A stretch of 64,000 bases of DNA from Kaistia hirudinis. GTDB taxonomy: Bacteria > Pseudomonadota > Alphaproteobacteria > Rhizobiales > Kaistiaceae. A program made the translations under genes and the position numbers. Shown one piece after another: positions 1 to 64,000 of this stretch (position 1 is its first letter; the number at the start of each line of letters is the position of its first letter). The notes beneath the pieces were generated by a model. That model saw nothing but the letters and a program-made list of their open reading frames with translations. It ran no database searches and was not told the DNA's origin. The stretch spans positions 806,001 through 870,000 of the forward strand of contig NZ_JACIDS010000002.1 in NCBI RefSeq assembly GCF_014196455.1, in the 5' to 3' direction.

Positions 1-147
1 GCCGCTCGGCGCTGGGTGGCCTCTCGGCCGAGCTGCGGCTCCCGGCCGCTTGACGCTCCGTCACCCGAAATCCAAATTTCCGCCATTGTGTCGGCGCAAG
101 GGGCGCCGGACCCGGAGGGCGGCCTTCGGGGTGTCACGTGAGGCATA

Positions 148-606
148 ATGCGTCTTGCTCCTTTGATCGTTCTCGCCACAGCGCCTTTCGCGCTGGCAGC
201 CTGCCAGACTCCCTCCAACCAGCAGGTCGGCATCGTGACCGGCTCGGCGGTCGGTGCGGCCGTCGGCAACCAGTTCGGCTCCGGCTCGGGCAAGGTCGCG
301 TCGACGGTCGCTGGCGGGCTGATCGGCGCGTTCGTCGGCAATGCGATCGGCGTCAGCCTGGATGCGCAGGCGCAGCAGCGTGCGGAAGCGGCTCAGATGG
401 CGGCGCTCGAATCCGGCCGCGCCGGGACGCCCGTTGCCTGGAGCGGCGGCAATGCCCGGGGCGAGGTCGTTCCCGGCCCGCGCTACAACGTCAACGCCGT
501 TGAGTGCCGGGACTATACCCACCAGATCTGGATCGAAGGCCAGCCGCAGACGGCGCGCGGCACCGCCTGCCGGCAGGAAGACGGAAGCTGGCGCCCGATC
601 AGCTGA
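148..606 (+). CDS. Glycine-zipper outer-membrane lipoprotein (17 kDa surface antigen-like)
   Basis: This is a predicted lipoprotein of 152 residues. The N-terminus is a short hydrophobic signal ending in a lipobox (LAAC) with the lipidated cysteine at residue 19. Residues about 27-72 are Gly/Ala rich with GxxxG repeats (for example GSAVGAAVGNQFG and GGLIGAFVGNAIG), the glycine-zipper 2TM signature of the Rickettsia 17 kDa antigen family. The C-terminal 60 residues contain two cysteines (VECRDY and TACRQEDGSW) typical of the soluble end of these proteins, probably disulfide bonded in the periplasm. It sits alone, 162 bases ahead of the cytochrome c maturation operon. A structural or envelope-stability role is inferred from the family; no enzymatic function is expected. 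Confidence 0.85.
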   Translation: MRLAPLIVLATAPFALAACQTPSNQQVGIVTGSAVGAAVGNQFGSGSGKVASTVAGGLIGAFVGNAIGVSLDAQAQQRAEAAQMAALESGRAGTPVAWSGGNARGEVVPGPRYNVNAVECRDYTHQIWIEGQPQTARGTACRQEDGSWRPIS

Positions 607-768
607 CATTCGCGCGCGATCTGACGGGAATTTGAGCGGACGCAAACGGCGTCGCGACAGTTTGCGCTATGCGGACGGTCCTTGGAATGGCTACAGCCTT
701 TCAGCCTGCGTGCGGATGACGATGCATCCGCACGGGGAGGACAAGGCTGAAGAGGCCGCAGGAGACCG

Positions 769-1893
769 ATGCTGCTCTGGATCGCCATGGCCGTGCTCAC
801 GGCCGTCGCCTCGCTCGTCGTCCTCGCTCCGCTCGGGCGGCGGGGGACGAGCGACGCTGCCGCCGATTCGGCCGGCTCGATCTATCGCGACCAGCTTGCC
901 GAACTCGCGCGTGACCGCGAGGCGGGCCTGATCGCCGAATCCGAGGCCGAGGCCGCACGCATCGAAATCGCCCGCCGCCTGCTGAAGGTCACCGATGCCG
1001 GGGCCGATAGGCTGCGCGATGGCGCGACGCTTCGGCGCTTTGCGGTCCTCGTGGCGATCATCGGCCTGCCGCTGATCGCGGTCGGCACCTATCTCGCGAT
1101 CGGTTCGCCCAACCTCGCGGACCAGCCGCTGGCCGAACGCCGGCAGGCATCGAACGATTCGGAACTCGACGGGCTCGTCGCCAAGGTCGAGGCGCATCTC
1201 GCGGCCGAGCCGAACGACGGCAAGGGCTGGGAAGTGATCGGCCCGGTCTATATGCGCATGGGCCGCTTCGACGATGCGGCGCGCGCCTTCGACAATTCCC
1301 GTCGCCTGCTCGGCGCGACGCCGGATCGCGACGCGCTCTATGGGGAAGCGCTGGTCCGGATCCATGGCGGCCTGGTCACGGCTGATGCCGAGCAGGCCTT
1401 CGCGAGCGCGCTCAAGGCCGATCCGTCGAATGTTCGCGCCCGCTTCTACATCGCGATCGGGCTCGGTCAGTCCGGCCGGAAGGACGAGGCCGTCGCCGCG
1501 TGGAAGTCCCTGATCGATTCCGCGCCCGCCGATGCGCCCTGGCTCGATTCCGCCAAGGCCGAGCTTGCTGGGCTGGAAGGCGGAGCACCCATGGCTGCGG
1601 CTCCGGGCCCGACCGCCAACGATGTCGCGGCGGCGGCGGACCAGACCCCAGAACAGCGCCAGCAGATGATCGAAGGCATGGTTTCGGGCCTTGCGGCGCG
1701 TCTTGATGCCTCACCTGACGATCCGCAGGGATGGGCGCGCCTCTTCCGCGCCTATATCGTTCTGGGGCGTCAGGCGGACGCCGAGGCCGCGCTGGTGCGC
1801 GCCCGTGGCCTGCTCGCGGGAAAGAGCGACGTGCTCGCCGCCGTCGAGAAGGCGGCGGCTGATAACGGCATCAGCGCGAAGGCTGCGCCATGA
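769..1893 (+). CDS. ccmI: Cytochrome c maturation protein CcmI (CycH)
   Basis: CcmI (CycH in rhizobia) is the apocytochrome c chaperone of System I cytochrome c biogenesis, presenting unfolded apocytochrome to the CcmF-CcmH haem ligation complex. The 374-residue protein starts with a membrane helix (residues about 2-22), has a cytoplasmic leucine-zipper-like loop ([15 protein letters not shown]), a second membrane helix at about 88-108, and then a periplasmic region of TPR-like helical repeats (about 130-370), matching the family layout. The start is supported by an AGGAG box shortly upstream of ATG. It is the first gene of ccmI-ccmE-ccmF-ccmH, with 37 bases to ccmE. Confidence 0.93.
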
Positions 1894-1930
1894 GGCGCTG
1901 GGCGAAGATGGAGAAAGCGGCGGAACGGTC

Positions 1931-2401
1931 ATGACGAGAAAGCAGCGACGCCTCAGCCTGATCGGTGCAGCAGGAGCGGTGCTCATGCTGGCCGTGGGCC
2001 TTGTCCTCTATGCGCTCTCCGATGGTATCGCATTCTTCGCCACGCCGTCCGAGATCGCCACCAAGCCACCATCGCCCGATACACGCCTCCGACTCGGCGG
2101 GCTCGTCGAGACCGGCAGTGTCGTCAAGGAAGCCGATGGCGTCGTCCGCTTCGCCGTGACGGACGGCAAGGCCGCCGTCTCCGTGCACTATGTCGGCATT
2201 CTGCCGGATCTTTTCCGCGAAGGTCAGGGCGTCGTCGCCGAAGGACGGGTCGATACGACCGGCGTCTTCGCCGCCGACACGATCCTCGCCAAGCATGACG
2301 AGACCTACATGCCGAAGGAAGTCGTCGAGGCGCTGAAGAAGAGCGGCGAGTGGCGGCCCGAGATGGCCGGTGAAGGCCCTGCGCCAAAGGCAGTCCAATG
2401 A
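1931..2401 (+). CDS. ccmE: Cytochrome c haem chaperone CcmE (CycJ)
   Basis: CcmE receives haem from CcmABCD and holds it covalently in the periplasm before passing it to CcmF. The 156-residue protein has a short basic N-terminus, one membrane anchor (about 8-30) and an OB-fold domain. The haem-binding histidine is visible as H122 in [11 protein letters not shown], with the axial tyrosine Y126 four residues later, equivalent to H130 and Y134 of E. coli CcmE. An in-frame extension reaches upstream into ccmI, but the ATG at 1931 gives the normal family start and length. The stop codon overlaps the ccmF start (ATGA), so the two are translationally coupled. Confidence 0.95.
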
Positions 2402-4377
2402 TCGTCGAGCTCGGCCATTATTCGCTCGTCCTGGCGCTCGCGCTCGCGATCGTCGGCTTCGTGCTGCCGCTGATCGGCGCGCTGCGTCATGACGCGCAAC
2501 TCATGGCCGTCGCCCCATCGGCGACCGTGGCCCAGTTCGTGTTCGTGGCCATAAGCTTCGCGGTGCTGACGCACGCCTATCTCGTATCGGATTTTTCCGT
2601 CGCGAACGTCGTCGAGAATTCGCACTCGATGAAGCCGCTGATCTTCAAGATCAGCGGCGTGTGGGGCAATCACGAAGGCTCGATGCTGCTCTGGGTGCTG
2701 ATCCTGGCGCTCTTCGGAGCCCTCGTCGCCCTGTTCGGCCGCAATCTGCCGCTTCGCCTCAAGGCACTGGTCCTGTCGATCCAGTCGCTCATCGGCGTCG
2801 CGTTCCTCTTCTTCATCCTCGCGACGTCGAACCCGTTCCTGCGCCTCAGCCCGGCGCCGATCGAGGGCCGCGACCTCAACCCGATCCTGCAGGACATCGG
2901 CCTCGCCATCCATCCGCCGCTGCTCTATCTCGGTTATGTCGGCTGCTCGATCTCGTTCTCCTTCGCGATCGCCGCGCTGATCGACGGCCGCATCGACGCC
3001 GCCTGGGCGCGCTGGGTGCGGCCCTGGACGCTGGCGGCTTGGGTGTTCCTGACGCTCGGCATCGCGATGGGCTCCTATTGGGCCTATTACGAGCTCGGCT
3101 GGGGCGGCTGGTGGTTCTGGGATCCGGTCGAGAACGCGTCCTTCATGCCCTGGCTCGCGGCGACGGCGCTGCTGCATTCGGCGATCGTCATGGAGAAGCG
3201 CGACGCGCTGAAGATCTGGACGATCCTGCTGGCGATCCTCGCCTTCTCGCTGTCGCTGCTCGGCACGTTCCTCGTTCGCTCCGGCGTGCTGACCTCGGTC
3301 CACGCCTTCGCCAGCGATCCGACCCGCGGCGTCTTCATCCTCGGCATTCTCTGCGTCTTCATCGGCGGCGGCCTCGCCCTGTTCGCCGCGCGGGCGCCGT
3401 CGCTCGCGCCCGGCGGCGTGTTCGCCCCGATCAGCCGCGAGGGCGCGCTGGTCTTCAACAATCTCATCCTCACGGCGGCCTGCGCGACCGTGCTCACCGG
3501 CACGCTTTACCCGCTGGTGCTGGAAGCGCTGACCGGCGGTAAGATCTCCGTCGGCGCGCCGTTCTTCGACATGACCTTCGGCCCGCTGATGGTGCCGCTT
3601 CTCATCGCCGTGCCGTTCGGTCCGCTGCTTGCCTGGAAGCGGGGAGATCTCCTCGCCGCGAGCCAGCGCCTGATGGCTGCCTTCCTGGTGGCGCTGGCCG
3701 TCATCGTCATCGGCCTGTTCCTGGCCGGCACCGGATCGGCGCTCGCCATCCTCGGCATCGCGCTCGCCGCCTGGCTGCTGGTCGGCTCGCTGTCCGACAT
3801 CGCGTTCCGCGTGAAGCTCGGCCGCGCGCCGCTGGCCGAGAGCGTGCGTCGCGGCGTCGGGCTGCCGCGCGCGGCATGGGGCACCATGGTCGCGCATTTC
3901 GGGCTCGGTCTCACCGTGCTCGGCATCGTCGCATCGACGGCCTGGAACAGCGAGACCATCGTCACCATGAAGCCGGGCGACAGCGTCGAGGTCGCCGGCC
4001 GAACCCTCGCCATGGACGGCTTCCTGCCGGTCGCCGGCGGCACCTATACGGGAACCGCCGTGCGCTTCTCGATCCGCGAGGGCGGCGCCGCGATCGGCAC
4101 GCTGCAGCCGGAGAAACGCTTCTACACGGTCCAGAACATGCCGACGACCGAGTCCGCCATTCGCACCTTCGGCTTCTCGCAGCTCTATGTCTCGCTGGGC
4201 GACGTCAAACCGGACGGCGAGACGACGGTGCGTGTTTATTGGAAGAGCCTCATCACGCTGATCTGGCTCGGCGCGCTGGTCATGGCGGCGGGCGGTACGC
4301 TCTCTCTGTCCGACCGGCGGCTGCGCGTCGGGGCGCCGAAGCCGGCGCGTCGCGCCGTCCCGGTCGCGGCGGAGTGA
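2398..4377 (+). CDS. ccmF: Cytochrome c haem lyase subunit CcmF (CycK)
   Basis: CcmF is the large polytopic subunit of the cytochrome c haem lyase; it takes haem from holo-CcmE and joins it to the CXXCH site of apocytochromes on the periplasmic side. The 659 residues are almost entirely hydrophobic helices, consistent with about 15 membrane segments. The tryptophan-rich WWD signature is present as [18 protein letters not shown], and conserved histidines such as those in NSHSMKPL and [10 protein letters not shown] are where the family places haem ligands. Its length matches the family (about 650). The ATG overlaps the ccmE stop, and ccmH follows after two bases. Confidence 0.96.
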
Positions 4378-4379
4378 CC

Positions 4380-4841
4380 ATGCGCCGCTTGCTTGCTCTC
4401 CTCCTGCTCCTTGTCTCGCTCGTGCCGGCACTCGCGGTGCAGCCCGACGAAGTGTTGCCCGATCCGGCGCTGGAAGCGCGGGCGCGGACGCTTTCGGCGG
4501 AGCTGCGCTGCCTGATCTGCCAGAGCCAGTCGATCGACGATTCGGATGCCTCGATCGCGCGGGACCTCCGCCTGCTCATCCGCGAGCGGCTGAAGGCCGG
4601 CGACAGCGATGCGGCGGTGAAGGAATTCCTGGTCGACCGCTACGGCGAATATGTGCTGCTGCGCCCGGCCTTCGCCTGGCACAATGCGCTGCTCTGGGGC
4701 GCGCCGCTGCTCGCTCTGGCGATCGGCGGGTCGCTGTTTTTCCTGCTGTTCCGCCGGCGGCGGAATGCGCCGGCTGCCGCCCTCTCGGCAGAGGAAGAGC
4801 AGCGGCTGAGCGCCCTGATCGCCAAGGGCGACGAACGCTGA
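4380..4841 (+). CDS. ccmH: Cytochrome c maturation thioredoxin-like protein CcmH (CycL)
   Basis: CcmH reduces the haem-binding cysteines of apocytochrome c and helps the haem lyase engage them. The 153-residue product has a cleavable signal peptide (about 1-19), the family motif LRCLICQSQ with redox cysteines C44 and C47, a helical segment, then one membrane helix (about 103-123) and a short charged tail. This is the short form found in alphaproteobacteria, without the C-terminal TPR domain of E. coli CcmH, since that part is supplied by CcmI. It starts two bases after ccmF and closes the operon. Confidence 0.95.
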   Translation: MRRLLALLLLLVSLVPALAVQPDEVLPDPALEARARTLSAELRCLICQSQSIDDSDASIARDLRLLIRERLKAGDSDAAVKEFLVDRYGEYVLLRPAFAWHNALLWGAPLLALAIGGSLFFLLFRRRRNAPAAALSAEEEQRLSALIAKGDER

Positions 4842-4971
4842 GCCCGCCAGGCGGGACATTACCAAGAATTCATATCGGTGACAGGCGACCGTAAGGTGCC
4901 GAACGGCATTGTGACGTCATGAGATGCAGCCCCCGCAAGGCTCTCATGATTGCAATTTCGTGGAGATACCG

Positions 4972-6492
4972 ATGCCCGAACAGAATCTCGCACCGAAGAC
5001 TGGCCGTCGCGTTCGCAGCCGCATCCTGCTCGGCACGGCGCTCGCCGCCGTCATCGTAGGCGGCGTCGCCGGCGAGGCCGTGCTCGGCAGCCGCACCCCG
5101 GCCTATGCCGAGGCGGTTCGCGTGCAGGCCGCCGCTCAGATGCCGGATTTCGCGGACCTCGTCGACAAGGTGAAGCCGGCGGTCGTCTCCGTTCGCGTCA
5201 AACAGGACGTCACGGACGTCGCGGACGACGGTTCCGATGACAATGGCTTCCCGAATCCCGGCCAGTTCCCGCCCGGTTCGCCCATGGAGCGCTTCTTCAA
5301 GCAGTTCCAGGATCAGGGACAGGGCGGCAAGAACCGCTGGCACAGCCAGCCGAACCGCCGCGCGGTCGGCCTCGGCTCGGGCTTCTTCATCTCCGAGGAC
5401 GGCTACGTCGTCACCAACAACCACGTCGTCGACGGATCGAGCGACTTCACCGTCACCGATGCGGACGGCAAGGAGTACACGGCCAAGCTGATCGGCAAGG
5501 ATGCGAAGACCGATCTGGCGCTGCTGAAGGTCGATGCGGACAAGAAGTTCACCTATGTCGAGTTCGCCCCGGGCGACGTGCGTGTCGGCCAGTGGGTCGT
5601 TGCGGTCGGCAATCCGTTCGGCCTCGGCGGCACGGTGACGGCGGGTATCGTCTCGGCGCTCGGCCGCGACATCGGCTCCTCGGCCTATGACGACTTCATC
5701 CAGATCGACGCTTCGGTGAACAAGGGCAACTCCGGTGGCCCGACCTTCAACCTCAACGGCCAGGTGATCGGCATCAACACGGCGATCTATTCGCCGTCGG
5801 GCGGCAGCGTCGGCATCGCCTTCGATATTCCGGCCGCGACCGCACAGCGCGTGATCGCCGACCTGAAGGAGCATGGCGAGGTCGTCCGCGGCTGGCTCGG
5901 CGTCCAGATCCAGCCGGTCACCAAGGATATCGCCGACAGCCTGAAACTTGCCGACGCCAAGGGCGCTCTCGTCGCCGATCCCCAGCAGGACAGCCCCGCG
6001 GCTGCTGCCGGGATCAAGTCGGGCGACGCGATCCTGACCGTCGACGGCAAGAAGGTCGATGACGCGCGCAACCTGTCGCAGATCATCGGCGGCTATGCGC
6101 CCGGCACGACCGTGAAGCTCGGCATCTGGCGTGGTGGCAAGGACGAGACCGTCGAGGTCAAGCTCGGCAAGATGCCGGTTGAGCAGAAGGTCGCGAGCGC
6201 GCAGGAAGACGTGAAGCCGTCCTCCGTCGCCGATCTCGGCCTCGCCCTCTCGCCGACGCCCGACGACAAGGGCGTGCTGGTTTCGGACGTCGATCCGAAC
6301 GGCGCTGCGGCCGAGCAGGGCATCCAGGCTGGTGACGTCATCCTCGCGGTCGGCGGCAGCGAAGTCTCGCGTCCCGGCGATGTCGAGCGCGAGGTGGTCG
6401 ACGCCAAGAAGGCCGGCATGAAGGCGGTGCTGATCCGCGTCAAGTCCGGAGACCAGACCCGCTTCGTGGCTCTGCCCTTCGCCAAGGCCTGA
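4972..6492 (+). CDS. degP: Periplasmic serine protease/chaperone DegP (HtrA family)
   Basis: This is a DegP-type trypsin-fold protease with two PDZ domains that degrades or refolds damaged periplasmic proteins. From the ATG at 4972, preceded by a GGAG box, it is 506 residues. The N-terminus is a signal/anchor segment (about 17-47). The catalytic triad is readable: H151 (VTNNHVVDG), D181 (KTDLALL) and S254 (KGNSGGPTF). PDZ1 spans about 295-385 and PDZ2 about 405-500. An in-frame upstream ATG at 4924 lacks a comparable ribosome site. It lies 130 bases after ccmH, as in other Rhizobiales, and ends in a strong terminator. Confidence 0.95.
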   Translation: MPEQNLAPKTGRRVRSRILLGTALAAVIVGGVAGEAVLGSRTPAYAEAVRVQAAAQMPDFADLVDKVKPAVVSVRVKQDVTDVADDGSDDNGFPNPGQFPPGSPMERFFKQFQDQGQGGKNRWHSQPNRRAVGLGSGFFISEDGYVVTNNHVVDGSSDFTVTDADGKEYTAKLIGKDAKTDLALLKVDADKKFTYVEFAPGDVRVGQWVVAVGNPFGLGGTVTAGIVSALGRDIGSSAYDDFIQIDASVNKGNSGGPTFNLNGQVIGINTAIYSPSGGSVGIAFDIPAATAQRVIADLKEHGEVVRGWLGVQIQPVTKDIADSLKLADAKGALVADPQQDSPAAAAGIKSGDAILTVDGKKVDDARNLSQIIGGYAPGTTVKLGIWRGGKDETVEVKLGKMPVEQKVASAQEDVKPSSVADLGLALSPTPDDKGVLVSDVDPNGAAAEQGIQAGDVILAVGGSEVSRPGDVEREVVDAKKAGMKAVLIRVKSGDQTRFVALPFAKA

Positions 6493-6558
6493 TCCCACCC
6501 CATCGGCCCCGCCGGCACCAGCAGCGCGCATTTTTCCGCTCTGGGTGCCGGATGCCCA

Positions 6559-6592
6559 GGCAGGCGGGTTCCTGAACCCGCCTGCCTTTTTC
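6559..6592 (+). terminator. Rho-independent terminator after degP
   Basis: There is a perfect 12-bp GC-rich stem (GGCAGGCGGGTT paired with AACCCGCCTGCC) around a CCTG loop, followed directly by a run of T. It lies about 70 bases past the degP stop and separates degP from the two-component system. Confidence 0.95.
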
Positions 6593-6658
6593 TTGCCTGC
6601 GTCTGCTCGCCGGCCGCGACCACTCTCCCTTTCGCCCCTAATCGGCTAACCTTGCGCC

Positions 6659-7339
6659 ATGCGAATCCTGCTTGTCGAAGACGATCGCGAGACTGCCGCC
6701 TATCTCCTGAAGGCGCTGAAGGAGGCGGGCCATGTGCCGGATCACGCCGCCGACGGCGAGGAGGGCGCGTTTCTCGCGGAATCCAACCGGTACGACGTCA
6801 TGGTCGTCGACCGCATGCTGCCGAAGAAGGATGGGCTGACGCTCGTCTCCGAGGCGCGGGCCAAGGGCAACGACACGCCGGTCCTCATCCTCTCGGCGCT
6901 CGGCCAGGTCGATGACCGCGTCACCGGCCTTCGGGCGGGCGGCGACGATTATCTCGCCAAGCCCTACGCATTCTCCGAATTGCTGGCCCGCATCGAGGTG
7001 CTCGCCCGCCGGCGCAAGCCCGGTGAGGCGGAGACGCTGCTGCGCGTCGGCGATCTCGAGCTCGATCGGCTGAGCCATATCGTGCGTCGCGGCCAGACGG
7101 TCATTCCGCTGCAGCCGCGCGAGTTCCGTCTGCTCGAATATCTCATGAAGCATGCCGGCCAGGTCGTGACGCGCACCATGCTGCTGGAGAACGTCTGGGA
7201 CTATCATTTCGATCCGCAGACCAACGTGATCGACGTCCACATTTCCCGCCTGCGTTCCAAGGTCGACAAGGGCTTCCCCGATCCGCTCGTCCACACGGTG
7301 CGCGGCGCCGGATACATGATCCGTGACGGCGCTCGGTAA
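6659..7339 (+). CDS. OmpR/PhoB-family response regulator
   Basis: This DNA-binding response regulator of 226 residues has a receiver domain (about 1-115) with the acidic pocket E7-D8-D9, phospho-acceptor D51 (VVDRMLP) and K101 (LAKPYAF), followed by an OmpR-type winged helix (about 125-222; motifs REFRLLEYL and VDVHISRLRSKVD). The histidine kinase gene overlaps its 3' end by 17 bases, so the two form a cognate pair. The pair between degP and glnE is conserved in Rhizobiales; from memory the closest described relatives are the RagA-like regulators. The target genes are not evident here. Confidence 0.93.
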   Translation: MRILLVEDDRETAAYLLKALKEAGHVPDHAADGEEGAFLAESNRYDVMVVDRMLPKKDGLTLVSEARAKGNDTPVLILSALGQVDDRVTGLRAGGDDYLAKPYAFSELLARIEVLARRRKPGEAETLLRVGDLELDRLSHIVRRGQTVIPLQPREFRLLEYLMKHAGQVVTRTMLLENVWDYHFDPQTNVIDVHISRLRSKVDKGFPDPLVHTVRGAGYMIRDGAR

Positions 7340-8717
7340 GGTCGTCCGCACGACGGCATTCAAGCTGACGGCGATCTATTTCGTCGTCTTCACCGTCTTC
7401 GCCGTGGCGTTTGTCGGCTGGATCTCGCGCGAGACCGACCGCATCCTCACCCAGCAGGTGAAGGACTCGATCGAGGCCGAGATCGGCGTGCTGGCCGATG
7501 AGGGTCTGAGCCGCGGTCTCACGGGCATCGTCGCGGCGATCGAGCAGCGCAGCCGCGTTCCGGGCGCGAGCCTCTATGTGATCGCGGATTCCGAAGGCCG
7601 CGTCGTCGCCGGCAATGTGACGGAGGTGCCGCCCGCCCTGCTGCAGCGCAGCGGGCTGGACCCGATCACCATCCCCTATAAGAGCCTCGACGACGAGAAC
7701 GGTCCGAAGACCGCGATGGTCCAGGTCCTGCCCCTGCCGAACGGCATGCGCATGCTGGTCGGTCGCGACATTTCCGACATCGAGCGCATCCGGTCTGTCG
7801 TGGCGAAGGCGCTGGTGCTGGGCCTCGGTCTGCTGATCGTCCTCGCCCTCGGCTCATGGTTCTTCGTCAGCCGTCGCGTCCTGAAGCGGATCGACTCGAT
7901 CGCCGGCACGAGCCGGCAGATCATGGCGGGCGACCTCTCCGGACGGCTTGAAGTCACGGGGACGGGCGACGAGTTCGACCGCCTCGCCGAGAGCCTCAAC
8001 GCGATGCTGAGCCGGATCGAGGATCTCCTGCACGGTCTCAAGGACGTTTCCGACAACATCGCGCATGATCTGAAGACGCCGCTGACGCGGCTGCGGACGC
8101 GCGTCGAGGCGACCCTTGCCGGACCGCAGGATCTCGGTGCTTATCGCACGGCGCTCGAATCGACGATCGAGGAATCCGACCAGCTCATCCGCACCTTCAA
8201 CGCGCTTCTCATGATCGCGCGGATCGAGGCCGGTTCGCCCGATGGCGCCATGGGACCGATCGACCTGGCGCGGATCGTCGCCGATGTGGCCGAGTTCTAC
8301 GAGCCGGTCGCCGAAGAGGCCGAGGTCTATCTGGCCCTGTCGCTGGAGGAGCCGCTTCCGATCGTCGGCAGCCGCGAACTGATCGCGCAGGCGCTCGGCA
8401 ATCTTATCGACAACGCGATCAAATATGTCCGCAGCGGCGATCGCCCGCCGGCTGCGCCGCGCGTCGCCGTTGCCGCGCGCCGCGACGGCGACGCGATCCT
8501 CGTCACGGTCGCGGATAATGGTCCCGGCATCGCCGCCGAGGATCGCGAGCGCGTGCTGAAGCGCTTTGTCCGGCTCGAGAAAAGCCGGACCATGCCGGGC
8601 AGCGGCCTCGGCCTCAGTCTCGTCGACGCCGTGACAAGGCTTCATCATGGTGCCATATCGCTTCAGGATGCGAATCCGGGGCTGGTCGTGAATCTGCGAT
8701 TCCCCGCTTCGTCCTAA
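7323..8717 (+). CDS. Membrane sensor histidine kinase, partner of the adjacent response regulator
   Basis: This is a transmembrane histidine kinase of 464 residues that starts at a GTG inside the end of the regulator gene. It has two membrane helices (about 13-33 and 160-182) bracketing a periplasmic sensor of about 125 residues, a HAMP domain (about 182-235), a HisKA domain with phospho-acceptor H248 (NIAHDLKTPLTRLR), and a HATPase domain with the N box (NLIDNAIKY), G1 (DNGPGI) and G2 (GSGLGLSLV). The layout matches the EnvZ/CusS class. The sensor domain has no recognisable ligand motif. Confidence 0.93.
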   Translation: MTALGKVVRTTAFKLTAIYFVVFTVFAVAFVGWISRETDRILTQQVKDSIEAEIGVLADEGLSRGLTGIVAAIEQRSRVPGASLYVIADSEGRVVAGNVTEVPPALLQRSGLDPITIPYKSLDDENGPKTAMVQVLPLPNGMRMLVGRDISDIERIRSVVAKALVLGLGLLIVLALGSWFFVSRRVLKRIDSIAGTSRQIMAGDLSGRLEVTGTGDEFDRLAESLNAMLSRIEDLLHGLKDVSDNIAHDLKTPLTRLRTRVEATLAGPQDLGAYRTALESTIEESDQLIRTFNALLMIARIEAGSPDGAMGPIDLARIVADVAEFYEPVAEEAEVYLALSLEEPLPIVGSRELIAQALGNLIDNAIKYVRSGDRPPAAPRVAVAARRDGDAILVTVADNGPGIAAEDRERVLKRFVRLEKSRTMPGSGLGLSLVDAVTRLHHGAISLQDANPGLVVNLRFPASS

Positions 8718-8731
8718 GCGAAAGGGAGGCG

Positions 8732-11722
8732 ATGTCGACGCGGAGGAGGGCGCCCGAGGCGCCGGGCGGAGGGGAGCCGCTCGCTACGAGGATCGGAGGT
8801 GGCCTGCGGCCGCCCCGTGCCGCGCGTGCCAAGGCGGCTTCGCGCGACCTCGGCGAGGCGTTCGCGGCGGCGGGATGCGCCGGCCCGTATGCGGAGCTGC
8901 TCGCGCGGAACGACGCCATCGCGCCCTTCCTGGCGACCGTGTTCGACGCATCGCCCTTTCTGCGCGATACGGCCTTCGCCGATCCGCGCCGCCTTCTCGA
9001 CATCCTCTCTGACGATCCGGACCAGCGTTTCGACGCGCTCTGCGGGCGTGTCGAAGCGCTCTGGCAGACCTGTGACGGTGATGCCCTGATGGCGGAGCTG
9101 CGCCGCGCCCGATCGGAGGTGGCGCTGCTGGTTGGCCTGGCCGACCTCGGCGCGGTCTGGGAGGTCGATCGCGTCACGGAGGCGCTGACGGCGTTTGCCC
9201 GCTCGGCGGTCTCCGCCGCCACCAACTTCCTGCTCTTCGAGGCGCACCAGTCCGGCGCGATCCGTCTGCCGCATCCGGATAATCCCGGGCGCGGCTCGGG
9301 CTGGATCCTGCTCGGCATGGGCAAGTTCGGTGCCGGAGAGCTGAACTATTCCAGCGACATCGACCTGATCGTGCTGTTCGATCCGGAAATCGCCGATGTC
9401 GCGGATCGGGACGAGATCGGCAGCTTCTTCGTGAAGCTGACGCGCCGGCTCGTGCGCATCCTCCAGGAACGGACGGCCGACGGCTATGTCTTCCGCACCG
9501 ATCTGCGCCTCCGACCCGATCCGGGATCGACCCCGCTCGCCGTTTCGACCACCGCCGGCTTCACCTATTACGAAGCGAGCGGGCAGAACTGGGAACGCGC
9601 GGCCATGATCAAGGCCGCTCCGGTCGGCGGCGACGAGGCGGCAGGCGCCGCCTTCCTGCAGGAACTTTCCCCCTTCATCTGGCGCAAATATCTCGACTAT
9701 GCCGCGATCGCGGACATCCACTCGATCAAGCGCCAGATCCACGACCATCGCGGCCATGAATCGATCGCGGTGGCCGGGCACAACATCAAGCTCGGCCGCG
9801 GTGGCATTCGCGAAATCGAGTTCTTCGTCCAAACCCAGCAATTGATCGCCGGCGGTCGCGATCCGGAACTTCGAGGCCGGCGCACGCTCGATATGCTGGC
9901 GAAGCTCGCCGACAAGGGCTGGATCGAGCGGAAGGCCGCAACGGATCTCACCGAGAGCTACCGCTTCCTGCGGCGCGTCGAGCATCGCCTGCAGATGATC
10001 CGCGACGAGCAGACCCACACGCTGCCCGAGGCGGAGGAGGATCTGGACGTCGTCGCGCGCCTCTCGTGCTTCCGCACGGTCGCGGCCTTCGCCAAGGCGC
10101 TCACCACGACCATGGAGCGGGTGCGCGACCACTATGTCCATCTCTTCGAGGCGGCCCCGACGCTGTCCTCGTCGATCGGCAGCCTCGTCTTCACCGGCGA
10201 CGACGAGGATCCGGAGACGGTCGCGACGCTGAAGCGCCTTGGCTATGCTAACCCGCGCGAGGTCAGTCGCACCATTCGCGGCTGGCATTTCGGACGTTAT
10301 CCCGCCATGCGCTCGGCTGCGGCGCGCGAGCGGCTGACCGAGATCACGCCGGTTCTGCTGGAGCAGCTTGCGACGACCGACAATGCCGATGCGGCCTTCA
10401 ACGCCTTCGACCGGTTCCTTGCGCGCCTCCCGGCCGGCGTCCAGCTCTTCTCGCTGCTGAGCTCCAATCCCGGCTTGCTCCGTCTTCTGACGCTCGTCAT
10501 GGGAACCGCGCCGCGCCTTGCCGAGGTCGTGACCGCGCGTCCGCATGTGCTCGACGCCGTGCTCGATCCCGCCTTTTTCGGCCGGCTGCCGGATCGCGCG
10601 ACGTTGGCTTCGCGTCTCGACGCGACGCTTTCCGAGGCAGGCTCGCTCGAGGAGGCACTCGACCGCGCCCGCATCTTCGGCAAGGAGCAGGCATTCCTGA
10701 TCGGCGTCCGCGTAATCTCGGGCACCGTCGCGGCGCGCGCTGCCGGTTTTGCTTATGCCGATCTCGCCGAGCTCATCGTGGGACGCCTGCTGGACGAGGT
10801 GCGCAAGACATTCGAGGCCTCCCACGGGACGGTGAAGGGCGGACGGATCGCCTTGCTGGCGATGGGCAAGCTCGGCGGCCGCGAGATGACCGCGGCGTCG
10901 GATCTCGATCTCATCCTGCTCTATGATTGCGACAGCGACGCCGCAGGTTCCGATGGTCCTCGGCCGCTCTCGCCGACCCAGTATTATGCCCGCCTCACGC
11001 AGCGGCTGATCGCGGCGATCTCAGCGCCGACGGCCGAGGGCTCGCTCTATCAGGTCGACTTCCGTCTGCGACCCTCCGGCAATGCCGGCCCTCTCGCCAC
11101 CAGCCTCGCGGCCTTCATGGCCTATCAGGCCAAGGACGCCTGGACCTGGGAGCACATGGCCCTGACGCGCGCCCGGGCGATCGCCGGCGATGCCGGCCTC
11201 ATCGCCGAGGTCGATACGGCCGTGCGCGCGATCCTGGCGGCGCCGCGCGAGCAGAAGCGGATCACCCGCGACGTGCTCGACATGCGCGCCTTGCTGGCGG
11301 CCGAGAAGGCGTCGGACGGTCCCTGGGACCTGAAGCAGGCGCCGGGCGGCCTCGTCGATATCGAGTTCGTCGCGCAATATCTTCAGCTCATCCACGCGCA
11401 GTCGCATCCGGAGATCCTGGGCGTCGAGACGGAGGTGGTGCTCGCAGCGGCTTCGCGGGCGGGCCTGCTGCCGACGAGTGAGGCCTCGGTCCTGCTGCCG
11501 GCGCTGCACCTCTATCAGCGACTGACGCAGATCCTGCGCCTCTGCGTCGAAGGCCCCTTCAAGGCCTCCGAAGCGCCGCGGGGCCTGCTGGAGTTGCTGG
11601 CGCGCGCCGGAGAGCTTCCCGATTTCGCGATCCTCGACGCCGATCTGAAAGTGACCGAGGACGCGGTTCGCGCCGCCTTCGAGCGGATTATCGGGAAGGT
11701 TCCGCCGAAGCCCCGAGCCTGA
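8732..11722 (+). CDS. glnE: Bifunctional glutamine synthetase adenylyltransferase/adenylyl-removing enzyme
   Basis: GlnE adenylylates glutamine synthetase when nitrogen is plentiful and removes AMP when it is scarce, directed by PII. The 996-residue protein shows the expected duplicated nucleotidyltransferase design: an N-terminal domain with GMGKFGAGELNYSSDIDLI and a C-terminal domain with AMGKLGGREMTAASDLDLI, each followed by a helical regulatory domain. In the E. coli enzyme the first domain removes AMP and the second adds it. The length fits the alphaproteobacterial form. It starts 14 bases after the kinase gene, and its last 35 bases overlap the 3' end of the convergent kinase gene. Confidence 0.96.
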   Translation: MSTRRRAPEAPGGGEPLATRIGGGLRPPRAARAKAASRDLGEAFAAAGCAGPYAELLARNDAIAPFLATVFDASPFLRDTAFADPRRLLDILSDDPDQRFDALCGRVEALWQTCDGDALMAELRRARSEVALLVGLADLGAVWEVDRVTEALTAFARSAVSAATNFLLFEAHQSGAIRLPHPDNPGRGSGWILLGMGKFGAGELNYSSDIDLIVLFDPEIADVADRDEIGSFFVKLTRRLVRILQERTADGYVFRTDLRLRPDPGSTPLAVSTTAGFTYYEASGQNWERAAMIKAAPVGGDEAAGAAFLQELSPFIWRKYLDYAAIADIHSIKRQIHDHRGHESIAVAGHNIKLGRGGIREIEFFVQTQQLIAGGRDPELRGRRTLDMLAKLADKGWIERKAATDLTESYRFLRRVEHRLQMIRDEQTHTLPEAEEDLDVVARLSCFRTVAAFAKALTTTMERVRDHYVHLFEAAPTLSSSIGSLVFTGDDEDPETVATLKRLGYANPREVSRTIRGWHFGRYPAMRSAAARERLTEITPVLLEQLATTDNADAAFNAFDRFLARLPAGVQLFSLLSSNPGLLRLLTLVMGTAPRLAEVVTARPHVLDAVLDPAFFGRLPDRATLASRLDATLSEAGSLEEALDRARIFGKEQAFLIGVRVISGTVAARAAGFAYADLAELIVGRLLDEVRKTFEASHGTVKGGRIALLAMGKLGGREMTAASDLDLILLYDCDSDAAGSDGPRPLSPTQYYARLTQRLIAAISAPTAEGSLYQVDFRLRPSGNAGPLATSLAAFMAYQAKDAWTWEHMALTRARAIAGDAGLIAEVDTAVRAILAAPREQKRITRDVLDMRALLAAEKASDGPWDLKQAPGGLVDIEFVAQYLQLIHAQSHPEILGVETEVVLAAASRAGLLPTSEASVLLPALHLYQRLTQILRLCVEGPFKASEAPRGLLELLARAGELPDFAILDADLKVTEDAVRAAFERIIGKVPPKPRA

Positions 11723-14090
11723 GCGCGGCGCCTGCCGAGGCGCCGGTCGGCCGCGTCTCCACATCGTGACGATCGAGCGGCAGGCGCACGGCGACGATCG
11801 TGCCCTTGCCCTCATGGCTGCGGATGCGCATCGCGCCGCCGTGCAATTGCGCCAGCGAGCCCGTGATCGCGAGGCCGAGGCCGGAGCCCTTATGGCTCTT
11901 GGTGAACTGGTTCTGCACCTGCTCGAACGGGCGGCCGAGCTTCTTCAGCGCCTCGCGCGGAATGCCGATGCCATTGTCCTCGATGGTGATCGTCACGGCG
12001 CCGCCGATCTTGCGGGCGCGGACATGGACGCGCCCGGCGCCCGGCGTGAACTTCACGGCATTCGACAAGAGGTTCAGCACCATCTGCTTCACGGCGCGCC
12101 GGTCCGCCGGCAGGTGCAGGTCCGGTTCGAGATCGATCTCGATCGACACGTGCCGCGCATCGGCCTCCGGCCCCATGACGCGGGCAGCCTCCTCGATGAT
12201 CTCGTTCAGTTCGAGCCGCTCCAGGTCGAGCGTCATGCGCCCGGCCTCGATCCGCGCCATGTCGAGAACGTCGTTGATGACGTTGAGCAGGAAGTTGCCG
12301 CTCTGGTGGATGTCCTGGCAGTATTCGCCATATTTCGGCGAGCCGAGCGGGCCGAACAGACCGGACTGCATGATCTCCGAGAAGCCGATGATCGCGTTGA
12401 GCGGCGTGCGCAGCTCATGGCTGATATTGGCCAGGAATTCGGACTTGGCGCGGTTCGCAGCCTCGGCGCGATCCTTCTCGTCCGAATATTTCTTCGCGAG
12501 CTCGTCGTTCTCACGCGCCTGCTGTTCGAGCTTCTGGCGGGAGAGGCGGAGGTCCGCGATCGTCGCCATCAGGCGGCGTTCGCCGTCGATCAGCTTTTCT
12601 TCGTGCCGCTTGATCGTCGTGATGTCGGTGCCGACCGAGACGAAGCCGCCGTCCTTGGTGCGCCGCTCGTTGATCTGCAGCCAGCGGCCGTCATTGAGCT
12701 GCGCCTCGAAGGACCGCGCACCGGCTTCGGGGCCGCCGTCGCCGGGAACCTGCGAGCGGACGATGGGCTGGCGCCCGGCCGCGATCACCTCGGCATAAGG
12801 CGCGCCAACGGCGAGGACCGCATCCGGAATGCCGTGCAACTGCTGGTACTTCGAATTGCACATGACCAGCCGGTTCTCCGAATCCCACAGCACGAAGGCT
12901 TCGGAGATCGTCTCGATCGCGTCGCGCAGGCGCAGATCCGCCGTGCGGGAATGCTCGGCAAGCCGCATCTGCTCGGTGACGTCGACGGCAATGCCGATGA
13001 GGTGAGGCTCGGGCGTCTCCGCATCGACCAGTTCGACGCGGATCCGCAGCCATACGAAACCACCACCGGCCTTGCGCATGCGGAACATGCGGTCGACCGT
13101 CGTCTCGTTCGATTCATAGAGCGTCTCGACGAGATCCATCAGGTCCCCGTCATCCGGATGGACGAGCGCATCGACCTCGCCGAAGCTCAGCAGCGTATCG
13201 CGCGGCGTCATGCCCACCAGCTCGAACATCGACTTCGACCAGAACAGCCGGCCGCGGGCGAGATCCCAATCCCAGAGCCCGCAACGGCCGCGACGCAGCG
13301 CCGTGTCGAAGCGATCATAGGTCTCGGCATAGATCCGGTCGGCCTGCTGAGCCCGCGCCGATTGCGCGAAATAGCCGTAGAGGATGACGAGGAGGATCGC
13401 TGTCGTCCCGACAAAGGCGGTGACGTTGACCGAGACTTCCGCGCGCCAGCCGCGATAGATGTCAGACAGCGGCGTGAGCACGGCCAGATAGCCGGCGCGT
13501 CCCGGAAGCAGGCGGGCGGCCGCCAGCGCCGGGGATCCGTCCTCCAGCGTCACGGTCATGGTGCCGGCGCGCTCACCGAAGATCACCAGCGGCTGCGCGC
13601 CATCGACCACGTCGTTGAAGTCGCGACCCTCGTCGGAAAGAACGCGCGGCGCGCTCGCGATGATGCGGCCGGTCGGGTCGGTGACGAAGAGGCGCCTCCC
13701 ACCGGCGAGGGCGCCGTCGGGCAGCGCATCGTCGAGGGCGTTCTGCAGCCCCATCGCGTAGCGGTCGTCGGGGAGGGCAGCCTCGGCGTCGGAAAGGGTG
13801 CGGGCGACCAGCGAGGCCAGCAGCCCCATGGTCTCGCGGGCCTGAAACTCCCGATCGAGCCGCGCATCATAGAGATGCGTGCCGCGCGAGACGGCGATCA
13901 CCACCAGGAAGAGGATGATGATGACGGGAATGCAACGCCTGAGGATCGGCTCGGCGGCAAGCAGTTTTTCATAAGCAGGCTGCGCGACGAGACGGGCATG
14001 GCCACGGATGCGATCTCTCCGGCGAGAGAAGATCCTGCCGATCGACAAACGTCCACTATCTGACGCACCGGCTGCTTGCGCCCGCGCCAT
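11688..14090 (-). CDS. pleC: PAS-domain sensor histidine kinase, PleC/DivJ-like
   Basis: This is a hybrid-free membrane kinase. From the ATG at 14090, which has an AGGGGG ribosome site, it is 800 residues; an in-frame ATG at 14147 would add 19 residues without a clear site. It has a membrane helix near residue 60, a periplasmic or extracytoplasmic domain, a second helix near 235, two PAS domains (about 270-520), a HisKA domain with H558 (ANISHELRTPLNAIIGFSE) and a HATPase with GIGIPREAL and GSGLGL. The extended HisKA helix (GLFGPLGSPKYGEYCQDIH) is typical of the PleC/DivJ kinases that set DivK phosphorylation. Placement beside glnE agrees, from memory, with the pleC locus of Sinorhizobium, so the symbol rests partly on synteny. 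Confidence 0.75.
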   Translation of the reverse strand: MARAQAAGASDSGRLSIGRIFSRRRDRIRGHARLVAQPAYEKLLAAEPILRRCIPVIIILFLVVIAVSRGTHLYDARLDREFQARETMGLLASLVARTLSDAEAALPDDRYAMGLQNALDDALPDGALAGGRRLFVTDPTGRIIASAPRVLSDEGRDFNDVVDGAQPLVIFGERAGTMTVTLEDGSPALAAARLLPGRAGYLAVLTPLSDIYRGWRAEVSVNVTAFVGTTAILLVILYGYFAQSARAQQADRIYAETYDRFDTALRRGRCGLWDWDLARGRLFWSKSMFELVGMTPRDTLLSFGEVDALVHPDDGDLMDLVETLYESNETTVDRMFRMRKAGGGFVWLRIRVELVDAETPEPHLIGIAVDVTEQMRLAEHSRTADLRLRDAIETISEAFVLWDSENRLVMCNSKYQQLHGIPDAVLAVGAPYAEVIAAGRQPIVRSQVPGDGGPEAGARSFEAQLNDGRWLQINERRTKDGGFVSVGTDITTIKRHEEKLIDGERRLMATIADLRLSRQKLEQQARENDELAKKYSDEKDRAEAANRAKSEFLANISHELRTPLNAIIGFSEIMQSGLFGPLGSPKYGEYCQDIHQSGNFLLNVINDVLDMARIEAGRMTLDLERLELNEIIEEAARVMGPEADARHVSIEIDLEPDLHLPADRRAVKQMVLNLLSNAVKFTPGAGRVHVRARKIGGAVTITIEDNGIGIPREALKKLGRPFEQVQNQFTKSHKGSGLGLAITGSLAQLHGGAMRIRSHEGKGTIVAVRLPLDRHDVETRPTGASAGAALRLGASAEPSR

Positions 14091-14211
14091 GTCAGCCCCC
14101 TGATGTGTGCTGTCATCGGGATACGCCCACGCCCGAATCATCGTCATTTGAATCGAGCGGAATCGCGTTGTCCAGACCCGATTAGGGGTTTGTTAAGGAT
14201 ATTTGTTAACC

Positions 14212-14242
14212 AAGGCATGGCCGTCAGCGGCGGCCGTGCCTT
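14212..14242 (-). terminator. Possible terminator hairpin after pepN
   Basis: A 12-bp inverted repeat with one mismatch (AAGGCACGGCCG against CGGCCATGCCTT when read leftward) lies immediately after the pepN stop. The T tract behind it is weak, so termination is inferred rather than certain. Confidence 0.5.
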
Positions 14243-14246
14243 TGCC

Positions 14247-16889
14247 TCAGGCGAGGGTGCGCGTGACGATGTCGAGCGTGTCGGAGGAAAGCCGCTCGGC
14301 GGCTGCGATCCGCCGCAGCGCGTGCTCCGCGCGCGTCCGACGGCCGGGCTCCAGCGCGCGCCAGGAGCGGAACGCGACCAGCAGCCGCGCGGCGGTCTGT
14401 GGATTGCGGCGGTCGAGGTCGAGCACGAAATCGGCGAGGAAGTCGAAACCGGCGCCGTCGGCCCGGTTGAACTGGGTCGGGTTCGCGGCCGAGAAGCCGC
14501 CGACCAGCGCACGCACGCGGTTGGGATTGGAATGCGCGAAGCCCGGCTGCGACAGCAGCGCCTTCACGCGGTCGAGCGTCTCAGCGGCCGGAACGGTCGC
14601 CTCGAGGGTCAGCCATTTGTCGAGAACGAGCGGATCGTTGCGATAGCGCTCGTGGAAGGCGTCGAGCAGTTCGCGCCGTTGCGGCAGGGCTGCGGACGAG
14701 ACGGAAGCGAGCGCAGCCAGACGATCGGTCATGTTGTCGGCGTCGTGGAACTGGCGCGTGGTCGCTGCGATGGCCTCGTCCTCTCCGGTCGCTACCAGCA
14801 GGTCGAGCAGCGCGTTGCGCAGCGCACGACGTCCGGCATCCGCCGCATCGGGGCTATACGCGGCCTTCACGCCGAGCGCCTGATAGCGCCGCATGAGGCT
14901 TGGCCCGAGTGCGCGGGCGAGGGCGAGGCGGAGCTGGCGGCGCGAGAGCGCGATGGCGTCCGGGTCGACATTCTGGCCGATCTCGCGCGCAACATCCGCC
15001 TCGCTCGGGATCTGGAGCACCTGGGCGCGGAATGCGGGCTCGAGTTCCTCGTTGTCGAGAACCTCGGCCAGTCCGGTGGCGAGAGTCGGCTGCGCGGCAA
15101 CGGGGCGGCCAGTAAGAACATCCGCGGTTCCCGCGATGAGCGCCCGCATGGCGAGCGTCTGGGCGGCCTGCCAGCGATTGAACGGGTCGGCGTCCGCGCG
15201 CACCTGAAACAGAAGATCGTCGGCCGACATGTCGATGGCGAGACGCACCGGCGCGGAGAAATTGCGCAGGAGCGAGGGGATCGGACGCGATGCGACGCCG
15301 CGGAAGACGATCGTCTCCGCCGTCTCGGTCAGATGGATCACATCGCCTTCGACCGCGGCGCCCTCGACCGACGAAAAGGCTAGGTCCTCGCCGTTCGGCC
15401 CGATGAGACCGAAGCGGACGGGGATGTGCATGGGCTGCTTTGTCGGCTGCCCCGGCGTCGGCGGCGTGCTCTGGGCGAGCGTCAGCGAGAACGTCTTCGC
15501 GTCGCCATCATAATGGCCGCGGGCGACGATCTGCGGTGTCCCTGCCTGCGCATACCAGAGCGCGAACTGGGAGAGATCCCGCCCGGTGGCGTCGGCAAAG
15601 CAGGCGAGGAAGTCCTCGACGGTCGCGGCCTCGCCGTCGTGCCGCTCGAAATAGAGATCCATGCCCTTCCTGAAATCATCTGCGCCGAGGATGGTCTCGA
15701 GCATGCGCACCACCTCCGCGCCCTTCTCATAGACGGTCGGCGTGTAGAAGTTGCTGATTTCGTGGTAGATTTCGGGCCGCACCGGATGGGCGAGCGGGCC
15801 GCCGTCCTCCGGGAACTGCCGCGCCTGCAGCGTACGCACATCGGCGATGCGCTTCACCGGGCGCGAGCGCATGTCGGACGAGAATTCCTGGTCGCGGAAG
15901 ACCGTCAGCCCTTCCTTGAGGCAGAGCTGAAACCAGTCCCGGCAGGTGATGCGATTGCCGGTCCAGTTGTGGAAATATTCGTGCGCGATGACGCCTTCGA
16001 CATTGGCGTAGTCGACATCGGTCGCCGTGTCCGGATCGGCCAGCACGTATTTGTCGTTGAAGATATTGAGGCCCTTGTTCTCCATCGCGCCCATGTTGAA
16101 ATCCGACACGGCGACGATGACGAAGATGTCGAGGTCATATTCTCGGCCGAAGGCGGTCTCGTCCCAGCGCATGGAACGCTTCAGCGCCTCCATGGCGTAG
16201 CGGCAGCGCCCTTCCTTGCCGTGTTCGCAATAGATGCGCAGATCCACGCGGCGGCCCGACATGGTGGTGAAGCTGTCGCTGACGAGGCCGAGGTCACCGG
16301 CCACCAGTGCGAAGAGATAGGACGGCTTCGGGAACGGGTCGTGCCAGATGGCATAGTGACGATCGGTTCCCGCCACGTCGCCGCTCTCGACCGGATTGCC
16401 ATTGGCGAGCAGCACAGGCGCTTCGCTCCGCCGGGCCTCGATCCGGGTCGTGTAGACGGCGAGCACGTCGGGCCGGTCCAGGAAATAGGTGATACGCCGG
16501 AACCCTTCGGCCTCGCACTGCGTGCAATAGGCCGAACCGCTTCGATAGAGCCCCATCAGCTTCGTATTGGCAGCCGGATCGATCTCGGTCTCGATGGTCA
16601 GCGTGAACGGCGCGAGCGGCACATCCCGGATCACGAGCGAGGCGGGCAGGGCCTCATAGCGTCCGGCGTCGAGCGGAATGCCGTTGAGCATCAGCCCCTT
16701 CAGCACGATCTCGTCGCCGACCAGTTCGAGCGTTCCGTTCTGCGCTTCCTCGGTGTTCGGCCTCAGCGACAGCGTCGCCACGACGCGCGTTGCCGACGGC
16801 GAGAGGGCGAAATCGAGATGGACCCGGTCGATCGTGAAGGCCGGCGGACGGTAGTCCTCGAGTCGGAACGGAACGGTTTCGGTTGTCAT
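14247..16889 (-). CDS. pepN: Aminopeptidase N (M1 zinc metallopeptidase)
   Basis: PepN is a broad-specificity cytosolic aminopeptidase that finishes peptide degradation. The start at 16889 is chosen because GGGAGG lies seven bases upstream; it gives 880 residues, near the 870 of E. coli PepN, while an upstream in-frame start at 16925 would add 12. The substrate-binding motif GAMEN is present (NMGAMENKGL). The zinc site is HEYFHNW followed by the downstream glutamate in LKEGLTVFRDQEF. The C-terminal helical domain (about 550-880) is intact. It is transcribed towards the PleC-like kinase gene and away from the LacI regulator. Confidence 0.96.
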   Translation of the reverse strand: MTTETVPFRLEDYRPPAFTIDRVHLDFALSPSATRVVATLSLRPNTEEAQNGTLELVGDEIVLKGLMLNGIPLDAGRYEALPASLVIRDVPLAPFTLTIETEIDPAANTKLMGLYRSGSAYCTQCEAEGFRRITYFLDRPDVLAVYTTRIEARRSEAPVLLANGNPVESGDVAGTDRHYAIWHDPFPKPSYLFALVAGDLGLVSDSFTTMSGRRVDLRIYCEHGKEGRCRYAMEALKRSMRWDETAFGREYDLDIFVIVAVSDFNMGAMENKGLNIFNDKYVLADPDTATDVDYANVEGVIAHEYFHNWTGNRITCRDWFQLCLKEGLTVFRDQEFSSDMRSRPVKRIADVRTLQARQFPEDGGPLAHPVRPEIYHEISNFYTPTVYEKGAEVVRMLETILGADDFRKGMDLYFERHDGEAATVEDFLACFADATGRDLSQFALWYAQAGTPQIVARGHYDGDAKTFSLTLAQSTPPTPGQPTKQPMHIPVRFGLIGPNGEDLAFSSVEGAAVEGDVIHLTETAETIVFRGVASRPIPSLLRNFSAPVRLAIDMSADDLLFQVRADADPFNRWQAAQTLAMRALIAGTADVLTGRPVAAQPTLATGLAEVLDNEELEPAFRAQVLQIPSEADVAREIGQNVDPDAIALSRRQLRLALARALGPSLMRRYQALGVKAAYSPDAADAGRRALRNALLDLLVATGEDEAIAATTRQFHDADNMTDRLAALASVSSAALPQRRELLDAFHERYRNDPLVLDKWLTLEATVPAAETLDRVKALLSQPGFAHSNPNRVRALVGGFSAANPTQFNRADGAGFDFLADFVLDLDRRNPQTAARLLVAFRSWRALEPGRRTRAEHALRRIAAAERLSSDTLDIVTRTLA

Positions 16890-17130
16890 TGAGCGCCTCC
16901 CGACGACTCTGGCGGTTGACGCCACCTGCTTCGTATTCTTCTAGATCGTCCGCTCGCTCGCTGCCACATCCGAGCGCCCGTTGCGCAGAGGAACTATGGC
17001 TGCGGACCGGCGGCGTTCAGGCTCCTGCGGCCATCGTGGAGCGCCGGCCTGCGCGCCGATCGGGCGACAGTTCTTCAGCTTCGTGCGCGGCAGATTGTTG
17101 CCGTCCCGCCTGAGTTGCCCACCTCAGTTT

Positions 17131-17148
17131 CTGATGATAATTCATCAG
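17131..17148. promoter_or_regulatory. Palindromic operator in front of the LacI-family gene
   Basis: CTGATGA and TCATCAG form a perfect 7-bp inverted repeat around TAAT, placed just before the ribosome site and TTG start of the LacI-type gene. LacI-family proteins usually bind such palindromes and often repress themselves, so autoregulation is the likely meaning. This is inferred from position and symmetry. Confidence 0.6.
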
Positions 17149-17164
17149 CAGGGAGGAGCTCTCG

Positions 17165-18190
17165 TTGGGCAAGACGACGCTGCAAGACGTCGCGCGAGAG
17201 GCTGGCGTGAGCCTCGCGACTGTTGATCGCGTGTTGAACGGACGCGCCGGCGTCCACGCGCGTACGGTTCAGCGAGTCCAGTCAGCCATCGAGCGCCTCA
17301 ATTATCAGCCGGACCGCCTCGCCTCGCGGCTGGCCCGGGCGCGGGACTATCGCTTCGAGGTGATCCTGCCCGCCGGCGCGAATGAATTCATGCGCATGCT
17401 CGAGGCAGAATTCCGCATCACGGCGGACCGCTACGTCCACGAGCGCGTGCGGATATCGATCACCCATGTCGACGTCTTCGATGGCGAGGCTCTTGCGGCA
17501 GCCCTGGAACGGCTGCCGGCGGAGCTCGACGGCGTCGCCCTCGTCGCGCTCGATCATCCCGCGGTCACCGAGGCCGTGAACGGGCTCGTCGAGCGGGGCG
17601 TCGTGGTGGTGACGCTGGTGTCGGACCTTCCCGGAACGCGGCGGGCCCATTTCATCGGCATCGACAATTATGCCGCCGGTCGCACGGCCGCGACGCTGCT
17701 CGGCCGCTTCCTCGGCCACCGGAGCGGCAAGGTCGGCCTCATTGCCGGCTCGCTTTCGCTGAGGGATCATATCGAGCGGCAATATGGCTTCGAGCAGGTC
17801 ATCGCGCGGGAATATCCCGATCTCGTGCTGCTGCCGCTGCGCGAGGCGCGTGACGATGACGCCCGCGTGCGCGATGTCGCTGGTGGACTTCTGGCCGAGC
17901 ACGAGTCTCTGGTGGGGATCTACAATGTCGGCGCGGGCACGCCCGGCATCGTGGCGGCGCTCGAGGAATCCGGGCGGGCGCGTGATATCGTCTTCATCGC
18001 GCATGAACTGACCCCCTTCAATCGCCGCCATCTGGTCCGCGGAACGATCGACGCCGTCATCAACCAGGATGCGGGCCACATGGCGCGCAGCGCCGCGCGC
18101 ATCCTGCTCGCTTCGCGCGAGGCCATGCCGATCATCGCCGGCCAGGAGCGCATCCGCATCGACATCTTCATCCGGGACAATGTGCCCTGA
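17165..18190 (+). CDS. LacI-family transcriptional regulator
   Basis: This DNA-binding repressor of 341 residues begins at a TTG codon preceded by GGGAGGAG, since no ATG fits the domain boundary. Residues 1-55 are the LacI helix-turn-helix with hinge (TTLQDVAREAGVSLATVDRV, then GRAGVHARTVQRV). Residues about 62-340 form a periplasmic-binding-protein-like effector domain. The gene runs in the same direction as the isomerase (57 bases away) and dehydrogenase genes, which are probably its targets. The effector is unknown; a sugar or inositol-like compound is likely from the neighbours. Confidence 0.9.
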   Translation: MGKTTLQDVAREAGVSLATVDRVLNGRAGVHARTVQRVQSAIERLNYQPDRLASRLARARDYRFEVILPAGANEFMRMLEAEFRITADRYVHERVRISITHVDVFDGEALAAALERLPAELDGVALVALDHPAVTEAVNGLVERGVVVVTLVSDLPGTRRAHFIGIDNYAAGRTAATLLGRFLGHRSGKVGLIAGSLSLRDHIERQYGFEQVIAREYPDLVLLPLREARDDDARVRDVAGGLLAEHESLVGIYNVGAGTPGIVAALEESGRARDIVFIAHELTPFNRRHLVRGTIDAVINQDAGHMARSAARILLASREAMPIIAGQERIRIDIFIRDNVP

Positions 18191-18247
18191 CCGCCAAGCG
18201 ACGGCCGACTTAACCGTCAGAGACAATAGAGATCAAGGAGGAAACAC

Positions 18248-19303
18248 ATGAAGACGATCAAGGGCCCCGCCATCTTCCTCGCGCAGTTCGCGGGCGACGC
18301 GGCACCGTTCAATTCGTTCGACGCGATCTGCGGCTGGGCGGCTTCGCTCGGCTACAAGGGCGTGCAGATCCCGACCTGGGACGGGCGCCTCTTCGACCTC
18401 AAGAAAGCCTCGGATTCGAAGGATTATTGCGACGAGATCGCCGGCATCGCCGCCAGCCATGGTCTCGCCATCACCGAGCTTTCGACGCATCTTCAGGGAC
18501 AGCTCGTGGCGGTTCACCCCGTCTATGACGAGCTGATGGACGGCTTTGCCGCTCCCGAGGTGCGCGGCAATCCCAAGGCCCGGCAGGAATGGGCAGTCGA
18601 CCAGGTCAAGCGCGCGCTCCGCGCCTCGAAGCATCTCGGCCTCACCGCGCATCCGACCTTCTCCGGCGCGCTTGCCTGGCCGTTCCTCTATCCCTTCCCG
18701 CAGCGGCCGGCCGGCCTCGTCGAGCAGGCCTTCGCCGAACTCGGCCGGCGCTGGACGCCGATCCTCGACTATGCCGACGCCCACGGCGTCGATCTCGCCT
18801 ATGAGATCCATCCGAGCGAGGACCTGCATGACGGCGTCACCTTCGAGATGTTCCTTGCGGAGGTGAACAACCATCCGCGCGCGAACCTGCTCTACGATCC
18901 CTCGCACTTCGTGCTGCAGCAGCTCGACTATCTCGAATACATCGACATCTATCACGAGCGCATCAAGGCGTTCCACGTGAAGGACGCCGAGTTCAACCCG
19001 ACCGGCCGCCAGGGCGTCTATGGTGGCTTCCAGAGCTGGGTGAACCGTGCCGGCCGCTTCCGCTCGCTCGGCGACGGCCAGGTCGATTTCGGCTCCATCT
19101 TCTCGAAGCTGTCGCAGTACGACTATGGCAGCTGGGCCGTGCTCGAATGGGAATGCGCGCTGAAGCATCCCGAGGACGGCGCGCGCGAGGGCGCCGAGTT
19201 CATCCAGCATCACATCATTCGCGTAACCGAGCGCGCCTTCGACGATTTCGCGGGCGCCGGCACGGATGACGCCGCCAATCGCCGCATTCTCGGCATCGCG
19301 TAA
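18248..19303 (+). CDS. Sugar phosphate isomerase/epimerase (AP-endonuclease 2-type TIM barrel)
   Basis: This 351-residue member of the xylose isomerase-like TIM-barrel superfamily interconverts sugars or their keto and epimeric forms using a divalent metal. Probable metal ligands in order along the barrel are the glutamate in YEIHPSED, the aspartate in LLYDPSHFV, the histidine in KAFHVKDAEF and the glutamate in VLEWECALK. An AAGGAGG box precedes the ATG. The next gene, an oxidoreductase, starts 10 bases downstream, so the two work in one pathway. This pairing is common in rhizobial sugar or inositol catabolic operons. The exact substrate cannot be read from the sequence. Confidence 0.85.
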   Translation: MKTIKGPAIFLAQFAGDAAPFNSFDAICGWAASLGYKGVQIPTWDGRLFDLKKASDSKDYCDEIAGIAASHGLAITELSTHLQGQLVAVHPVYDELMDGFAAPEVRGNPKARQEWAVDQVKRALRASKHLGLTAHPTFSGALAWPFLYPFPQRPAGLVEQAFAELGRRWTPILDYADAHGVDLAYEIHPSEDLHDGVTFEMFLAEVNNHPRANLLYDPSHFVLQQLDYLEYIDIYHERIKAFHVKDAEFNPTGRQGVYGGFQSWVNRAGRFRSLGDGQVDFGSIFSKLSQYDYGSWAVLEWECALKHPEDGAREGAEFIQHHIIRVTERAFDDFAGAGTDDAANRRILGIA

Positions 19304-19313
19304 GGAGACCGAC

Positions 19314-20486
19314 ATGGCCATCGAAGGCAGCAAGGAAGAAGCGTCGTCGGGACGCATCCGTCTCGGCATGGTCGGTGGCGGGCGTGGCGCGTTCATCGGC
19401 GCGGTTCATCGGATCGCCTCGCGCATCGACGACCAGTACGAACTGGTCGCCGGCGCGCTCTCGGCCGATCCGGAGAAGGCGAAGGCCTCGGCCGGCGATC
19501 TCGGCATTGCGCCGGATCGCTCCTATGGCTCCTTCGCCGAGATGGCGAAGGCAGAGGCGGGCCGCGCCGACGGCATCGAGGCGGTCGCGATCGTGACGCC
19601 GAACCACATGCACGCGCCGGCGGCCAAGGCGTTCCTCGAGGCCGGCATCCACGTCATCTGCGACAAGCCGCTGACGACGACGGTGGCCGAGGCCGAGGAG
19701 CTCGTGCAGCTGGTGAAGAAGAGCGGCAAGGTCTTTGCCGTGACTCACAATTACACCGGCTATCCGATGATCCGGCAGGCCCGTGCCATGGTCGCGGCGG
19801 GCGAACTCGGCGAGATCCGCCTCGTCCAGGCGGAATATCCGCAGGACTGGCTGACGGAGCGCGCGGAGACCGCCGGCTCCAAGCAGGCGGAGTGGCGCAC
19901 CGACCCCAAGCGCTCGGGCGCCGGCGGCTGCATCGGCGATATCGGCACGCATGCCTATAATCTCGCCTGCTTCGTTTCGGGTCTTGAGCTCGACGAATTG
20001 CTGGCCCAGCTCACCACCTTCGTGCCCGGCCGGCTGCTCGACGACGACGTGCAGATCATGCTGCGTTGGAAGGGCGGCGCGAAGGGCCTGCTGTGGGCGA
20101 GCCAGGTCGCCGTCGGCAATGAGAACGGGCTGAAGCTGCGCGTCTACGGCACGAAGGGCGGCCTCGAATGGACGCAGGCCGACCCGAACTATCTCTGGTT
20201 CACGAAGTTCGGCGAGCCCAAGCAGCTTCTGACCCGCGGCGGCAATGGCGCCTGGCCCGAGGCGGCGCGCGTGACCCGCGTGCCGGGCGGTCATCCCGAG
20301 GGCTATCTCGAAGGCTTCGCCAACATCTACACCGAAGCCGCCCGCGCGATCCTCGCCGCCCGCAACCGCACGGCGCTCGATCCGGCAGTCATCTTCCCGA
20401 CGGTCGAGGACGGGCTCAAGGGCATGCAGTTCATCGACGCCGCGGTGAAGTCATCCGCCGCGGGGAATGTTTGGACCAAGGTCTGA
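19314..20486 (+). CDS. Gfo/Idh/MocA-family NAD(P)-dependent oxidoreductase
   Basis: This sugar or polyol dehydrogenase of 390 residues starts at ATG 19314, preceded by TAAGGAG that overlaps the end of the isomerase gene. The N-terminal Rossmann fold (about 12-150) carries GMVGGGRGAFIG and a DKP motif (CDKPLTTT) in place of the commoner EKP, where the lysine is catalytic. The C-terminal alpha/beta domain holds the conserved D and H of GGCIGDIGTHAYNL. Paired with the TIM-barrel enzyme, it probably oxidises a keto sugar or inositol-type compound. Its substrate is unknown. A strong terminator follows. Confidence 0.9.
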   Translation: MAIEGSKEEASSGRIRLGMVGGGRGAFIGAVHRIASRIDDQYELVAGALSADPEKAKASAGDLGIAPDRSYGSFAEMAKAEAGRADGIEAVAIVTPNHMHAPAAKAFLEAGIHVICDKPLTTTVAEAEELVQLVKKSGKVFAVTHNYTGYPMIRQARAMVAAGELGEIRLVQAEYPQDWLTERAETAGSKQAEWRTDPKRSGAGGCIGDIGTHAYNLACFVSGLELDELLAQLTTFVPGRLLDDDVQIMLRWKGGAKGLLWASQVAVGNENGLKLRVYGTKGGLEWTQADPNYLWFTKFGEPKQLLTRGGNGAWPEAARVTRVPGGHPEGYLEGFANIYTEAARAILAARNRTALDPAVIFPTVEDGLKGMQFIDAAVKSSAAGNVWTKV

Positions 20487-20508
20487 TCCATCCCGCCGAT
20501 CGAAGTCG

Positions 20509-20533
20509 AAGGGGCGCTGCGGCGCCCCTTTTG
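20509..20533 (+). terminator. Rho-independent terminator after the sugar-catabolism genes
   Basis: A GGGGCGC/GCGCCCC stem with a four-base loop, extended by AA/TT pairs, is followed by four T. It lies 22 bases past the dehydrogenase stop. The rest of the 229-base gap up to the next gene shows nothing I can name. Confidence 0.85.
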
Positions 20534-20715
20534 CTTGGGTGGATGACCGGTCTGCGTTTTTGCAGATCCGGTCTGCGAACTCGCGGATTGAGCCGAAGGT
20601 GGGCCGGGCCTAACCCACCGGCGCGAGCCCGCCGATCCTGATCCAGGCCGCAGCGTCCGCCCACGCTGCCGTTCCGGCGTGCCGTTCAGACCTATCGGGC
20701 GCCGGGAATATAATC

Positions 20716-21153
20716 ATGAACCAGAACACGACGAAGCAGGCCGCCGACACGAACGCCAAGCGCGTGGTCCACGCCTATGTCGAGGCGATGAACGCCGGCG
20801 ACTTCGAGCAGCTCAAGTCCTTGTTCGCGCCCGATGCCGAGATCGTCGGCGTGACCGGAAGCGGCTCGGTCGATTATGCCATGCCGGTCTGGAAGGCCCT
20901 GCATGAGGGCCTCCAGATGGAACTGACGATCGACGACATCATCGGCGAGGGCGATGTCGTGGCGGTGCGCTTCACGGAGCGCGGGCGCTGGGTCGGGCCG
21001 TTCCTGGGCTACGACCAGCCGACGGGCAAGCCCTTCGACATGACGGCGATCGAGTGGTTCGTGCTTGAGAATGGCCTGATCAAGCGACGCTGGGGCGTGC
21101 GGGATTCGGCGGCGCAGGCGAGGCAGATCGGTCTGGTGCCGAAGGCGGCCTGA
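20716..21153 (+). CDS. SnoaL/NTF2-like protein
   Basis: This small cytosolic protein of 145 residues has the NTF2-like alpha+beta cone fold of the SnoaL group. A helix containing VVHAYVEAMNAGDFEQLKSL is followed by the sheet segments FAPDAEIVGV, GDVVAVRFTERGRW and MTAIEWFVLENGLIKRRWG. Members serve as small isomerases, hydrolases or ligand carriers, and the sequence does not show which applies. It converges on the LysR gene, with 9 bases between the stop codons. Confidence 0.8.
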   Translation: MNQNTTKQAADTNAKRVVHAYVEAMNAGDFEQLKSLFAPDAEIVGVTGSGSVDYAMPVWKALHEGLQMELTIDDIIGEGDVVAVRFTERGRWVGPFLGYDQPTGKPFDMTAIEWFVLENGLIKRRWGVRDSAAQARQIGLVPKAA

Positions 21154-21162
21154 GAACCGCGC

Positions 21163-22089
21163 TCAGCGTGCGGATGCGGTGGCATTTTCGTCCGCTGTCC
21201 GGCCTTCGATGAGGTGGCGCGCCGCGCGGATACGCGGCACCATCTCGTCGATGAAGAGGCGAATATGCGCCGCGTTCCTGAGTGTCTCCGGATAGAGAAG
21301 CCAGAGCTCGCCGCGAAATTCGGCGACGTCCGGAAGGCAGCGCAACAGGCCATGCGCCGCTGCGGCGATGGCTGGCAAGGCCGAGATGCCGAGCCCGGAA
21401 CGCACGGCGGCCACGAGGTTCGGCACCGTGTTGCAGCGGATCGCCACCTCGGCGTCGGGCGCCGCCTCGGCCAGCCAGCGCAGCCCGCCGAGCCGCGCGA
21501 TGGCGCGATCTCCGAGCACCAGCCGATGCATGCCGAGATCCTTGATCCGCTCGGGCAGGCCGTGTCGCTCGGCATAGTCGGCGCCGCAATAGAGCCCCCA
21601 CACCGTGTCAGGCAGCCGGAGGCGGACAAGACCGTCTGCCTGCGGCGGCGCGCCGGCTCGTATTGCCACATCCGCTTCGCCGCGCATGAGGTCGAGAAGG
21701 CGATCATCCGCGATCAGTTCGATCGCGAGGCCCGGATGGGCGGCCTGGATGTCGCGAACGGCCGGCGCCACCACGAGCGCAAGCATCGTGTCCGTCGTCG
21801 TCAGGCGTACGGTGCCCGTGGCAGTGCGGCGCCAGGTTTCGGCGAGCGAGACGATTCCGGCGGCTTCCCGCTCGATCGCTTCGGCGCGGGCGATGAGCGC
21901 GCGGCCCTGTTCGGTCAGGCGATAGCCGTCGGCGCGGCGCTCGAAGAGTTGCGCGCCGAGCGCCGTCTCGAGCGCAGCGGTGCGGCGCGCGATGGTGGTC
22001 TGGTTGACGCCGAGCTGCCGTGCGGCGGCGAGCGTCGAGCCGCAACGGGCGACGGCGAGGAATGCGGAGAGATCGTTCCAGTCGAACAT
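21163..22089 (-). CDS. LysR-family transcriptional regulator
   Basis: This regulator of 308 residues (start ATG 22089, MFDWNDLSAF) has an N-terminal winged helix-turn-helix (about 3-62; GSTLAAARQLGVNQTTIARR) and a type 2 periplasmic-binding-like effector domain (about 88-290). The in-frame sequence upstream to 22260 has no homology-like character and runs through the presumed promoter region, so it is left out. It is transcribed away from the ABC-DhaKLM operon start 310 bases away, so it could be a divergent regulator of it, although the GTTTAGTGA boxes there are not the usual LysR T-N11-A form. Confidence 0.88.
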   Translation of the reverse strand: MFDWNDLSAFLAVARCGSTLAAARQLGVNQTTIARRTAALETALGAQLFERRADGYRLTEQGRALIARAEAIEREAAGIVSLAETWRRTATGTVRLTTTDTMLALVVAPAVRDIQAAHPGLAIELIADDRLLDLMRGEADVAIRAGAPPQADGLVRLRLPDTVWGLYCGADYAERHGLPERIKDLGMHRLVLGDRAIARLGGLRWLAEAAPDAEVAIRCNTVPNLVAAVRSGLGISALPAIAAAAHGLLRCLPDVAEFRGELWLLYPETLRNAAHIRLFIDEMVPRIRAARHLIEGRTADENATASAR

Positions 22090-22164
22090 GCGCCATTGTG
22101 CCGGAGCGCAGCGCGCCAGGGCAATTGGCCTTTGAGAGCCGTCGCGCCGATCCTCTTGCTGCAT

Positions 22165-22269
22165 GTTTAGTATTTTGCGCTGCAACCTGCCGCAATGCAG
22201 CATAAAATGGCGGAAAATTGGCGTTGCGTTGTTTAGTGAAATGGGTATCACTAAACACAATCACTAAAC
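22165..22269. promoter_or_regulatory. Cluster of GTTTAGTGA operator-like boxes before the ABC-dha operon
   Basis: GTTTAGTGA at 22231-22239 and TCACTAAAC at 22248-22256 form a perfect 9-bp inverted repeat with an 8-base spacer. A second TCACTAAAC follows at 22261-22269, 13 bases downstream of the first. A partial copy, GTTTAGT, is at 22165-22171. Repeated, oriented boxes like these are typical of a repressor site. They occupy the 310-base gap between the LysR gene and the binding-protein gene, in which I see no gene. The binding protein is unknown; a DeoR- or GntR-type factor encoded elsewhere, or the XRE-like gene of the operon, are candidates. Confidence 0.65.
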
Positions 22270-22399
22270 AGACGTCGGGATGAACCCGCGCAGAGGGAAC
22301 GTGAATTCACCGGCCCTGGATCGCTTGAGGAGGCGGTCCGATCGACCCCGCGGTCTTTCTGCGCGGGCTGCGTCGGCATGGGCCTCCGGGAGGGATCCG

Positions 22400-23734
22400 A
22401 TGAAGAAGCTACTGACGATTGCGTCCGCGATCGGCACGGCCGCCTTGCTGGCCGGCGCTGCGACCGGCGAGGCGCGGGCCGCTGACAAGCAGATCACGCT
22501 GTGCTGGGCCGCCTGGGATCCGGCCAATGCGCTGGTCGAACTCTCCAAGGACTTCACCAAGGAGACCGGCATCGGCATGAAGTTCGAGTTCGTGCCCTGG
22601 ACCAGCTATGCCGATCGCTTCCTGAACGAGCTCAATTCGCACGGCAAGCTCTGCGACCTGATCATCGGCGACAGCCAGTGGGTCGGCGGTTCGGCCGAGA
22701 ACGGTCACTACGTCAAGCTGAACGACTTCTTCGACAAGGAGAAGATCAGCATGGACGATTTCGTGAAGGCGACGGTCGTCGGCTATTCCGAATGGCCCAA
22801 GAACACGCCGAACTACTGGGCGCTCCCGGCCATGGCCGACGCCGTCGGCTGGACCTATCGCAAGGACTGGTTCGCGCGTCCCGAGCTGCAGAAGGAATTC
22901 AAGGAGAAATACGGCCGCGATCTCGCGCCGCCCAAGACCTATGACGAGCTGAAGCAGATTGCGGAGTTCTTCCAGGGCCGCGATATCGACGGCAAGAAGG
23001 TCTATGGCGCCTATATCTTCACCGAGCGCGGCTCGGAAGGCATCACCATGGGCGTGACGAACGTCCTCTACGATTACGGCTTCCAGTACGACGATCCGGC
23101 GAAGCCCTATCACATGGAAGGCTTCGTCAATTCGCCCGAAGCCGTGAAGGGGCTGGAGTTCTACAAGGAGCTCTACACGTGCTGCACGGCGCCGGGCATG
23201 ACCAATGCCTACATGTCCGAGGGTCTCGACGCCTTCAAGTCGGGCCAGGTGGCGATGCAGATGAACTGGTTCGCCTTCTTCCCGGGCCTCTACAAGGATC
23301 CGAATGTCGGCGGCGACAAGATCGGTTTCTTCCCGAACCCGGCCGGTCCTGACGGCCATTTCACGCAGCTCGGCGGGCAGGGCATCTCGGTCGTCGCCTA
23401 TTCCGACAACCAGCCCGAGGCGCTCGAATACATCAAGTGGTTCGCGCAGCCGGCGGTCCAGCAGAAATGGTGGGAGCTCGGCGGCTATTCGGCGATGAAG
23501 TCCGTCGTCGAGGCGCCCGGCTTCGCGGCCAGCGCACCCTTCGCGCCCGACTTCCTCGCCTCGATGAACATGGTCAAGGACTTCTGGGCCGAGCCTTCCT
23601 ATGCCCAGCTGATGCAGGCGATGCAGAAGCGCGTCTCGGACTATGTCGTCGCCGACCAGGGCACGGCCAAGGAGGCGCTCGACGGCCTGGTCAAGGACTG
23701 GACGACGGTCTTCGAGGACGAAGGCAAGATGTAG
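22400..23734 (+). CDS. ABC transporter substrate-binding protein (CUT1, glycerol/polyol type)
   Basis: This is a periplasmic solute-binding protein of 444 residues with a cleavable signal peptide (MKKLLTIASAIGTAALLAG, cleavage near ARA-AD at about 28). The rest is a MalE/UgpB-type two-lobed binding fold containing many aromatic residues (CWAAWDPANAL, FVPWTSYADRF and QMNWFAFFPGLY) that usually stack on polyols or sugars. ATG 22400 is chosen for its GGAGGGATCCG ribosome site; the reading frame is open further upstream. It heads the operon whose small membrane subunit is otherwise found in glycerol importers. The ligand is inferred to be a C3 or polyol compound from the dha genes. Confidence 0.9.
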   Translation: MKKLLTIASAIGTAALLAGAATGEARAADKQITLCWAAWDPANALVELSKDFTKETGIGMKFEFVPWTSYADRFLNELNSHGKLCDLIIGDSQWVGGSAENGHYVKLNDFFDKEKISMDDFVKATVVGYSEWPKNTPNYWALPAMADAVGWTYRKDWFARPELQKEFKEKYGRDLAPPKTYDELKQIAEFFQGRDIDGKKVYGAYIFTERGSEGITMGVTNVLYDYGFQYDDPAKPYHMEGFVNSPEAVKGLEFYKELYTCCTAPGMTNAYMSEGLDAFKSGQVAMQMNWFAFFPGLYKDPNVGGDKIGFFPNPAGPDGHFTQLGGQGISVVAYSDNQPEALEYIKWFAQPAVQQKWWELGGYSAMKSVVEAPGFAASAPFAPDFLASMNMVKDFWAEPSYAQLMQAMQKRVSDYVVADQGTAKEALDGLVKDWTTVFEDEGKM

Positions 23735-23752
23735 CCGGCCGACCCGCAAGAT

Positions 23753-23784
23753 GGCGGCTCCGGGAGCAAGCTCCCGGCGCCGCC
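23753..23784 (+). other. Intercistronic hairpin between binding-protein and permease genes
   Basis: A 13-bp GC-rich stem with one mismatch (GGCGGC-t-CCGGGAG paired with CTCCCGG-c-GCCGCC) closes a CAAG loop, without a T run. Such hairpins after binding-protein genes commonly protect the upstream mRNA and reduce read-through, giving more binding protein than permease. Confidence 0.7.
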
Positions 23785-23839
23785 TCCGAGCGAAACCGGA
23801 GACCGGCGGCATTCCCGTGCGCCGCGATCCCGACAGATC

Positions 23840-24820
23840 ATGCCGGACCGAGCTTTCATGACCGAGACCACGACATCATCGGCGCTTCCGGAGAAGCTTG
23901 CGGGCGCCACGCCCGAAGTGATCGCCCGGCCGATCCGGGGGCTCTCCGACAAGGCGATCGCCTGGTTCTTCATCGGGCCGACGATCCTGCTGCTGCTGGC
24001 GATCAACATCTTCCCGCTGATCTGGACGATCTGGCTCTCGTTCACGAATTACCGCGCCAACAGGCCGAATGCCGAAGTGAAGATGGTGGGGCTCGACTGG
24101 TACCACCGCATCCTGGGCGACGGGGATGTCTGGCTCGCCATGCAGACGACGGCGCACTTCGTCGTCTGGACCATCATCATCGAGACGGTCCTCGGCTTCG
24201 GCCTCGCCTGGCTGATCGACAAGAAGTTCCGCGGCCATGGCCTGTGGACCACGGTCATCCTGATCCCGATGATGCTGTCGCCGGCCGTCGTCGGGAATTT
24301 CTGGACGTTTCTCTATCAGCCGCAGAGCGGGCTGTTCAATTACGTGGTCGGCTTCCTGACCGGCATCGACCCGTCCTCGTTCCAGATGCTGGGCAGCGTG
24401 CGCCTGTCGCCCTGGGCGATCGTGATCGTCGATGCCTGGATGTGGACGCCCTATGTGATGCTGATCTGCCTGGCGGGGCTCCGATCCATCCCCGACTACA
24501 TCTATGAGGCGGCCGAGGTCGACCGCGCCTCGCCCTGGCGCCAGTTCTGGTCGATCACGCTGCCGATGGCGCTGCCCTTCATCATGCTGGCCGTGCTGTT
24601 CCGCGGCATCGAGAACTTCAAGATGTTCGACATGGTCAACCTGCTGACGGGCGGCGGCCCCGGCTCGACCACCGAGGTCGTGTCGATCACGCTGAAGCGG
24701 CAGGCTTTCGAGAGCTGGCGCACCGGCTATTCCTCGGCGCTCGCCATCATCCTGTTCGTGACCGTCTTCGGCCTCGCCAACATCTATGTGAAGGCGCTCA
24801 ACCGGGTGAAGCAGAGATGA
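23840..24820 (+). CDS. ABC transporter permease, MalF/UgpA type
   Basis: This is one half of the transmembrane channel of the importer. The 326-residue protein has an N-terminal cytoplasmic segment, then six predicted helices starting at AWFFIGPTILLLLAINIFPL. The ATPase-contact EAA loop is IYEAAEVDRASPWRQFWSI followed by TLP. ATG 23840 is used; a second in-frame ATG at 23858 (MTETTTSS) is equally possible. Its stop overlaps the start of the second permease (ATGA), which argues for one-to-one production of the two. Confidence 0.92.
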   Translation: MPDRAFMTETTTSSALPEKLAGATPEVIARPIRGLSDKAIAWFFIGPTILLLLAINIFPLIWTIWLSFTNYRANRPNAEVKMVGLDWYHRILGDGDVWLAMQTTAHFVVWTIIIETVLGFGLAWLIDKKFRGHGLWTTVILIPMMLSPAVVGNFWTFLYQPQSGLFNYVVGFLTGIDPSSFQMLGSVRLSPWAIVIVDAWMWTPYVMLICLAGLRSIPDYIYEAAEVDRASPWRQFWSITLPMALPFIMLAVLFRGIENFKMFDMVNLLTGGGPGSTTEVVSITLKRQAFESWRTGYSSALAIILFVTVFGLANIYVKALNRVKQR

Positions 24821-25770
24821 GCGGACTGTCCCAGGCCCATTCCGTCGTCGCGCCCTCGACCGCGACGCGGCGCATCGCCGGCGCCATCGTCATCGTCTAC
24901 GCGCTGGTCACGCTGATTCCGCTCCTGTGGATCATCGCCACCAGCTTCAAGACGCCGCCGGATTCGATCGCCTATCCGCCGAAGATCGTCTTCACGCCCT
25001 CGCTCGAGGGCTATGTGAACCTCTTCACGACGCGGACGCGCCAGTCGCCGGAAATGCTGGCGCAGCTTCCCCCGCCCACGACCTGGTATGACAAGCTGGT
25101 GCGCTCGCGGAACATGGTCATCGCCGGGCCGTCCAACGTGATCCCGCGCTTCGTCAACTCGATCATCATCGCCTTCGGCTCGACGTTCCTGGCGGTATTT
25201 CTCGGAACGCTCGCCGCCTATGGCTTCTCGCGCTTCCGCGTGCCGCTCAAGGACGATTTGCTGTTCTTCATCCTGTCGACGCGCATGATGCCGCCGATCG
25301 CGGTCGCGATCCCGATCTACCTCATGTATCGCGAGATCGGCCTCACCGACACCAAGCTCGGCATGATCCTGCTCTATACGGCGGTGAACGTGTCGCTTGC
25401 CGTCTGGCTGCTCAAGGGCTTCATCGACGAGATCCCGCGCGAATATGAGGAAGCGGCGATGATCGACGGCTATACGCGGCTGCAGGCCTTCCGCAAGGCG
25501 GTGCTGCCGCAGGCGGCGACGGGCATCGCGGCGACGGCGATCTTCTGCCTGATCTTCGCCTGGAACGAATATGCCTTCGCGGTGCTGCTCACTTCGGGCA
25601 ATGCGCAGACCATGCCGCCCTTCATTCCCTTCATCATCGGCGAGGGAGGGCAGGACTGGCCGGCGGTCGCCGCCGCGACGACTTTGTTCGTCATCCCGAT
25701 CCTCGTTTTCACCATCCTGCTCAGGAAGCACCTCCTGCGCGGCATCACCTTCGGAGCGGTGCGCAAATGA
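24817..25770 (+). CDS. ABC transporter permease, MalG/UgpE type
   Basis: This second channel subunit has 317 residues, with a first helix at VIVYALVTLIPLLWIIATSF and five more predicted helices, and an EAA loop (EYEEAAMIDGYTRLQAF). An unusually long periplasmic stretch between helices 1 and 2 (about residues 45-105) contains LFTTRTRQSPEMLAQLPPP, a feature of the glycerol/polyol branch rather than of maltose permeases. It overlaps the upstream permease by ATGA and the downstream 70-residue protein in the same way. Confidence 0.92.
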   Translation: MSGLSQAHSVVAPSTATRRIAGAIVIVYALVTLIPLLWIIATSFKTPPDSIAYPPKIVFTPSLEGYVNLFTTRTRQSPEMLAQLPPPTTWYDKLVRSRNMVIAGPSNVIPRFVNSIIIAFGSTFLAVFLGTLAAYGFSRFRVPLKDDLLFFILSTRMMPPIAVAIPIYLMYREIGLTDTKLGMILLYTAVNVSLAVWLLKGFIDEIPREYEEAAMIDGYTRLQAFRKAVLPQAATGIAATAIFCLIFAWNEYAFAVLLTSGNAQTMPPFIPFIIGEGGQDWPAVAAATTLFVIPILVFTILLRKHLLRGITFGAVRK

Positions 25771-25979
25771 GCGACCAGACCGCGGCGCCACGCGCCTCGC
25801 TGCTCTCCCGCTTCCTGCGCCTCCGCCGCGGGCCCTGGGAGAATCTCGCCACCATCCTGATCGGGCTCGGCGTCGTCATGCTGATGCAACCCTTCTCGGC
25901 GACGGCTTACGCCTACTCCTTCATCACGATCCTGGCGGGCACGGCGATGTTCGCAATCGTCAGCCATTTCCCGGAGTAG
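25767..25979 (+). CDS. Small DUF2160-like membrane protein of the ABC importer
   Basis: This 70-residue protein has two predicted membrane helices (about 25-43 and 48-66; ATILIGLGVVMLMQPF and YSFITILAGTAMFAIVSHF) and a basic cytoplasmic N-terminus (LLSRFLRLRRG). Small two-helix proteins of this kind accompany the GlpSTPQV-type glycerol importers of rhizobia. The ATG overlaps the stop of the second permease, and the first ATPase gene follows 4 bases later. The role is unknown: it may be an accessory channel subunit or stabiliser. Confidence 0.8.
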   Translation: MSDQTAAPRASLLSRFLRLRRGPWENLATILIGLGVVMLMQPFSATAYAYSFITILAGTAMFAIVSHFPE

Positions 25980-25983
25980 AGAA

Positions 25984-27081
25984 ATGGCGGAAATCCGGGT
26001 CGAAAACGTCCAGAAGAGCTTCGGCGCCTTCACCGCGGTGAAGGGGTCGACCTTCACGATCGAGAATGGCGAGTTCTTCGTCATGCTGGGGCCTTCGGGC
26101 TGCGGCAAGACGACGACGCTCAGGATGATCGCCGGGCTCGAACTGCCGACCGCGGGCAAGATCCTGCTTGGCGGCGAGGACGTCACCTTCAACCGCGCCG
26201 CAGCGCGCGACATCGCCTTCGTGTTCCAGCTCTTCGCGCTCTATCCGCATATGAATGTGCGGCAGAACATCGGTTTCCCGCTGAAGTGCCAGGGCATGGC
26301 GAGCAAGGAGATCCGGCAAGCGGTTGAAGAAGCAGCGAAATTGCTGCGCATCGATCATCTGCTCGACCGCTCGGTCACGGGGCTGGCCGGCGGCGATCGC
26401 CAGCGCGTGGCGCTCGGTCGTTGCATCGTGCGTCGGCCCAAGGCCTTCCTGATGGACGAGCCGCTCGGCACGCTCGACACCGAGTTCCGCGACCTGATGG
26501 TCAGGGAGCTGCGCGAGTTGCACAACCGGATCGGCGCGACGACGGTCTATGTCACCCACGACCAGCTCGAGGCGATGGCGATGGCCGACAAGATTGCCGT
26601 GATGAATCATGGTGTTATCGAGCAGTTCGGCCGCCCGCAGGAAATCTATGACCGCCCGGCGACCATGTTCGTGGCCGATTTCCTCGGATCGCCGCCGATG
26701 AACTTCCTCGCCTTTCGCGGCGCGGTGGCGCCGGGCCAGCGCTCGGTCCGGATCGGCGAGGCGGAGCTTGCCGTGCCGGAGCTGCGCGAGGGGCAAAGCG
26801 AGGGCGAACTGGCGCTCGGGGTGCGGCCGGAGCACATCCGCCTCGACGATGCCTCGCCGTTTCGGGGCGCGGTGTTCGGCGCCGAATATCTCGGCACGAC
26901 GCAGATCGTCACGCTCGACACCGCTTATGGCCAGGTGAAGGCGCGCCTTCCGGCGGATCGGAACGTGAAGGCCGGCGAGACGGTCGGTCTCGCCTTCCGC
27001 TCGGAGCGGCTGTCGCTGTTCGACAAGACATCGGGGAGGGCGCTGCGGTCTGCGTTGCATGGGGAGGCCGGTCATGGCTGA
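25984..27081 (+). CDS. ABC transporter ATP-binding protein, unusual signature motif (first of two)
   Basis: This CUT1-type ATPase of 365 residues has Walker A GPSGCGKTT (36-44), Q-loop Q82, Walker B FLMDEP (155-160) and switch histidine H192 (YVTHDQ), followed by a C-terminal MalK-like regulatory OB domain (about 240-365). The ABC signature reads LAGGDRQRV (134-142) rather than the usual LSGGQQQRV, with S and Q both replaced. The signature completes the ATP site formed with the other ATPase, so one of the two composite sites may be weak. It overlaps the next ATPase gene by 8 bases. Confidence 0.93.
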   Translation: MAEIRVENVQKSFGAFTAVKGSTFTIENGEFFVMLGPSGCGKTTTLRMIAGLELPTAGKILLGGEDVTFNRAAARDIAFVFQLFALYPHMNVRQNIGFPLKCQGMASKEIRQAVEEAAKLLRIDHLLDRSVTGLAGGDRQRVALGRCIVRRPKAFLMDEPLGTLDTEFRDLMVRELRELHNRIGATTVYVTHDQLEAMAMADKIAVMNHGVIEQFGRPQEIYDRPATMFVADFLGSPPMNFLAFRGAVAPGQRSVRIGEAELAVPELREGQSEGELALGVRPEHIRLDDASPFRGAVFGAEYLGTTQIVTLDTAYGQVKARLPADRNVKAGETVGLAFRSERLSLFDKTSGRALRSALHGEAGHG

Positions 27082-28099
27082 CGTCACCATCGAGGGCGTG
27101 ACGAAGCGCTTCGGCCAGACGACGGCCGTCGCCAATCTTCGCCTGGACATCGCCAATGGCGAATTCATCGTGCTGCTCGGGCCGACCGGCGCCGGCAAGA
27201 CGACGACGCTGCGCCTCGTCGCCGGTCTGGAGGCGCCGGATGCCGGCCGCGTCACCATCGCCGGCCGCGACGTGACGGCACTCGCGCCGGCCGCCCGCGA
27301 CGTCACCTTCGTCTTCCAGCAATATTCGCTCTACCCGCATCTCTCGGTCTACGACAACCTCGCCTTCCCGCTGCGCTCGCCGCAGCGGCGCGTCGCCGAA
27401 CCGGAGATTCGGCGGCGCGTGCAGGAGGTGGCGGGGCTGTTGCGGATCGCCCACAAGCTCGACAACCGCGCGACGAAGCTTTCCGGCGGCGAGATGCAGC
27501 GCGTCGCCATCGGGCGGGCGCTGGTGCGGCGGCCGACCATCTACCTGATGGACGAGCCGCTTTCCTCGCTCGATGCCAAGCTGCGCTCGGACCTGCGGCT
27601 TGAACTGAAGCGCATCCAGCAGGATCTCGGTGCGACCGTGCTCTATGTGACGCACGACCAGATCGAGGCGATGACGCTGGCGAGCCGGATCGGCGTCATG
27701 GACCGGGGTGAACTGGTCCAGATCGGCACGCCGCGCGAGATCTATGAGCGGCCCGCCAACACCTATGTCGCGGCGCGGCTCGGCCAGCCGGCGATCAACC
27801 TGTTTCCCGAGGGGCTTGTCCCGGCGGGCGGGGCGCCGGCCGGCGCGAAGACCATCGGCGCGCGCACCGAGCATTTCCGCATAGAGAAGGCGAAGCCCTC
27901 GGCGGCCAATGCGAGCGTCGAGTGGATCGAGCATCTCGGCGACCAGAACCATCTCCATGTGCGGATCGGCGAGAGGAAACTGACGACACTGGTCGATCCG
28001 GAAAGCGATCTTGCCGCGGGCGACGCGGTTGCGCTCTCCCTGGTCGATCCGCTCTATTTCGACGCGGCGGGGAATCGGATCGAGGGGCGGGCGGCATGA
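27074..28099 (+). CDS. ABC transporter ATP-binding protein, canonical signature (second of two)
   Basis: This is the second CUT1-type ATPase, 341 residues from ATG 27074, which has GGGGAGG upstream. It carries Walker A GPTGAGKTT (36-44), Q-loop FVFQQYSLYP, signature LSGGEMQRV (136-144), Walker B YLMDEPLSSLD and switch histidine YVTHDQIEAM, then a C-terminal OB regulatory domain. With the upstream ATPase it would form a heterodimer, as in GlpS-GlpT of rhizobial glycerol importers. Its stop overlaps the dhaL start (ATGA), which physically links transport and phosphorylation. Confidence 0.94.
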   Translation: MADVTIEGVTKRFGQTTAVANLRLDIANGEFIVLLGPTGAGKTTTLRLVAGLEAPDAGRVTIAGRDVTALAPAARDVTFVFQQYSLYPHLSVYDNLAFPLRSPQRRVAEPEIRRRVQEVAGLLRIAHKLDNRATKLSGGEMQRVAIGRALVRRPTIYLMDEPLSSLDAKLRSDLRLELKRIQQDLGATVLYVTHDQIEAMTLASRIGVMDRGELVQIGTPREIYERPANTYVAARLGQPAINLFPEGLVPAGGAPAGAKTIGARTEHFRIEKAKPSAANASVEWIEHLGDQNHLHVRIGERKLTTLVDPESDLAAGDAVALSLVDPLYFDAAGNRIEGRAA

Positions 28100-28701
28100 T
28101 CGACGAAGCGAAGAAGCGCGCACTGATCGAGGCGATGGCGGCCGCCATGATCGGCCATGCCGAGGAGCTGACCGCGCTCGACCAGGCCATCGGCGATGGC
28201 GACCACGGCCTCAACATGAAGCGCGGCTTCGAGGCCGTGCTCGCCGACAACGACGTGATCGCCGCCAAGCCGCTGCCCGATGCGCTGAAGGCGATCGGCA
28301 CCACGCTGGTCATGAAGGTCGGCGGTGCCTCGGGACCGCTCTATGGCACGCTGGCGCTGGCGCTCGCCAAGGAGCTGCCCGCCGATCCGTCCCGCGACGA
28401 TCTCGCCCGTGCGCTGCGCGGTGCTATCGCGGCGGTCAAGGCGCGCGGCAAGTCGGAGAGCGGGCAGAAGACCATGCTCGACGTGCTGGAGCCGGTGGCG
28501 GCAGCGCTCGAGAGCGGTGCCGATCCGGTCGCGGCGGCGAACGGCGCCGCCGAGGCGACCATTCCGCTGAAGGCGATCCGCGGCCGCGCTGCCTTTCTCG
28601 GCGATCGGTCGATCGGTCACATGGACCCCGGCGCGCGGTCGAGTGCACTGCTCGTCGCCGCGATCGCCGGCGTTCTGGGGGGAATATCGGATGGCGGCTA
28701 G
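28096..28701 (+). CDS. dhaL: Dihydroxyacetone kinase ADP-binding subunit DhaL
   Basis: DhaL carries a tightly bound ADP that is rephosphorylated by DhaM and then donates phosphate to dihydroxyacetone held on DhaK. The 201-residue helical-barrel protein has the metal/ADP aspartates D29, D34 and D36 (LDQAIGDGDHGLNM), the GGASGPLYG loop (residues about 75-83) and the C-terminal MDPGARS motif, all as in E. coli DhaL (210 residues). The open frame extends upstream, but ATG 28096 overlaps the ATPase stop and fits the family start. It lies 9 bases ahead of dhaM. Confidence 0.95.
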   Translation: MIDEAKKRALIEAMAAAMIGHAEELTALDQAIGDGDHGLNMKRGFEAVLADNDVIAAKPLPDALKAIGTTLVMKVGGASGPLYGTLALALAKELPADPSRDDLARALRGAIAAVKARGKSESGQKTMLDVLEPVAAALESGADPVAAANGAAEATIPLKAIRGRAAFLGDRSIGHMDPGARSSALLVAAIAGVLGGISDGG

Positions 28702-28710
28702 GACGGCGGA

Positions 28711-29115
28711 ATGAGCACTCAGGCAAACGGCAATGTCGGCATCGTCATCGTCTCCCATTCGCCCGATGTGGCGAAGGGGACGGCCGAGATGGTGCGCCAG
28801 ATGGTCGGCGAGGAAGTGCCGCTCGCCTTTTGCGGCGGCAATCCGGATGGCGGGCTCGGCACCAGCGTCGAGGCGATCCTCGCCGCCATCGACCGCGCCT
28901 GGTCGGAGGCCGGCGTCGCGATCCTCGTCGATCTCGGCGGCGCGGAGACGAACAGCGAGATGGCGATCGAGATGCAGCCGGAGGCGCGGGCAGGGCGCAT
29001 CGTGGTCTGCAATGCGCCGATCGTGGAGGGCGCCGTGATTGCGGCGACCGAGGCTTCGGGCGGCGCCTCCCTCGAAGCGGTGCGCCGCACGGCGGAAGAA
29101 CTGTCGCCCGCGTGA
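28711..29115 (+). CDS. dhaM: PTS-dependent dihydroxyacetone kinase phosphotransferase subunit DhaM (EIIA domain only)
   Basis: This 134-residue protein is a single EIIA-mannose-type domain with the phosphorylatable histidine H16 (IVIVSHSPDVAKG). It would pass phosphate from HPr to the ADP on DhaL. The E. coli DhaM is a long fusion of EIIA, HPr and an EI fragment. Here the three parts are separate adjacent genes, with HPr 27 bases downstream and Enzyme I after that. Other conserved segments are ILVDLGGAETNSEMAIEM and VVCNAPIVEGA. Confidence 0.93.
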   Translation: MSTQANGNVGIVIVSHSPDVAKGTAEMVRQMVGEEVPLAFCGGNPDGGLGTSVEAILAAIDRAWSEAGVAILVDLGGAETNSEMAIEMQPEARAGRIVVCNAPIVEGAVIAATEASGGASLEAVRRTAEELSPA

Positions 29116-29142
29116 CGCGCGGCCGCGGCGAAAGGAAAGAGC

Positions 29143-29463
29143 ATGGCTGAGCCAGGATCATCAAACGGCGCATCGGCGGGCAGCGTGCTTCTCACGCATG
29201 CCGTCGGCCTGCACGCCCGCCCGTCCGTGAAGCTCACCAAGCTCGCGAAGACCTTCGGCGCTTCGATCGAGCTCGGCACCGGTCCGGAGGGCCCATGGAT
29301 CGATGCGAAGAGCATCGTCAAGGTGATGGCCGCCAAGGCGCCGCAGGGGACGACGCTGCATTTCAGGGCCGTGGGGCCCGATGCCGGCGAGGCCGTCGCC
29401 GCGCTGGTCGATCTGGTCGAGCGCGATTTCGACGAGGCCGCAGCCCATGCCGGGAATGGTTGA
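29143..29463 (+). CDS. HPr-family phosphocarrier protein of the dha system
   Basis: This 106-residue phosphocarrier has the active-site histidine H24 in GLHARPSVKL and a serine (S57) in DAKSIVKVMA at the position of the HPr regulatory serine. The N-terminus is about 8-10 residues longer than typical HPr. Being between dhaM and an Enzyme I gene, it most likely works as the dedicated carrier from Enzyme I to DhaM rather than in a general sugar PTS. Its last codons overlap the Enzyme I gene. Confidence 0.93.
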   Translation: MAEPGSSNGASAGSVLLTHAVGLHARPSVKLTKLAKTFGASIELGTGPEGPWIDAKSIVKVMAAKAPQGTTLHFRAVGPDAGEAVAALVDLVERDFDEAAAHAGNG

Positions 29464-31054
29464 GCGTTTCGGCCGCGCCGCCGCGCCCGGCCTTGCCTTC
29501 GGTCCTGTCCACCGGATCGCCGACCGCACCGTGCTGGTGCGCCGCGCCGGCAGCCCGGACGAGGAGCGCGCGGCGCTGGAAGCCGCCATTGCGACCGCGT
29601 CGGAGGATATCGCCGCGCTGATGGCGGCGGCGGATGATGACGGCGCCGCGATGCTGGAATTCCAGCTCGCCTTGCTGGAAGACGACGCCCTGCGCGCCCC
29701 GGCGCTTGATGCAATCGCGGGCGGCACCGACGCGGCAAGCGCCTGGCGCGATGCGCTGAACGCCCAGATCGAGGATTACCGCGCCTCGGACGACGCCTAT
29801 TTCGCGGCGCGCGCCAGCGATCTCCAGGATCTGAGCGATCGGGTTCTCGGTCATCTCGCCGGCGGCGGCGCCGAGGCCGCGCCGGCCCCGGGCACGATCC
29901 TTCTCGGCCGCGACCTGACGCCGAGCCGCTTCCTGGCGCTCGACTGGTCGAAGGGCGGCGCGATCGCGCTTTCGGAAGGCAGCCCGTCGAGCCATGTCGC
30001 CATGCTGGCGCGCTCGCGCAGCGTTCCGATGGTGGTCGGCCTGTCGGACATCCCGGATGCAGCGTTTTCCGAGGCGATCGTCGATGGCGAGAGCGGCCGC
30101 CTGGTGCTCGATCCCTTGCCCGAGCAGCGCGCGGCGCTCGCGGCCTTGCAGTCCGACGCCGCGTTGCGCGTCGGCGCCGAGGCGGCGGTCCTCCGCGAGC
30201 CGGCCCACATCGCCTCCGGCGAACGCGTCGCCGTGCTGATCAATGTGGCGAAGCCCGACGAGCTCGCCGCGATCGATCCGGCGATCTGCGACGGCATCGG
30301 CCTGGTGCGGACGGAGTTTCTTTTCTCCAGTCCGGCCGGGCTGCCGGATGAGGAGACGCAGTATCGGGCCTATCGCACGATCCTCGAATGGGCCGGCGAC
30401 AAGCCGGTGACCATCCGTACGGTCGATGCTGGCGGCGACAAGCCCGTTGCCGGTCTCACCATCGACGGCGAATCCAATCCGTTCCTCGGCACGCGCGGCG
30501 TGCGCCTGTCGCTGGAGCGGCCGGCGATCTTCCGCCTTCAGCTGCGCGCGCTGGCGCGTGCGGCTGAGCACGGCAATCTCAAGATCATGCTGCCGATGGT
30601 CACGGTGCCATCCGAGATCGACCGTGCGGCGGCGCTGCTCGGCGCGGCGATCGAGGAACTGGAGGCCGAGGGCATTCCCTGCCGCCGGCCGCCGCTCGGC
30701 ATCATGGTTGAGGTGCCCGCCGTCGCGGTGGTGCCGGAGCTCTTCGGCGCCGCGGCCTTCTTCTCGATCGGCTCGAACGACCTGACGCAATATACGACGG
30801 CCGCGGCGCGCGACATTGCCGCCGTGGCCGAACTCGGCGATGCCGGCCATCCCGCGGTGATCGCGCTGATCCGCAATGTCGTCGAGGGCGCGGCGAAGCT
30901 CGGCATCGATGTGAGCCTCTGCGGCGACATGGGCGGCGATCCGCAACTGCTGCCTGCGCTGATGTCGGCGGGCCTGCGCGCCGTCTCGGTCGCGCCGCCG
31001 TTGGTCGGCCGCGTCAAGCTGGCGCTCGCCCGCATCAGCGGGGAGGGGGCATGA
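29447..31054 (+). CDS. PTS Enzyme I (phosphoenolpyruvate-protein phosphotransferase) of the dha system
   Basis: This is the first enzyme of the relay, transferring phosphate from PEP to HPr. At 535 residues it is a little shorter than E. coli EI (575). The phospho-histidine is H183 (GSPSSHVAML), the PEP-binding barrel contains VRTEFLF, FLGTRGVRLSLERP and FFSIGSNDLTQYT, and the acid-base cysteine is C492 (VSLCGDMGGDP). These positions match E. coli H189 and C502. ATG 29447 overlaps the HPr gene by 17 bases; an ATG at 29456 is an alternative. The stop overlaps the start of the next gene (ATGA). It appears to be a complete, active enzyme. Confidence 0.93.
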   Translation: MPGMVERFGRAAAPGLAFGPVHRIADRTVLVRRAGSPDEERAALEAAIATASEDIAALMAAADDDGAAMLEFQLALLEDDALRAPALDAIAGGTDAASAWRDALNAQIEDYRASDDAYFAARASDLQDLSDRVLGHLAGGGAEAAPAPGTILLGRDLTPSRFLALDWSKGGAIALSEGSPSSHVAMLARSRSVPMVVGLSDIPDAAFSEAIVDGESGRLVLDPLPEQRAALAALQSDAALRVGAEAAVLREPAHIASGERVAVLINVAKPDELAAIDPAICDGIGLVRTEFLFSSPAGLPDEETQYRAYRTILEWAGDKPVTIRTVDAGGDKPVAGLTIDGESNPFLGTRGVRLSLERPAIFRLQLRALARAAEHGNLKIMLPMVTVPSEIDRAAALLGAAIEELEAEGIPCRRPPLGIMVEVPAVAVVPELFGAAAFFSIGSNDLTQYTTAAARDIAAVAELGDAGHPAVIALIRNVVEGAAKLGIDVSLCGDMGGDPQLLPALMSAGLRAVSVAPPLVGRVKLALARISGEGA

Positions 31055-31461
31055 CGGCCGCCCCCGACGCCGCCGCCGATCCGGTGGCCGCCTACAAGGC
31101 CGTTTTGCAGCGCGTTCTGGACAATCGCCCGTCCGGGACTCGCGGCCGCCTGGCGCAGGCGCTCGGCAAGAACCGCTCCTTCGTCAGCCATATGACCAGC
31201 CCCGCCTACGCGACGCCCATTCCGGCGCAGCACATCGAGACGATCTTCGAGATCTGCCATTTCTCGCCCGAAGACCGCCGGCATTTCCTCGACGCCTATG
31301 GCGAAGCCCATCCCCGCCGCGTGCCGGCACTGAAGGAAAGCCGCCGCATGCGCCCGCATGTCATCTATCTTCCCGATCTCGGGGATCCCGAGCGGAATCA
31401 GGAAATGGATCGGCTCGTCGGAGAATTCGTGCAGCGGCTGACGAAGCTGGTGGAGGGATAG
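31051..31461 (+). CDS. XRE/Cro-like helix-turn-helix protein coupled to the dha operon
   Basis: This 136-residue protein begins within the Enzyme I stop codon (ATGA), so it belongs to the operon. Residues about 28-75 look like a lambda-repressor-type helix-turn-helix (RGRLAQALGKNRSFVSHMTS then IPAQHIETIFEICHF), and a charged C-terminal part contains MRPHVIYLPDLGDPERNQEM and a terminal helix. I do not recognise a named family. It is most simply a dedicated regulator of the operon, possibly sensing phosphorylation or substrate, but it could be a structural partner of the kinase. No cysteine cluster or membrane segment is present. Confidence 0.7.
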   Translation: MTAAPDAAADPVAAYKAVLQRVLDNRPSGTRGRLAQALGKNRSFVSHMTSPAYATPIPAQHIETIFEICHFSPEDRRHFLDAYGEAHPRRVPALKESRRMRPHVIYLPDLGDPERNQEMDRLVGEFVQRLTKLVEG

Positions 31462-31507
31462 CGAGCCGGCCGCGACGGGGGGCGGACTTGCGGGAGCAAC
31501 TGAAGCG

Positions 31508-31603
31508 CCGTCATCCCGGCGAAAGCCGGGATCCATACAGCCTGAGGCGCCTCATCGTCCTGCGCTTCGGCTGAATGGATCCCGGGTCGAGCCCGGGATG
31601 ACG
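31508..31603. repeat. Nested palindromic intergenic repeat between the HTH gene and dhaK
   Basis: The element starts with GTCATCCCGGCGAAAGCCGG and ends with the complementary GAGCCCGGGATGAC. Each arm can also fold on itself (CCCGGCgaaaGCCGGG, and CCCGGGtcgaGCCCGGG). This is the form of the dispersed palindromic repeats common in alphaproteobacterial genomes. A shorter relative is at 53361-53388. It occupies most of the 225-base gap before dhaK. Confidence 0.85.
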
Positions 31604-31686
31604 GCGAGAATGAACAGGCGCCTCGCGTCGTCCTGCGCCGGAGGGGCGACACGGGACGGCCGCGCCAGGATCGAAGGGGAGGAACC

Positions 31687-32670
31687 ATGAAGAAGCTGAT
31701 CAATTCGCCCGAGACCGTGCTCGCCGAAAGCCTCGACGGCTTTGCCGCGGCGCATGCCGACATTCTCGTGCTCGGCGAGGAGCGGAAATTCGTCCGCCGC
31801 AAGACGCTGAAGCCGGGCAAGGCGGCGCTGATCTCGGGCGGCGGTTCCGGCCATGAGCCGCTGCATGCCGGCTTCGTCGGCTTCGGCATGCTCGATGCCG
31901 CCTGTCCCGGCCAGGTCTTCACCTCGCCGACGCCGGACCAGATGATCGCGGCGCTGGCCGAGGTCGATACCGGCGGCGGCGCGCTCTTCATCGTCAAGAA
32001 CTATGAAGGCGATCGCATGAACTTCGACATGGCGGCGGAACTCGCCGGCAGCGAGGTGCTGACCGTGATCACCGACGACGATGTCGCGGTCGAGACCTCG
32101 ACCTATTCGATCGGCCGCCGCGGCGTCGCCGGCACGATGATCGTCGAGAAGGTGGTCGGCGCCGCGGCCGAGGCCGGCATGCCGCTCGCCGATCTGAAGG
32201 TGCTGGGCGACCGGGTCAATGCGCGCACGCGCTCCATGGGCGTCGCGCTGTCCAGTTGCACGGTTCCCGCCGCCGGCACGCCGACCTTCACGCTCGGCGA
32301 GAACGAGATGGAAATGGGCGTCGGCATTCATGGCGAGCCCGGCCGGCGCCGCGTGGCGCTCGAGCCCGCGGGCCAGATCGCCGAGGAGATGATCGCGGCG
32401 ATCGCGGGCGATCTCGGCGCGCGCGGCGACGCGCTGTTGCTGGTCAACGGCTTCGGCGGCACGCCGCTGATGGAACTCTACCTCATGTTCAACGCCGCCA
32501 AGGCCGAGGCGGAGAAGCACGGCTACCGCGTCGCCCGCGCGCTGGTCGGCAACTATGTGACGTCGCTCGAAATGGCTGGCTGCTCGCTGACGCTGTCGCT
32601 GCTCGACGACGAGACGGCTGGATTCTGGGACGCGCCGGTCCACACGGCGGGGCTGCGCTGGGGGATGTAG
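31687..32670 (+). CDS. dhaK: Dihydroxyacetone kinase substrate-binding subunit DhaK
   Basis: DhaK binds dihydroxyacetone covalently through a histidine hemiaminal and accepts phosphate from DhaL-ATP to give dihydroxyacetone phosphate. The 327-residue protein has the binding histidine H215 in VGIHGEPG (H218 in E. coli), the loop [17 protein letters not shown] (about residues 49-65), [14 protein letters not shown] and [13 protein letters not shown]. It is close to full length. It is the last gene of the cluster, separated from the rest by 225 bases with a palindromic repeat, so it may be transcribed separately or by read-through. A GGGGAGGAA ribosome site precedes the ATG. Confidence 0.95.
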
Positions 32671-32673
32671 CCC

Positions 32674-33885
32674 TCAGCGCGTCAGCATGGCGGTGCCGCC
32701 GGCCCCGGAGCCGAGGAGCACGGGGCCGGGTGAGAGGTTCCACCTGGTGTCGTTCCAGATCAGCGTGTTCACCACCATGGTGAGCGCGTGGGACTTGATG
32801 TTGGTCTGCGAATTGAACGTCATGTTGCGCCGCGCCAGGTAGATGATGCCGGAGAGAATGTCGGTCGGGCCGCTGTCCCAGGTGTAGTTGCTGAGCGCGT
32901 TCGACTGGTTTTCGTAGACGAGGATGTCCTTGTAGGTCCCGCTCGTGGGCGCGGTCAGCGTCTTCACGACAGACGCGTTGAAATGGATCTGCGCGCCGGC
33001 ATTGGCGAAATAGAGCGTGACGCCGGAGCCGGTGAAGGTCGATCCCGAGACGTTGATGGTCCCTGTGATCGTATAGAAGCCGGGCGCCAGATTGACCTTC
33101 GTGCCGCCATTGAAATTGAAGCTGCAATAGGTTCCTGGCTTCAGATTGAAGGTCGTGGCGTTCTGGTCGAGCACCGTGCAGGCGGTCTGTGCCGGGGGCG
33201 ACGGCAGCGTCGGGCCGATCGTGTCAGTTGCGGCGGCGCAGCCGGTCTCGATCGGCATGGCGGCCGAGCTGTTCTTGATGATGTTGGTGCCGGCGATGCA
33301 GACGCGCTTCACATTGAGCGTCACGCCGGAATTGACGATGGCGGCCGGGTTCGCCTTCGAGCGGACATGGATCTCGCAGTCGGGCGCGTTGATCGTGGCG
33401 CCGGAATTGGCAAGGAAGGCCTGGTTGTCCGTCGTCGAATTGACCAGGATGCAGGCGCTGCCGCCGGACGGGCGCACCGCCTTGCCGCTGGCCGAGACGT
33501 CGAACGATTTGAGGCCGAGCACACTGGAGAGCGTCGTCGGAACCGCGGCGCTCGCCGTGCCGGAGAGGCCGTCACTCTCGCTCGTGAACGACCGGCTGAC
33601 GGATTTCGCGATCGAGCCCGTCGCGGTGTTGTCGAAGAAGGTCTCCGCGGTGGTCGTGCCCTGACCCTGGACGCCGGCGATCAGCGCCGCATCGAGCCGG
33701 TCCTGCAGCTGTGACCGCGTCAGCGCCATGCGCGAATAATCGACCGCCACGCCGATCGCGCCGATGAGCACGATGGAGACGACCGCGAAGATCACGGCGG
33801 CGTTGCCGCCCTCCGCGCGGGCGAAGGCTGCGGTGAATTTCGTGAATGGCCCGGCGCGCCGAAACGGGGTGGGGACCCGATCCAT
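32674..33885 (-). CDS. TadG-like pilus-assembly protein with beta-helix-like C-terminal region
   Basis: The 403-residue protein has a TadE/TadG-type N-terminus: a short cytoplasmic segment ending in AEGGNAAVIFAVVSIVLIGA, with one membrane helix (about 29-50) and then DYSRMALTRSQLQDRLDAAL, the pseudopilin-like region. The remaining 350 residues are exported, rich in T, N, S and G, with four to six cysteines and repeats such as TITGTINVSGSTFTGSGVTL that look like a parallel beta-helix. TadG proteins belong to Flp/Tad pilus loci, but no other tad genes are near. It converges on dhaK with 3 bases between the stops. Confidence 0.8.
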   Translation of the reverse strand: MDRVPTPFRRAGPFTKFTAAFARAEGGNAAVIFAVVSIVLIGAIGVAVDYSRMALTRSQLQDRLDAALIAGVQGQGTTTAETFFDNTATGSIAKSVSRSFTSESDGLSGTASAAVPTTLSSVLGLKSFDVSASGKAVRPSGGSACILVNSTTDNQAFLANSGATINAPDCEIHVRSKANPAAIVNSGVTLNVKRVCIAGTNIIKNSSAAMPIETGCAAATDTIGPTLPSPPAQTACTVLDQNATTFNLKPGTYCSFNFNGGTKVNLAPGFYTITGTINVSGSTFTGSGVTLYFANAGAQIHFNASVVKTLTAPTSGTYKDILVYENQSNALSNYTWDSGPTDILSGIIYLARRNMTFNSQTNIKSHALTMVVNTLIWNDTRWNLSPGPVLLGSGAGGTAMLTR

Positions 33886-34131
33886 GGATGCGTCTCTGGT
33901 GGAAGCGTTTCAAAGTTTGATAAAGCTTTAATCAGATGCGCTTTAAGCCAAGCTTGCGCCGATCCGCGAAAAAGCCTGAATCGGCGTTAACGATGGGCCT
34001 CGCCTCTCCCGCTGCCCGTGCACGGCTTTCCGCTTGCCAGCGGCGGCCGTTCCTCTATCGTTGTGCAGCGCACGCCATCTGCTATAAGCACGCGCTGCCG
34101 CCGGTGGGCGCGGTCAACGAGTGAGAGGCTG

Positions 34132-36078
34132 ATGTCTCTGAACGTGCAGGGAGCCGGTGTGCCTTCAGATCAGGCGGCCACTCCCTCAGGAGTTCCTCCA
34201 GGCGAGCATGGCGCAGCGTCGCATGCCGGCTTCTGGACTCTGGCCCTCGGCTCCGTCGGCGTCGTCTATGGCGACATCGGCACGAGCGTCATCTATGCGT
34301 TCCGCGAGGCGATGCATGCGGCCGAGGCCGCGCATGGCGAGGTCATGCGCGAGGACGTCATCAGCATCATTTCGCTGATCCTGTGGACGCTGACGATCAT
34401 CGTCACGCTCAAATATGTCGTCATTTTGCTCAGGGCCGACAATAATGGCGAGGGCGGCACGCTCTCGCTGATGGCGCTCGCGAGCCGTACGATGGGCAAA
34501 TCCGCCCCGATCGTGTTCCTGCTCGGCGTCGCCGGCGCGGCGCTGTTCTATGGCGACGCGGTCATCACGCCGGCGATCTCGGTCCTGTCGGCGGTGGAAG
34601 GCCTGAAGCTCGTCACGCCGCATTTCGACAGCTACGTGATCCCGATCACCATCGCCATCATCACGGCGCTCTTCCTCGTGCAGCGCTATGGCACGGCACG
34701 CGTCGCCTCGCTGTTCGGCCCGATCACGGCCGTCTGGTTCATCGTGATGACGATCGGCGGTTTCACCCATATCGCCGACGACCCCGGCATCTTCGCCGCG
34801 CTCAACCCCTATCACGCCGTGCGCTATATCGTGACGAACGGCTATACCGGCCTCATCGTCATCGGCGCCGTCTTCCTGTCGGTGACGGGCGCCGAGGCGC
34901 TCTATGCCGATCTCGGCCATTTCGGGCGCAAGCCCATCCAGGCCGCCTGGCTCGGCTTCGTCTTCCCCGCGCTCGCCGCCAATTATCTGGGGCAGGGCGC
35001 GCTGGTGCTGGCGAAGCCAGAGGCCGTCGCCAACCCGTTCTTCCTGCTCTTTCCCGAATGGGCCGTGCTGCCGGTCGTCATCCTCGCCACCATGGCGACG
35101 GTCATCGCCGCGCAGGCGGTGATCACCGGCGCCTTCTCGATGACGCGCCAGGCGATCCAGCTCAAGCTGCTGCCGCGCATGGACATCGCGCATACGTCCG
35201 AGCAGCATGCCGGGCAGATCTACATGCCGCAGGTCAATTCGCTGCTGATGGTGGCGGTGCTGCTGCTGGTCATCCTGTTCGGCTCCTCCTCGCGCCTCGC
35301 GACGGCCTATGGCATCTCCGTCACCGCCGAGATGGTGATCACGGCCTGCCTCGCCTTCATCGTGGTCTGGCGCTTCTGGCGCTGGCCGATCTGGGTCTCG
35401 GCGCTGCTCATCGCGCCGTTCCTGATCATCGATCTCGTCTTCCTCGGCGCGAACCTGATCAAGATCACCGAGGGCGGCTGGGTGCCGCTGCTGATCGCCT
35501 TCTCGATCATGCTGATCATGCGCTCCTGGGTGCGCGGCACGAAGATCCTGTTCGACAAGAGCCGCCGCAACGACGTGCCGCTGGTCGAACTGGTCAAGAA
35601 CCTCGAGAAGAGCTCCGTCGTCCGCGTTCCCGGCACGGCGGTGTTCCTCACTTCCGACCCCGAGACGGCGCCGTCCTCGCTGCTGCACAGCCTCAAGCAC
35701 TATCGCGTGCTGCACCAGAAGAACGTGCTGCTCACCGTCATCTCGGCCAATGTGCCGCGCATTGATGACGCGGAGCGCGTGCGCATCGAGCCGGTGAATG
35801 ACAGCTTCACGCGCGTCTTCATGACCTTCGGTTATATGGAGACGCCCAACGTGCCGCGGGCGCTTGGCCTGTGCCGCAAGCAGGGCTGGAAATACGACAT
35901 CATGTCGACGTCGTTCTTCCTCTCGCGCCGCTCGATCAAGCCCGCCAACGACCGCATCTTCTCGCGCCTGCAGGACAAGCTGTTCATCAAGCTGGCGATC
36001 AATGCGAGCGACGCGACGGAATATTTCCACATCCCGACCGGCCGCGTCGTCGAGATCGGGACGCAGATGACGATCTGA
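34132..36078 (+). CDS. kup: Low-affinity potassium transporter Kup
   Basis: Kup imports K+ together with H+ across the inner membrane. The 648-residue protein (ATG 34132, GAGAGG upstream) has about 12 membrane helices in residues 35-460 with the family hallmarks [31 protein letters not shown] and [16 protein letters not shown], and a cytoplasmic C-terminal domain (about 470-648) ending in [12 protein letters not shown]. The in-frame upstream extension to 34018 is discarded. It stands alone, 246 bases after the divergently transcribed TadG-like gene; that gap contains an AT-richer stretch near 33905-33950 but no clear regulatory element. Confidence 0.95.
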
Positions 36079-36115
36079 CGGCGCGCCGTCCGGGCCCGCC
36101 GTCTGCCGCGTGCAT

Positions 36116-37312
36116 TCAGTCGGCGTTCCGCGCGCGGCGCAGGCCGCCGGCAGCGACCAGAAGCGAGAGCAGCAGGAAGCTGCCGCCGACCGTCGCCGGC
36201 AGCGCCTCGACGCCGAAGAGATCGATGAGATAGCCGATCGGCGTCGCGCCGATCACCGAGCCGGCCGAATAGGCCATGCCGAAGGCGGTCGACACCAGCG
36301 CGAGGCGCTGGCCGCGATAATCCTGTCCGATCAGCACGATGCCGAGCGTATAGACGCCGGCCACGGTGCCGCCGCTGAGAAACAGCGCCGCCTGCAAAGC
36401 CGCCACCGAGCCGAAGACGAAGGGCAGCGCAGCCGTCGATACGGCCGCGATCAGCGTGGCGGCAGCGAGCACTGGCCGCCGGCCGTAGCGGTCCGCGGCC
36501 CAACCGAGCGCGATGACCAGCACCGCCTCGCCGAGCGCGAAAGTCGCCACCATGCGCGAGGCGGCGGCATCGCTGAGCCCATGCGCGAGGCCATAGAGCG
36601 GCAGCAGGCTCTGCATGGCGGTCTCGCCGACGCCGCAGATGAAGGCGGTGGCGAGAACAGGCCCGGCGACCGCCAGGGCGAGGCGCCAGGAAATGTCGGC
36701 ATGTGCGTCCTCGCCCGTCTCCCCCGCCGGCGCCCCTGCGCGCAGCGACAGGAACGCGGCCACGAAGGCGCCGGCTGCGAGCGGGATCATCGCCGCGACG
36801 AGCGGCAGCGCGCCGGCGACGCCGACGACGCCGAGCATCAGCGGGCCGACGAACTGGCAGGCGGCATAGAGGGTGCCCGAGGCCGCGATGATCCGTCCGC
36901 GCCGGCGATCATCGAGTTCGCCGTTCAGCCAGATCTCGGTCGTGGTCCACAGCGCCGAGAAGCAGGTTCCCATGACGAAGCGCGCCGCGAACCAGGTGAC
37001 CGTGTCGCCATGAACGAGGATCGCCAGGAAAGAGAGGAACGGGATCGCGAAGAGCAGCGCGACCAGGCGTCCGACCCCGAGCCGGGCGATGATGCGGGGC
37101 AGGAACGGACCGACGAACAGGATGCCGATGCCGGCGAGCGAGGCATTGAGGCCGATCAGCCAGTTCGCCAGGCCCTGCTTTTCGAGCGCGAGGGAGAAGA
37201 AGGGATAGCTGAAGCCGTAGAGCAGCGCCTCGGCGCCGATCAGGAACAGAATCGCGCCGATGCGAAAGCTGCGGCGGCCACGCAGCGACGTCACGTCGGG
37301 CCGCAGCGACAT
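36116..37312 (-). CDS. Major facilitator superfamily transporter, YcaD-like
   Basis: This is an inner-membrane secondary transporter of 398 residues with about 12 predicted helices. Motif A-like signatures occur in the loop between helices 2 and 3 (LPRIIARLGVGRLVAL) and again in the second half (GWAADRYGRRPVLA). It starts (ATG 37312) two bases after the stop of the upstream unknown protein, so the two are translationally coupled. The substrate is unknown; relatives are usually annotated as generic efflux or sugar carriers. Confidence 0.88.
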   Translation of the reverse strand: MSLRPDVTSLRGRRSFRIGAILFLIGAEALLYGFSYPFFSLALEKQGLANWLIGLNASLAGIGILFVGPFLPRIIARLGVGRLVALLFAIPFLSFLAILVHGDTVTWFAARFVMGTCFSALWTTTEIWLNGELDDRRRGRIIAASGTLYAACQFVGPLMLGVVGVAGALPLVAAMIPLAAGAFVAAFLSLRAGAPAGETGEDAHADISWRLALAVAGPVLATAFICGVGETAMQSLLPLYGLAHGLSDAAASRMVATFALGEAVLVIALGWAADRYGRRPVLAAATLIAAVSTAALPFVFGSVAALQAALFLSGGTVAGVYTLGIVLIGQDYRGQRLALVSTAFGMAYSAGSVIGATPIGYLIDLFGVEALPATVGGSFLLLSLLVAAGGLRRARNAD

Positions 37313-37314
37313 GG

Positions 37315-38274
37315 TCAAGGACGAAACGCGGCGGCGATATCGTCGAAGGCGAGATGCAGGCCGCCCGACTGACCGTCCCGCGAGGGAACGAGGTCCGCAT
37401 TGTCGTACCGGGCGGCGATCCACTTCTCGCAGAGCCGCGCGGCATAGATCACCGGCATCTCGTGGCTATGCGTCTGCTTTTCCAGCTCCGCGAAGACCGG
37501 ATCATTGTGCGGCGCCGTCCACCAGCGCCGATCATCCGACAGCGCGACCGCACGCTCCGGCGCGCCGGCCATGCGATTGTAGCTGGTGATCGTGTTGATC
37601 GACATGTTCTGCCAGGCGGTGGCGCATTTGTGCAGCAGCCGCTCGAAGTCGGCGCGCTGCGCAATCTCGTAGGGTGCGCAATGAAAATGCCGCTGCGCCA
37701 GATCATGCACCAGCATGCCGAAGGCGAAGCTGTCCGATGTCGTATTGATCGCCAGGAACGGTGCGCTCAGCGAGGGATCATAGAGCGGATCCGCCATCAC
37801 CGCGGCGTGGCGGCAGAAGGCGACCGGGAAAAACTCGTAGATCGTGTCGATGCCGGTGACCGGGCAGGACACCTCCAGCGGGATCGCGATGGTCTCGCCG
37901 CGGACGAGCGCGCCGGCGCTTTCCGCATAGCCGGCCTCGACCATGATCTCGCCGAGACGCTTCAGTTCACCGACCGAATCCGAAAAGTCCTGATCGAGGC
38001 TCGGCACGACCGCGAGAAAGCCCGTCTTCTCGTGACGCCTGACACCATCGGCGAAATTGTCGAATGCGACGCCGAACTGGTAGCCGTTGCTCACCTGCTC
38101 GACATGATAGCGGCCGAGCTGGAATTCGCGCTTGCCGGCGGAGCAGCGCACGTCATTGTCGCGCCAGGCCTCGAAATCGGTGCGCGAAACCGCGCCCCGA
38201 CCGTGGCCAAAGGGGCACTGCCTCTGCTCGGGGCGCGCTGAAATCAGCTCGCCATCGTCCTGATCCCGCCGCAT
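37315..38274 (-). CDS. Protein of unknown function coupled to an MFS transporter
   Basis: I do not recognise this 319-residue soluble protein. There is no signal peptide or membrane helix. It has a notable run of aromatic and histidine residues (FAFGMLVHDLAQRHFHCAPYE), an internal YEFFPVAFCRHAAVM and a C-terminal PHNDPVFAELEKQTHSHEMP. The ATG at 38274 is used; a GTG at 38298 in the same frame would add eight residues. It is the first gene of a two-gene unit with the MFS carrier, which starts two bases after its stop, so it may act on whatever the carrier moves. Confidence 0.7.
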   Translation of the reverse strand: MRRDQDDGELISARPEQRQCPFGHGRGAVSRTDFEAWRDNDVRCSAGKREFQLGRYHVEQVSNGYQFGVAFDNFADGVRRHEKTGFLAVVPSLDQDFSDSVGELKRLGEIMVEAGYAESAGALVRGETIAIPLEVSCPVTGIDTIYEFFPVAFCRHAAVMADPLYDPSLSAPFLAINTTSDSFAFGMLVHDLAQRHFHCAPYEIAQRADFERLLHKCATAWQNMSINTITSYNRMAGAPERAVALSDDRRWWTAPHNDPVFAELEKQTHSHEMPVIYAARLCEKWIAARYDNADLVPSRDGQSGGLHLAFDDIAAAFRP

Positions 38275-38535
38275 CACCGCCCCGTCTACGCACGACACAA
38301 TCCCAGCCTCCGGGTTGCTGGCCTACAACCCTAGCAGGAATTTACAGATCATTAACCTTACCCTCAGCCCATGGCACTCGCAAGACGGCCGATCAAACTG
38401 TATGGTGCACGAACTATCCGGAGGGGGCTTCGAGGGGCGCGCGGCGTGCTGCCTGCAAAGAGGTTTTTGCAATTGTCTTAAGGCTATTTAAAATCTTGAT
38501 TTGCAGGATGGCGGGGAAGGGGAGCCGTCCGTCCA

Positions 38536-40725
38536 ATGTCGATCTCGATCGCCGGTCGCATCACGCTCAATCTCGTCGCCGGCATCGTCGTGACCATCAT
38601 CACCGTGGTGGCCGCGGTTCTGTGGATGGCCGAAGCTCAGAACGAGCAGGCGCAGAACAATACCCGCACCATGGTGACCGGCGGCATCGTCGCCATGGAA
38701 GACAACGTCAAGGCGTTCGCCAACGACTATGCGTGGTGGGAGGCGGGTTACAACGCCTACATGGCGCATGACGAAGCCTGGGTCGACGCGAACTTCGGAT
38801 CCGGTATCAAGGATACCCAGATCTCCGACATCCTGGTCATCATCTCGCCCGAAGGCGACATTCCCTATGCCTGGGCGATCGATAATGACCACGGCCAGCC
38901 GCGCGATATCTTCTCGCCGGAGATCAGGGCCAAGATCAAAAATCTGGCCGTCGGAATGCCCGTCGAGAACGAGGCGGCGCGCGCCGGTTATTTCCGTGTC
39001 GGCAACGACGTTCTCCTCATCGCGGTGGCCCGCATCGCACCCGTCTCGCGTGCATCGGAGGTCGATCCCGCGACGCTGCCCTTTCTCGTCCAGGGCGTCT
39101 ATCTGAACGAGAAGCGGCTGCACGATCTCGGCCGGCAGTTCCTGATCGAAGATCTGCAGGTCGACCTCACCCCCACCGACTCGAACCTCGCCGACGGGTT
39201 CCCGCCCATTCGCGATTTCGATGGCAAGCTGATCGGCGCCTTCGTCTGGACGCCGCCCAATCCCGGCTTTGTGGTGCTGCGGAGCGTCGCTCCGGCGATC
39301 GCGGTCGGCATGATGGTCTTCGTGCTGATCGCGCTGTGGACCGTGCTGCGCGCGCGTCGCCTTGCTCTGTCGCAGGCGTTCAGCGAGCGCCAGGCGATGA
39401 CGGCCGCGCGGCGCGACAGCCTCACCGATCTGCTCAACCGTTTCGGCTTCAACGAATTCAGCGAGGGTCGTGCCTTCACGGCGGCCTGCGCGCGCGGCGA
39501 GGCGGCGATCATCTATCTCGACGTCAACGGCTTCAAATCGGTGAACGATTCGATCGGCCATCAGGGCGGCGACGAACTGGTGAAGCGTCTCGCCGAGCGT
39601 CTCGCCATGGTGATGCCGCCCGATGCGACCTTCGCGCGCGTCGGCGGCGACGAGTTCGTGGCGGCGCTGCTGGGTCCCACCGCGTCGCATGCCGTCGCCG
39701 GCATCGCCTCGGCGATGGTGCATGTGCTTGACCAGTCCTTCGCGGTCGGCGGGTTCCAGTTCCAGGTGACCGCGGCCGTCGGCTATGCGGTGGCCGAAGG
39801 CAGTGACATCGTCCCGGCCGAGCTGATGCGCCGCGCCGACCTTGCCATGTACCAGGCCAAGAATTCCGCCGAGCGCGATGCCGTCCAGTATCACAGCGGC
39901 ATGGAGACGGGCGCGCTGCACAAGAAGCGGCTCGGCGTCGCGCTGCGCACGGCGGTCGAGGCGGGCGAGCTTTCCGTCGCCTACCAGCCGATCGTGCGGA
40001 CGAGCGATCTCACGGTCATCTCGGTCGAGGCGCTGGTGCGCTGGGATTCGCCGGAATTCGGCCGTGTCTCGCCGGCCGATTTCATTCCCGTCGCTGAGGA
40101 AACGGGCCTCATCCACGACATCGGCAAGTTCGTTTTCCAGACCGCCTGCCAGGACATGGCCGAGTGGCCCGGCCTCAAGGTGTCGATCAACGTCTCGCCG
40201 GCGCAGCTGCGCGAGCCGAACTTCGCCAATGATTTTGCCGCCATCGCGCGGCGCAATGCCGTGGTGCCGAACCGCTTCAAGCTGGAACTCACCGAGGGCC
40301 TGCTGGTCCGCAACCCGACCATCGCCAAGCGCAAGCTCGCGCGGCTCAAGTCGATGGGCTTCGGGCTTTCGCTCGACGATTTTGGCACCGGCTTCTCGTC
40401 GATAGGCTATCTCCGGCAGTTCCCGTTCGACTGGCTGAAGATCGACAAGTCCTTCGTCGCCGAGCTCGGTACCAACCCGACGTCCAACGCGTTGATCCAG
40501 TCGATGATCGCCCTCGGCGACGCGCTCGACATCGCCGTGGTCGCGGAGGGCATCGAGACGGCCGAGCAGCTGCAGTTGCTGCGCCTGCTCCAATGCGAAT
40601 ATGTGCAGGGCTTCCATCTGGCGCGGCCGATGCCGGCCAGCGAAGTGACGGCGCTGCTCGCGCGGCTCGGCGATAGCCGCAAGATCGTCGAAGACCCCAG
40701 CCGCGCCATCGAGCGCACCTCCTGA
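38536..40725 (+). CDS. CHASE4-GGDEF-EAL cyclic-di-GMP signalling protein (first of two)
   Basis: This inner-membrane protein of 729 residues makes and/or hydrolyses cyclic-di-GMP. An N-terminal helix (about 8-30) and a second near 255-275 enclose a periplasmic CHASE4-like sensor domain (motif AFANDYAWWEAGYNAYM). The GGDEF motif is intact at residues 370-374 (RVGGDEFVAA), and the EAL motif is at 498-500 (SVEALVRW) with the catalytic-loop residues LDDFGTGFSSIGYL and the later ESKF-type lysine region. Both enzymatic domains look competent. A DNA-glycosylase-like gene begins 4 bases downstream, and a related GGDEF-EAL gene follows it. Confidence 0.93.
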   Translation: MSISIAGRITLNLVAGIVVTIITVVAAVLWMAEAQNEQAQNNTRTMVTGGIVAMEDNVKAFANDYAWWEAGYNAYMAHDEAWVDANFGSGIKDTQISDILVIISPEGDIPYAWAIDNDHGQPRDIFSPEIRAKIKNLAVGMPVENEAARAGYFRVGNDVLLIAVARIAPVSRASEVDPATLPFLVQGVYLNEKRLHDLGRQFLIEDLQVDLTPTDSNLADGFPPIRDFDGKLIGAFVWTPPNPGFVVLRSVAPAIAVGMMVFVLIALWTVLRARRLALSQAFSERQAMTAARRDSLTDLLNRFGFNEFSEGRAFTAACARGEAAIIYLDVNGFKSVNDSIGHQGGDELVKRLAERLAMVMPPDATFARVGGDEFVAALLGPTASHAVAGIASAMVHVLDQSFAVGGFQFQVTAAVGYAVAEGSDIVPAELMRRADLAMYQAKNSAERDAVQYHSGMETGALHKKRLGVALRTAVEAGELSVAYQPIVRTSDLTVISVEALVRWDSPEFGRVSPADFIPVAEETGLIHDIGKFVFQTACQDMAEWPGLKVSINVSPAQLREPNFANDFAAIARRNAVVPNRFKLELTEGLLVRNPTIAKRKLARLKSMGFGLSLDDFGTGFSSIGYLRQFPFDWLKIDKSFVAELGTNPTSNALIQSMIALGDALDIAVVAEGIETAEQLQLLRLLQCEYVQGFHLARPMPASEVTALLARLGDSRKIVEDPSRAIERTS

Positions 40726-40729
40726 GTCC

Positions 40730-41956
40730 ATGGCGGCTCCGTCGGATCAGCAGCTTTCCGCATCCGACGCGCGCCGCATTGCGCTCGCCGCGCAGGGCTT
40801 CGACGCGGCGCGATCCGCGGCGACCTCGCGCTGGCCGCTGGCCGAGACCACGATCCGGCGCATGGGGCTGCTGCAGCTCGATTCCGTCAATGTGCTGGTG
40901 CGCTCGCATTATCTGCCGGTGTTCAGCCGGATCGGCGCCTATGCCCGTACCGATCTCGACGCGCGCGCCTTCGCCGCCGGTCGCGGGCGGCGCCTGTTCG
41001 AATATTGGGCGCACGAGGCCTCGCTGCTGCCGATCGAGATGCAGCCGCTGATGCGGTGGCGCATGCGGCGGGCGGAGGAGGGAGCCGGCATCTATGGCGG
41101 CGTCCACCGCTTCGCGGCGGAGAACCCCGCTTATGTCGCCGCCGTGCTCGACGAGATCGCCCGGCACGGCGCGCGTTCGGCGTCGGAATTGGATGATCCG
41201 GGCGCGCGCAGCGGTCCGTGGTGGGGCTGGCACAAGGGCAAGACGGCGCTCGAATACCTGTTCTGGACCGGCAAGGTGACGACGGCCTCGCGCCGCGGCT
41301 TCGAGCGTGTCTACGACCTGACCGAGCGGGTCATTCCCGCCGCCGTGATGGATCAGCCGACGCCGTCGGACGCCGATGCGATCCGCGAGCTGGTGCGCCT
41401 CGGCGCAAAGGCGCTCGGCGTCGCGACCGAGATCGAGATCCGCGACTATTTCCGCCTGCCGGTCGCCGAGACGCGCGTCGCGCTGGCCGAACTGGTCGAG
41501 AGCGGCGTGCTGGAGGCGGTGGCGGTCGAGGGCTGGCGCCAGCCGGCCTATCTCGATCCGCAGGCGCTCCGCCCCGAGCGCATCACGCCGACGGCGTTGC
41601 TCTCCCCCTTCGATCCGCTGGTCTGGAACCGTGAACGGGCCGAGCGCATCTTCGCGTTCCGATATCGCCTCGAATTCTACACGCCCGGCCACAAGCGCAG
41701 CTTCGGCTATTTCGTGATGCCGTTCCTCTATCGCGGCCAGCTCGTCGCCCGCGTCGATCTCAAGCTGGATCGCAAGGCCGGCGCGCTCCTCGTCCTCGGC
41801 GTGTTCGCGGAAGCGGGGCTGCGGCGACAGGAGCCGATGCTCGCTGCGCTCGCGCTTGAGCTTCGTCGCATGGCCGGCTGGCTCGGCGTCGCCGATGTCG
41901 CGATCCGCGCCGAAGGGCCGCTTTCCGCGGCGCTCGAGGGCCTTTCTCCGCAGTGA
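40730..41956 (+). CDS. ycaQ: Winged-helix DNA glycosylase of the YcaQ/AlkX family
   Basis: This 408-residue protein is a member of the HTH_42 family that includes E. coli YcaQ (AlkX), a glycosylase that unhooks alkylated bases and interstrand crosslinks. Three tandem winged-helix domains are expected. The catalytic QxD-type motif appears as LLQLDSVNVLVRSHYLP (residues about 46-62), followed by FEYWAHEASLLP, then YLFWTGKVTTASRRGFER and LLSPFDPLVWNRERAERIF. The length is almost that of YcaQ (410). It starts 4 bases after the cyclic-di-GMP gene, and its 3' end is followed by a second one. Why it is coupled to cyclic-di-GMP genes is not known. Confidence 0.88.
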   Translation: MAAPSDQQLSASDARRIALAAQGFDAARSAATSRWPLAETTIRRMGLLQLDSVNVLVRSHYLPVFSRIGAYARTDLDARAFAAGRGRRLFEYWAHEASLLPIEMQPLMRWRMRRAEEGAGIYGGVHRFAAENPAYVAAVLDEIARHGARSASELDDPGARSGPWWGWHKGKTALEYLFWTGKVTTASRRGFERVYDLTERVIPAAVMDQPTPSDADAIRELVRLGAKALGVATEIEIRDYFRLPVAETRVALAELVESGVLEAVAVEGWRQPAYLDPQALRPERITPTALLSPFDPLVWNRERAERIFAFRYRLEFYTPGHKRSFGYFVMPFLYRGQLVARVDLKLDRKAGALLVLGVFAEAGLRRQEPMLAALALELRRMAGWLGVADVAIRAEGPLSAALEGLSPQ

Positions 41957-42023
41957 CTTTCACGCGTTCTTAAAGCCCGCAGGGTTCAATGCGGAAGAGC
42001 ATAGCCGGACCTCCGGGGGGATT

Positions 42024-44195
42024 GTGGCGCGATTGTTGAAATCGACCTGGGGTTTCGGCCTCAAGGTTGCCATCCCGGCGGCTCTGGTGCTTGCGGCGGC
42101 GATCTTCGCCGCCTCGCTGGTCCTCAGCGACATGTCGGCTCAGGTCGACCGCATCGAGGAGGCCAACCGGAGCAAGGCCGCCAGTTCGGCTTTGCGCGCC
42201 TTCCTCACCCGCCTTTCCGAGACGCATGGCGACTACGCCAAGTGGGACGATGCGGTCGATGCCCTTTACGGCAAGGTCGACGCGGACTTCGTCGACAGAA
42301 ACCTCCGCGCCAGCACGCTGGGCGGTGTTCTGTTCGATCAGGTCTATCTGCTCGACGAGAATGATCGCGACGTCTTCGGTTTCCGCAGGGGAAGCGCCGT
42401 GATGCGCCCCCTGCGGGAGGAGTTCGGCGTGCCGATCAACCTCATGATCGAGCGTGCGCGCGACCGCTCCAATCTGCGCGGCGTCCAGACGGCCTTCCTC
42501 TCCGATCGCGCGGGAACGCTGCAGGCCGTCGCCATCGGTTCCGTGATGCCGTCCGACGATTTGCGGCCGGTGCCGGAGCGCACCCGCCTTCTGGTCCTGG
42601 CGCGCCCGGTCGACGCCAAGGCCATCGACCGGCTCGGCAGCGATTTCGTGTTCGCCGACCTGCATGTCGAGGGCAAGCCGGCGCCGGAGTCCTCGTCCCT
42701 GCCGATCCTCGACCCGACAGGAAACAGGATCGCATCGCTGGTCTGGACGCCGTCACGCCAGGGCACCGAGGCGCTGGTGCGCGTGGCGCCGACGGCGGTG
42801 CTCGCCATCGTCCTCGTCTGCGGCACCATGGCTTTCCTGCTCGTCATCGGCTTTCACAACCTCATCGAGCTGCAGCGGCGCGAGCAGGAGGCGCTGCGCT
42901 CGGCCAGCCATGACGGGCTCACCGGCCTCCCGAACCGTCGCGCACTCAGCCACGAGCTCGGTGAGGCGGTGAATGCAAGCCGGGCCGGCGCCGTCGCGGT
43001 GATCTATCTCGATCTCGACGGCTTCAAGGAGATCAACGACACCTATGGCCACGAGATCGGCGACCGCCTTCTGGTCAAAGTCGCCGCGGCCTTTTCGGCC
43101 ATCTGCGCGGGGCAGGGCCTGCTCGCCCGGGTCGGCGGGGACGAGTTCGCCGTCGTGGTGCGCGCGCCGAACGCTGCGGAGCGGGCTGCCGCGCTGGCCG
43201 AGGTGATGGTGCGCTGCTGCGATGCGATCTTCGACCTCGACGGACGGCAGGTCCAGATCAGCGCCAGCGCCGGCGTCTCCGGCAACGAGCACGCGCCCCT
43301 CTCGGCCGACGAACTGATGCGGCGGGCCGACGTCACCATGTACATCGCCAAGGATTCCGGACGGAACCGCGTCGCGATCTATGATCCGTCGATCGACGCC
43401 GCGCGGACGGAGCGCGTGCGCCTTGCCGAGGACCTGCGCACCGCGATCCGCGAGGATCGGCTCGCGGTGGTCTACCAGCCGATCTTCGAGGCCGGCTCGA
43501 TGCGGCCGTCCGGCGTCGAGGCGCTGCTGCGCTGGCTGCATCCCGAGATCGGTCTGGTGCCGCCCGACAAGTTCGTGCCGATCGCGGAGGAGAACGGTCT
43601 GATCGAGCCGATCGGCGAATGGGTGCTGCGCCGCGCCTGCGAGGACGCGCTGAGCTGGCCCGACGTCAAGCTCTCGGTCAACGTCTCGGCGGTGCAGTTC
43701 CGCAATCCCGGCTTCGATTCGCTGCTCGCCCGCGTGCTCGCCGAGACGGGCTTCCCCTCGCGGCGCCTTGAGATCGAGATGACCGAGACGCATCTCGTCG
43801 CCAATCCCGACCGCGCACAGGCGATCATCGCGAGCATCCGCGAACTCGGCGTGACGATCTCGCTCGACGATTTCGGGACCGGCTATTCCTCGATCGGCTA
43901 TCTGCGCCGCTTCACCTTCGACAAGCTCAAGCTCGACCGTTCGCTGGTGATCGGCATCACGACCGACGAATCGGTCCGCGAGCTCTGCGGCGCGACGATC
44001 GCGCTCGGCCGCGCGCTGGATCTTTCGGTGACGGCCGAAGGTGTCGAGACCGAGCAGGAGGCCGCGATCCTCCGCCTTGCCGGCTGCGATCATCTGCAGG
44101 GCTATGCCTTCGCCCGCCCCATGACGGCCGAGGTGGTCGGCAGTTTCCTGGTCGCGACGCTCAGTCGCCCGCTGGTCGTGCCCTGGACCGCCTGA
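42024..44195 (+). CDS. CHASE4-GGDEF-EAL cyclic-di-GMP signalling protein (second of two)
   Basis: This second protein of the same architecture has 723 residues. The start is a GTG at 42024 preceded by CCGGGGGG; the reading frame is open back to 41856 inside the glycosylase gene, but that part is not homologous. A membrane helix (about 13-35), a periplasmic CHASE4-like domain (motif HGDYAKWDDAVDALY) and a second helix near 265-285 precede the GGDEF (residues 371-375, RVGGDEFAVV) and EAL (499-501, GVEALLRW) domains, with LDDFGTGYSSIGYL intact. It probably arose by duplication of its neighbour, with divergent sensors. Confidence 0.93.
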   Translation: MARLLKSTWGFGLKVAIPAALVLAAAIFAASLVLSDMSAQVDRIEEANRSKAASSALRAFLTRLSETHGDYAKWDDAVDALYGKVDADFVDRNLRASTLGGVLFDQVYLLDENDRDVFGFRRGSAVMRPLREEFGVPINLMIERARDRSNLRGVQTAFLSDRAGTLQAVAIGSVMPSDDLRPVPERTRLLVLARPVDAKAIDRLGSDFVFADLHVEGKPAPESSSLPILDPTGNRIASLVWTPSRQGTEALVRVAPTAVLAIVLVCGTMAFLLVIGFHNLIELQRREQEALRSASHDGLTGLPNRRALSHELGEAVNASRAGAVAVIYLDLDGFKEINDTYGHEIGDRLLVKVAAAFSAICAGQGLLARVGGDEFAVVVRAPNAAERAAALAEVMVRCCDAIFDLDGRQVQISASAGVSGNEHAPLSADELMRRADVTMYIAKDSGRNRVAIYDPSIDAARTERVRLAEDLRTAIREDRLAVVYQPIFEAGSMRPSGVEALLRWLHPEIGLVPPDKFVPIAEENGLIEPIGEWVLRRACEDALSWPDVKLSVNVSAVQFRNPGFDSLLARVLAETGFPSRRLEIEMTETHLVANPDRAQAIIASIRELGVTISLDDFGTGYSSIGYLRRFTFDKLKLDRSLVIGITTDESVRELCGATIALGRALDLSVTAEGVETEQEAAILRLAGCDHLQGYAFARPMTAEVVGSFLVATLSRPLVVPWTA

Positions 44196-44260
44196 CGGGT
44201 GGCGCCGGCGACGGGATCGGCCGAAGATGATGCACCCGAAAGCAATGACGAGGATCTGAC

Positions 44261-44845
44261 GTGAGAAAGCCTGCCCCGGCCGACCATCCCATTCTGGACG
44301 TGATCGCGGAGCGCTGGAGCCCGCGCGCCTTCGACCCGGACCGCACGCTGACCGAGGCCGAGATCGCGCCGCTCTTCGAGGCGGCCCGCTGGGCGCCCTC
44401 GTCGAACAACACCCAGCCCTGGCGTTTCGTCTATGCGTTCCGCGGCGAGCCGGCATTCGACGCGCTCGTCGCCTGTGCCGTCGAAGGCAATCAGCGCTGG
44501 ATCAAGCGCGCCTCGGTGCTCGGCTATACGGTGGCGCAGCTGCGCACCGAGGATGGCAGCAGCCTCTGGCATAACCGGCACGACACGGGGATCGCCCTCG
44601 GCTATCTGCTGCTGCAGGCCACCGCGGCCGGATATGCCGTCCATCCCTTCGGCGGCTTCGAGAGCGACAAGGTCGCCGCGGCCATCGGAATGCCCGAGGG
44701 CTTCGAGCCCTGCACGGGGTTCACGATCGGCTTCCCGGGCGATCCGGAACTGCTCGGCGAACGCGGGGCCGAGCGCGAGCGCGCCCCACGCACCCGCCGC
44801 CCGATCGCCGAGTTCGCGTTCCACGGCCACTGGCCGACGCCATAG
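44261..44845 (+). CDS. Nitroreductase-family flavoprotein
   Basis: This FMN-dependent oxidoreductase of 194 residues starts at GTG 44261. The FMN-binding N-terminal motif is ERWSPRAFDP and RWAPSSNNTQPWRFV, and a C-terminal phosphate-binding arm is EFAFHGHW. The middle part (GIALGYLLLQATAAGYAVHP) forms the dimer core. The physiological substrate (nitro compounds, quinones or an unsaturated intermediate) is not evident. It follows the second cyclic-di-GMP gene by 65 bases. Confidence 0.9.
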   Translation: MRKPAPADHPILDVIAERWSPRAFDPDRTLTEAEIAPLFEAARWAPSSNNTQPWRFVYAFRGEPAFDALVACAVEGNQRWIKRASVLGYTVAQLRTEDGSSLWHNRHDTGIALGYLLLQATAAGYAVHPFGGFESDKVAAAIGMPEGFEPCTGFTIGFPGDPELLGERGAERERAPRTRRPIAEFAFHGHWPTP

Positions 44846-44949
44846 TCTGACGCTCAACATCAGTCCGGCGCTCCTCCCTGCTGTGACGCGAGAGGGAGGA
44901 GCCCCGGCCTTTGGTCGCGTTTCATCGGGCGCGGCCGGTGAAGTTTCTC

Positions 44950-45075
44950 CTTCACCTTCCCCTGAGGGGGAGGTCGACGGCCGCAGGCCGGCGGGAGAGG
45001 GTTTAGGGAACCCTCCGGATAGTCCGCAAACCCTCCCGGACCTCGGTCCGACCTCTCCCTCAGGGAGAGGTGAAG
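44950..45075. repeat. Palindromic intergenic repeat downstream of the nitroreductase gene
   Basis: The element begins CTTCACCTTCCCCTGAGGG and ends with the near-complement CCCTCAGGGAGAGGTGAAG. It contains an inner arm pair GGGAGAGGGTTT and AAACCCTCCC, so the whole region of 126 bases can fold as a long stem. It resembles dispersed, non-coding repeats of Rhizobiales. No protein is encoded in it. Confidence 0.75.
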
Positions 45076-45086
45076 AGGGGCCGCAT

Positions 45087-45120
45087 CGCCCCGCCCACAA
45101 AGGGCGGGGCGCGGTCTTTT
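45087..45120 (+). terminator. Rho-independent terminator in the intergenic region after the nitroreductase gene
   Basis: A perfect 10-bp stem (CGCCCCGCCC paired with GGGCGGGGCG) around ACAAA is followed by cggtcTTTT. It lies about 240 bases past the nitroreductase stop, beyond the palindromic repeat. Confidence 0.8.
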
Positions 45121-45146
45121 GCGCTGCATCGACTCCAGCTTCCGGA

Positions 45147-45183
45147 ACCCTGCCTGCCGCCTCGCAAAGGCGGGAGGCAGGGT
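45147..45183. repeat. Hairpin-forming inverted repeat
   Basis: Sixteen-base arms (ACCCTGCCTGCCGCCT and AGGCGGGAGGCAGGGT) pair with one mismatch around CGCAA. There is no T tract. It is one of three stem structures in the 692-base gap between the nitroreductase gene and the second binding-protein gene. Confidence 0.7.
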
Positions 45184-45219
45184 GCTTCATTCGAGCCGCA
45201 AATTTTTTGATGGCGGCGC

Positions 45220-45427
45220 TTCCGGGATCATATGCATCTATTCCGGAATAGTAATTTCTGCGCAGTGCCGAGTTGTCGGGGATGCATTGCAGCATCGATA
45301 GATGTCGTATGTACGCAGCACATTTTGCCCCATATATTGATGATATCGTTCCCCAATCGCTGCATTTGCGAAGGGTTCCGAGCTCGTCTTGACAGGCTTG
45401 GCCGATGCGCTCCTAATGATCCCGGAA
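45220..45427. promoter_or_regulatory. Promoter with distant inverted repeat before the second ABC operon
   Basis: A sigma-70-like promoter, TTGACA at 45389-45394, 17 bases, CCTAAT at 45412-45417, lies 121 bases ahead of the binding-protein start. A perfect 12-bp inverted repeat brackets the region: TTCCGGGATCAT at 45220-45231 and ATGATCCCGGAA at 45416-45427, the second overlapping the -10 box and start site. A TTCCGGAA palindrome is near 45240. Spaced operators 184 bases apart suggest repression by looping. The regulator is not encoded nearby. Confidence 0.6.
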
Positions 45428-45537
45428 TTTAGAAGAGCGTTTCGGCGGCTTGGCCGCGCGGGAGGAGACGGGAGCCGAGGCTTCCGTACCGCGCGGGGAA
45501 GCGGGCGGGCGCTCCGGATTCTCAAGGGAGGAACGAC

Positions 45538-46857
45538 ATGAAGACGACAGTCGCAATGCGTCCCGGCTTTGCCGGGCGGGCTCTCGCCGCCACGCTGCTC
45601 GCGGGCGCGACACTGTTCGGCGGCGCGGCCCATGCCGCCGACGATGTTTCCGGCGAGATCACGGTCTGGAGCTGGAACGTCGCCGCGGCGGCGCTGCAGG
45701 CCGTGGTGCCGGCCTTCAACAAGGAATATCCGAACGTCAAGGTGACGGTGCAGGACCTCGGCAACCAGCCGGTCTATGACCGCGGCCTCGCCGGCTGCGC
45801 GGCCGGTGGCACCGACATGCCCGACGTCTATTCGGTCGAGAACGGCGAGGCCGAGGTGTTCTGGAACCGCTTCCCGGAATGCTTCAGCGATCTGAAGACC
45901 ATGTCGGCGGACGAGGGCGCGCTGCTCGCCAAGTTCCCGGCCTTCAAGCTCACCGAGCTGACGGTCGGCGACAAGGTCTACGCCCTGCCGTGGGATTCGG
46001 GTCCCGCCGTCGTCTTCTATCGCCGCGACCTCTATGAGGCGGCGGGCGTCGATCCCGCGACGATCGTGACCTGGGACGATTTCATCGAGGCCGGCAAGAA
46101 GGTGATCGCCAAGGCCGGCGGCAACACCAAGTTCGTCTCGACCAATGGCGATACGAGCTGGTTCCGCATGCTCGCGAACCAGGCCGGATGCGCCTATTTC
46201 GACGAGAAGGGCGAGAGCATCACGATCGGCCAGCCGGGCTGCGTCCAGGCGCTGGAGACGATCAAGAAGATCAACGATGCCGGCCTGTTCATGAGTGGCA
46301 ACTGGGACGAGACGCTGACGGCGATCAAGGCCAATGCGCTCGCCAGTGCCGTCTATGGCGGCTGGTATGAAGGCTCGATCCGCGGCAACGCCCCGGACCA
46401 GAGCGGCAAATGGGGCGTCTTCAAGCTCCCGGCCTTCGAGAAGGGCGGCAACCAGACGGCCAATATCGGCGGCTCGGCACTCGCCATTCCCGCTTCGTCG
46501 AAGAACCCGAAGGCCGCGCTCGCCTTCGTCAATTTCGCCAATGGCCGTCCCGACAGCCAGATCACGCAGCTGAAGGCCTCCGGCCTCGTGCCGACCCTGC
46601 CCGAGGCGGTGAACGACCCCTTCGTGAAGGAAGAGCAGCCCTATTGGGGTGGGCAGCGGATCTGGGAAGTCGTGCTCGGCACACTCCCCGACATCAAGCC
46701 CTCGCGCGGCACGCAGTATTTCGCCGAGGCCGACAGCCTGGTCAGCGCCGCCTATACCAACTTCCTGAAGGGTCAGGGCGGCTCGGCGCAGGCCGTGCTC
46801 GATGACGCAGCCAACCAGATCGCCAGCGCCACCGGCCTGCCGATCGCCGGCAAATAG
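45538..46857 (+). CDS. ABC transporter substrate-binding protein (second CUT1 system)
   Basis: This periplasmic sugar-binding protein of 439 residues has a signal peptide (cleavage near AHA-AD, about residue 33) and a MalE-like body starting EITVWSWNVAA. Conserved ligand-side elements include FWNRFPECF, YALPWDSGPAVVFYRRDLY and TNGDTSWFRMLANQAG. A GGGAGGAACGAC ribosome site precedes the ATG. Two permease genes follow but no ATPase gene. It resembles binding proteins for alpha-glucosides or similar oligosaccharides, but the ligand is not certain. Confidence 0.92.
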   Translation: MKTTVAMRPGFAGRALAATLLAGATLFGGAAHAADDVSGEITVWSWNVAAAALQAVVPAFNKEYPNVKVTVQDLGNQPVYDRGLAGCAAGGTDMPDVYSVENGEAEVFWNRFPECFSDLKTMSADEGALLAKFPAFKLTELTVGDKVYALPWDSGPAVVFYRRDLYEAAGVDPATIVTWDDFIEAGKKVIAKAGGNTKFVSTNGDTSWFRMLANQAGCAYFDEKGESITIGQPGCVQALETIKKINDAGLFMSGNWDETLTAIKANALASAVYGGWYEGSIRGNAPDQSGKWGVFKLPAFEKGGNQTANIGGSALAIPASSKNPKAALAFVNFANGRPDSQITQLKASGLVPTLPEAVNDPFVKEEQPYWGGQRIWEVVLGTLPDIKPSRGTQYFAEADSLVSAAYTNFLKGQGGSAQAVLDDAANQIASATGLPIAGK

Positions 46858-46873
46858 CCGAACACGCGAGGCC

Positions 46874-46934
46874 CGGCCCCGCGAGGGGCCGTACCGCGTC
46901 CCGGAGACCAGCCCCTTTTCCCTCGGGGCTGGTC
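46874..46934 (+). other. Tandem hairpins between binding-protein and permease genes
   Basis: CGGCCCC/GGGGCCG around GCGA (46874-46891) is followed by a 10-bp stem GACCAGCCCC/GGGGCTGGTC (46906-46934). As in the first ABC operon, these lie right after the binding-protein gene and probably partially terminate or stabilise its transcript, so that more binding protein than permease is made. Confidence 0.7.
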
Positions 46935-46956
46935 TTCGAACCAGCGCAGGTTCCCC

Positions 46957-47886
46957 ATGGCAGCGACGATCTCCCCGAGCGTGACGACAAGCCGGCCGGC
47001 ACGGGCAGGGCGCGGCAAGCCGATCGACCGTCAGTGGTCGGTGCCCTATCGCTTCCTGCTGCCCTATCTCGTCGTCTTCGCGATTTTCTGGCTCTGGCCG
47101 CTGATCGATTCCTTCCTGCTCTCGTTCCAGAACACCCGCGTCAATCCATGGACGGTCGACGTCGCGGTCAACTGGCGCCGGCTTTGGGTCGACCAGGCCT
47201 TCCATGCCGCGCTGCGCAACACGCTGATCGTCCTGGTGCTGCAGGTGCCGATCATGCTGGCGCTGGCGACGGCCATCGCCCTGGCGCTCGATTCGCCGAA
47301 GCTCGCGGCCCGGCCGCTGTTCCGCTTCGCCTTCTTCGCGCCGATCGTCGTGTCCGACGTCGCCTATTCCGTCGTGTTCCGCCTGCTGTTCAACGGCCAG
47401 TACGGCGCGGTTAACCAGGCGCTGACCGCCATCGGCCTGCCGGCGCTCGACTGGCTGCATGACCCGACCTGGATGATGGCGACCATCATCATCGCCGTCA
47501 CCTGGCGCTGGACCGGCTACAACGCGATCATCATTCTCGCCGGCCTGCAGACGATCCCGAAGGATCTCTACGAGGCCGCGGCGATCGACGGGGCAGGGGC
47601 CTGGCGGCGCTTCCGCCACATCACGCTGCCGCTGCTGAAGCCGGTCATCGTCTTCGCGCTGGTGCTCTCGGTCATCGGCACCATGCAGCTGTTCACCGAG
47701 CCGTGGCTGATCACCGACGCCCAGTCGAGCGGCGTCTCGATCGAGATGCTCGGCACCTATCTATTCAAGCAGGGCTTCCGCAACCTGAACTTCGGCTATG
47801 CCTCGGCGATCGCCTATACGATCGCGGCGATGGCGGCGGCGATGGCGGCGTTCAACCTGCTGCTCGCCAGGAGGTCGCCGACATGA
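46957..47886 (+). CDS. ABC transporter permease, MalF/LacF type (second CUT1 system)
   Basis: This membrane subunit has 309 residues with six predicted helices beginning RFLLPYLVVFAIFWLWPLID. The EAA loop is LYEAAAIDGAGAWRRFRHIT followed by LPLL. It overlaps the next permease by ATGA. The initial 25 residues are polar and basic, cytoplasmic. Confidence 0.93.
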   Translation: MAATISPSVTTSRPARAGRGKPIDRQWSVPYRFLLPYLVVFAIFWLWPLIDSFLLSFQNTRVNPWTVDVAVNWRRLWVDQAFHAALRNTLIVLVLQVPIMLALATAIALALDSPKLAARPLFRFAFFAPIVVSDVAYSVVFRLLFNGQYGAVNQALTAIGLPALDWLHDPTWMMATIIIAVTWRWTGYNAIIILAGLQTIPKDLYEAAAIDGAGAWRRFRHITLPLLKPVIVFALVLSVIGTMQLFTEPWLITDAQSSGVSIEMLGTYLFKQGFRNLNFGYASAIAYTIAAMAAAMAAFNLLLARRSPT

Positions 47887-48749
47887 CGACGCTGCCCGAG
47901 ATGCGGACGACCTTTGCGCGGCCGGCCGGCGGCTCCGGCCGCTGGGGCTCGATCCTGCTCACGGCCGTGATGACGCCGCTGGCGCTGCTCTGGCTCGCCC
48001 CGCTTGCGCTCATGCTGCTGTTCGCGACGCTGCCTGACAGCTCGATCTTCTCGCCGACGCTGCCGGCGCCGGGAACGCATTTCTTCGCCAATGTCGCTGC
48101 GCTCGCCGGCTCGGCCAACTTCCTGCGCGCGCTCGGCAATTCGGTGATGATCGGGCTGATCTACACCGTGCTGTCGGTGCTGCTGACCTCGATGGCCGGC
48201 TATGCCTTCGCGCGCTTCGAATTCGTCGGCAAGAACGTGCTGTTCAGCCTGCTGGTCGCGACGCTGACGGTGCCCTATGCCGTCGTGGTCATCCCGCAAT
48301 ACATCCTGATCGCGCGCGAGCTCGGCCTCTCCAACACCTGGGTCGCGCTGATCGTGCCGCCCTTGTTCAATTCGCTCGGCGTGCTCTTCATGCGCCAGAG
48401 CTTTGGCGGCCTGCCGCAGGAGCTGCTCGATGCGGCGCGCGTCGACGGGGCGGGGGAGTGGCGCATCTTCTTCACCATCGCCATGCCGCTGGTCCGCCCG
48501 GCGATTGCGGCTCTCTCGATCATCCTCTTCCTGGCGTCCTGGAATTCCTATCTCTGGCCGCTTCTGGTCGGCACGACGCCGGGCGCGCGCACCGCGCCGG
48601 TGGCGCTCGGCAGCCTGATCGGCCTGAATGTCGTGCCCTGGGGCGCGCTGATGGCCGGTGCGACGCTGATGACGCTGCCCATGGTCGTCGTGTTCGTGTT
48701 TCTCCAGCGCTATTTCGTTGCCGGAATCACCGCGGGCGCCGTGAAATGA
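47883..48749 (+). CDS. ABC transporter permease, MalG/LacG type (second CUT1 system)
   Basis: The 288-residue second membrane subunit starts at ATG 47883 inside the stop codon of the first permease; the reading frame is open further upstream but only as a shadow of that gene. It has six helices (first at TPLALLWLAPLALMLLFATL) and an EAA loop (LLDAARVDGAGEWRIFFTI). No ATPase gene follows; the next gene encodes a dehydrogenase/reductase fusion. The transporter must use an ATPase from elsewhere, as many CUT1 systems share MsmK/UgpC-type subunits. Confidence 0.93.
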   Translation: MTTLPEMRTTFARPAGGSGRWGSILLTAVMTPLALLWLAPLALMLLFATLPDSSIFSPTLPAPGTHFFANVAALAGSANFLRALGNSVMIGLIYTVLSVLLTSMAGYAFARFEFVGKNVLFSLLVATLTVPYAVVVIPQYILIARELGLSNTWVALIVPPLFNSLGVLFMRQSFGGLPQELLDAARVDGAGEWRIFFTIAMPLVRPAIAALSIILFLASWNSYLWPLLVGTTPGARTAPVALGSLIGLNVVPWGALMAGATLMTLPMVVVFVFLQRYFVAGITAGAVK

Positions 48750-48841
48750 GCCGCCCTGCATCCAGCCCTTCTTCCAGCTCCGCGCATTCCCGCGGTGCTG
48801 CTTCCGCTTCATTCTGACTTCGCAAGAAAAGAGGACTTCCT

Positions 48842-50854
48842 ATGGCCGAAAGCCAGAACCCCGTTCGCTGGGGCATTATCGGACCAGGCGCCATCGCCAA
48901 GGATTTCCGCCGCGGCGTGCTCGATTCCCGTTTCGGCAAGCTCGAAGCGATCGCTACCCGCAATCCCGGCAAGGCGGGACTTGCCGAGGATTTCCCCGAG
49001 GCCCGCATCCTCGATGGCTATGACGCCATCCTGAGGGATCCGGATGTCGACGCGATCTATATCGCGACGCCGCATGTCGGCCATGCCGAATGGGCGATCA
49101 AGGCGGCCGAGGCCGGCAAGCATGTTCTTGTCGAGAAGCCCTTCGCGCTCAGCGCCTTCGAGGCGGATGCCGTCTTTCACGCCCATCGCAAGGCCGGCAC
49201 CTTCGCGGCTGAAGCCTTCATGTATCGCCTGCATCCGCAGACCAAGGCGATCTACGATCTCGTGGCCTCCGGCACGATCGGCGAAGTGCGGTCGATCAAG
49301 TCGAGCTTCGGCTTCCAGATGCCGGGCTTCATGCCGGATCATCGCCTCTTCGCCAGCGCGCTCGCCGGCGGCGGCATTCTCGATGTCGGCGGCTATCCGG
49401 TCTCGATGACCCGCTTCATCGCCGGCGCCACGGTGGGCAAGCCCTTCCTCGACCCCGTCAAAGTGTCGGGCATGGCCAATCTCAACGCCGAAGGCACCGA
49501 TAACTGGGCCTCGGCGTTGTTGCAGTTCGAGAACGGCATCATCGCCGAGGTGAGCTGCGCGATCATGGCCAATCTCGACAACGTCCTGCGCATCATCGGC
49601 TCCGAGGGTCGCATCGAGGTTCCGGATTTCTGGTTCGCGGCCGGCGATCGCAGCGGCGGCGAAGGCCGCATCGACATCATCAAGGGTGGCCAGACGGAGA
49701 CGATCCGCACCGGCAAGCAGCGGCATCTCTACTCCTTCGAGGCCGATGCCGTCGCCGAGGCCATCTTCGCCGGCAGGCAACAACTCGATTCGCCCGGCAT
49801 GAGCTGGGCCGATACGCTTGGCAATCTGCGGGTCCTCGACAAATGGCGCGCCGATGCCGGCATTGAATTCAGCGTCGAGAAGCCGGCCCATCGCAAGCTG
49901 ACGCTTTCGGGCCGGCTGCTGAAATCCGGCGGGACGACCGTGCCGCGGCGCAGACTGGCCGGAATCGGGAAGGAACTCTCGATCGTCGCGCTCGGCTTTG
50001 AGGATTTCCGGACCTTTGCGTCGGGAGCTATCCTGCTCGATGCCTTCTACGAGGCCGGCGGCAATCTCTTCGACACGGGCTGGGTCTATGGCAGCGGCTA
50101 TACGGAGAAGCTGCTCGGCGAATGGCTCGCCAATCGCGGCGTGCGCGAGCAGTCCGTCGTCATCGGCAAGGGCGCCCATACCCCGCTTTGCTATCCTGAT
50201 GTGATCGGCAAGCAGCTGACCCAGACCCTCGACCGCCTGCAGACCGATTATCTCGATATCTATTTCATGCATCGCGACAACCCGGACGTCCCGGTGGGCG
50301 AATTCGTCGATGCCATGGATGCCGAGGTCAAGGCTGGCCGCATTCGCGGCATTTTCGGCGGTTCAAACTGGACGCGCGAGCGGTTCGACGCGGCCGTGGC
50401 CTATGCCGAGAAGCACGGCAAGCAGAAGCCGGGGGCGCTTTCCAACAATTTTGCGCTTGCCGAAATGCAGGACGTGATCTGGCCCGGCTGCGTCTCGTCC
50501 TCGGACGATGAATGGAAGGCCTGGTTTCGCGATCGCCAGATCCCGAACTTTGCCTGGTCCAGCCAGGGCCGCGGCTTCTTCACGGATCGTGCCGGCCGCG
50601 ACAAGCGCGACAATGAGGAGCTGGTTCGCGTCTGGTACAACGAACGGAACTTCGCGCGGCGCGACCGGGCGGTGGAACTGGCGGCGAAGCTCGGCCGCAG
50701 CCCGATCCATGTCGCGCTCGCCTATGTGCTCGCGCAGCCCTTCCCGGTAGTGCCGCTGATCGGCCCGCGCACGCTGGCCGAACTCGAGGACAGCCTCTCC
50801 GCCCTCGACATCCGCCTCACCCCCGAACAGGCCACCTGGCTCGACCGGGGATAG
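48842..50854 (+). CDS. Fusion of Gfo/Idh/MocA dehydrogenase and aldo/keto reductase
   Basis: This single protein of 670 residues joins two oxidoreductases. Residues about 8-330 form a Gfo/Idh/MocA unit with the Rossmann motif GIIGPGAIAKDF and the catalytic EKP (98-100). Residues about 355-668 are an aldo/keto reductase whose tetrad is complete: D411, Y416 (FDTGWVYGSG), K443 (VIGKGAH) and H477 (YFMHRDN). The two halves could carry out successive oxidation and reduction of an imported sugar, exchanging intermediate or cofactor. It starts 92 bases after the second permease, so it probably metabolises the transported substrate. No frameshift or stop lies at the junction (about residues 330-355). 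Confidence 0.9.
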   Translation: MAESQNPVRWGIIGPGAIAKDFRRGVLDSRFGKLEAIATRNPGKAGLAEDFPEARILDGYDAILRDPDVDAIYIATPHVGHAEWAIKAAEAGKHVLVEKPFALSAFEADAVFHAHRKAGTFAAEAFMYRLHPQTKAIYDLVASGTIGEVRSIKSSFGFQMPGFMPDHRLFASALAGGGILDVGGYPVSMTRFIAGATVGKPFLDPVKVSGMANLNAEGTDNWASALLQFENGIIAEVSCAIMANLDNVLRIIGSEGRIEVPDFWFAAGDRSGGEGRIDIIKGGQTETIRTGKQRHLYSFEADAVAEAIFAGRQQLDSPGMSWADTLGNLRVLDKWRADAGIEFSVEKPAHRKLTLSGRLLKSGGTTVPRRRLAGIGKELSIVALGFEDFRTFASGAILLDAFYEAGGNLFDTGWVYGSGYTEKLLGEWLANRGVREQSVVIGKGAHTPLCYPDVIGKQLTQTLDRLQTDYLDIYFMHRDNPDVPVGEFVDAMDAEVKAGRIRGIFGGSNWTRERFDAAVAYAEKHGKQKPGALSNNFALAEMQDVIWPGCVSSSDDEWKAWFRDRQIPNFAWSSQGRGFFTDRAGRDKRDNEELVRVWYNERNFARRDRAVELAAKLGRSPIHVALAYVLAQPFPVVPLIGPRTLAELEDSLSALDIRLTPEQATWLDRG

Positions 50855-50864
50855 GCGAGGGCGA

Positions 50865-51035
50865 TCAGTCCATCGCCGAATCGCCGCCGCAGGGCTCGCG
50901 GTCCTCGCGGCGGCTTTCGCGCCGAGCGTGGATGAGCGCGGCCTGCAGCTGCCGGTTCAGGACCTTGTAGTGATCCTGCAGCGACGGCGCGTCGGCGGGG
51001 CGAACGGCGCGGGCGGCGGTCTGGGTGACGGACAT
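50865..51035 (-). CDS. Small hypothetical protein (56 residues)
   Basis: This short reading frame begins at ATG 51035 with a strong ribosome site (GAGAGGAG) and ends at 50865. The product starts MSVTQTAARAVRPADAPSLQ, contains HYKVLNRQLQAALIHARRE and ends in GGDSAMD, a mostly helical, charged, cytosolic peptide. It lies just downstream of a DUF1127-like gene on the same strand, and both diverge from the LysR gene. I do not recognise it. Confidence 0.6.
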   Translation of the reverse strand: MSVTQTAARAVRPADAPSLQDHYKVLNRQLQAALIHARRESRREDREPCGGDSAMD

Positions 51036-51064
51036 GGTCTTCTCCTCTCGTATTGCCGCTGCGC

Positions 51065-51247
51065 TCAGGCGCAGCGGTCTCGTCGTTCCGCCTCGAAGGC
51101 GGACTTTGTATCGATCGGTTCATGGCCGATCGGCAGGTCTGCGAGATCGTGGGCGCTCATGCGCCAGAGCTCGTTCTCATTGTCGTGCGTGAGCACGGGG
51201 CGCGCGGCCCAGGCGATCAGGGCGCGGTAGATTCCGATGATGGTCAT
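51065..51247 (-). CDS. Small DUF1127-like protein
   Basis: This 60-residue protein starts at ATG 51247, where AAGGAGAAC is a strong ribosome site; an in-frame open stretch to 51322 is rejected because of it. The sequence carries the DUF1127 pattern: a hydrophobic, basic N-terminal helix (IIGIYRALIAWAARP) followed by ELWRMSAHDLADLPIG. Members in alphaproteobacteria are small RNA-binding or metabolic regulators of phosphate and carbon turnover. It is transcribed away from the LysR gene across a 91-base gap, and the LysR protein may regulate it. Confidence 0.75.
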   Translation of the reverse strand: MTIIGIYRALIAWAARPVLTHDNENELWRMSAHDLADLPIGHEPIDTKSAFEAERRDRCA

Positions 51248-51338
51248 CGTGGTTCTCCTTGGCTTGCGCCTTGGAAGATGGGGATAGACCACAACGGACG
51301 CCATCGACATGATCTCGGTCACACTTTAGAAAAACTGA

Positions 51339-52220
51339 ATGGCGAACCCATTCAAAGTTCCATTGAACGCGCTCCGGGCGATAGAAATTGTCGCCCGGAC
51401 TGGGCATCTCGGCGTTGCGGCCGACGAACTCGGCGTAACGCCAGGAGCTGTAAGTCAACATCTGAAGCGGGCCGAAGAGCGGCTCGGGTTTGTCCTTTTC
51501 GAGAGAACTTCGCAGGGAATGCGGCCGAGCGAGGCCCTTGCCGCAGCGCTGCCACATCTCTCAAGGGGCTTTAACGCCTTGATCGACGCGCTCGCCGCGC
51601 TCGACAATGCGCGGCGCTGCCTGTTGACGATCTCAGTCGCGCCCGCCTTCGCGGCCCGCTGGCTCGTGCCGCGGCTCGGCCGTTTCACGCGCGACAATCC
51701 CGAAACCGAGATCCGCTTCGTGGCGAGCGCGCAGCTGATCGACCTCAATCACAGCGATATCGACTGCGCGATCCGCCTCGGACGCGGCAATTGGCCGGGC
51801 CTCGAACTGGAGCGGCTGCTGCCGCAGCCCTTCTTCCCCGTCGCAACGCCGGACTGGCTGCCGCGCCTCGCCAAGCCGGCCGATCTCGCCCGCGTCCCCG
51901 TGATCCATGATGAGGGCACGATGGTGCGCTGGAACGACTGGTTCGAGGCCGTCGGCGAGCCGATGCAGGAGCTGACCGGACCGCGCTTTTCCGATCCGAT
52001 CCTGGCGCTGGAGGCTGTTCTCGCCGGCCAGGGCGTGATGCTCGGCTGGGAGATGGTCGTCGCCGACGCGCTGGCGAGCGGCCGCCTCGTCCGCCCCTTC
52101 GAAGGCAAGGTGTGCAGCGATCTCGCCTATTGGTTCGTGACCAGCGAGCGTACGGCGAAGAAGCGCCAGGTTCGCATCTTCCGGGACTGGCTGAAGCGGG
52201 AGCTCTCGGTTCCCGCCTGA
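51339..52220 (+). CDS. LysR-family transcriptional regulator, GcvA-like
   Basis: This regulator of 293 residues has a winged helix-turn-helix (about 5-65; ARTGHLGVAADELGVTPGAV then SQHLKRAEERLG) and an effector domain (about 92-290; FAARWLVPRLGRFTRDNPE). It belongs to the GcvA/AmpR branch by its start (NPFKVPLNALRAIEIVAR). It is divergent from the DUF1127-like and 56-residue genes and may control them. Confidence 0.9.
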   Translation: MANPFKVPLNALRAIEIVARTGHLGVAADELGVTPGAVSQHLKRAEERLGFVLFERTSQGMRPSEALAAALPHLSRGFNALIDALAALDNARRCLLTISVAPAFAARWLVPRLGRFTRDNPETEIRFVASAQLIDLNHSDIDCAIRLGRGNWPGLELERLLPQPFFPVATPDWLPRLAKPADLARVPVIHDEGTMVRWNDWFEAVGEPMQELTGPRFSDPILALEAVLAGQGVMLGWEMVVADALASGRLVRPFEGKVCSDLAYWFVTSERTAKKRQVRIFRDWLKRELSVPA

Positions 52221-52359
52221 CGCGCCGGGAGTGTCCGTTTCATGACCGCTGGAACGCCCCCTCTGGACAATTGAATCAGGACATCGCACAGAGCGAGGCA
52301 TGTCATGGTTGCATGATCGCTGACCGTCTCCGCGAGACCGGCCTCATCATAGTGAGCGC

Positions 52360-53313
52360 ATGCCGATCGAAACGCCCCCATCATCCGCATCATCCGACGT
52401 CGGTGCCATTCCGCGCGCCGAATTCGCCACCCGCCATCTCGCCGCGGCGGACCAGTTCGACGGCTGGCGCGCGCATTATCGCGACACGTTCGATCTGACG
52501 CTCGCGAACGGCCGCGCGGATCGTTACGACGCCACGCACCGCAGCTGGGACCTCGGCGAGCTGACCTTCACGCAGGCCATGATGCCGGCTGGGGTCGGCA
52601 GGCGCTGGCGGCACTGGCAGCGCCCCGTGCGCGACGATTGGATCATGGTGGTTGCGGCCGCCGAGACGAGGCCCGATGTCGGTTTCCGATCGCTCGCGCG
52701 ACCCTTCGAGGGCGCCGGCCACGACGGACACATCCTGTCGCTGTTCCTGCCCCGCGATGCGTTCCGCAGCGAGGCGCAGGCCTTCGACGCTGCGCCGGTC
52801 CGGCTTCCCCATGCCGGCATGGCGGGCCTGATCGGCGATCTCATGCTCTCGCTCGACGACAAGCTGGCGGCGCTTCCCCCTGGCGGGCGGGAGGGCGTCG
52901 CCGCCGCGCTGAGATCGATGGTCGCCGCCTGCATCTCGCCGTCGCCCGAGCATCTCGAGCGGGCGGAAGGCGTGCTCATGTATGCGGTCCGCGAGAAGGC
53001 GGCCCGGATCGTGCGCCGGAACCTCGCCACGCCGGGCTTGGGCCCCGCCATGATCGCAGCGGCGCTCGGCATCTCGCGCTCGTCGCTCTACCGCGCCTTC
53101 GAACCGCATGGCGGCGTGGCCGCCTACATCCAGCGGGAGCGCCTCGACGAGGCGTATCGGCGCCTGTCGATCCCGGGCCAGAGGGGCACGATCAGCGCTC
53201 TCGCCTGGGAACTCGGCTATCCCGACCCCTCGACCTTCACGCGCGCATTCAGGCGCCGATTCGGCCATGCCCCGCGCGATCTGGTCGGCCGGCGAACCGA
53301 AACTCTCGACTGA
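52360..53313 (+). CDS. AraC-family transcriptional regulator
   Basis: This regulator of 317 residues has an N-terminal domain (about 15-190) like the AraC_binding_2 group (FATRHLAAADQFDGWRAHYRD) and a C-terminal AraC DNA-binding domain (about 210-312) with two helix-turn-helix units (AAALGISRSSLYRAFEPHGG and ISALAWELGYPDPSTFTRAF). No obvious target adjoins it; it stands between the LysR gene and a repeat-like palindrome. Confidence 0.9.
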   Translation: MPIETPPSSASSDVGAIPRAEFATRHLAAADQFDGWRAHYRDTFDLTLANGRADRYDATHRSWDLGELTFTQAMMPAGVGRRWRHWQRPVRDDWIMVVAAAETRPDVGFRSLARPFEGAGHDGHILSLFLPRDAFRSEAQAFDAAPVRLPHAGMAGLIGDLMLSLDDKLAALPPGGREGVAAALRSMVAACISPSPEHLERAEGVLMYAVREKAARIVRRNLATPGLGPAMIAAALGISRSSLYRAFEPHGGVAAYIQRERLDEAYRRLSIPGQRGTISALAWELGYPDPSTFTRAFRRRFGHAPRDLVGRRTETLD

Positions 53314-53360
53314 AGCCTAAGCGGGGTGGCGTGCGGCAGGGCGCAACGCGCCCGGCCGTT

Positions 53361-53388
53361 GTCATTGCCGGGCTCGAGCCGGCATCCA
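53361..53388. repeat. Short palindromic repeat related to that at 31.5 kb
   Basis: GTCATTGCCGGGCTCGAGCC followed by GGCATCCA matches the GTCATCCCGGGCTCGACCCG form of the arm at 31571-31603 read on the opposite strand, apart from a few changes. The arms TGCCGG/CCGGCA frame GCTCGAG. It lies in the gap between the AraC gene and the convergent ThuA-like gene. Confidence 0.65.
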
Positions 53389-53452
53389 GACTTGCCGTCC
53401 GTTGGGAAATACTCGCCTCGGGAAGGCGCGTGCCGGCTTTGCGCGAAACCCC

Positions 53453-54094
53453 TCAGCGCGCCGTCCAGAGCAGCCCGCGCTCGAAGATCGTCCGCATCGG
53501 CGGCACGCTGAATTCGGACGCGACATGGCCGAGGGCGGAATAGAAGACGCGACCCGCGCCATAGCGCTTCTTCCAGACCACTGGCATCACGACGCCGTCG
53601 ATCCAGGGCGCATGCGCGCCGCTGAAGGTCGTCGTCGCCAGCACCTCATTGGCCGGGTCGACATGCATGTAATATTGCTCGGAGCGGTAGTCGAAGCTGT
53701 CGATGCCGGCCACGAGCGGATCGTCCGGCCGCGTGACGTCGACGCGATAATCGATGATGTCGCCGGGATGGGCGACCCACTGGCCGCCGACCATGAACTG
53801 GTAGAGCGGCGCGTTGCGGAACGAATCGCCCATGCCGCCGTGATAGCCGGCGAGACCCACGCCGCCGCGCACGGCCGCCTCGAGATTGGCGAGCTCGTCC
53901 TTCTCGATCGTCGACATGGTCACGATCGGCACGATCAGGCTCAGATCCGCGAGGCCCGGTTCGGCGAAGGCGGCCGTCGAATTCTCGACGCGCACGTCGA
54001 AACCCGCCGCCTCCAGCATGTCCTTCACCACCGCCGCGCCCTGGCGCGGCTCATGGCCTTCCCAGCCGCCCCAGACGATCAGTGCACGCCGCAT
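53453..54094 (-). CDS. ThuA-like protein (trehalose utilisation family)
   Basis: This 213-residue protein of the ThuA family has a flavodoxin/glutamine-amidotransferase-like fold. ATG 54094 is taken for its GGAGGAGG ribosome site. The N-terminus RALIVWGGWEGHEP is the usual family start, with GLAGYHGGMGDSFRN, GGQWVAHPG and HVDPANEVLATT further on. ThuA of Sinorhizobium acts with ThuB in trehalose or related disaccharide oxidation, but no ThuB-like dehydrogenase is next to it here. The stop lies 139 bases from the AraC gene. Confidence 0.85.
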   Translation of the reverse strand: MRRALIVWGGWEGHEPRQGAAVVKDMLEAAGFDVRVENSTAAFAEPGLADLSLIVPIVTMSTIEKDELANLEAAVRGGVGLAGYHGGMGDSFRNAPLYQFMVGGQWVAHPGDIIDYRVDVTRPDDPLVAGIDSFDYRSEQYYMHVDPANEVLATTTFSGAHAPWIDGVVMPVVWKKRYGAGRVFYSALGHVASEFSVPPMRTIFERGLLWTAR

Positions 54095-54215
54095 CGCTTT
54101 CCTCCTCCGCATATCCAGCCCTGCGGTCAAAGGACCGATCGCCATCGATGTCAAGCGGCTGCCGCTTCGCGCGGCGATCGGCTAGAAGCAGCGGCGAGGC
54201 TCGCGAGGAGTGACC

Positions 54216-54806
54216 ATGAGCGACTGGAACGAACGCGTCAGACCGATCGAATCCGTACTTCTGTCGGAAAACTGGGGCAAACTGCACCGCAATGTCTTCG
54301 ACTATCGTCGTTCCGACGGCACTTGGCAGCGCCAGATCCGCGAGACCTATGATCGCGGCGACGGCGCGGCGGTTCTTGCCTACGACCCGGACCGCAATAC
54401 AGTCCTGCTGATCCGCCAGTTTCGCTTTCCGGCCTGGAAACGCGGCCATGCCGAGCCGCTGATCGAGGTCTGCGCCGGCCTGCTCGATGCAGACGATCCC
54501 GTCACCTGCATCAAGAAGGAGGCGGAGGAGGAGATGGGTGTCACCATCGAGACGCCCGAGCGGGTCTTCGTCTCCTTCATGTCGCCCGGCAGCGTCGTCG
54601 AGCAGCTGCATCTCTTCGTCGCCCGCTATACGCCGGCGGATCGGAGCGGCGCCGGCGGCGGCCATGTCGCGGAGGGCGAGGACATCGAAGTGCTCGAACT
54701 CCCGTTCCCCGAGGCGATGGCGATGGTCGACGATGGCAGGATCTGCGATGCCAAGACGATCATGCTGCTGCAGCATGCCGCGCTGAAAGGCCTCGTGAAG
54801 GCCTGA
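54216..54806 (+). CDS. nudK: Nudix hydrolase, NudK-like (GDP-mannose pyrophosphatase family)
   Basis: This 196-residue Nudix enzyme starts at ATG 54216 with GAGGAG upstream. The Nudix box is EVCAGLLDADDP followed by VTCIKKEAEEEMGV. It matches the NudK form, GLLDxDEPxVCIRKEAxEE, except that the first glutamate position is D, which is conservative. The length equals E. coli NudK (191). NudK hydrolyses GDP-mannose and other nucleotide sugars to sugar phosphate plus GMP. The neighbouring gene encodes a secreted protein of unknown role. Confidence 0.85.
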   Translation: MSDWNERVRPIESVLLSENWGKLHRNVFDYRRSDGTWQRQIRETYDRGDGAAVLAYDPDRNTVLLIRQFRFPAWKRGHAEPLIEVCAGLLDADDPVTCIKKEAEEEMGVTIETPERVFVSFMSPGSVVEQLHLFVARYTPADRSGAGGGHVAEGEDIEVLELPFPEAMAMVDDGRICDAKTIMLLQHAALKGLVKA

Positions 54807-54885
54807 TCGGCGCTCGTGTCGCCCTCGATTTCCCAAGCCGGCCGTGATTGACTTCGCTGCCGATTCCAACTGGCGGATGATCCGA

Positions 54886-55269
54886 ATGAACCGACTTCCC
54901 GTGATCGCCGCGGCCCTTGCCGCCGCACTTTCCACCATGCCCGTGCTGCCCGCTTCCGCTGCGGCCAAGGATCCGTCCTGCAAGTCGACCCGCTGGAGCA
55001 TGGCTTTGCCGGCCGGCTCCAGCGACGAGAGCAAGGTGATCGTCGACAGCCCCGACAACAAGGTCTGGCGCGTCGGCGCAGGCGGCGTGCCGCCGAGCGT
55101 GATGCTGGTGATCGAGTATCGCAGCACCAATGGCACCAAGGGCGAACTGGTGCTGCAGTCGGGCAGGGCCGAGTTCGTCGAAGGCTCGACCGTCACGATG
55201 CATCTGCGACGCGTCGGAAGCGGACGCGACGGCGTCTCCGTCGCCGGCACCTATCAGGTGAAGTGCTGA
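54886..55269 (+). CDS. Small secreted protein of unknown function
   Basis: From ATG 54886 this is a 127-residue precursor with a signal peptide (MNRLPVIAAALAAALSTMPV, cleavage near ASA-AA) and a mature part of about 100 residues containing two cysteines (DPSCKSTRWSM near the start and YQVKC at the end) that could form a disulfide. The alternating beta-strand pattern (KVIVDS, VWRVGAGG, VMLVIEYR and TVTMHLRRVG) suggests a beta-sandwich. The start is uncertain; GTG 54844 and ATG 54877 are in frame. Confidence 0.7.
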   Translation: MNRLPVIAAALAAALSTMPVLPASAAAKDPSCKSTRWSMALPAGSSDESKVIVDSPDNKVWRVGAGGVPPSVMLVIEYRSTNGTKGELVLQSGRAEFVEGSTVTMHLRRVGSGRDGVSVAGTYQVKC

Positions 55270-55285
55270 GCCGATCGACTGACGT

Positions 55286-55732
55286 TCAACCGGGCAGGGC
55301 GTCGTAGCGCGCCCTGGCACCCCGGACGGCGTCATGATTGGCCGAGGCCCATCGCGTCAGCTCGGCCATCGGACCGACCAGCGAATGGCCGAGTTCCGAA
55401 AGGCTGTACTCGACCTGCGGCGGTGTCGTCGGGAAGACGCGCCGCTCGACGAGACCGTCGCGCTCGAGGCTGCGCAGCGTCACGGTCAGCATGCGCTGCG
55501 ACACGCCGCCGACGCTGCGCTTCAGCGCGTTGAAGCGCTGTGGCCCCTCCGAGAGGCGCAGCACCACCAGAAAACTCCAGGCATCGCCAAGCCGGTCGAG
55601 CACGTCGCGCACGGGGCATTGCGAGGCGGCGGTGAAATCGCCGCGCGGGCCGATCAGCTTCTGCACCATGTCGTCCGGCACCAATTCGGCCACGCGATCG
55701 ATAAGGCTGGTGCGGCCCGGCTGCTGGTTCAT
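55286..55732 (-). CDS. HxlR-family transcriptional regulator (QorR/YtfH-like)
   Basis: This 148-residue regulator (ATG 55732, AGGAGA upstream) has the HxlR winged helix-turn-helix (about 45-125; CPVRDVLDRLGDAWSFLVVL, FNALKRSVGGVSQRMLTVTL and DGLVERRVFPTTPPQVEYSL). A cysteine at the start of the domain (SQCPVRD) is the position used for redox or quinone sensing by HypR and QorR. It diverges from the QorB-like oxidoreductase gene, the same arrangement as ytfH-ytfG of E. coli, so it probably represses that gene through the GTTAC palindrome between them. Confidence 0.9.
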   Translation of the reverse strand: MNQQPGRTSLIDRVAELVPDDMVQKLIGPRGDFTAASQCPVRDVLDRLGDAWSFLVVLRLSEGPQRFNALKRSVGGVSQRMLTVTLRSLERDGLVERRVFPTTPPQVEYSLSELGHSLVGPMAELTRWASANHDAVRGARARYDALPG

Positions 55733-55828
55733 GGCGCGCTTCTCCTGCTCAAGACGACCGCGGCGGTTCCGCCGGTGTGCCTTAGGCAAGGATAAATGCG
55801 CTCTTCCGCTCGGACGAACAAGCCCTTA

Positions 55829-55843
55829 GTTACGATCAGTAAC
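55829..55843. promoter_or_regulatory. GTTAC-N5-GTAAC operator between the HxlR and QorB genes
   Basis: GTTACgatcaGTAAC is a perfect 5-bp inverted repeat with a 5-base spacer, placed 45 bases before the oxidoreductase start and about 97 before the regulator start. HxlR-type regulators bind this kind of short GTAC-like palindrome, so it is the likely site for control of both genes. Confidence 0.75.
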
Positions 55844-55887
55844 CACGCCGTCATGGCGCGGTCCCGTTTTTCCCAAGGAGTGTTCCC

Positions 55888-56772
55888 GTGAGCGCAGACA
55901 AATATCTCGTGACCGGCGCCAGCGGCCATCTCGGCCGCATCGTGGTCGACGCGCTGCTCGAAGCCAATGTCGGCCCGATCATCGCTACGACGCGCAATCC
56001 CGCCAAGCTGGCGGATCTCGCGGCGCGCGGTGTCGACGTGCGGGCCGCCGATTTCGACGATCCCGCAAGTCTGCCGGCTGCCTTCGCCGGGGCGACGCGC
56101 GGCCTGCTGATCAGCACGGATGCGCTCGACGGTTCGGACCGCCGTCTCACCCAGCATCGCGCCGCGGTTGCTGCCGCCGAGGCGGCCGGGCTCGGACACC
56201 TCGCCTATCTCTCCGCACCCGCGCCCTATCCGACGCCCGGGCCGAGCCTGATTGCGGACCATTATTGGACCGAGCAGGCGCTGGCCGCATCCGGCCTCGG
56301 CTGGACGATCCTGCGCGACCACATCTACACCGACTATCTACTGATGAGCCTGCCGCATGCTGTCCAGACCGGCCAGCTCTTCTCGGCGACGGGCAAGGGC
56401 GCGCGTAATTTCGTCCTGCGCGCCGATTGCGCCCGCACGGCTGCGGCGGTTCTGGCCTCCGATTTCACCGGACGCCAGATTCTCGACGTCACCGGCCCGG
56501 CGCCGCTCACCTTCGACGAACTGGCCGCGCTGACCAGCGAGATTTCGGGCAAGCCGGTGCAGCACATCGCCGTGCCGGCGGAAGGCCTGAAGCAGGGCCT
56601 CGTCGGCGCCGGCTTGCCGCCCTTCATGGCCGAGCAGCTCGTCGCCTTCGATGTCGACGCCTCGAAGGGCTTCCACGCGATCACCACCTCGGTGGTGAAG
56701 GACTGGACCGGCCGCGAGCCGGGCTCGGTCCGCGACTTCCTGGTCGCGAACCGCGCGGCGCTCGTCGGCTGA
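55888..56772 (+). CDS. qorB: NAD(P)H-binding oxidoreductase, QorB/YtfG-like quinone oxidoreductase
   Basis: This 294-residue NmrA-type short-chain dehydrogenase relative starts at GTG 55888 after AAGGAGTG. It carries the nucleotide-binding motif YLVTGASGHLGRIVVDALL, ATTRNPAKLADLA and AYLSAPAPYP, closely resembling E. coli QorB (YtfG). It probably reduces quinones with NADPH and protects against quinone stress. Its stop is 3 bases from the convergent mrp gene. Confidence 0.88.
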   Translation: MSADKYLVTGASGHLGRIVVDALLEANVGPIIATTRNPAKLADLAARGVDVRAADFDDPASLPAAFAGATRGLLISTDALDGSDRRLTQHRAAVAAAEAAGLGHLAYLSAPAPYPTPGPSLIADHYWTEQALAASGLGWTILRDHIYTDYLLMSLPHAVQTGQLFSATGKGARNFVLRADCARTAAAVLASDFTGRQILDVTGPAPLTFDELAALTSEISGKPVQHIAVPAEGLKQGLVGAGLPPFMAEQLVAFDVDASKGFHAITTSVVKDWTGREPGSVRDFLVANRAALVG

Positions 56773-56775
56773 GCC

Positions 56776-57909
56776 TTATTCGATGACGATGCGGGGCGGG
56801 GCCTTGGCTCCCGTCCCGCCCGAGACGCCCTCCCAGATCATGGTCGCGATCGAGCGATAGGTCGCGGCATAGGTGCCGGCCGGATCGGAGGCGACGATCG
56901 GATTGCCCGAATCGGACGTCTCGCGAATCGCGAGTTCCAGCGGAATCTCGCCGAGGAACGGGACGCCGAGCCGCTCCGCCTCATGGCGGGCGCCGCCATG
57001 GCCGAAAATGTCCGAGCGCGTGCCGCAATGCGGGCACAGAAAATAGCTCATGTTCTCGACGATGCCGAGGATCGGCACGTCGACCTTGCGGAACATGGCG
57101 AGGCCCTTGCGCGCATCGATGAGCGCCAGATCCTGCGGCGTCGAGACGATAACGGCGCCGGCGAGCGGCACCTGCTGCGCCATGGTCAGCTGCGCGTCGC
57201 CGGTTCCCGGCGGCATGTCGACGACGAGAATGTCGAGCGGCGCCCAGGCGACCTCGCGCAGCATCTGCGTCAGCGCCGACATGACCATCGGCCCGCGCCA
57301 GATCATCGGCGTCTCCTCTTCGACGAGGAAGCCCATCGACATCGCCTTGATCCCGAAGGCTTCCATCGGCTTCAGCGTCCGCCCGTCCACGGTCTGCGGC
57401 CGGCCCGAGAGGCCGAGCAGGCGCGGCACCGACGGGCCGTAGATATCGGCGTCCAGCAGGCCGACCTTGAGGCCGTTCGCGGCGAGCGCCAGCGCCAGAT
57501 TGACCGCCGTCGTCGACTTGCCGACGCCGCCCTTGCCGGAAGCCACCGCGACGATGGCGCCGACGCCGGGCACGCCCGGCTTGCCGGAGGCCGAGGTCGG
57601 CGCGCTCGGCTTTGCGGGCCGGGGCGGGGGCGCGGCGGCCGCCGGCTGCGCGCCGCCCTTCTTCTCGGCGGTGAGGATCACCAGCGCGCTCTCGACGCCC
57701 GGCAGCGCCCGGACGGCGGCCGAGGCCTGTTCGCGCAGCGGCTCCAGCGTCGCGGCGCGTGCGGCGTCGACCGTGATCGAGAACATCACCTTGCCGCCGT
57801 TCACCAGAATGTCCGAGACGAGCCCGAGCGAGACGATATCGCCGCCGCCATCGGGGCCGGGAACGGTGGCGAGGCGTGCGAGGATGGCGTCGCGATCGGG
57901 ATTTGCCAT
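56776..57909 (-). CDS. mrp: Iron-sulfur cluster carrier ATPase Mrp (ApbC/NBP35 family)
   Basis: This 377-residue cytosolic P-loop scaffold carries and delivers Fe-S clusters. It has an N-terminal DUF59/MIP18-like domain (about 1-80), a linker rich in Ala and Pro (about 82-112), and the ATPase core with the deviant Walker A GKGGVGKST (125-133), LLDADIYGPS and VVDMPPGTGD. The cluster-bridging cysteines are C292 and C295 (YFLCPHCG). ATG 57909 is chosen; the upstream frame to 58008 lacks homology. It is transcribed away from the porin gene. Confidence 0.94.
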   Translation of the reverse strand: MANPDRDAILARLATVPGPDGGGDIVSLGLVSDILVNGGKVMFSITVDAARAATLEPLREQASAAVRALPGVESALVILTAEKKGGAQPAAAAPPPRPAKPSAPTSASGKPGVPGVGAIVAVASGKGGVGKSTTAVNLALALAANGLKVGLLDADIYGPSVPRLLGLSGRPQTVDGRTLKPMEAFGIKAMSMGFLVEEETPMIWRGPMVMSALTQMLREVAWAPLDILVVDMPPGTGDAQLTMAQQVPLAGAVIVSTPQDLALIDARKGLAMFRKVDVPILGIVENMSYFLCPHCGTRSDIFGHGGARHEAERLGVPFLGEIPLELAIRETSDSGNPIVASDPAGTYAATYRSIATMIWEGVSGGTGAKAPPRIVIE

Positions 57910-58300
57910 GAAATGTACCTGTGTCGAGCTGGCCGCGGGGACGGCGATCCTGTGGGGGAAACGGCGCGAAACGGCGCCGGACGGCCAGTTCGGGCCGCGC
58001 GATGCCATGTCTGCGGCAAGGTCTTAGCGAAACCTTACCGGCAAAGCGATGATGATCCCCCTTGGTGTTGCATTTCCGTCATAGCGCATGAGGGGGCATT
58101 CGGTATGATCCCAATCACGGAATCGAACTGCGTGATTCCGGTTGCTTTACCGGCACCCAGGGGTGGGGCCACCAAGGTAGTGCAGCTGAACGGGGATGTG
58201 ACGAACTTCGAACGGGCCGACATGAAAACAGCCTTGCGGCGGTTTTCAGGCAACGAGAAGGAAAGCTAGTCTCCTGGTTTAACCTTTTGGAGGTCAGGAA
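57910..58300. other. Intergenic region between mrp and the porin gene
   Basis: These 391 bases hold no gene I can support. A 54-codon frame at 58105-58269 is open but unproven. Its beginning contains an inverted repeat, CGGAATC at 58118-58124 and GATTCCG at 58134-58140. The porin transcript probably starts within this region and has a long leader. Confidence 0.5.
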
Positions 58301-59623
58301 ATGAACTTCAAGACCCTTCTCCTCGGCTCTGCCGCTGCCATGATCGTGGCCGGCGGCGCTCAGGCGGCGGATCTCACGGTCGCCGAGCCGGTCGACTACG
58401 TGAAGGTCTGCGACGCTTTCGGCGCGGGCTTCTACTACTCGCCCGGCACCGACACCTGCATCAAGGTCGGCGGCTATGTGAAGTTCGGTACGTCGGTCGG
58501 TCACACCGACTACGGCAACTATGTCGGCGCCTATCCGAATTCCGACTGGTCGAACTTCTACACCGAAGTGTCGATCCAGCTGACGGCTTCGTCGGTCACC
58601 GAGTTCGGTAACCTGACGGGCTTCTTGGACGTCCGCGCTCAGACGGGCAACTCCGGTGGCTTCACCGAGTCGCTGACGCAGGCCGCCAACTCGGTCACGA
58701 AGTCGGCTTACCTCGACAGCGCCTACCTGCAGCTTGGCCCGCTCAAGGCTGGTTACTTCACGTCGCTGTTCGACTTCGGCCGTGGCTACACCGACACCGG
58801 CGTGTTCGGTTCGGACACGACCGCCGACCAGATCCAGCTGAACTACGCTGTCAACGGCTTCGGCCTCGCGCTCTCGGTCGAAGACCAGCGCGATCGTGGT
58901 TCGACCGGCAACACCGGCGGCATCGAGTCCGAGACGACGCTCTATGCAACGGGCACTCCGCCGGTTCTCGGCGCGTCGACCGTCTACTATCAGGGCGGTT
59001 CGGATAACGTCCCGAACGTCATCGGCGCGGTCAGCTATGCTTCGGGCATCTTCTCGACGAAGATCGCTGCGGCTTACACCGATCTGGCGCTCGACCGTAC
59101 GGTCACCGCGGGCTATCAGCCGACGCCGACCTCTGCTACCGGCGATCTGCTGACCTATACGGCTAAGTCGGGCTGGGCCATCGGCGGCAATGTCGAGTTC
59201 GCGCTCGACAGCTTCTCGGCCGGCGACAAGTTCACCGTCTTCGGCGCTTATGGTGACAACGCGAACTCCTTCACGGGTATCGCGGGTGGCACCTCGGTTG
59301 CTGGCGTCGGCGGCTTCGGCACCAACCAGCTCGCCGCTGTTGCTCCCGGCACCTCGTGGAGCGCCGGTGCTTCGTACAAGCATGTCTGGACCCCGTCCGT
59401 CTGGTCGGCGATCTCCGGCGGCTATGCTTCGTATGATGGCGACGGCACCTGGCGCGGTGCGGACAGCCTGAACGCCTGGCGTCTGCAGGCTTCGACCGGC
59501 TGGACCCCTGTCAAGGGCCTCGACGTCATGCTCGACGGCGGCTACACCTCGGTTGACGGTGACGGCGCCATCGGCGACGGCGACGCCTGGGCGGTCAACC
59601 TCTGGCTGAAGCGTTCCTGGTAA
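58301..59623 (+). CDS. Outer-membrane porin (Porin_2 family)
   Basis: This general diffusion porin of 440 residues has a signal peptide (MNFKTLLLGSAAAMIVAGGA, cleavage near AQA-AD). The mature start ADLTVAEPVDYVKVCDAFG is the classic Porin_2 pattern of Rhizobiales, with the two-cysteine segment YVKVCDAF and TDTCIKVGGYVKFG. The body alternates beta strands, as for a 16-stranded barrel, and ends in the terminal aromatic residue W (LWLKRSW) needed for outer-membrane assembly. An AGGTCAGGAA ribosome site precedes the ATG, and a strong terminator follows. Confidence 0.95.
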   Translation: MNFKTLLLGSAAAMIVAGGAQAADLTVAEPVDYVKVCDAFGAGFYYSPGTDTCIKVGGYVKFGTSVGHTDYGNYVGAYPNSDWSNFYTEVSIQLTASSVTEFGNLTGFLDVRAQTGNSGGFTESLTQAANSVTKSAYLDSAYLQLGPLKAGYFTSLFDFGRGYTDTGVFGSDTTADQIQLNYAVNGFGLALSVEDQRDRGSTGNTGGIESETTLYATGTPPVLGASTVYYQGGSDNVPNVIGAVSYASGIFSTKIAAAYTDLALDRTVTAGYQPTPTSATGDLLTYTAKSGWAIGGNVEFALDSFSAGDKFTVFGAYGDNANSFTGIAGGTSVAGVGGFGTNQLAAVAPGTSWSAGASYKHVWTPSVWSAISGGYASYDGDGTWRGADSLNAWRLQASTGWTPVKGLDVMLDGGYTSVDGDGAIGDGDAWAVNLWLKRSW

Positions 59624-59647
59624 GTCCAGGATCCTTCGGGATTTAAG

Positions 59648-59680
59648 AAGTCCGGCGGAGCAATCCGCCGGACTTTTTTA
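59648..59680 (+). terminator. Rho-independent terminator after the porin gene
   Basis: A perfect 12-bp stem (AAGTCCGGCGGA and TCCGCCGGACTT) is capped by a GCAA tetraloop and followed by TTTTA. It is 25 bases past the porin stop. Confidence 0.95.
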
Positions 59681-59796
59681 TTGTCCGGACGGTTATGGCC
59701 GCCCGGCTTTCGCTTGACCGCAGCGCAGGCTGATCGATTGGTCGCGCGGCCTTCGATGAGCTTGCCCCGCTGCCGTTTCTCGCGCAGGGTCTGATC

Positions 59797-60549
59797 ATGG
59801 AGTGGTCGGACGACGCAATCGTGCTGGCGGTGCGCAGGCATGGCGATGCGAGCCTCGTGCTCGAATTGATGACCCGCGCGCATGGTCGCCATCTGGGCTT
59901 GGTCCGAGGCGGTCGTTCGCGCGCGCTGGCCGCGGTGCTGCAGCCGGGCAATGGCGTCGTGGCGCTCTGGCGCGCACGGCTCGATCAGCATCTCGGCCAA
60001 TACACGATCGAGCCCCGTCAGCTGCGGGCTGCGAGAGTCATCGGCGCTGCTGTCCCGCTCTTCACGCTGCAGGTTCTCACCGCGCACATGCACCTTCTGC
60101 CGGAGCGTGAGCCGCATGCCGCACTTTTCGGTGGCCTGGAGGCGGCGCTCGATGTGCTCGCGGCGGATGTCCCGCCCGGAACCGATGAGCTTTGCGCGTT
60201 TCTCGTCCGCTTCGAACTGGCGCTACTCGACGAGCTCGGCTTCGGGCTCGATCTCGAGCGCTGCGCGCGGACCGGGTCGCGGGAGGATCTCGCCTATGTG
60301 TCGCCGCGATCGGGGCGGGCGGTCAGCCGCGAAGGCGCGGTCGGCTATGAGGACCGCCTGTTGCCGCTGCCATCATTCCTGCGCGGCGACACGCGATCGA
60401 ACCGGGGCCCCGCGGAGATCACCGACGGTCTCCGCCTCACCGCCCATTTCCTGACACGCGATCTCTACGCGCCGCGGCAGCTGAGCCTGCCGACCGCGCG
60501 TGACGAATTGCTTGCCCGCCTGACCCGGGAGAGGTCGGAAGCGGCGTGA
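59797..60549 (+). CDS. recO: DNA repair protein RecO
   Basis: RecO loads RecA with RecR in recombinational gap repair. The 250-residue protein starts with the RecO OB-fold (about 1-80; DDAIVLAVRRHGDASLVLEL and HLGLVRGGRSRALAAVLQ then PGNGV), followed by a helical domain with FLVRFELALLDELGFGLDLE and C-terminal helices LTAHFLTRDLYAPRQ. The length agrees with the family. It is downstream of the porin terminator and has its own promoter region. Confidence 0.94.
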   Translation: MEWSDDAIVLAVRRHGDASLVLELMTRAHGRHLGLVRGGRSRALAAVLQPGNGVVALWRARLDQHLGQYTIEPRQLRAARVIGAAVPLFTLQVLTAHMHLLPEREPHAALFGGLEAALDVLAADVPPGTDELCAFLVRFELALLDELGFGLDLERCARTGSREDLAYVSPRSGRAVSREGAVGYEDRLLPLPSFLRGDTRSNRGPAEITDGLRLTAHFLTRDLYAPRQLSLPTARDELLARLTRERSEAA

Positions 60550-60623
60550 CGATCTGGGAGATCAGGAGGCTTCGCGCATCCCTGGTCGGGCGCCCGGGGG
60601 CGCCGACCTAGCGAAAGGGCCGA

Positions 60624-60920
60624 TCAACGGCCCCAGCAGAACCGGCGAACCTTCGAGGAATAGCGCCAGGGCTGCACGATGATGTCCGTATTGCAGCGAT
60701 TATTGATCGCCTGCTGCGTGCGCGGATCGAGCGAGGCCTTGAACGCCATCAGCGAGGCGACATCGTTCGGGATCGGTGTCAGGTCGAAACCGAAGACCTG
60801 CCAATCCGGCAAGAGCTGCGAATAGCCATCATAGGTGCTGCCGCCGCGGGCAGACGCTTCGCTCGCGCCGAGAGCCAGCACGGCGCCGACGACGAACAGT
60901 TTGAGCAGCGATGATCTCAT
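60624..60920 (-). CDS. Small secreted protein of unknown function
   Basis: This 98-residue precursor has a signal peptide (MRSSLLKLFVVGAVLALGAS, cleavage near ASA) and a mature part with two cysteines (NNRCNTDII and RRFCWGR) and several aromatic residues (DWQVFGFDLTP and QPWRYSSKVRRFCW). Similar peptides are common in Rhizobiales but have no known function. The gene is convergent with recO, 74 bases away. Confidence 0.75.
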   Translation of the reverse strand: MRSSLLKLFVVGAVLALGASEASARGGSTYDGYSQLLPDWQVFGFDLTPIPNDVASLMAFKASLDPRTQQAINNRCNTDIIVQPWRYSSKVRRFCWGR

Positions 60921-61109
60921 CAGGCTTTCCTCGGGAGCATCGTTCAGTTCCCTATATCGAATTCATCTTGGCCTGTCCCGCGTAAACGGACCCTCAATGA
61001 GCGATCGGCCTGTGGAAGCTGGTCGGCGCCGCATGATAGGGTCCCGCGCGAAATCGGGGCGCCGCCGGACTGGCCGGTGCGGCCCCGACCGCCCAGAAGG
61101 GAAGATGAC

Positions 61110-61793
61110 GTGCGCTACGCGATCTATGCGGCCCCATCCGCTACCGAGCCGCTCTGGATCGCCGCCGCCGCTTGGCTCGGCCGCGACGCGGCGAGCGGGG
61201 CGCGGGGCGCACCCCCGCCCGTCGAGGGCCTCGATGCCGGCAAGATGGCGCACTATCTCGCCGATCCCGCCCGCTATGGCTTCCATGCGACGCTGAAGGC
61301 GCCTTTCCGCCTGGCCGAGGGGCAGGGCGAGGCCGAGCTCATCGCGGCCTTCGAAGCCTTTGCGGGCGCGTCGGCGCCGATCCTGCTGCCGGAACTGGTG
61401 ATTCGCCGGCTCGGCCGCTTCTTCGCCTTCGTGCCGAACGAGCCGGTGGCGGCCCTCGATGATTGGGCCGGCCGGGTCGTCGAAGCGTTCGAGCCCTTTC
61501 GCGCGCCGCTTTCAGAAAAGGATCTCGCGCGCCGCCGCGTATCGGGGCTGACCCTGCAGGAGGAGGAGAACCTCGTCCGCTGGGGCTATCCCTATGTCTT
61601 CGACGCCTTCCGATTCCACATGTCGCTGACGGGCAAGGTCGCGCGCGAGGACGCGGAACTGGTGGAGGCCGCGGCGCGGCGCCATTTCGCGGCCTTCGAC
61701 GGCAAGCCGTTCCGTCTCGACCGGATCGCCATCTTCATCGAGCCGGAGCCCGGCGCGCCGTTCGATATCCTCGCGAGCGCCCCGCTCGGCTGA
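61110..61793 (+). CDS. DUF1045 protein (2H phosphoesterase-like, phosphonate-associated family)
   Basis: This 227-residue cytosolic protein starts at GTG 61110 (MRYAIYAAPS; AGAAGGGAAG upstream). It has two H-x-T/S motifs, GFHATLKAPF (about residue 59) and FRFHMSLTG (about 171), the arrangement of 2H phosphoesterases. The DUF1045 family is found in phosphonate C-P lyase operons, but no other phn gene is in this window, so a phosphonate link is only by family. The 317-base interval between the neighbouring small secreted-protein gene's coding end and the next unit is mostly occupied by this gene. Confidence 0.82.
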   Translation: MRYAIYAAPSATEPLWIAAAAWLGRDAASGARGAPPPVEGLDAGKMAHYLADPARYGFHATLKAPFRLAEGQGEAELIAAFEAFAGASAPILLPELVIRRLGRFFAFVPNEPVAALDDWAGRVVEAFEPFRAPLSEKDLARRRVSGLTLQEEENLVRWGYPYVFDAFRFHMSLTGKVAREDAELVEAAARRHFAAFDGKPFRLDRIAIFIEPEPGAPFDILASAPLG

Positions 61794-61927
61794 TGACGCA
61801 AGCGCTTTGATATGGACCCGTTAAACGCCTTGCCTTACGATTCGGGCGACGGCGCAAGCGCATGGCTGCCTTCTCGGGCGGCCTGATCGAAGACGCGTTG
61901 CGCCGGGGAAAGCCTTTGGGGGACATC

Positions 61928-62542
61928 ATGCGATCGATCGTGCTCGCTGCAGCCGTTTCGGCCCTTCTTCTTGGCGCGGCGAGGGCGGATGAGGGGCATC
62001 TCTCCGGACTGCCGGCGGCGCTGCTCGGCGGCGCGGCGGCCGAGGGCACGCAGCATGAATTGCCCAAGGCGCCGGTAACGTCGATTTCGGCGGGCGGCCT
62101 CACGGCGGTCCTCGGCAAGACCACGCTGGGCGATGTCGCCTCGGCGCTCGGCGGTACGGTGGCGACGGCGAGCGATGGCGGGCAGGATGCTTCCTGGCTC
62201 TGCTACACCGCGACGATCGGCGGCCAGGCGGCCTATATCTGGTTCCTCGCCAACAGCACGGATGCGAATGGCGCGCTGGACCTGGTGGGCGGCAATTTCA
62301 GCTCCGTCGGCAAGAGCCAGCCCTGCGTCGCGCCGAAGGTCAGCCTCGACGACATCAATTTCTCCGTGCCCGGGCTCGGCGCAAGCCAGTCCGCATTGCA
62401 GCAGCAGTTCGGCACGGTGGCAGCGCGCTATGGCTTCGTCGCCTATTCGAGCGAGCACGGATCGAACCTTCAGAACCTCAACTACCTGATCAAGGACGAC
62501 GTGATCGTCGGCCTCGCCGTCACGCGGATCAGCGCGCCCTGA
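61928..62542 (+). CDS. Secreted protein of unknown function
   Basis: From ATG 61928 (GGGGGA upstream) this is a 204-residue precursor with a signal peptide (MRSIVLAAAVSALLLGAARA, cleavage near ARA-DE). The mature part includes two cysteines (SWLCYTAT and SQPCVAPK) and a repetitive small-residue region (SISAGGLTAVLGKTTLGDVA). Family is not recognised; periplasmic location is expected. An in-frame ATG at 61862 has no better signal sequence. Confidence 0.75.
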   Translation: MRSIVLAAAVSALLLGAARADEGHLSGLPAALLGGAAAEGTQHELPKAPVTSISAGGLTAVLGKTTLGDVASALGGTVATASDGGQDASWLCYTATIGGQAAYIWFLANSTDANGALDLVGGNFSSVGKSQPCVAPKVSLDDINFSVPGLGASQSALQQQFGTVAARYGFVAYSSEHGSNLQNLNYLIKDDVIVGLAVTRISAP

Positions 62543-62557
62543 GGGAAGAACGCGCCC

Positions 62558-62983
62558 TCAGGCTTCGCTCTCCGGTGGGAGCGGGCGCGGGCGACGGTTC
62601 TCGTCGATTGCGACGAAGGTGAAGGTCGCGTGGGTGACCTTGTCGATCGCGTCGCTGACGCGGTTGCGGCGCCAGGCTTCGACATAGATCCGCATGGACG
62701 AGCGGCCGGACGACAGGATCCGGCCATAGATCGTCACCTCGTCGCCGACCGCCACCGCGCTCAGGAACGACATGCCGTCGACCGCCGCGGTCACGACGCG
62801 GCCGCGCGCCCGGCGCGTGGCGATGGTCGACGCGCCGAGATCCATCTGTGACATCAGCCAGCCGCCGAAAATGTCGCCGGCCGGGTTGGTGTCATGCGGC
62901 ATCGCGATGGTGCGCAGGACCGGCACGGTGGTGTGGTCGGGATTGAGCGTCGGAGGCGGCAGGTTCTGGGATTCGGACGTCAC
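62558..62983 (-). CDS. yciA: Acyl-CoA thioesterase, YciA-like hotdog fold
   Basis: This 141-residue thioesterase hydrolyses acyl-CoA to CoA and free acid. It starts at GTG 62983, the only start giving the family length (E. coli YciA is 132). The hotdog-fold active-site segment is NPAGDIFGGWLMSQMDLGAS with the following TRRARGRVVTAAVDGMSFL. The later VEAWRRNRVSDAIDKVTHAT completes the strand set. It converges on the secreted-protein gene, with 15 bases between the stops. Confidence 0.9.
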   Translation of the reverse strand: MTSESQNLPPPTLNPDHTTVPVLRTIAMPHDTNPAGDIFGGWLMSQMDLGASTIATRRARGRVVTAAVDGMSFLSAVAVGDEVTIYGRILSSGRSSMRIYVEAWRRNRVSDAIDKVTHATFTFVAIDENRRPRPLPPESEA

Positions 62984-63053
62984 GTGGCAGGATCTCCGCA
63001 GGGCAGTCTGGGCACTATAGCGTCGTCGCGGCGGGCGTGAACTGCGGCGGTGC

Positions 63054-63800
63054 TCAAAGCTCGGGCGGCAGGCCCTTGCGAGCGCGGAGCTCCTGCAGCG
63101 GCGGGATCGTCGCATACATATGCGGGTCGAGCAGGTCCCAGATGATCCCCCGATCCGGCTTCTGCGCGCCGGGGACGGTGATGGTGCGCGTCGGCGTGAA
63201 GATGATGTCCGCGACGCTGTCGAACACCTCCGGCGTCAACTCCTCGTCCAGCACCTGGCAGTCATGCACCACGGCGGCGACCGGGGTGGTGCCGTCGACC
63301 CGGCCGAGCTCGTGCAGCATCGCCCATTCCGTGTCGAAGAAGCCGTGGCCCTTGCCGAAGCGCACGCCCTGGTGATTGATCGCGCCGGTTCCCGTCACGA
63401 GATAGTCGACCGGCGGCAGCGCCGCGATCGCCTCGAGATCGACCGGACGTCCGACGCGCTCCATGCCGTCCAGCGTCGCCGCATAGAGGTGGAGTTCGGG
63501 CGCGATCTCGGCCGGATCCAGCAGCCAGAAGCCGCGCCGGATGCTGTAGGTCGTCACCAGAACGCGCTTGCCGTCGCGCAGCGCCTGGTGGCGCAGCCGC
63601 TCGATGCAATTGTCGGGTGCGATGAAAATCAGATCGGCGCGCTGGTAGAACTCATGCGCGGTCAACCGCGCGCAGGCCGCTCCGCCGCCCTCGAAATCGG
63701 CGATGAATTCGCCGAAATCGAAATGGAACCGGCTGTCGGCCACCGCGACCTTGCGCAATTCGCTCCAGACGCGCTCGCGCACTGGCTGCTTCCCGTTCAT
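63054..63800 (-). CDS. 5-formyltetrahydrofolate cyclo-ligase-like protein (MTHFS family)
   Basis: This 248-residue cytosolic protein (ATG 63800; GAGGAC upstream) resembles the MTHFS family that converts 5-formyl-THF to 5,10-methenyl-THF with ATP. The family nucleotide/phosphate signature appears as VRFGKGHGFFDTEWAML, compared with the usual GRGGGYYDR. The N-terminus is unusual (VWSELRKVAVADSRFHFDFG) and there is a C-terminal tail (PDRGIIWDLLDPHMYATIPP). It may therefore be a diverged relative with a different substrate rather than the housekeeping enzyme. Confidence 0.72.
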   Translation of the reverse strand: MNGKQPVRERVWSELRKVAVADSRFHFDFGEFIADFEGGGAACARLTAHEFYQRADLIFIAPDNCIERLRHQALRDGKRVLVTTYSIRRGFWLLDPAEIAPELHLYAATLDGMERVGRPVDLEAIAALPPVDYLVTGTGAINHQGVRFGKGHGFFDTEWAMLHELGRVDGTTPVAAVVHDCQVLDEELTPEVFDSVADIIFTPTRTITVPGAQKPDRGIIWDLLDPHMYATIPPLQELRARKGLPPEL

Positions 63801-63914
63801 CCTCAAGTCCTCGTCTGCTCAGTCTGGTGGTCGGGACGGCAACGTGCCGGTCCTGCCGGACGGACAGCAGCCTCAAGGCCCGGCGGCGGACATCATGACG
63901 AGCCGGCCCTCAAA

Positions 63915-63950
63915 CGGAAAGGCCGCGCAGGGTGCGCGGCCTCTCTTCTT
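63915..63950 (-). terminator. Hairpin terminator of the leftward gene at the window edge
   Basis: The stem GGCCGCGC/GCGCGGCC with a five-base loop (63921-63941) is followed on the minus strand by TTTCCGTTT. It lies about 20-30 bases past the stop of the gene cut by the right edge. On the plus strand it has CTCTCTTCTT, so it may also act in that direction. Confidence 0.7.
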
Positions 63951-63972
63951 GTCCCTCTGGATTTTTGTCGTC

Positions 63973-64000
63973 TCAGGCGGCGACCGAAATCTCGGTCGGC
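63973..64000 (-). CDS. C-terminal end of a leftward gene cut by the window edge
   Basis: On the minus strand the frame reads PTEISVAA then stop (TGA at 63975-63973). Only nine codons are visible, so the product cannot be named. The hairpin just downstream supports a real gene end. Confidence 0.4.

Follow-up and report, generated by a model that had tools for sequence, protein, structure and literature searches.

At positions 22400–32670 of the window (i.e., the whole stretch of 64,000 nucleotides of Kaistia hirudinis DNA that was analysed), twelve genes lie on the plus strand, all with zero internal stops, behind a predicted operator. The features are:

22165–22172, plus strand: outlying operator half-site GTTTAGTA (sequence match)
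22231–22269, no strand assigned: predicted operator GTTTAGT-N12-ACTAAAC-N6-ACTAAAC (exact inverted repeat)
22400–23734, plus strand: substrate-binding protein (SBP; SBP_bac_1, CUT1 type; Pfam cut-off passed)
23840–24820, plus strand: ABC permease 1, MalF/UgpA-like (family models)
24817–25770, plus strand: ABC permease 2, MalG/UgpE-like (family models)
25767–25979, plus strand: 70-amino acid membrane protein (no Pfam family above cut-off)
25984–27081, plus strand: ABC ATPase 1, UgpC/MalK-like (family models)
27059–28099, plus strand: ABC ATPase 2, UgpC/MalK-like (family models)
28096–28701, plus strand: DhaL, nucleotide-binding subunit (above the NCBIfam TIGR02365 cut-off, residues aligned)
28711–29115, plus strand: DhaM, EIIA-Man domain only (above the NCBIfam TIGR02364 cut-off, residue aligned)
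29143–29463, plus strand: HPr (NCBIfam HPr-family cut-off passed)
29447–31054, plus strand: Enzyme I (EI; NCBIfam cut-off passed; alternative start at 29456)
31051–31461, plus strand: small helix-turn-helix (HTH) protein, predicted operon regulator (operator co-occurrence, predicted model)
31687–32670, plus strand: DhaK, dihydroxyacetone-binding subunit (above the NCBIfam TIGR02363 cut-off, residue aligned)

The preliminary description had read this region as a six-gene ABC importer with DhaL, DhaM, HPr, EI, an HTH gene and DhaK behind it, and its order, families and overlaps, including the ATGA overlap between ATPase 2 and dhaL at 28096, are borne out. Between permease 1 and the HTH gene, successive genes are spaced by -4, -4, +4, -23, -4, +9, +27, -17, and -4 bp, and gaps of 105 and 225 bp separate the SBP gene from permease 1 and the HTH gene from dhaK, respectively. 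The importer has the composition of a CUT1 system (an SBP_bac_1 protein, two MalF/MalG-like permeases, and MalK/UgpC-like ATPases); its permeases and ATPases match the Mal and Ugp models best, yet stay below the NCBIfam equivalog cut-offs of these models.

The PEP Relay

The catalytic residues that had been named beforehand are all in place, as judged by alignment with solved homologues for DhaK, DhaL, DhaM, and EI and from the translation for HPr (H24). H215 of DhaK aligns with the substrate-binding histidine of solved DhaK chains, D29, D34, and D36 of DhaL are the three aspartates of the nucleotide site, H16 of DhaM is the phosphorylatable histidine of the EIIA-Man domain, and H183 and C492 of EI (numbered from the start at 29447) align with those of solved homologues. 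Gene content and residues therefore uphold the earlier claim that a complete PEP relay shares one operon with an ATP-driven importer. The further claim that this relay is dedicated to the cluster agrees with the genome at large, in which there are one other HPr, one other EIIA-Man, two other PEP-utilizers_C proteins, which judging by frame length are probably EI-Ntr-like and PPDK-like, and zero matches to PTS_EIIC. Since other EI, HPr, and EIIA-Man proteins are so few and PTS_EIIC is not matched, the relay looks dedicated to the dihydroxyacetone (DHA) operon; this genome, in which PTS_EIIC permeases are lacking, appears to maintain an entire PEP relay of its own for a single three-carbon sugar.

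Relation to Known Systems

DhaK and DhaL are homologous to their counterparts in the DhaKLM system of E. coli, with the catalytic residues conserved. The E. coli-type DhaM model (NF008478) represents one long protein, parts of which match DhaM, HPr, and EI of the window separately; E. coli DhaM relies on the general PTS, whereas the HPr and full EI of the window are separate proteins. According to the preliminary description, DhaKLM systems known so far either borrow the general PTS proteins or have them fused into DhaM, a view that two published studies do not support (PMC2405797; PMC5017801). For Mesorhizobium loti and Bradyrhizobium japonicum a study of 2008 described EI and HPr genes that, as in the window, are separate and share an operon with DHA-kinase genes, and the term ABC transporter is absent from that text (PMC2405797). 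A cluster of importer and relay was published in 2016 for Bradyrhizobium diazoefficiens (blr3566–blr3577), with the identical 12 functions in identical order and a hypothetical gene at the HTH position; in the passages available no difference in gene content from the window is apparent (PMC5017801). Its genes were jointly induced in one mutant and jointly lowered in bacteroids, and these passages name neither the importer substrate, nor the role of blr3576, nor an operator (PMC5017801). A dedicated search of the open-access literature for DhaM and HPr in alphaproteobacteria found no paper. The gene set is, thus, already published, and what is added here is the likely importer substrate and the matching pair of operator and regulator.

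Linkage of Importer and Kinase Across Genomes

The bacterial order to which the window belongs was surveyed in 397 genomes, in each of which at most four SBP candidates were scored, so that misses are possible. Orthologous SBPs are 64–89% identical, followed by a gap down to paralogues at 47% or less. A DHA kinase is found behind the orthologous importer in all 83 uncut loci (90 examined), and also in all 76 uncut loci (80 examined) of a named set that overlaps the order survey; importers at contig ends (7 of the 90 and 4 of the 80) were counted neither with nor without kinase. The type of kinase behind the same importer varies: it is the PEP relay, an ATP-type fused DAK, both, or DhaL–DhaK alone, the last being the arrangement of the Burkholderiaceae loci. 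The 83 uncut loci comprise 36 with relay and HTH gene, 15 with relay, HTH gene, and DAK, 1 with relay and DAK without HTH gene, 1 with DAK, DhaL, and DhaK, and 30 with DAK alone, including the contig-cut G208, the relay and HTH gene of which are on another contig. The ATP-dependent fused DAK needs no PEP relay. The same gene order, for which the preliminary description had proposed a search, recurs in other genomes, with 51 loci of the order survey combining orthologous importer, relay, and HTH gene. Despite an SBP match, the window itself, G024 (with importer and relay split between two contigs), and G279 (SBP cut, 72% over 256 residues) are outside the 90 loci, and L046 (G003), which is outside the 397 genomes, was left out of the class counts. 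L129 and G208 seem to represent one contig, their lengths being equal (92507). The 70-amino acid membrane protein is present in every orthologous importer that is readable up to ATPase 1. The survey shows that the importer, the type of kinase, and the regulator are exchangeable modules.

Substrate of the Importer

The surroundings of the loci offered no clue to the substrate in the form of recurrent neighbours. In the downstream flanks (up to 4.5 kb, 125 loci) no enzyme family occurs at more than 5 of the 125 loci, and isomerases, epimerases, aldolases, and dehydrogenases are not widely recurrent in the flanks read. In the upstream flanks of the 80 named loci (up to 6 kb) the most frequent genes are a LacI regulator, seen at 15 loci that all belong to Burkholderiaceae, and ABC ATPases of assorted kinds, seen at 10. 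A paralogous importer of the same genome (C4, SBP 44–46% identical) was also considered, and no small protein or DHA kinase was detected alongside it. Nor did the SBP fold provide information on a triose: its structure model is of no more than fair quality (mean pLDDT 69.7), and the fold itself does not suggest a triose because the nearest solved binding proteins take mostly oligosaccharides.

Because the kinase type changes while a DHA kinase stays at every uncut locus, and no other enzyme recurs widely in the flanks read, the genome comparison points to DHA or glyceraldehyde as the probable substrate, and this exchange of kinases behind orthologous importers supports DHA, the substrate favoured in the preliminary description. 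The twelve-gene unit is, in our opinion, probably a self-contained operon for uptake and phosphorylation of DHA, and possibly also glyceraldehyde, controlled by the HTH protein via the operator. The binding protein would capture the triose outside the cell, and the two permeases and two ATPases would import it unphosphorylated at the expense of ATP, after which DhaK would hold it inside the cell. By analogy with the known enzymes of E. coli and L. lactis, phosphate would pass from PEP to EI (His183), HPr (His24), DhaM (His16), the ADP of DhaL, and finally DHA, and the product, DHAP, would go straight into glycolysis. A cluster published with no substrate named in the passages cited above is in this way turned into a testable proposal, i.e., an ABC importer for dihydroxyacetone.

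It seems unlikely that another hydroxyketone or ketose (e.g., erythrulose or apulose) is imported and that the DhaK and DAK proteins phosphorylate this compound instead of DHA. Kinases of the DAK family that act on other ketoses are known, CUT1 binding proteins with the fold of the SBP usually take larger sugars, and a distant homologous importer (L264) occurs with a DhaK–DhaL pair beside a gene that, by eye, is aldolase-like. However, DhaK and DhaL pass curated DHA-kinase cut-offs, and a longer ketose phosphate would need an isomerase, epimerase, aldolase, or dehydrogenase of the kind that does not recur widely in the flanks. In the open-access literature no paper was found that connects erythrulose or apiose with DHA kinase.

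Operator and Regulator

The general form of the operator is GTTTAGT-N10-13-ACTAAAC. The exact inverted repeat occurs once in the 5.26 Mb genome, before the importer. It is present in 33 of the 397 genomes, and 31 of the 33 sites precede this operon or, where the importer is absent, dhaL (28 before the SBP gene, 3 immediately in front of dhaL in relays that have no importer, and 2 elsewhere). The signal is in the position of the sites only and not in their number, which is not above background, a reversed control pattern being found in about 38 of the 397 genomes, similar to the operator. With the HTH gene surveyed among at most ten candidates per genome, so that misses are possible, 31 of the 75 genomes with this gene possess the exact site vs. 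2 of the 322 without.

Of the 51 loci with the HTH gene in the order survey, seven are without an operator at two or fewer mismatches, and all seven retain an exact half-site. Among 16 relays without a CUT1 importer in front, a count that omits the cut relays of G167 and G363 adjoining an ATPase end, six are without operator (G014, G020, G086, G122, G203, and G283). HTH-less loci are without the full site, with one contig-cut exception, and two of them (G105 and G139) retain a half-site; in the loci with DAK only (contig-cut G208 counted there) HTH gene and operator are both absent. A scan for sigma-70 promoters at 22080–22420 gave no site.

The HTH protein of the window matches no Pfam or NCBIfam family, and single relatives match HTH_31, HTH_19, or YdaS at E values of 0.08–0.2 only. 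Its predicted model (pLDDT 82) starts with a Cro/CI-like helical bundle. In a Foldseek comparison the model came closest to a phage-186 regulator, C-proteins, ClgR, and lambda repressor, each with an E value above 0.001, and a profile search yielded an XRE-like chain at an E value of 0.052. Three relatives are without a relay in the stretch read. Inside a family, and even inside one genus, the operator goes together with the HTH gene, and where the importer is absent it goes together with the relay. Going by this co-occurrence, the operon is very probably regulated by the HTH protein, which would control it by binding GTTTAGT-N10-13-ACTAAAC before the first gene, most likely, on the logic of autoregulation only, as an autoregulated repressor. 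A regulator–operator pair is now at hand for direct testing.

A more speculative, somewhat doubtful idea is that the HTH protein represents an undescribed regulator family linked to DHA kinases that are driven by PEP and not by ATP. The protein would sense the state of the relay (e.g., by contact with a phosphorylated form of HPr, DhaM, or DhaL) instead of free sugar and, via the operator, adjust importer expression to the load on the relay. The absence of both HTH gene and operator at importer loci with only the ATP-type kinase is what such sensing would predict.

Alternatively, the operator may be read by a regulator encoded elsewhere, with the HTH protein otherwise employed, e.g., as a relay partner. 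A candidate, a divergent LysR-type gene, is indeed present in the window (at 21163), and the HTH protein is without a curated regulator-family match, but the co-occurrence described above, together with the fact that no upstream regulator family recurs at HTH-bearing named loci (the LacI loci are without HTH gene), makes this quite improbable and favours the HTH protein as the regulator.

Origin of the Dihydroxyacetone

The preliminary description suggested that a glycerol or polyol dehydrogenase elsewhere could feed DHA to the kinase; this is not called for, since no such enzyme is a recurrent neighbour in the flanks read. Rhizobial glycerol ABC operons include genes for glycerol kinase and glycerol-3-phosphate dehydrogenase. 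Although some rhizobial glycerol importers fall into this broad class of ABC systems and likewise come with a small membrane protein, a glycerol operon, in which imported glycerol is converted to DHA by a dehydrogenase encoded elsewhere for phosphorylation by the relay, is very improbable, as neither of these two enzymes is among the twelve genes, FGGY_N has 15 matches in the genome and zero in the window, and a dehydrogenase neighbour is not widespread (an iron alcohol dehydrogenase-like ORF, recognised by eye, is downstream of 4 of the 125 loci). Direct uptake of DHA remains the preferred interpretation. Among the matches listed from the open-access literature, none deals with a bacterial importer of DHA and none with the rhizobial glycerol importers; most of those listed for DHA transport concern docosahexaenoic acid, drug antiporters, or dehydroascorbate, although one, a metabolic model, does name transport of dihydroxyacetone.

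The Operon and Its Published Counterparts

The twelve-gene cluster of a CUT1-type ABC importer and a DhaKLM relay, all on the forward strand at 22400-32670 of the window (genome 5.26 Mb), is present as the preliminary description had it, and the catalytic residues it named are all where it placed them. Pfam and NCBIfam assigned an SBP_bac_1 binding protein (SBP), two MalF/MalG-type permeases and two UgpC/MalK-like ATPases to the importer, and DhaL, DhaM (EIIA-Man domain only), HPr, Enzyme I (EI) and DhaK to the kinase part; neither the 70-aa membrane protein nor the helix-turn-helix (HTH) protein, encoded at 31051-31461, matched a curated family of these databases above the cut-off. Most gene junctions overlap or nearly touch, the two exceptions being 105 bp 3' of the SBP gene and 225 bp 5' of dhaK. 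The latter gap contains an imperfect palindrome (CGTCATCCCGGC...CCCGGGATGACG, 31509-31603) and is shorter in two other loci (L040, L041). The region 5' of the operon (17165-22260) holds LacI regulator, xylose-isomerase-like, Gfo/Idh and SnoaL-like genes and a divergent LysR gene.

The gene cluster as such is already known. PMC5017801 describes B. diazoefficiens blr3566-blr3577, in which the gene order is identical to that in the window and DhaK, DhaL and PTS proteins are identified by name; its expression rises in a blr7984 mutant (eleven values, 5.1- to 24.3-fold) and falls in bacteroids. PMC2405797 reports that DHA kinase genes share an operon with EI and HPr in M. loti and B. japonicum, the authors leaving their origin unsettled there. 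Therefore, the earlier interpretation stands only in part: its claim that known DhaKLM systems borrow general PTS proteins or fuse them was too narrow. What the present analysis adds is the substrate assignment of the importer and a predicted regulator-operator pair.

A Constant Importer With Exchangeable DHA Kinases

In an order survey of 397 genomes, sampled evenly out of a larger group, the SBP was matched at E ≤ 1e-100 in 100 genomes, the matches splitting into orthologues (at least 64% identity) and paralogues (at most 47%). The downstream genes were read for 90 orthologous loci, seven of which stop at a contig end; in all 83 others a DHA kinase lies immediately 3' of the importer. A second set comprised the best 80 named loci (76 uncut), partly shared with the survey.

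Kinase genes behind the importer (DAK, fused ATP-type DHA kinase)
Order survey, relay and HTH gene: 36/83
Order survey, relay, HTH gene and DAK: 15/83
Order survey, relay and DAK without HTH gene: 1/83
Order survey, DAK alone: 30/83
Order survey, DAK and DhaL-DhaK: 1/83
Named set, relay: 33/76
Named set, relay and DAK: 28/76 (one with K cut)
Named set, DhaL-DhaK alone: 14/76 (all Paraburkholderia, Caballeronia or Burkholderia)
Named set, DAK alone: 1/76 (that locus itself cut)

Every uncut locus read has some DHA kinase behind the importer; the importer thus stays the same while the type of kinase varies, always among DHA kinases. DhaM was not found in five of five searched genomes of the Burkholderiaceae DhaL-DhaK group, the completeness of which is unstated. 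The Paraburkholderia, Caballeronia and Burkholderia loci among L099-L117 carry the importer with DhaL-DhaK only and a LacI regulator 5'.

No enzyme family recurs widely beside the importer, the commonest downstream ORF family occurring at 5/125 loci; upstream of the named loci, for some of which this sequence is short, a LacI regulator (15/80, all Burkholderiaceae) and assorted ABC ATPases (10/80) were found. Given this lack of a recurrent flanking enzyme, DHAP (or glyceraldehyde phosphate) fits as the product without a further dedicated enzyme. The assignment of the importer to a substrate of these kinases is strong but indirect.

The K. hirudinis genome encodes one Dak1 protein, two HPr, two EIIA-Man proteins (the second adjoining the second HPr) and three PEP-utilizers_C proteins, i.e., the EI of the operon, one in an 843-aa frame that, judging by its length, may be EI-Ntr-like, and one in a 908-aa frame that is presumably PPDK-like. 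A search of this genome for PTS_EIIC gave no match and, consequently, no sugar PTS permease of this family would compete for the relay. We infer that the relay serves DHA alone.

A Predicted Operator That Co-occurs With the HTH Gene

22231-22269, predicted operator GTTTAGT-N12-ACTAAAC-N6-ACTAAAC, 5' of the SBP gene

The exact inverted repeat (spacer 10-13 bp) occurs once in the entire K. hirudinis genome and in 33/397 genomes, as a single copy in each.

Positions of the exact sites
5' of the SBP orthologue, at 119-295 bp: 28/33
Directly 5' of dhaL in relays without the importer: 3/33 (G002, G093, G299)
Elsewhere: 2/33 (G100, G146)

A reversed control pattern matched about 38/397 genomes and the total of sites is, therefore, at background; it is their position that is informative. 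Mononucleotide shuffles of the upstream regions yielded about zero comparable sites.

An HMM of the HTH protein found it in 75/397 genomes, 31 of which carry the exact operator vs. 2/322 of those without it (Fisher 3.5e-23, not a strict probability because the genomes are related). With up to two mismatches, the site marks 44/51 HTH loci of the order survey vs. 1/32 loci without the gene, the exception (G208) having its relay and HTH gene on a different contig. The HTH loci below this threshold all keep an exact half-site (7/7), as do two loci without the gene (G105, G139). Both kinds of loci occur in seven families; in six of these the full site marks the HTH loci, and in the seventh (f17) they are marked by half-sites only. 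In one genus (g69) a perfect site is present in six HTH loci and absent from two DAK-only loci. For both sets pooled, the site (up to two mismatches) was found in 106/113 HTH loci (exact half-site in 112/113), 0/15 DhaL-DhaK-only loci and 2/31 DAK-only loci, both apparently on one cut contig.

In fourteen genomes (G002, G076, G086, G093, G122, G145, G158, G173, G203, G219, G228, G283, G299, and G322) no CUT1 importer precedes the relay within the stretch read, and in G014 and G020, of one genus, the relay follows an ABC importer of another kind, Liv-like on visual inspection. Hence, the converse, a relay without this importer, holds in part. The site (up to two mismatches) lies just 5' of dhaL in 10 of these 16 genomes and was not found at this threshold in G014, G020, G086, G122, G203, and G283. 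The site is tied not to the importer but to the operon that carries the HTH gene.

Most simply, the HTH protein, labeled hypothetical wherever annotation was available, would be the cognate, autoregulating regulator of the predicted operator; that it represses rather than activates is a guess. Its predicted model is helical (pLDDT 82), and the top Foldseek matches, all above E 0.001, include a phage-186 regulator, restriction-modification C-proteins, ClgR and lambda repressor. Copies without a relay in the stretch read occur in G250:C44, G391:C19, and G120:C34; further targets of the family may exist.

Other Arrangements of the Genes

The relays of L050 (G020, about 4100-13200) and L051 (G014) include the HTH gene and have an apparently Liv-type importer in front. 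On a large plasmid of Microvirga ossetica (L007, 8416-12990), relay genes have an IS5 transposase 5', and nothing in that stretch matched the importer; this is apparently a disrupted copy. In L264 (G027:C1, 8372-15615) and L268 (G015:C4), a distant importer homologue (SBP 31-32%) occurs together with the small membrane protein, DhaK and DhaL, and that of L264 adjoins genes of DeoR-like and aldolase-like appearance. These two loci probably represent another ketose system.
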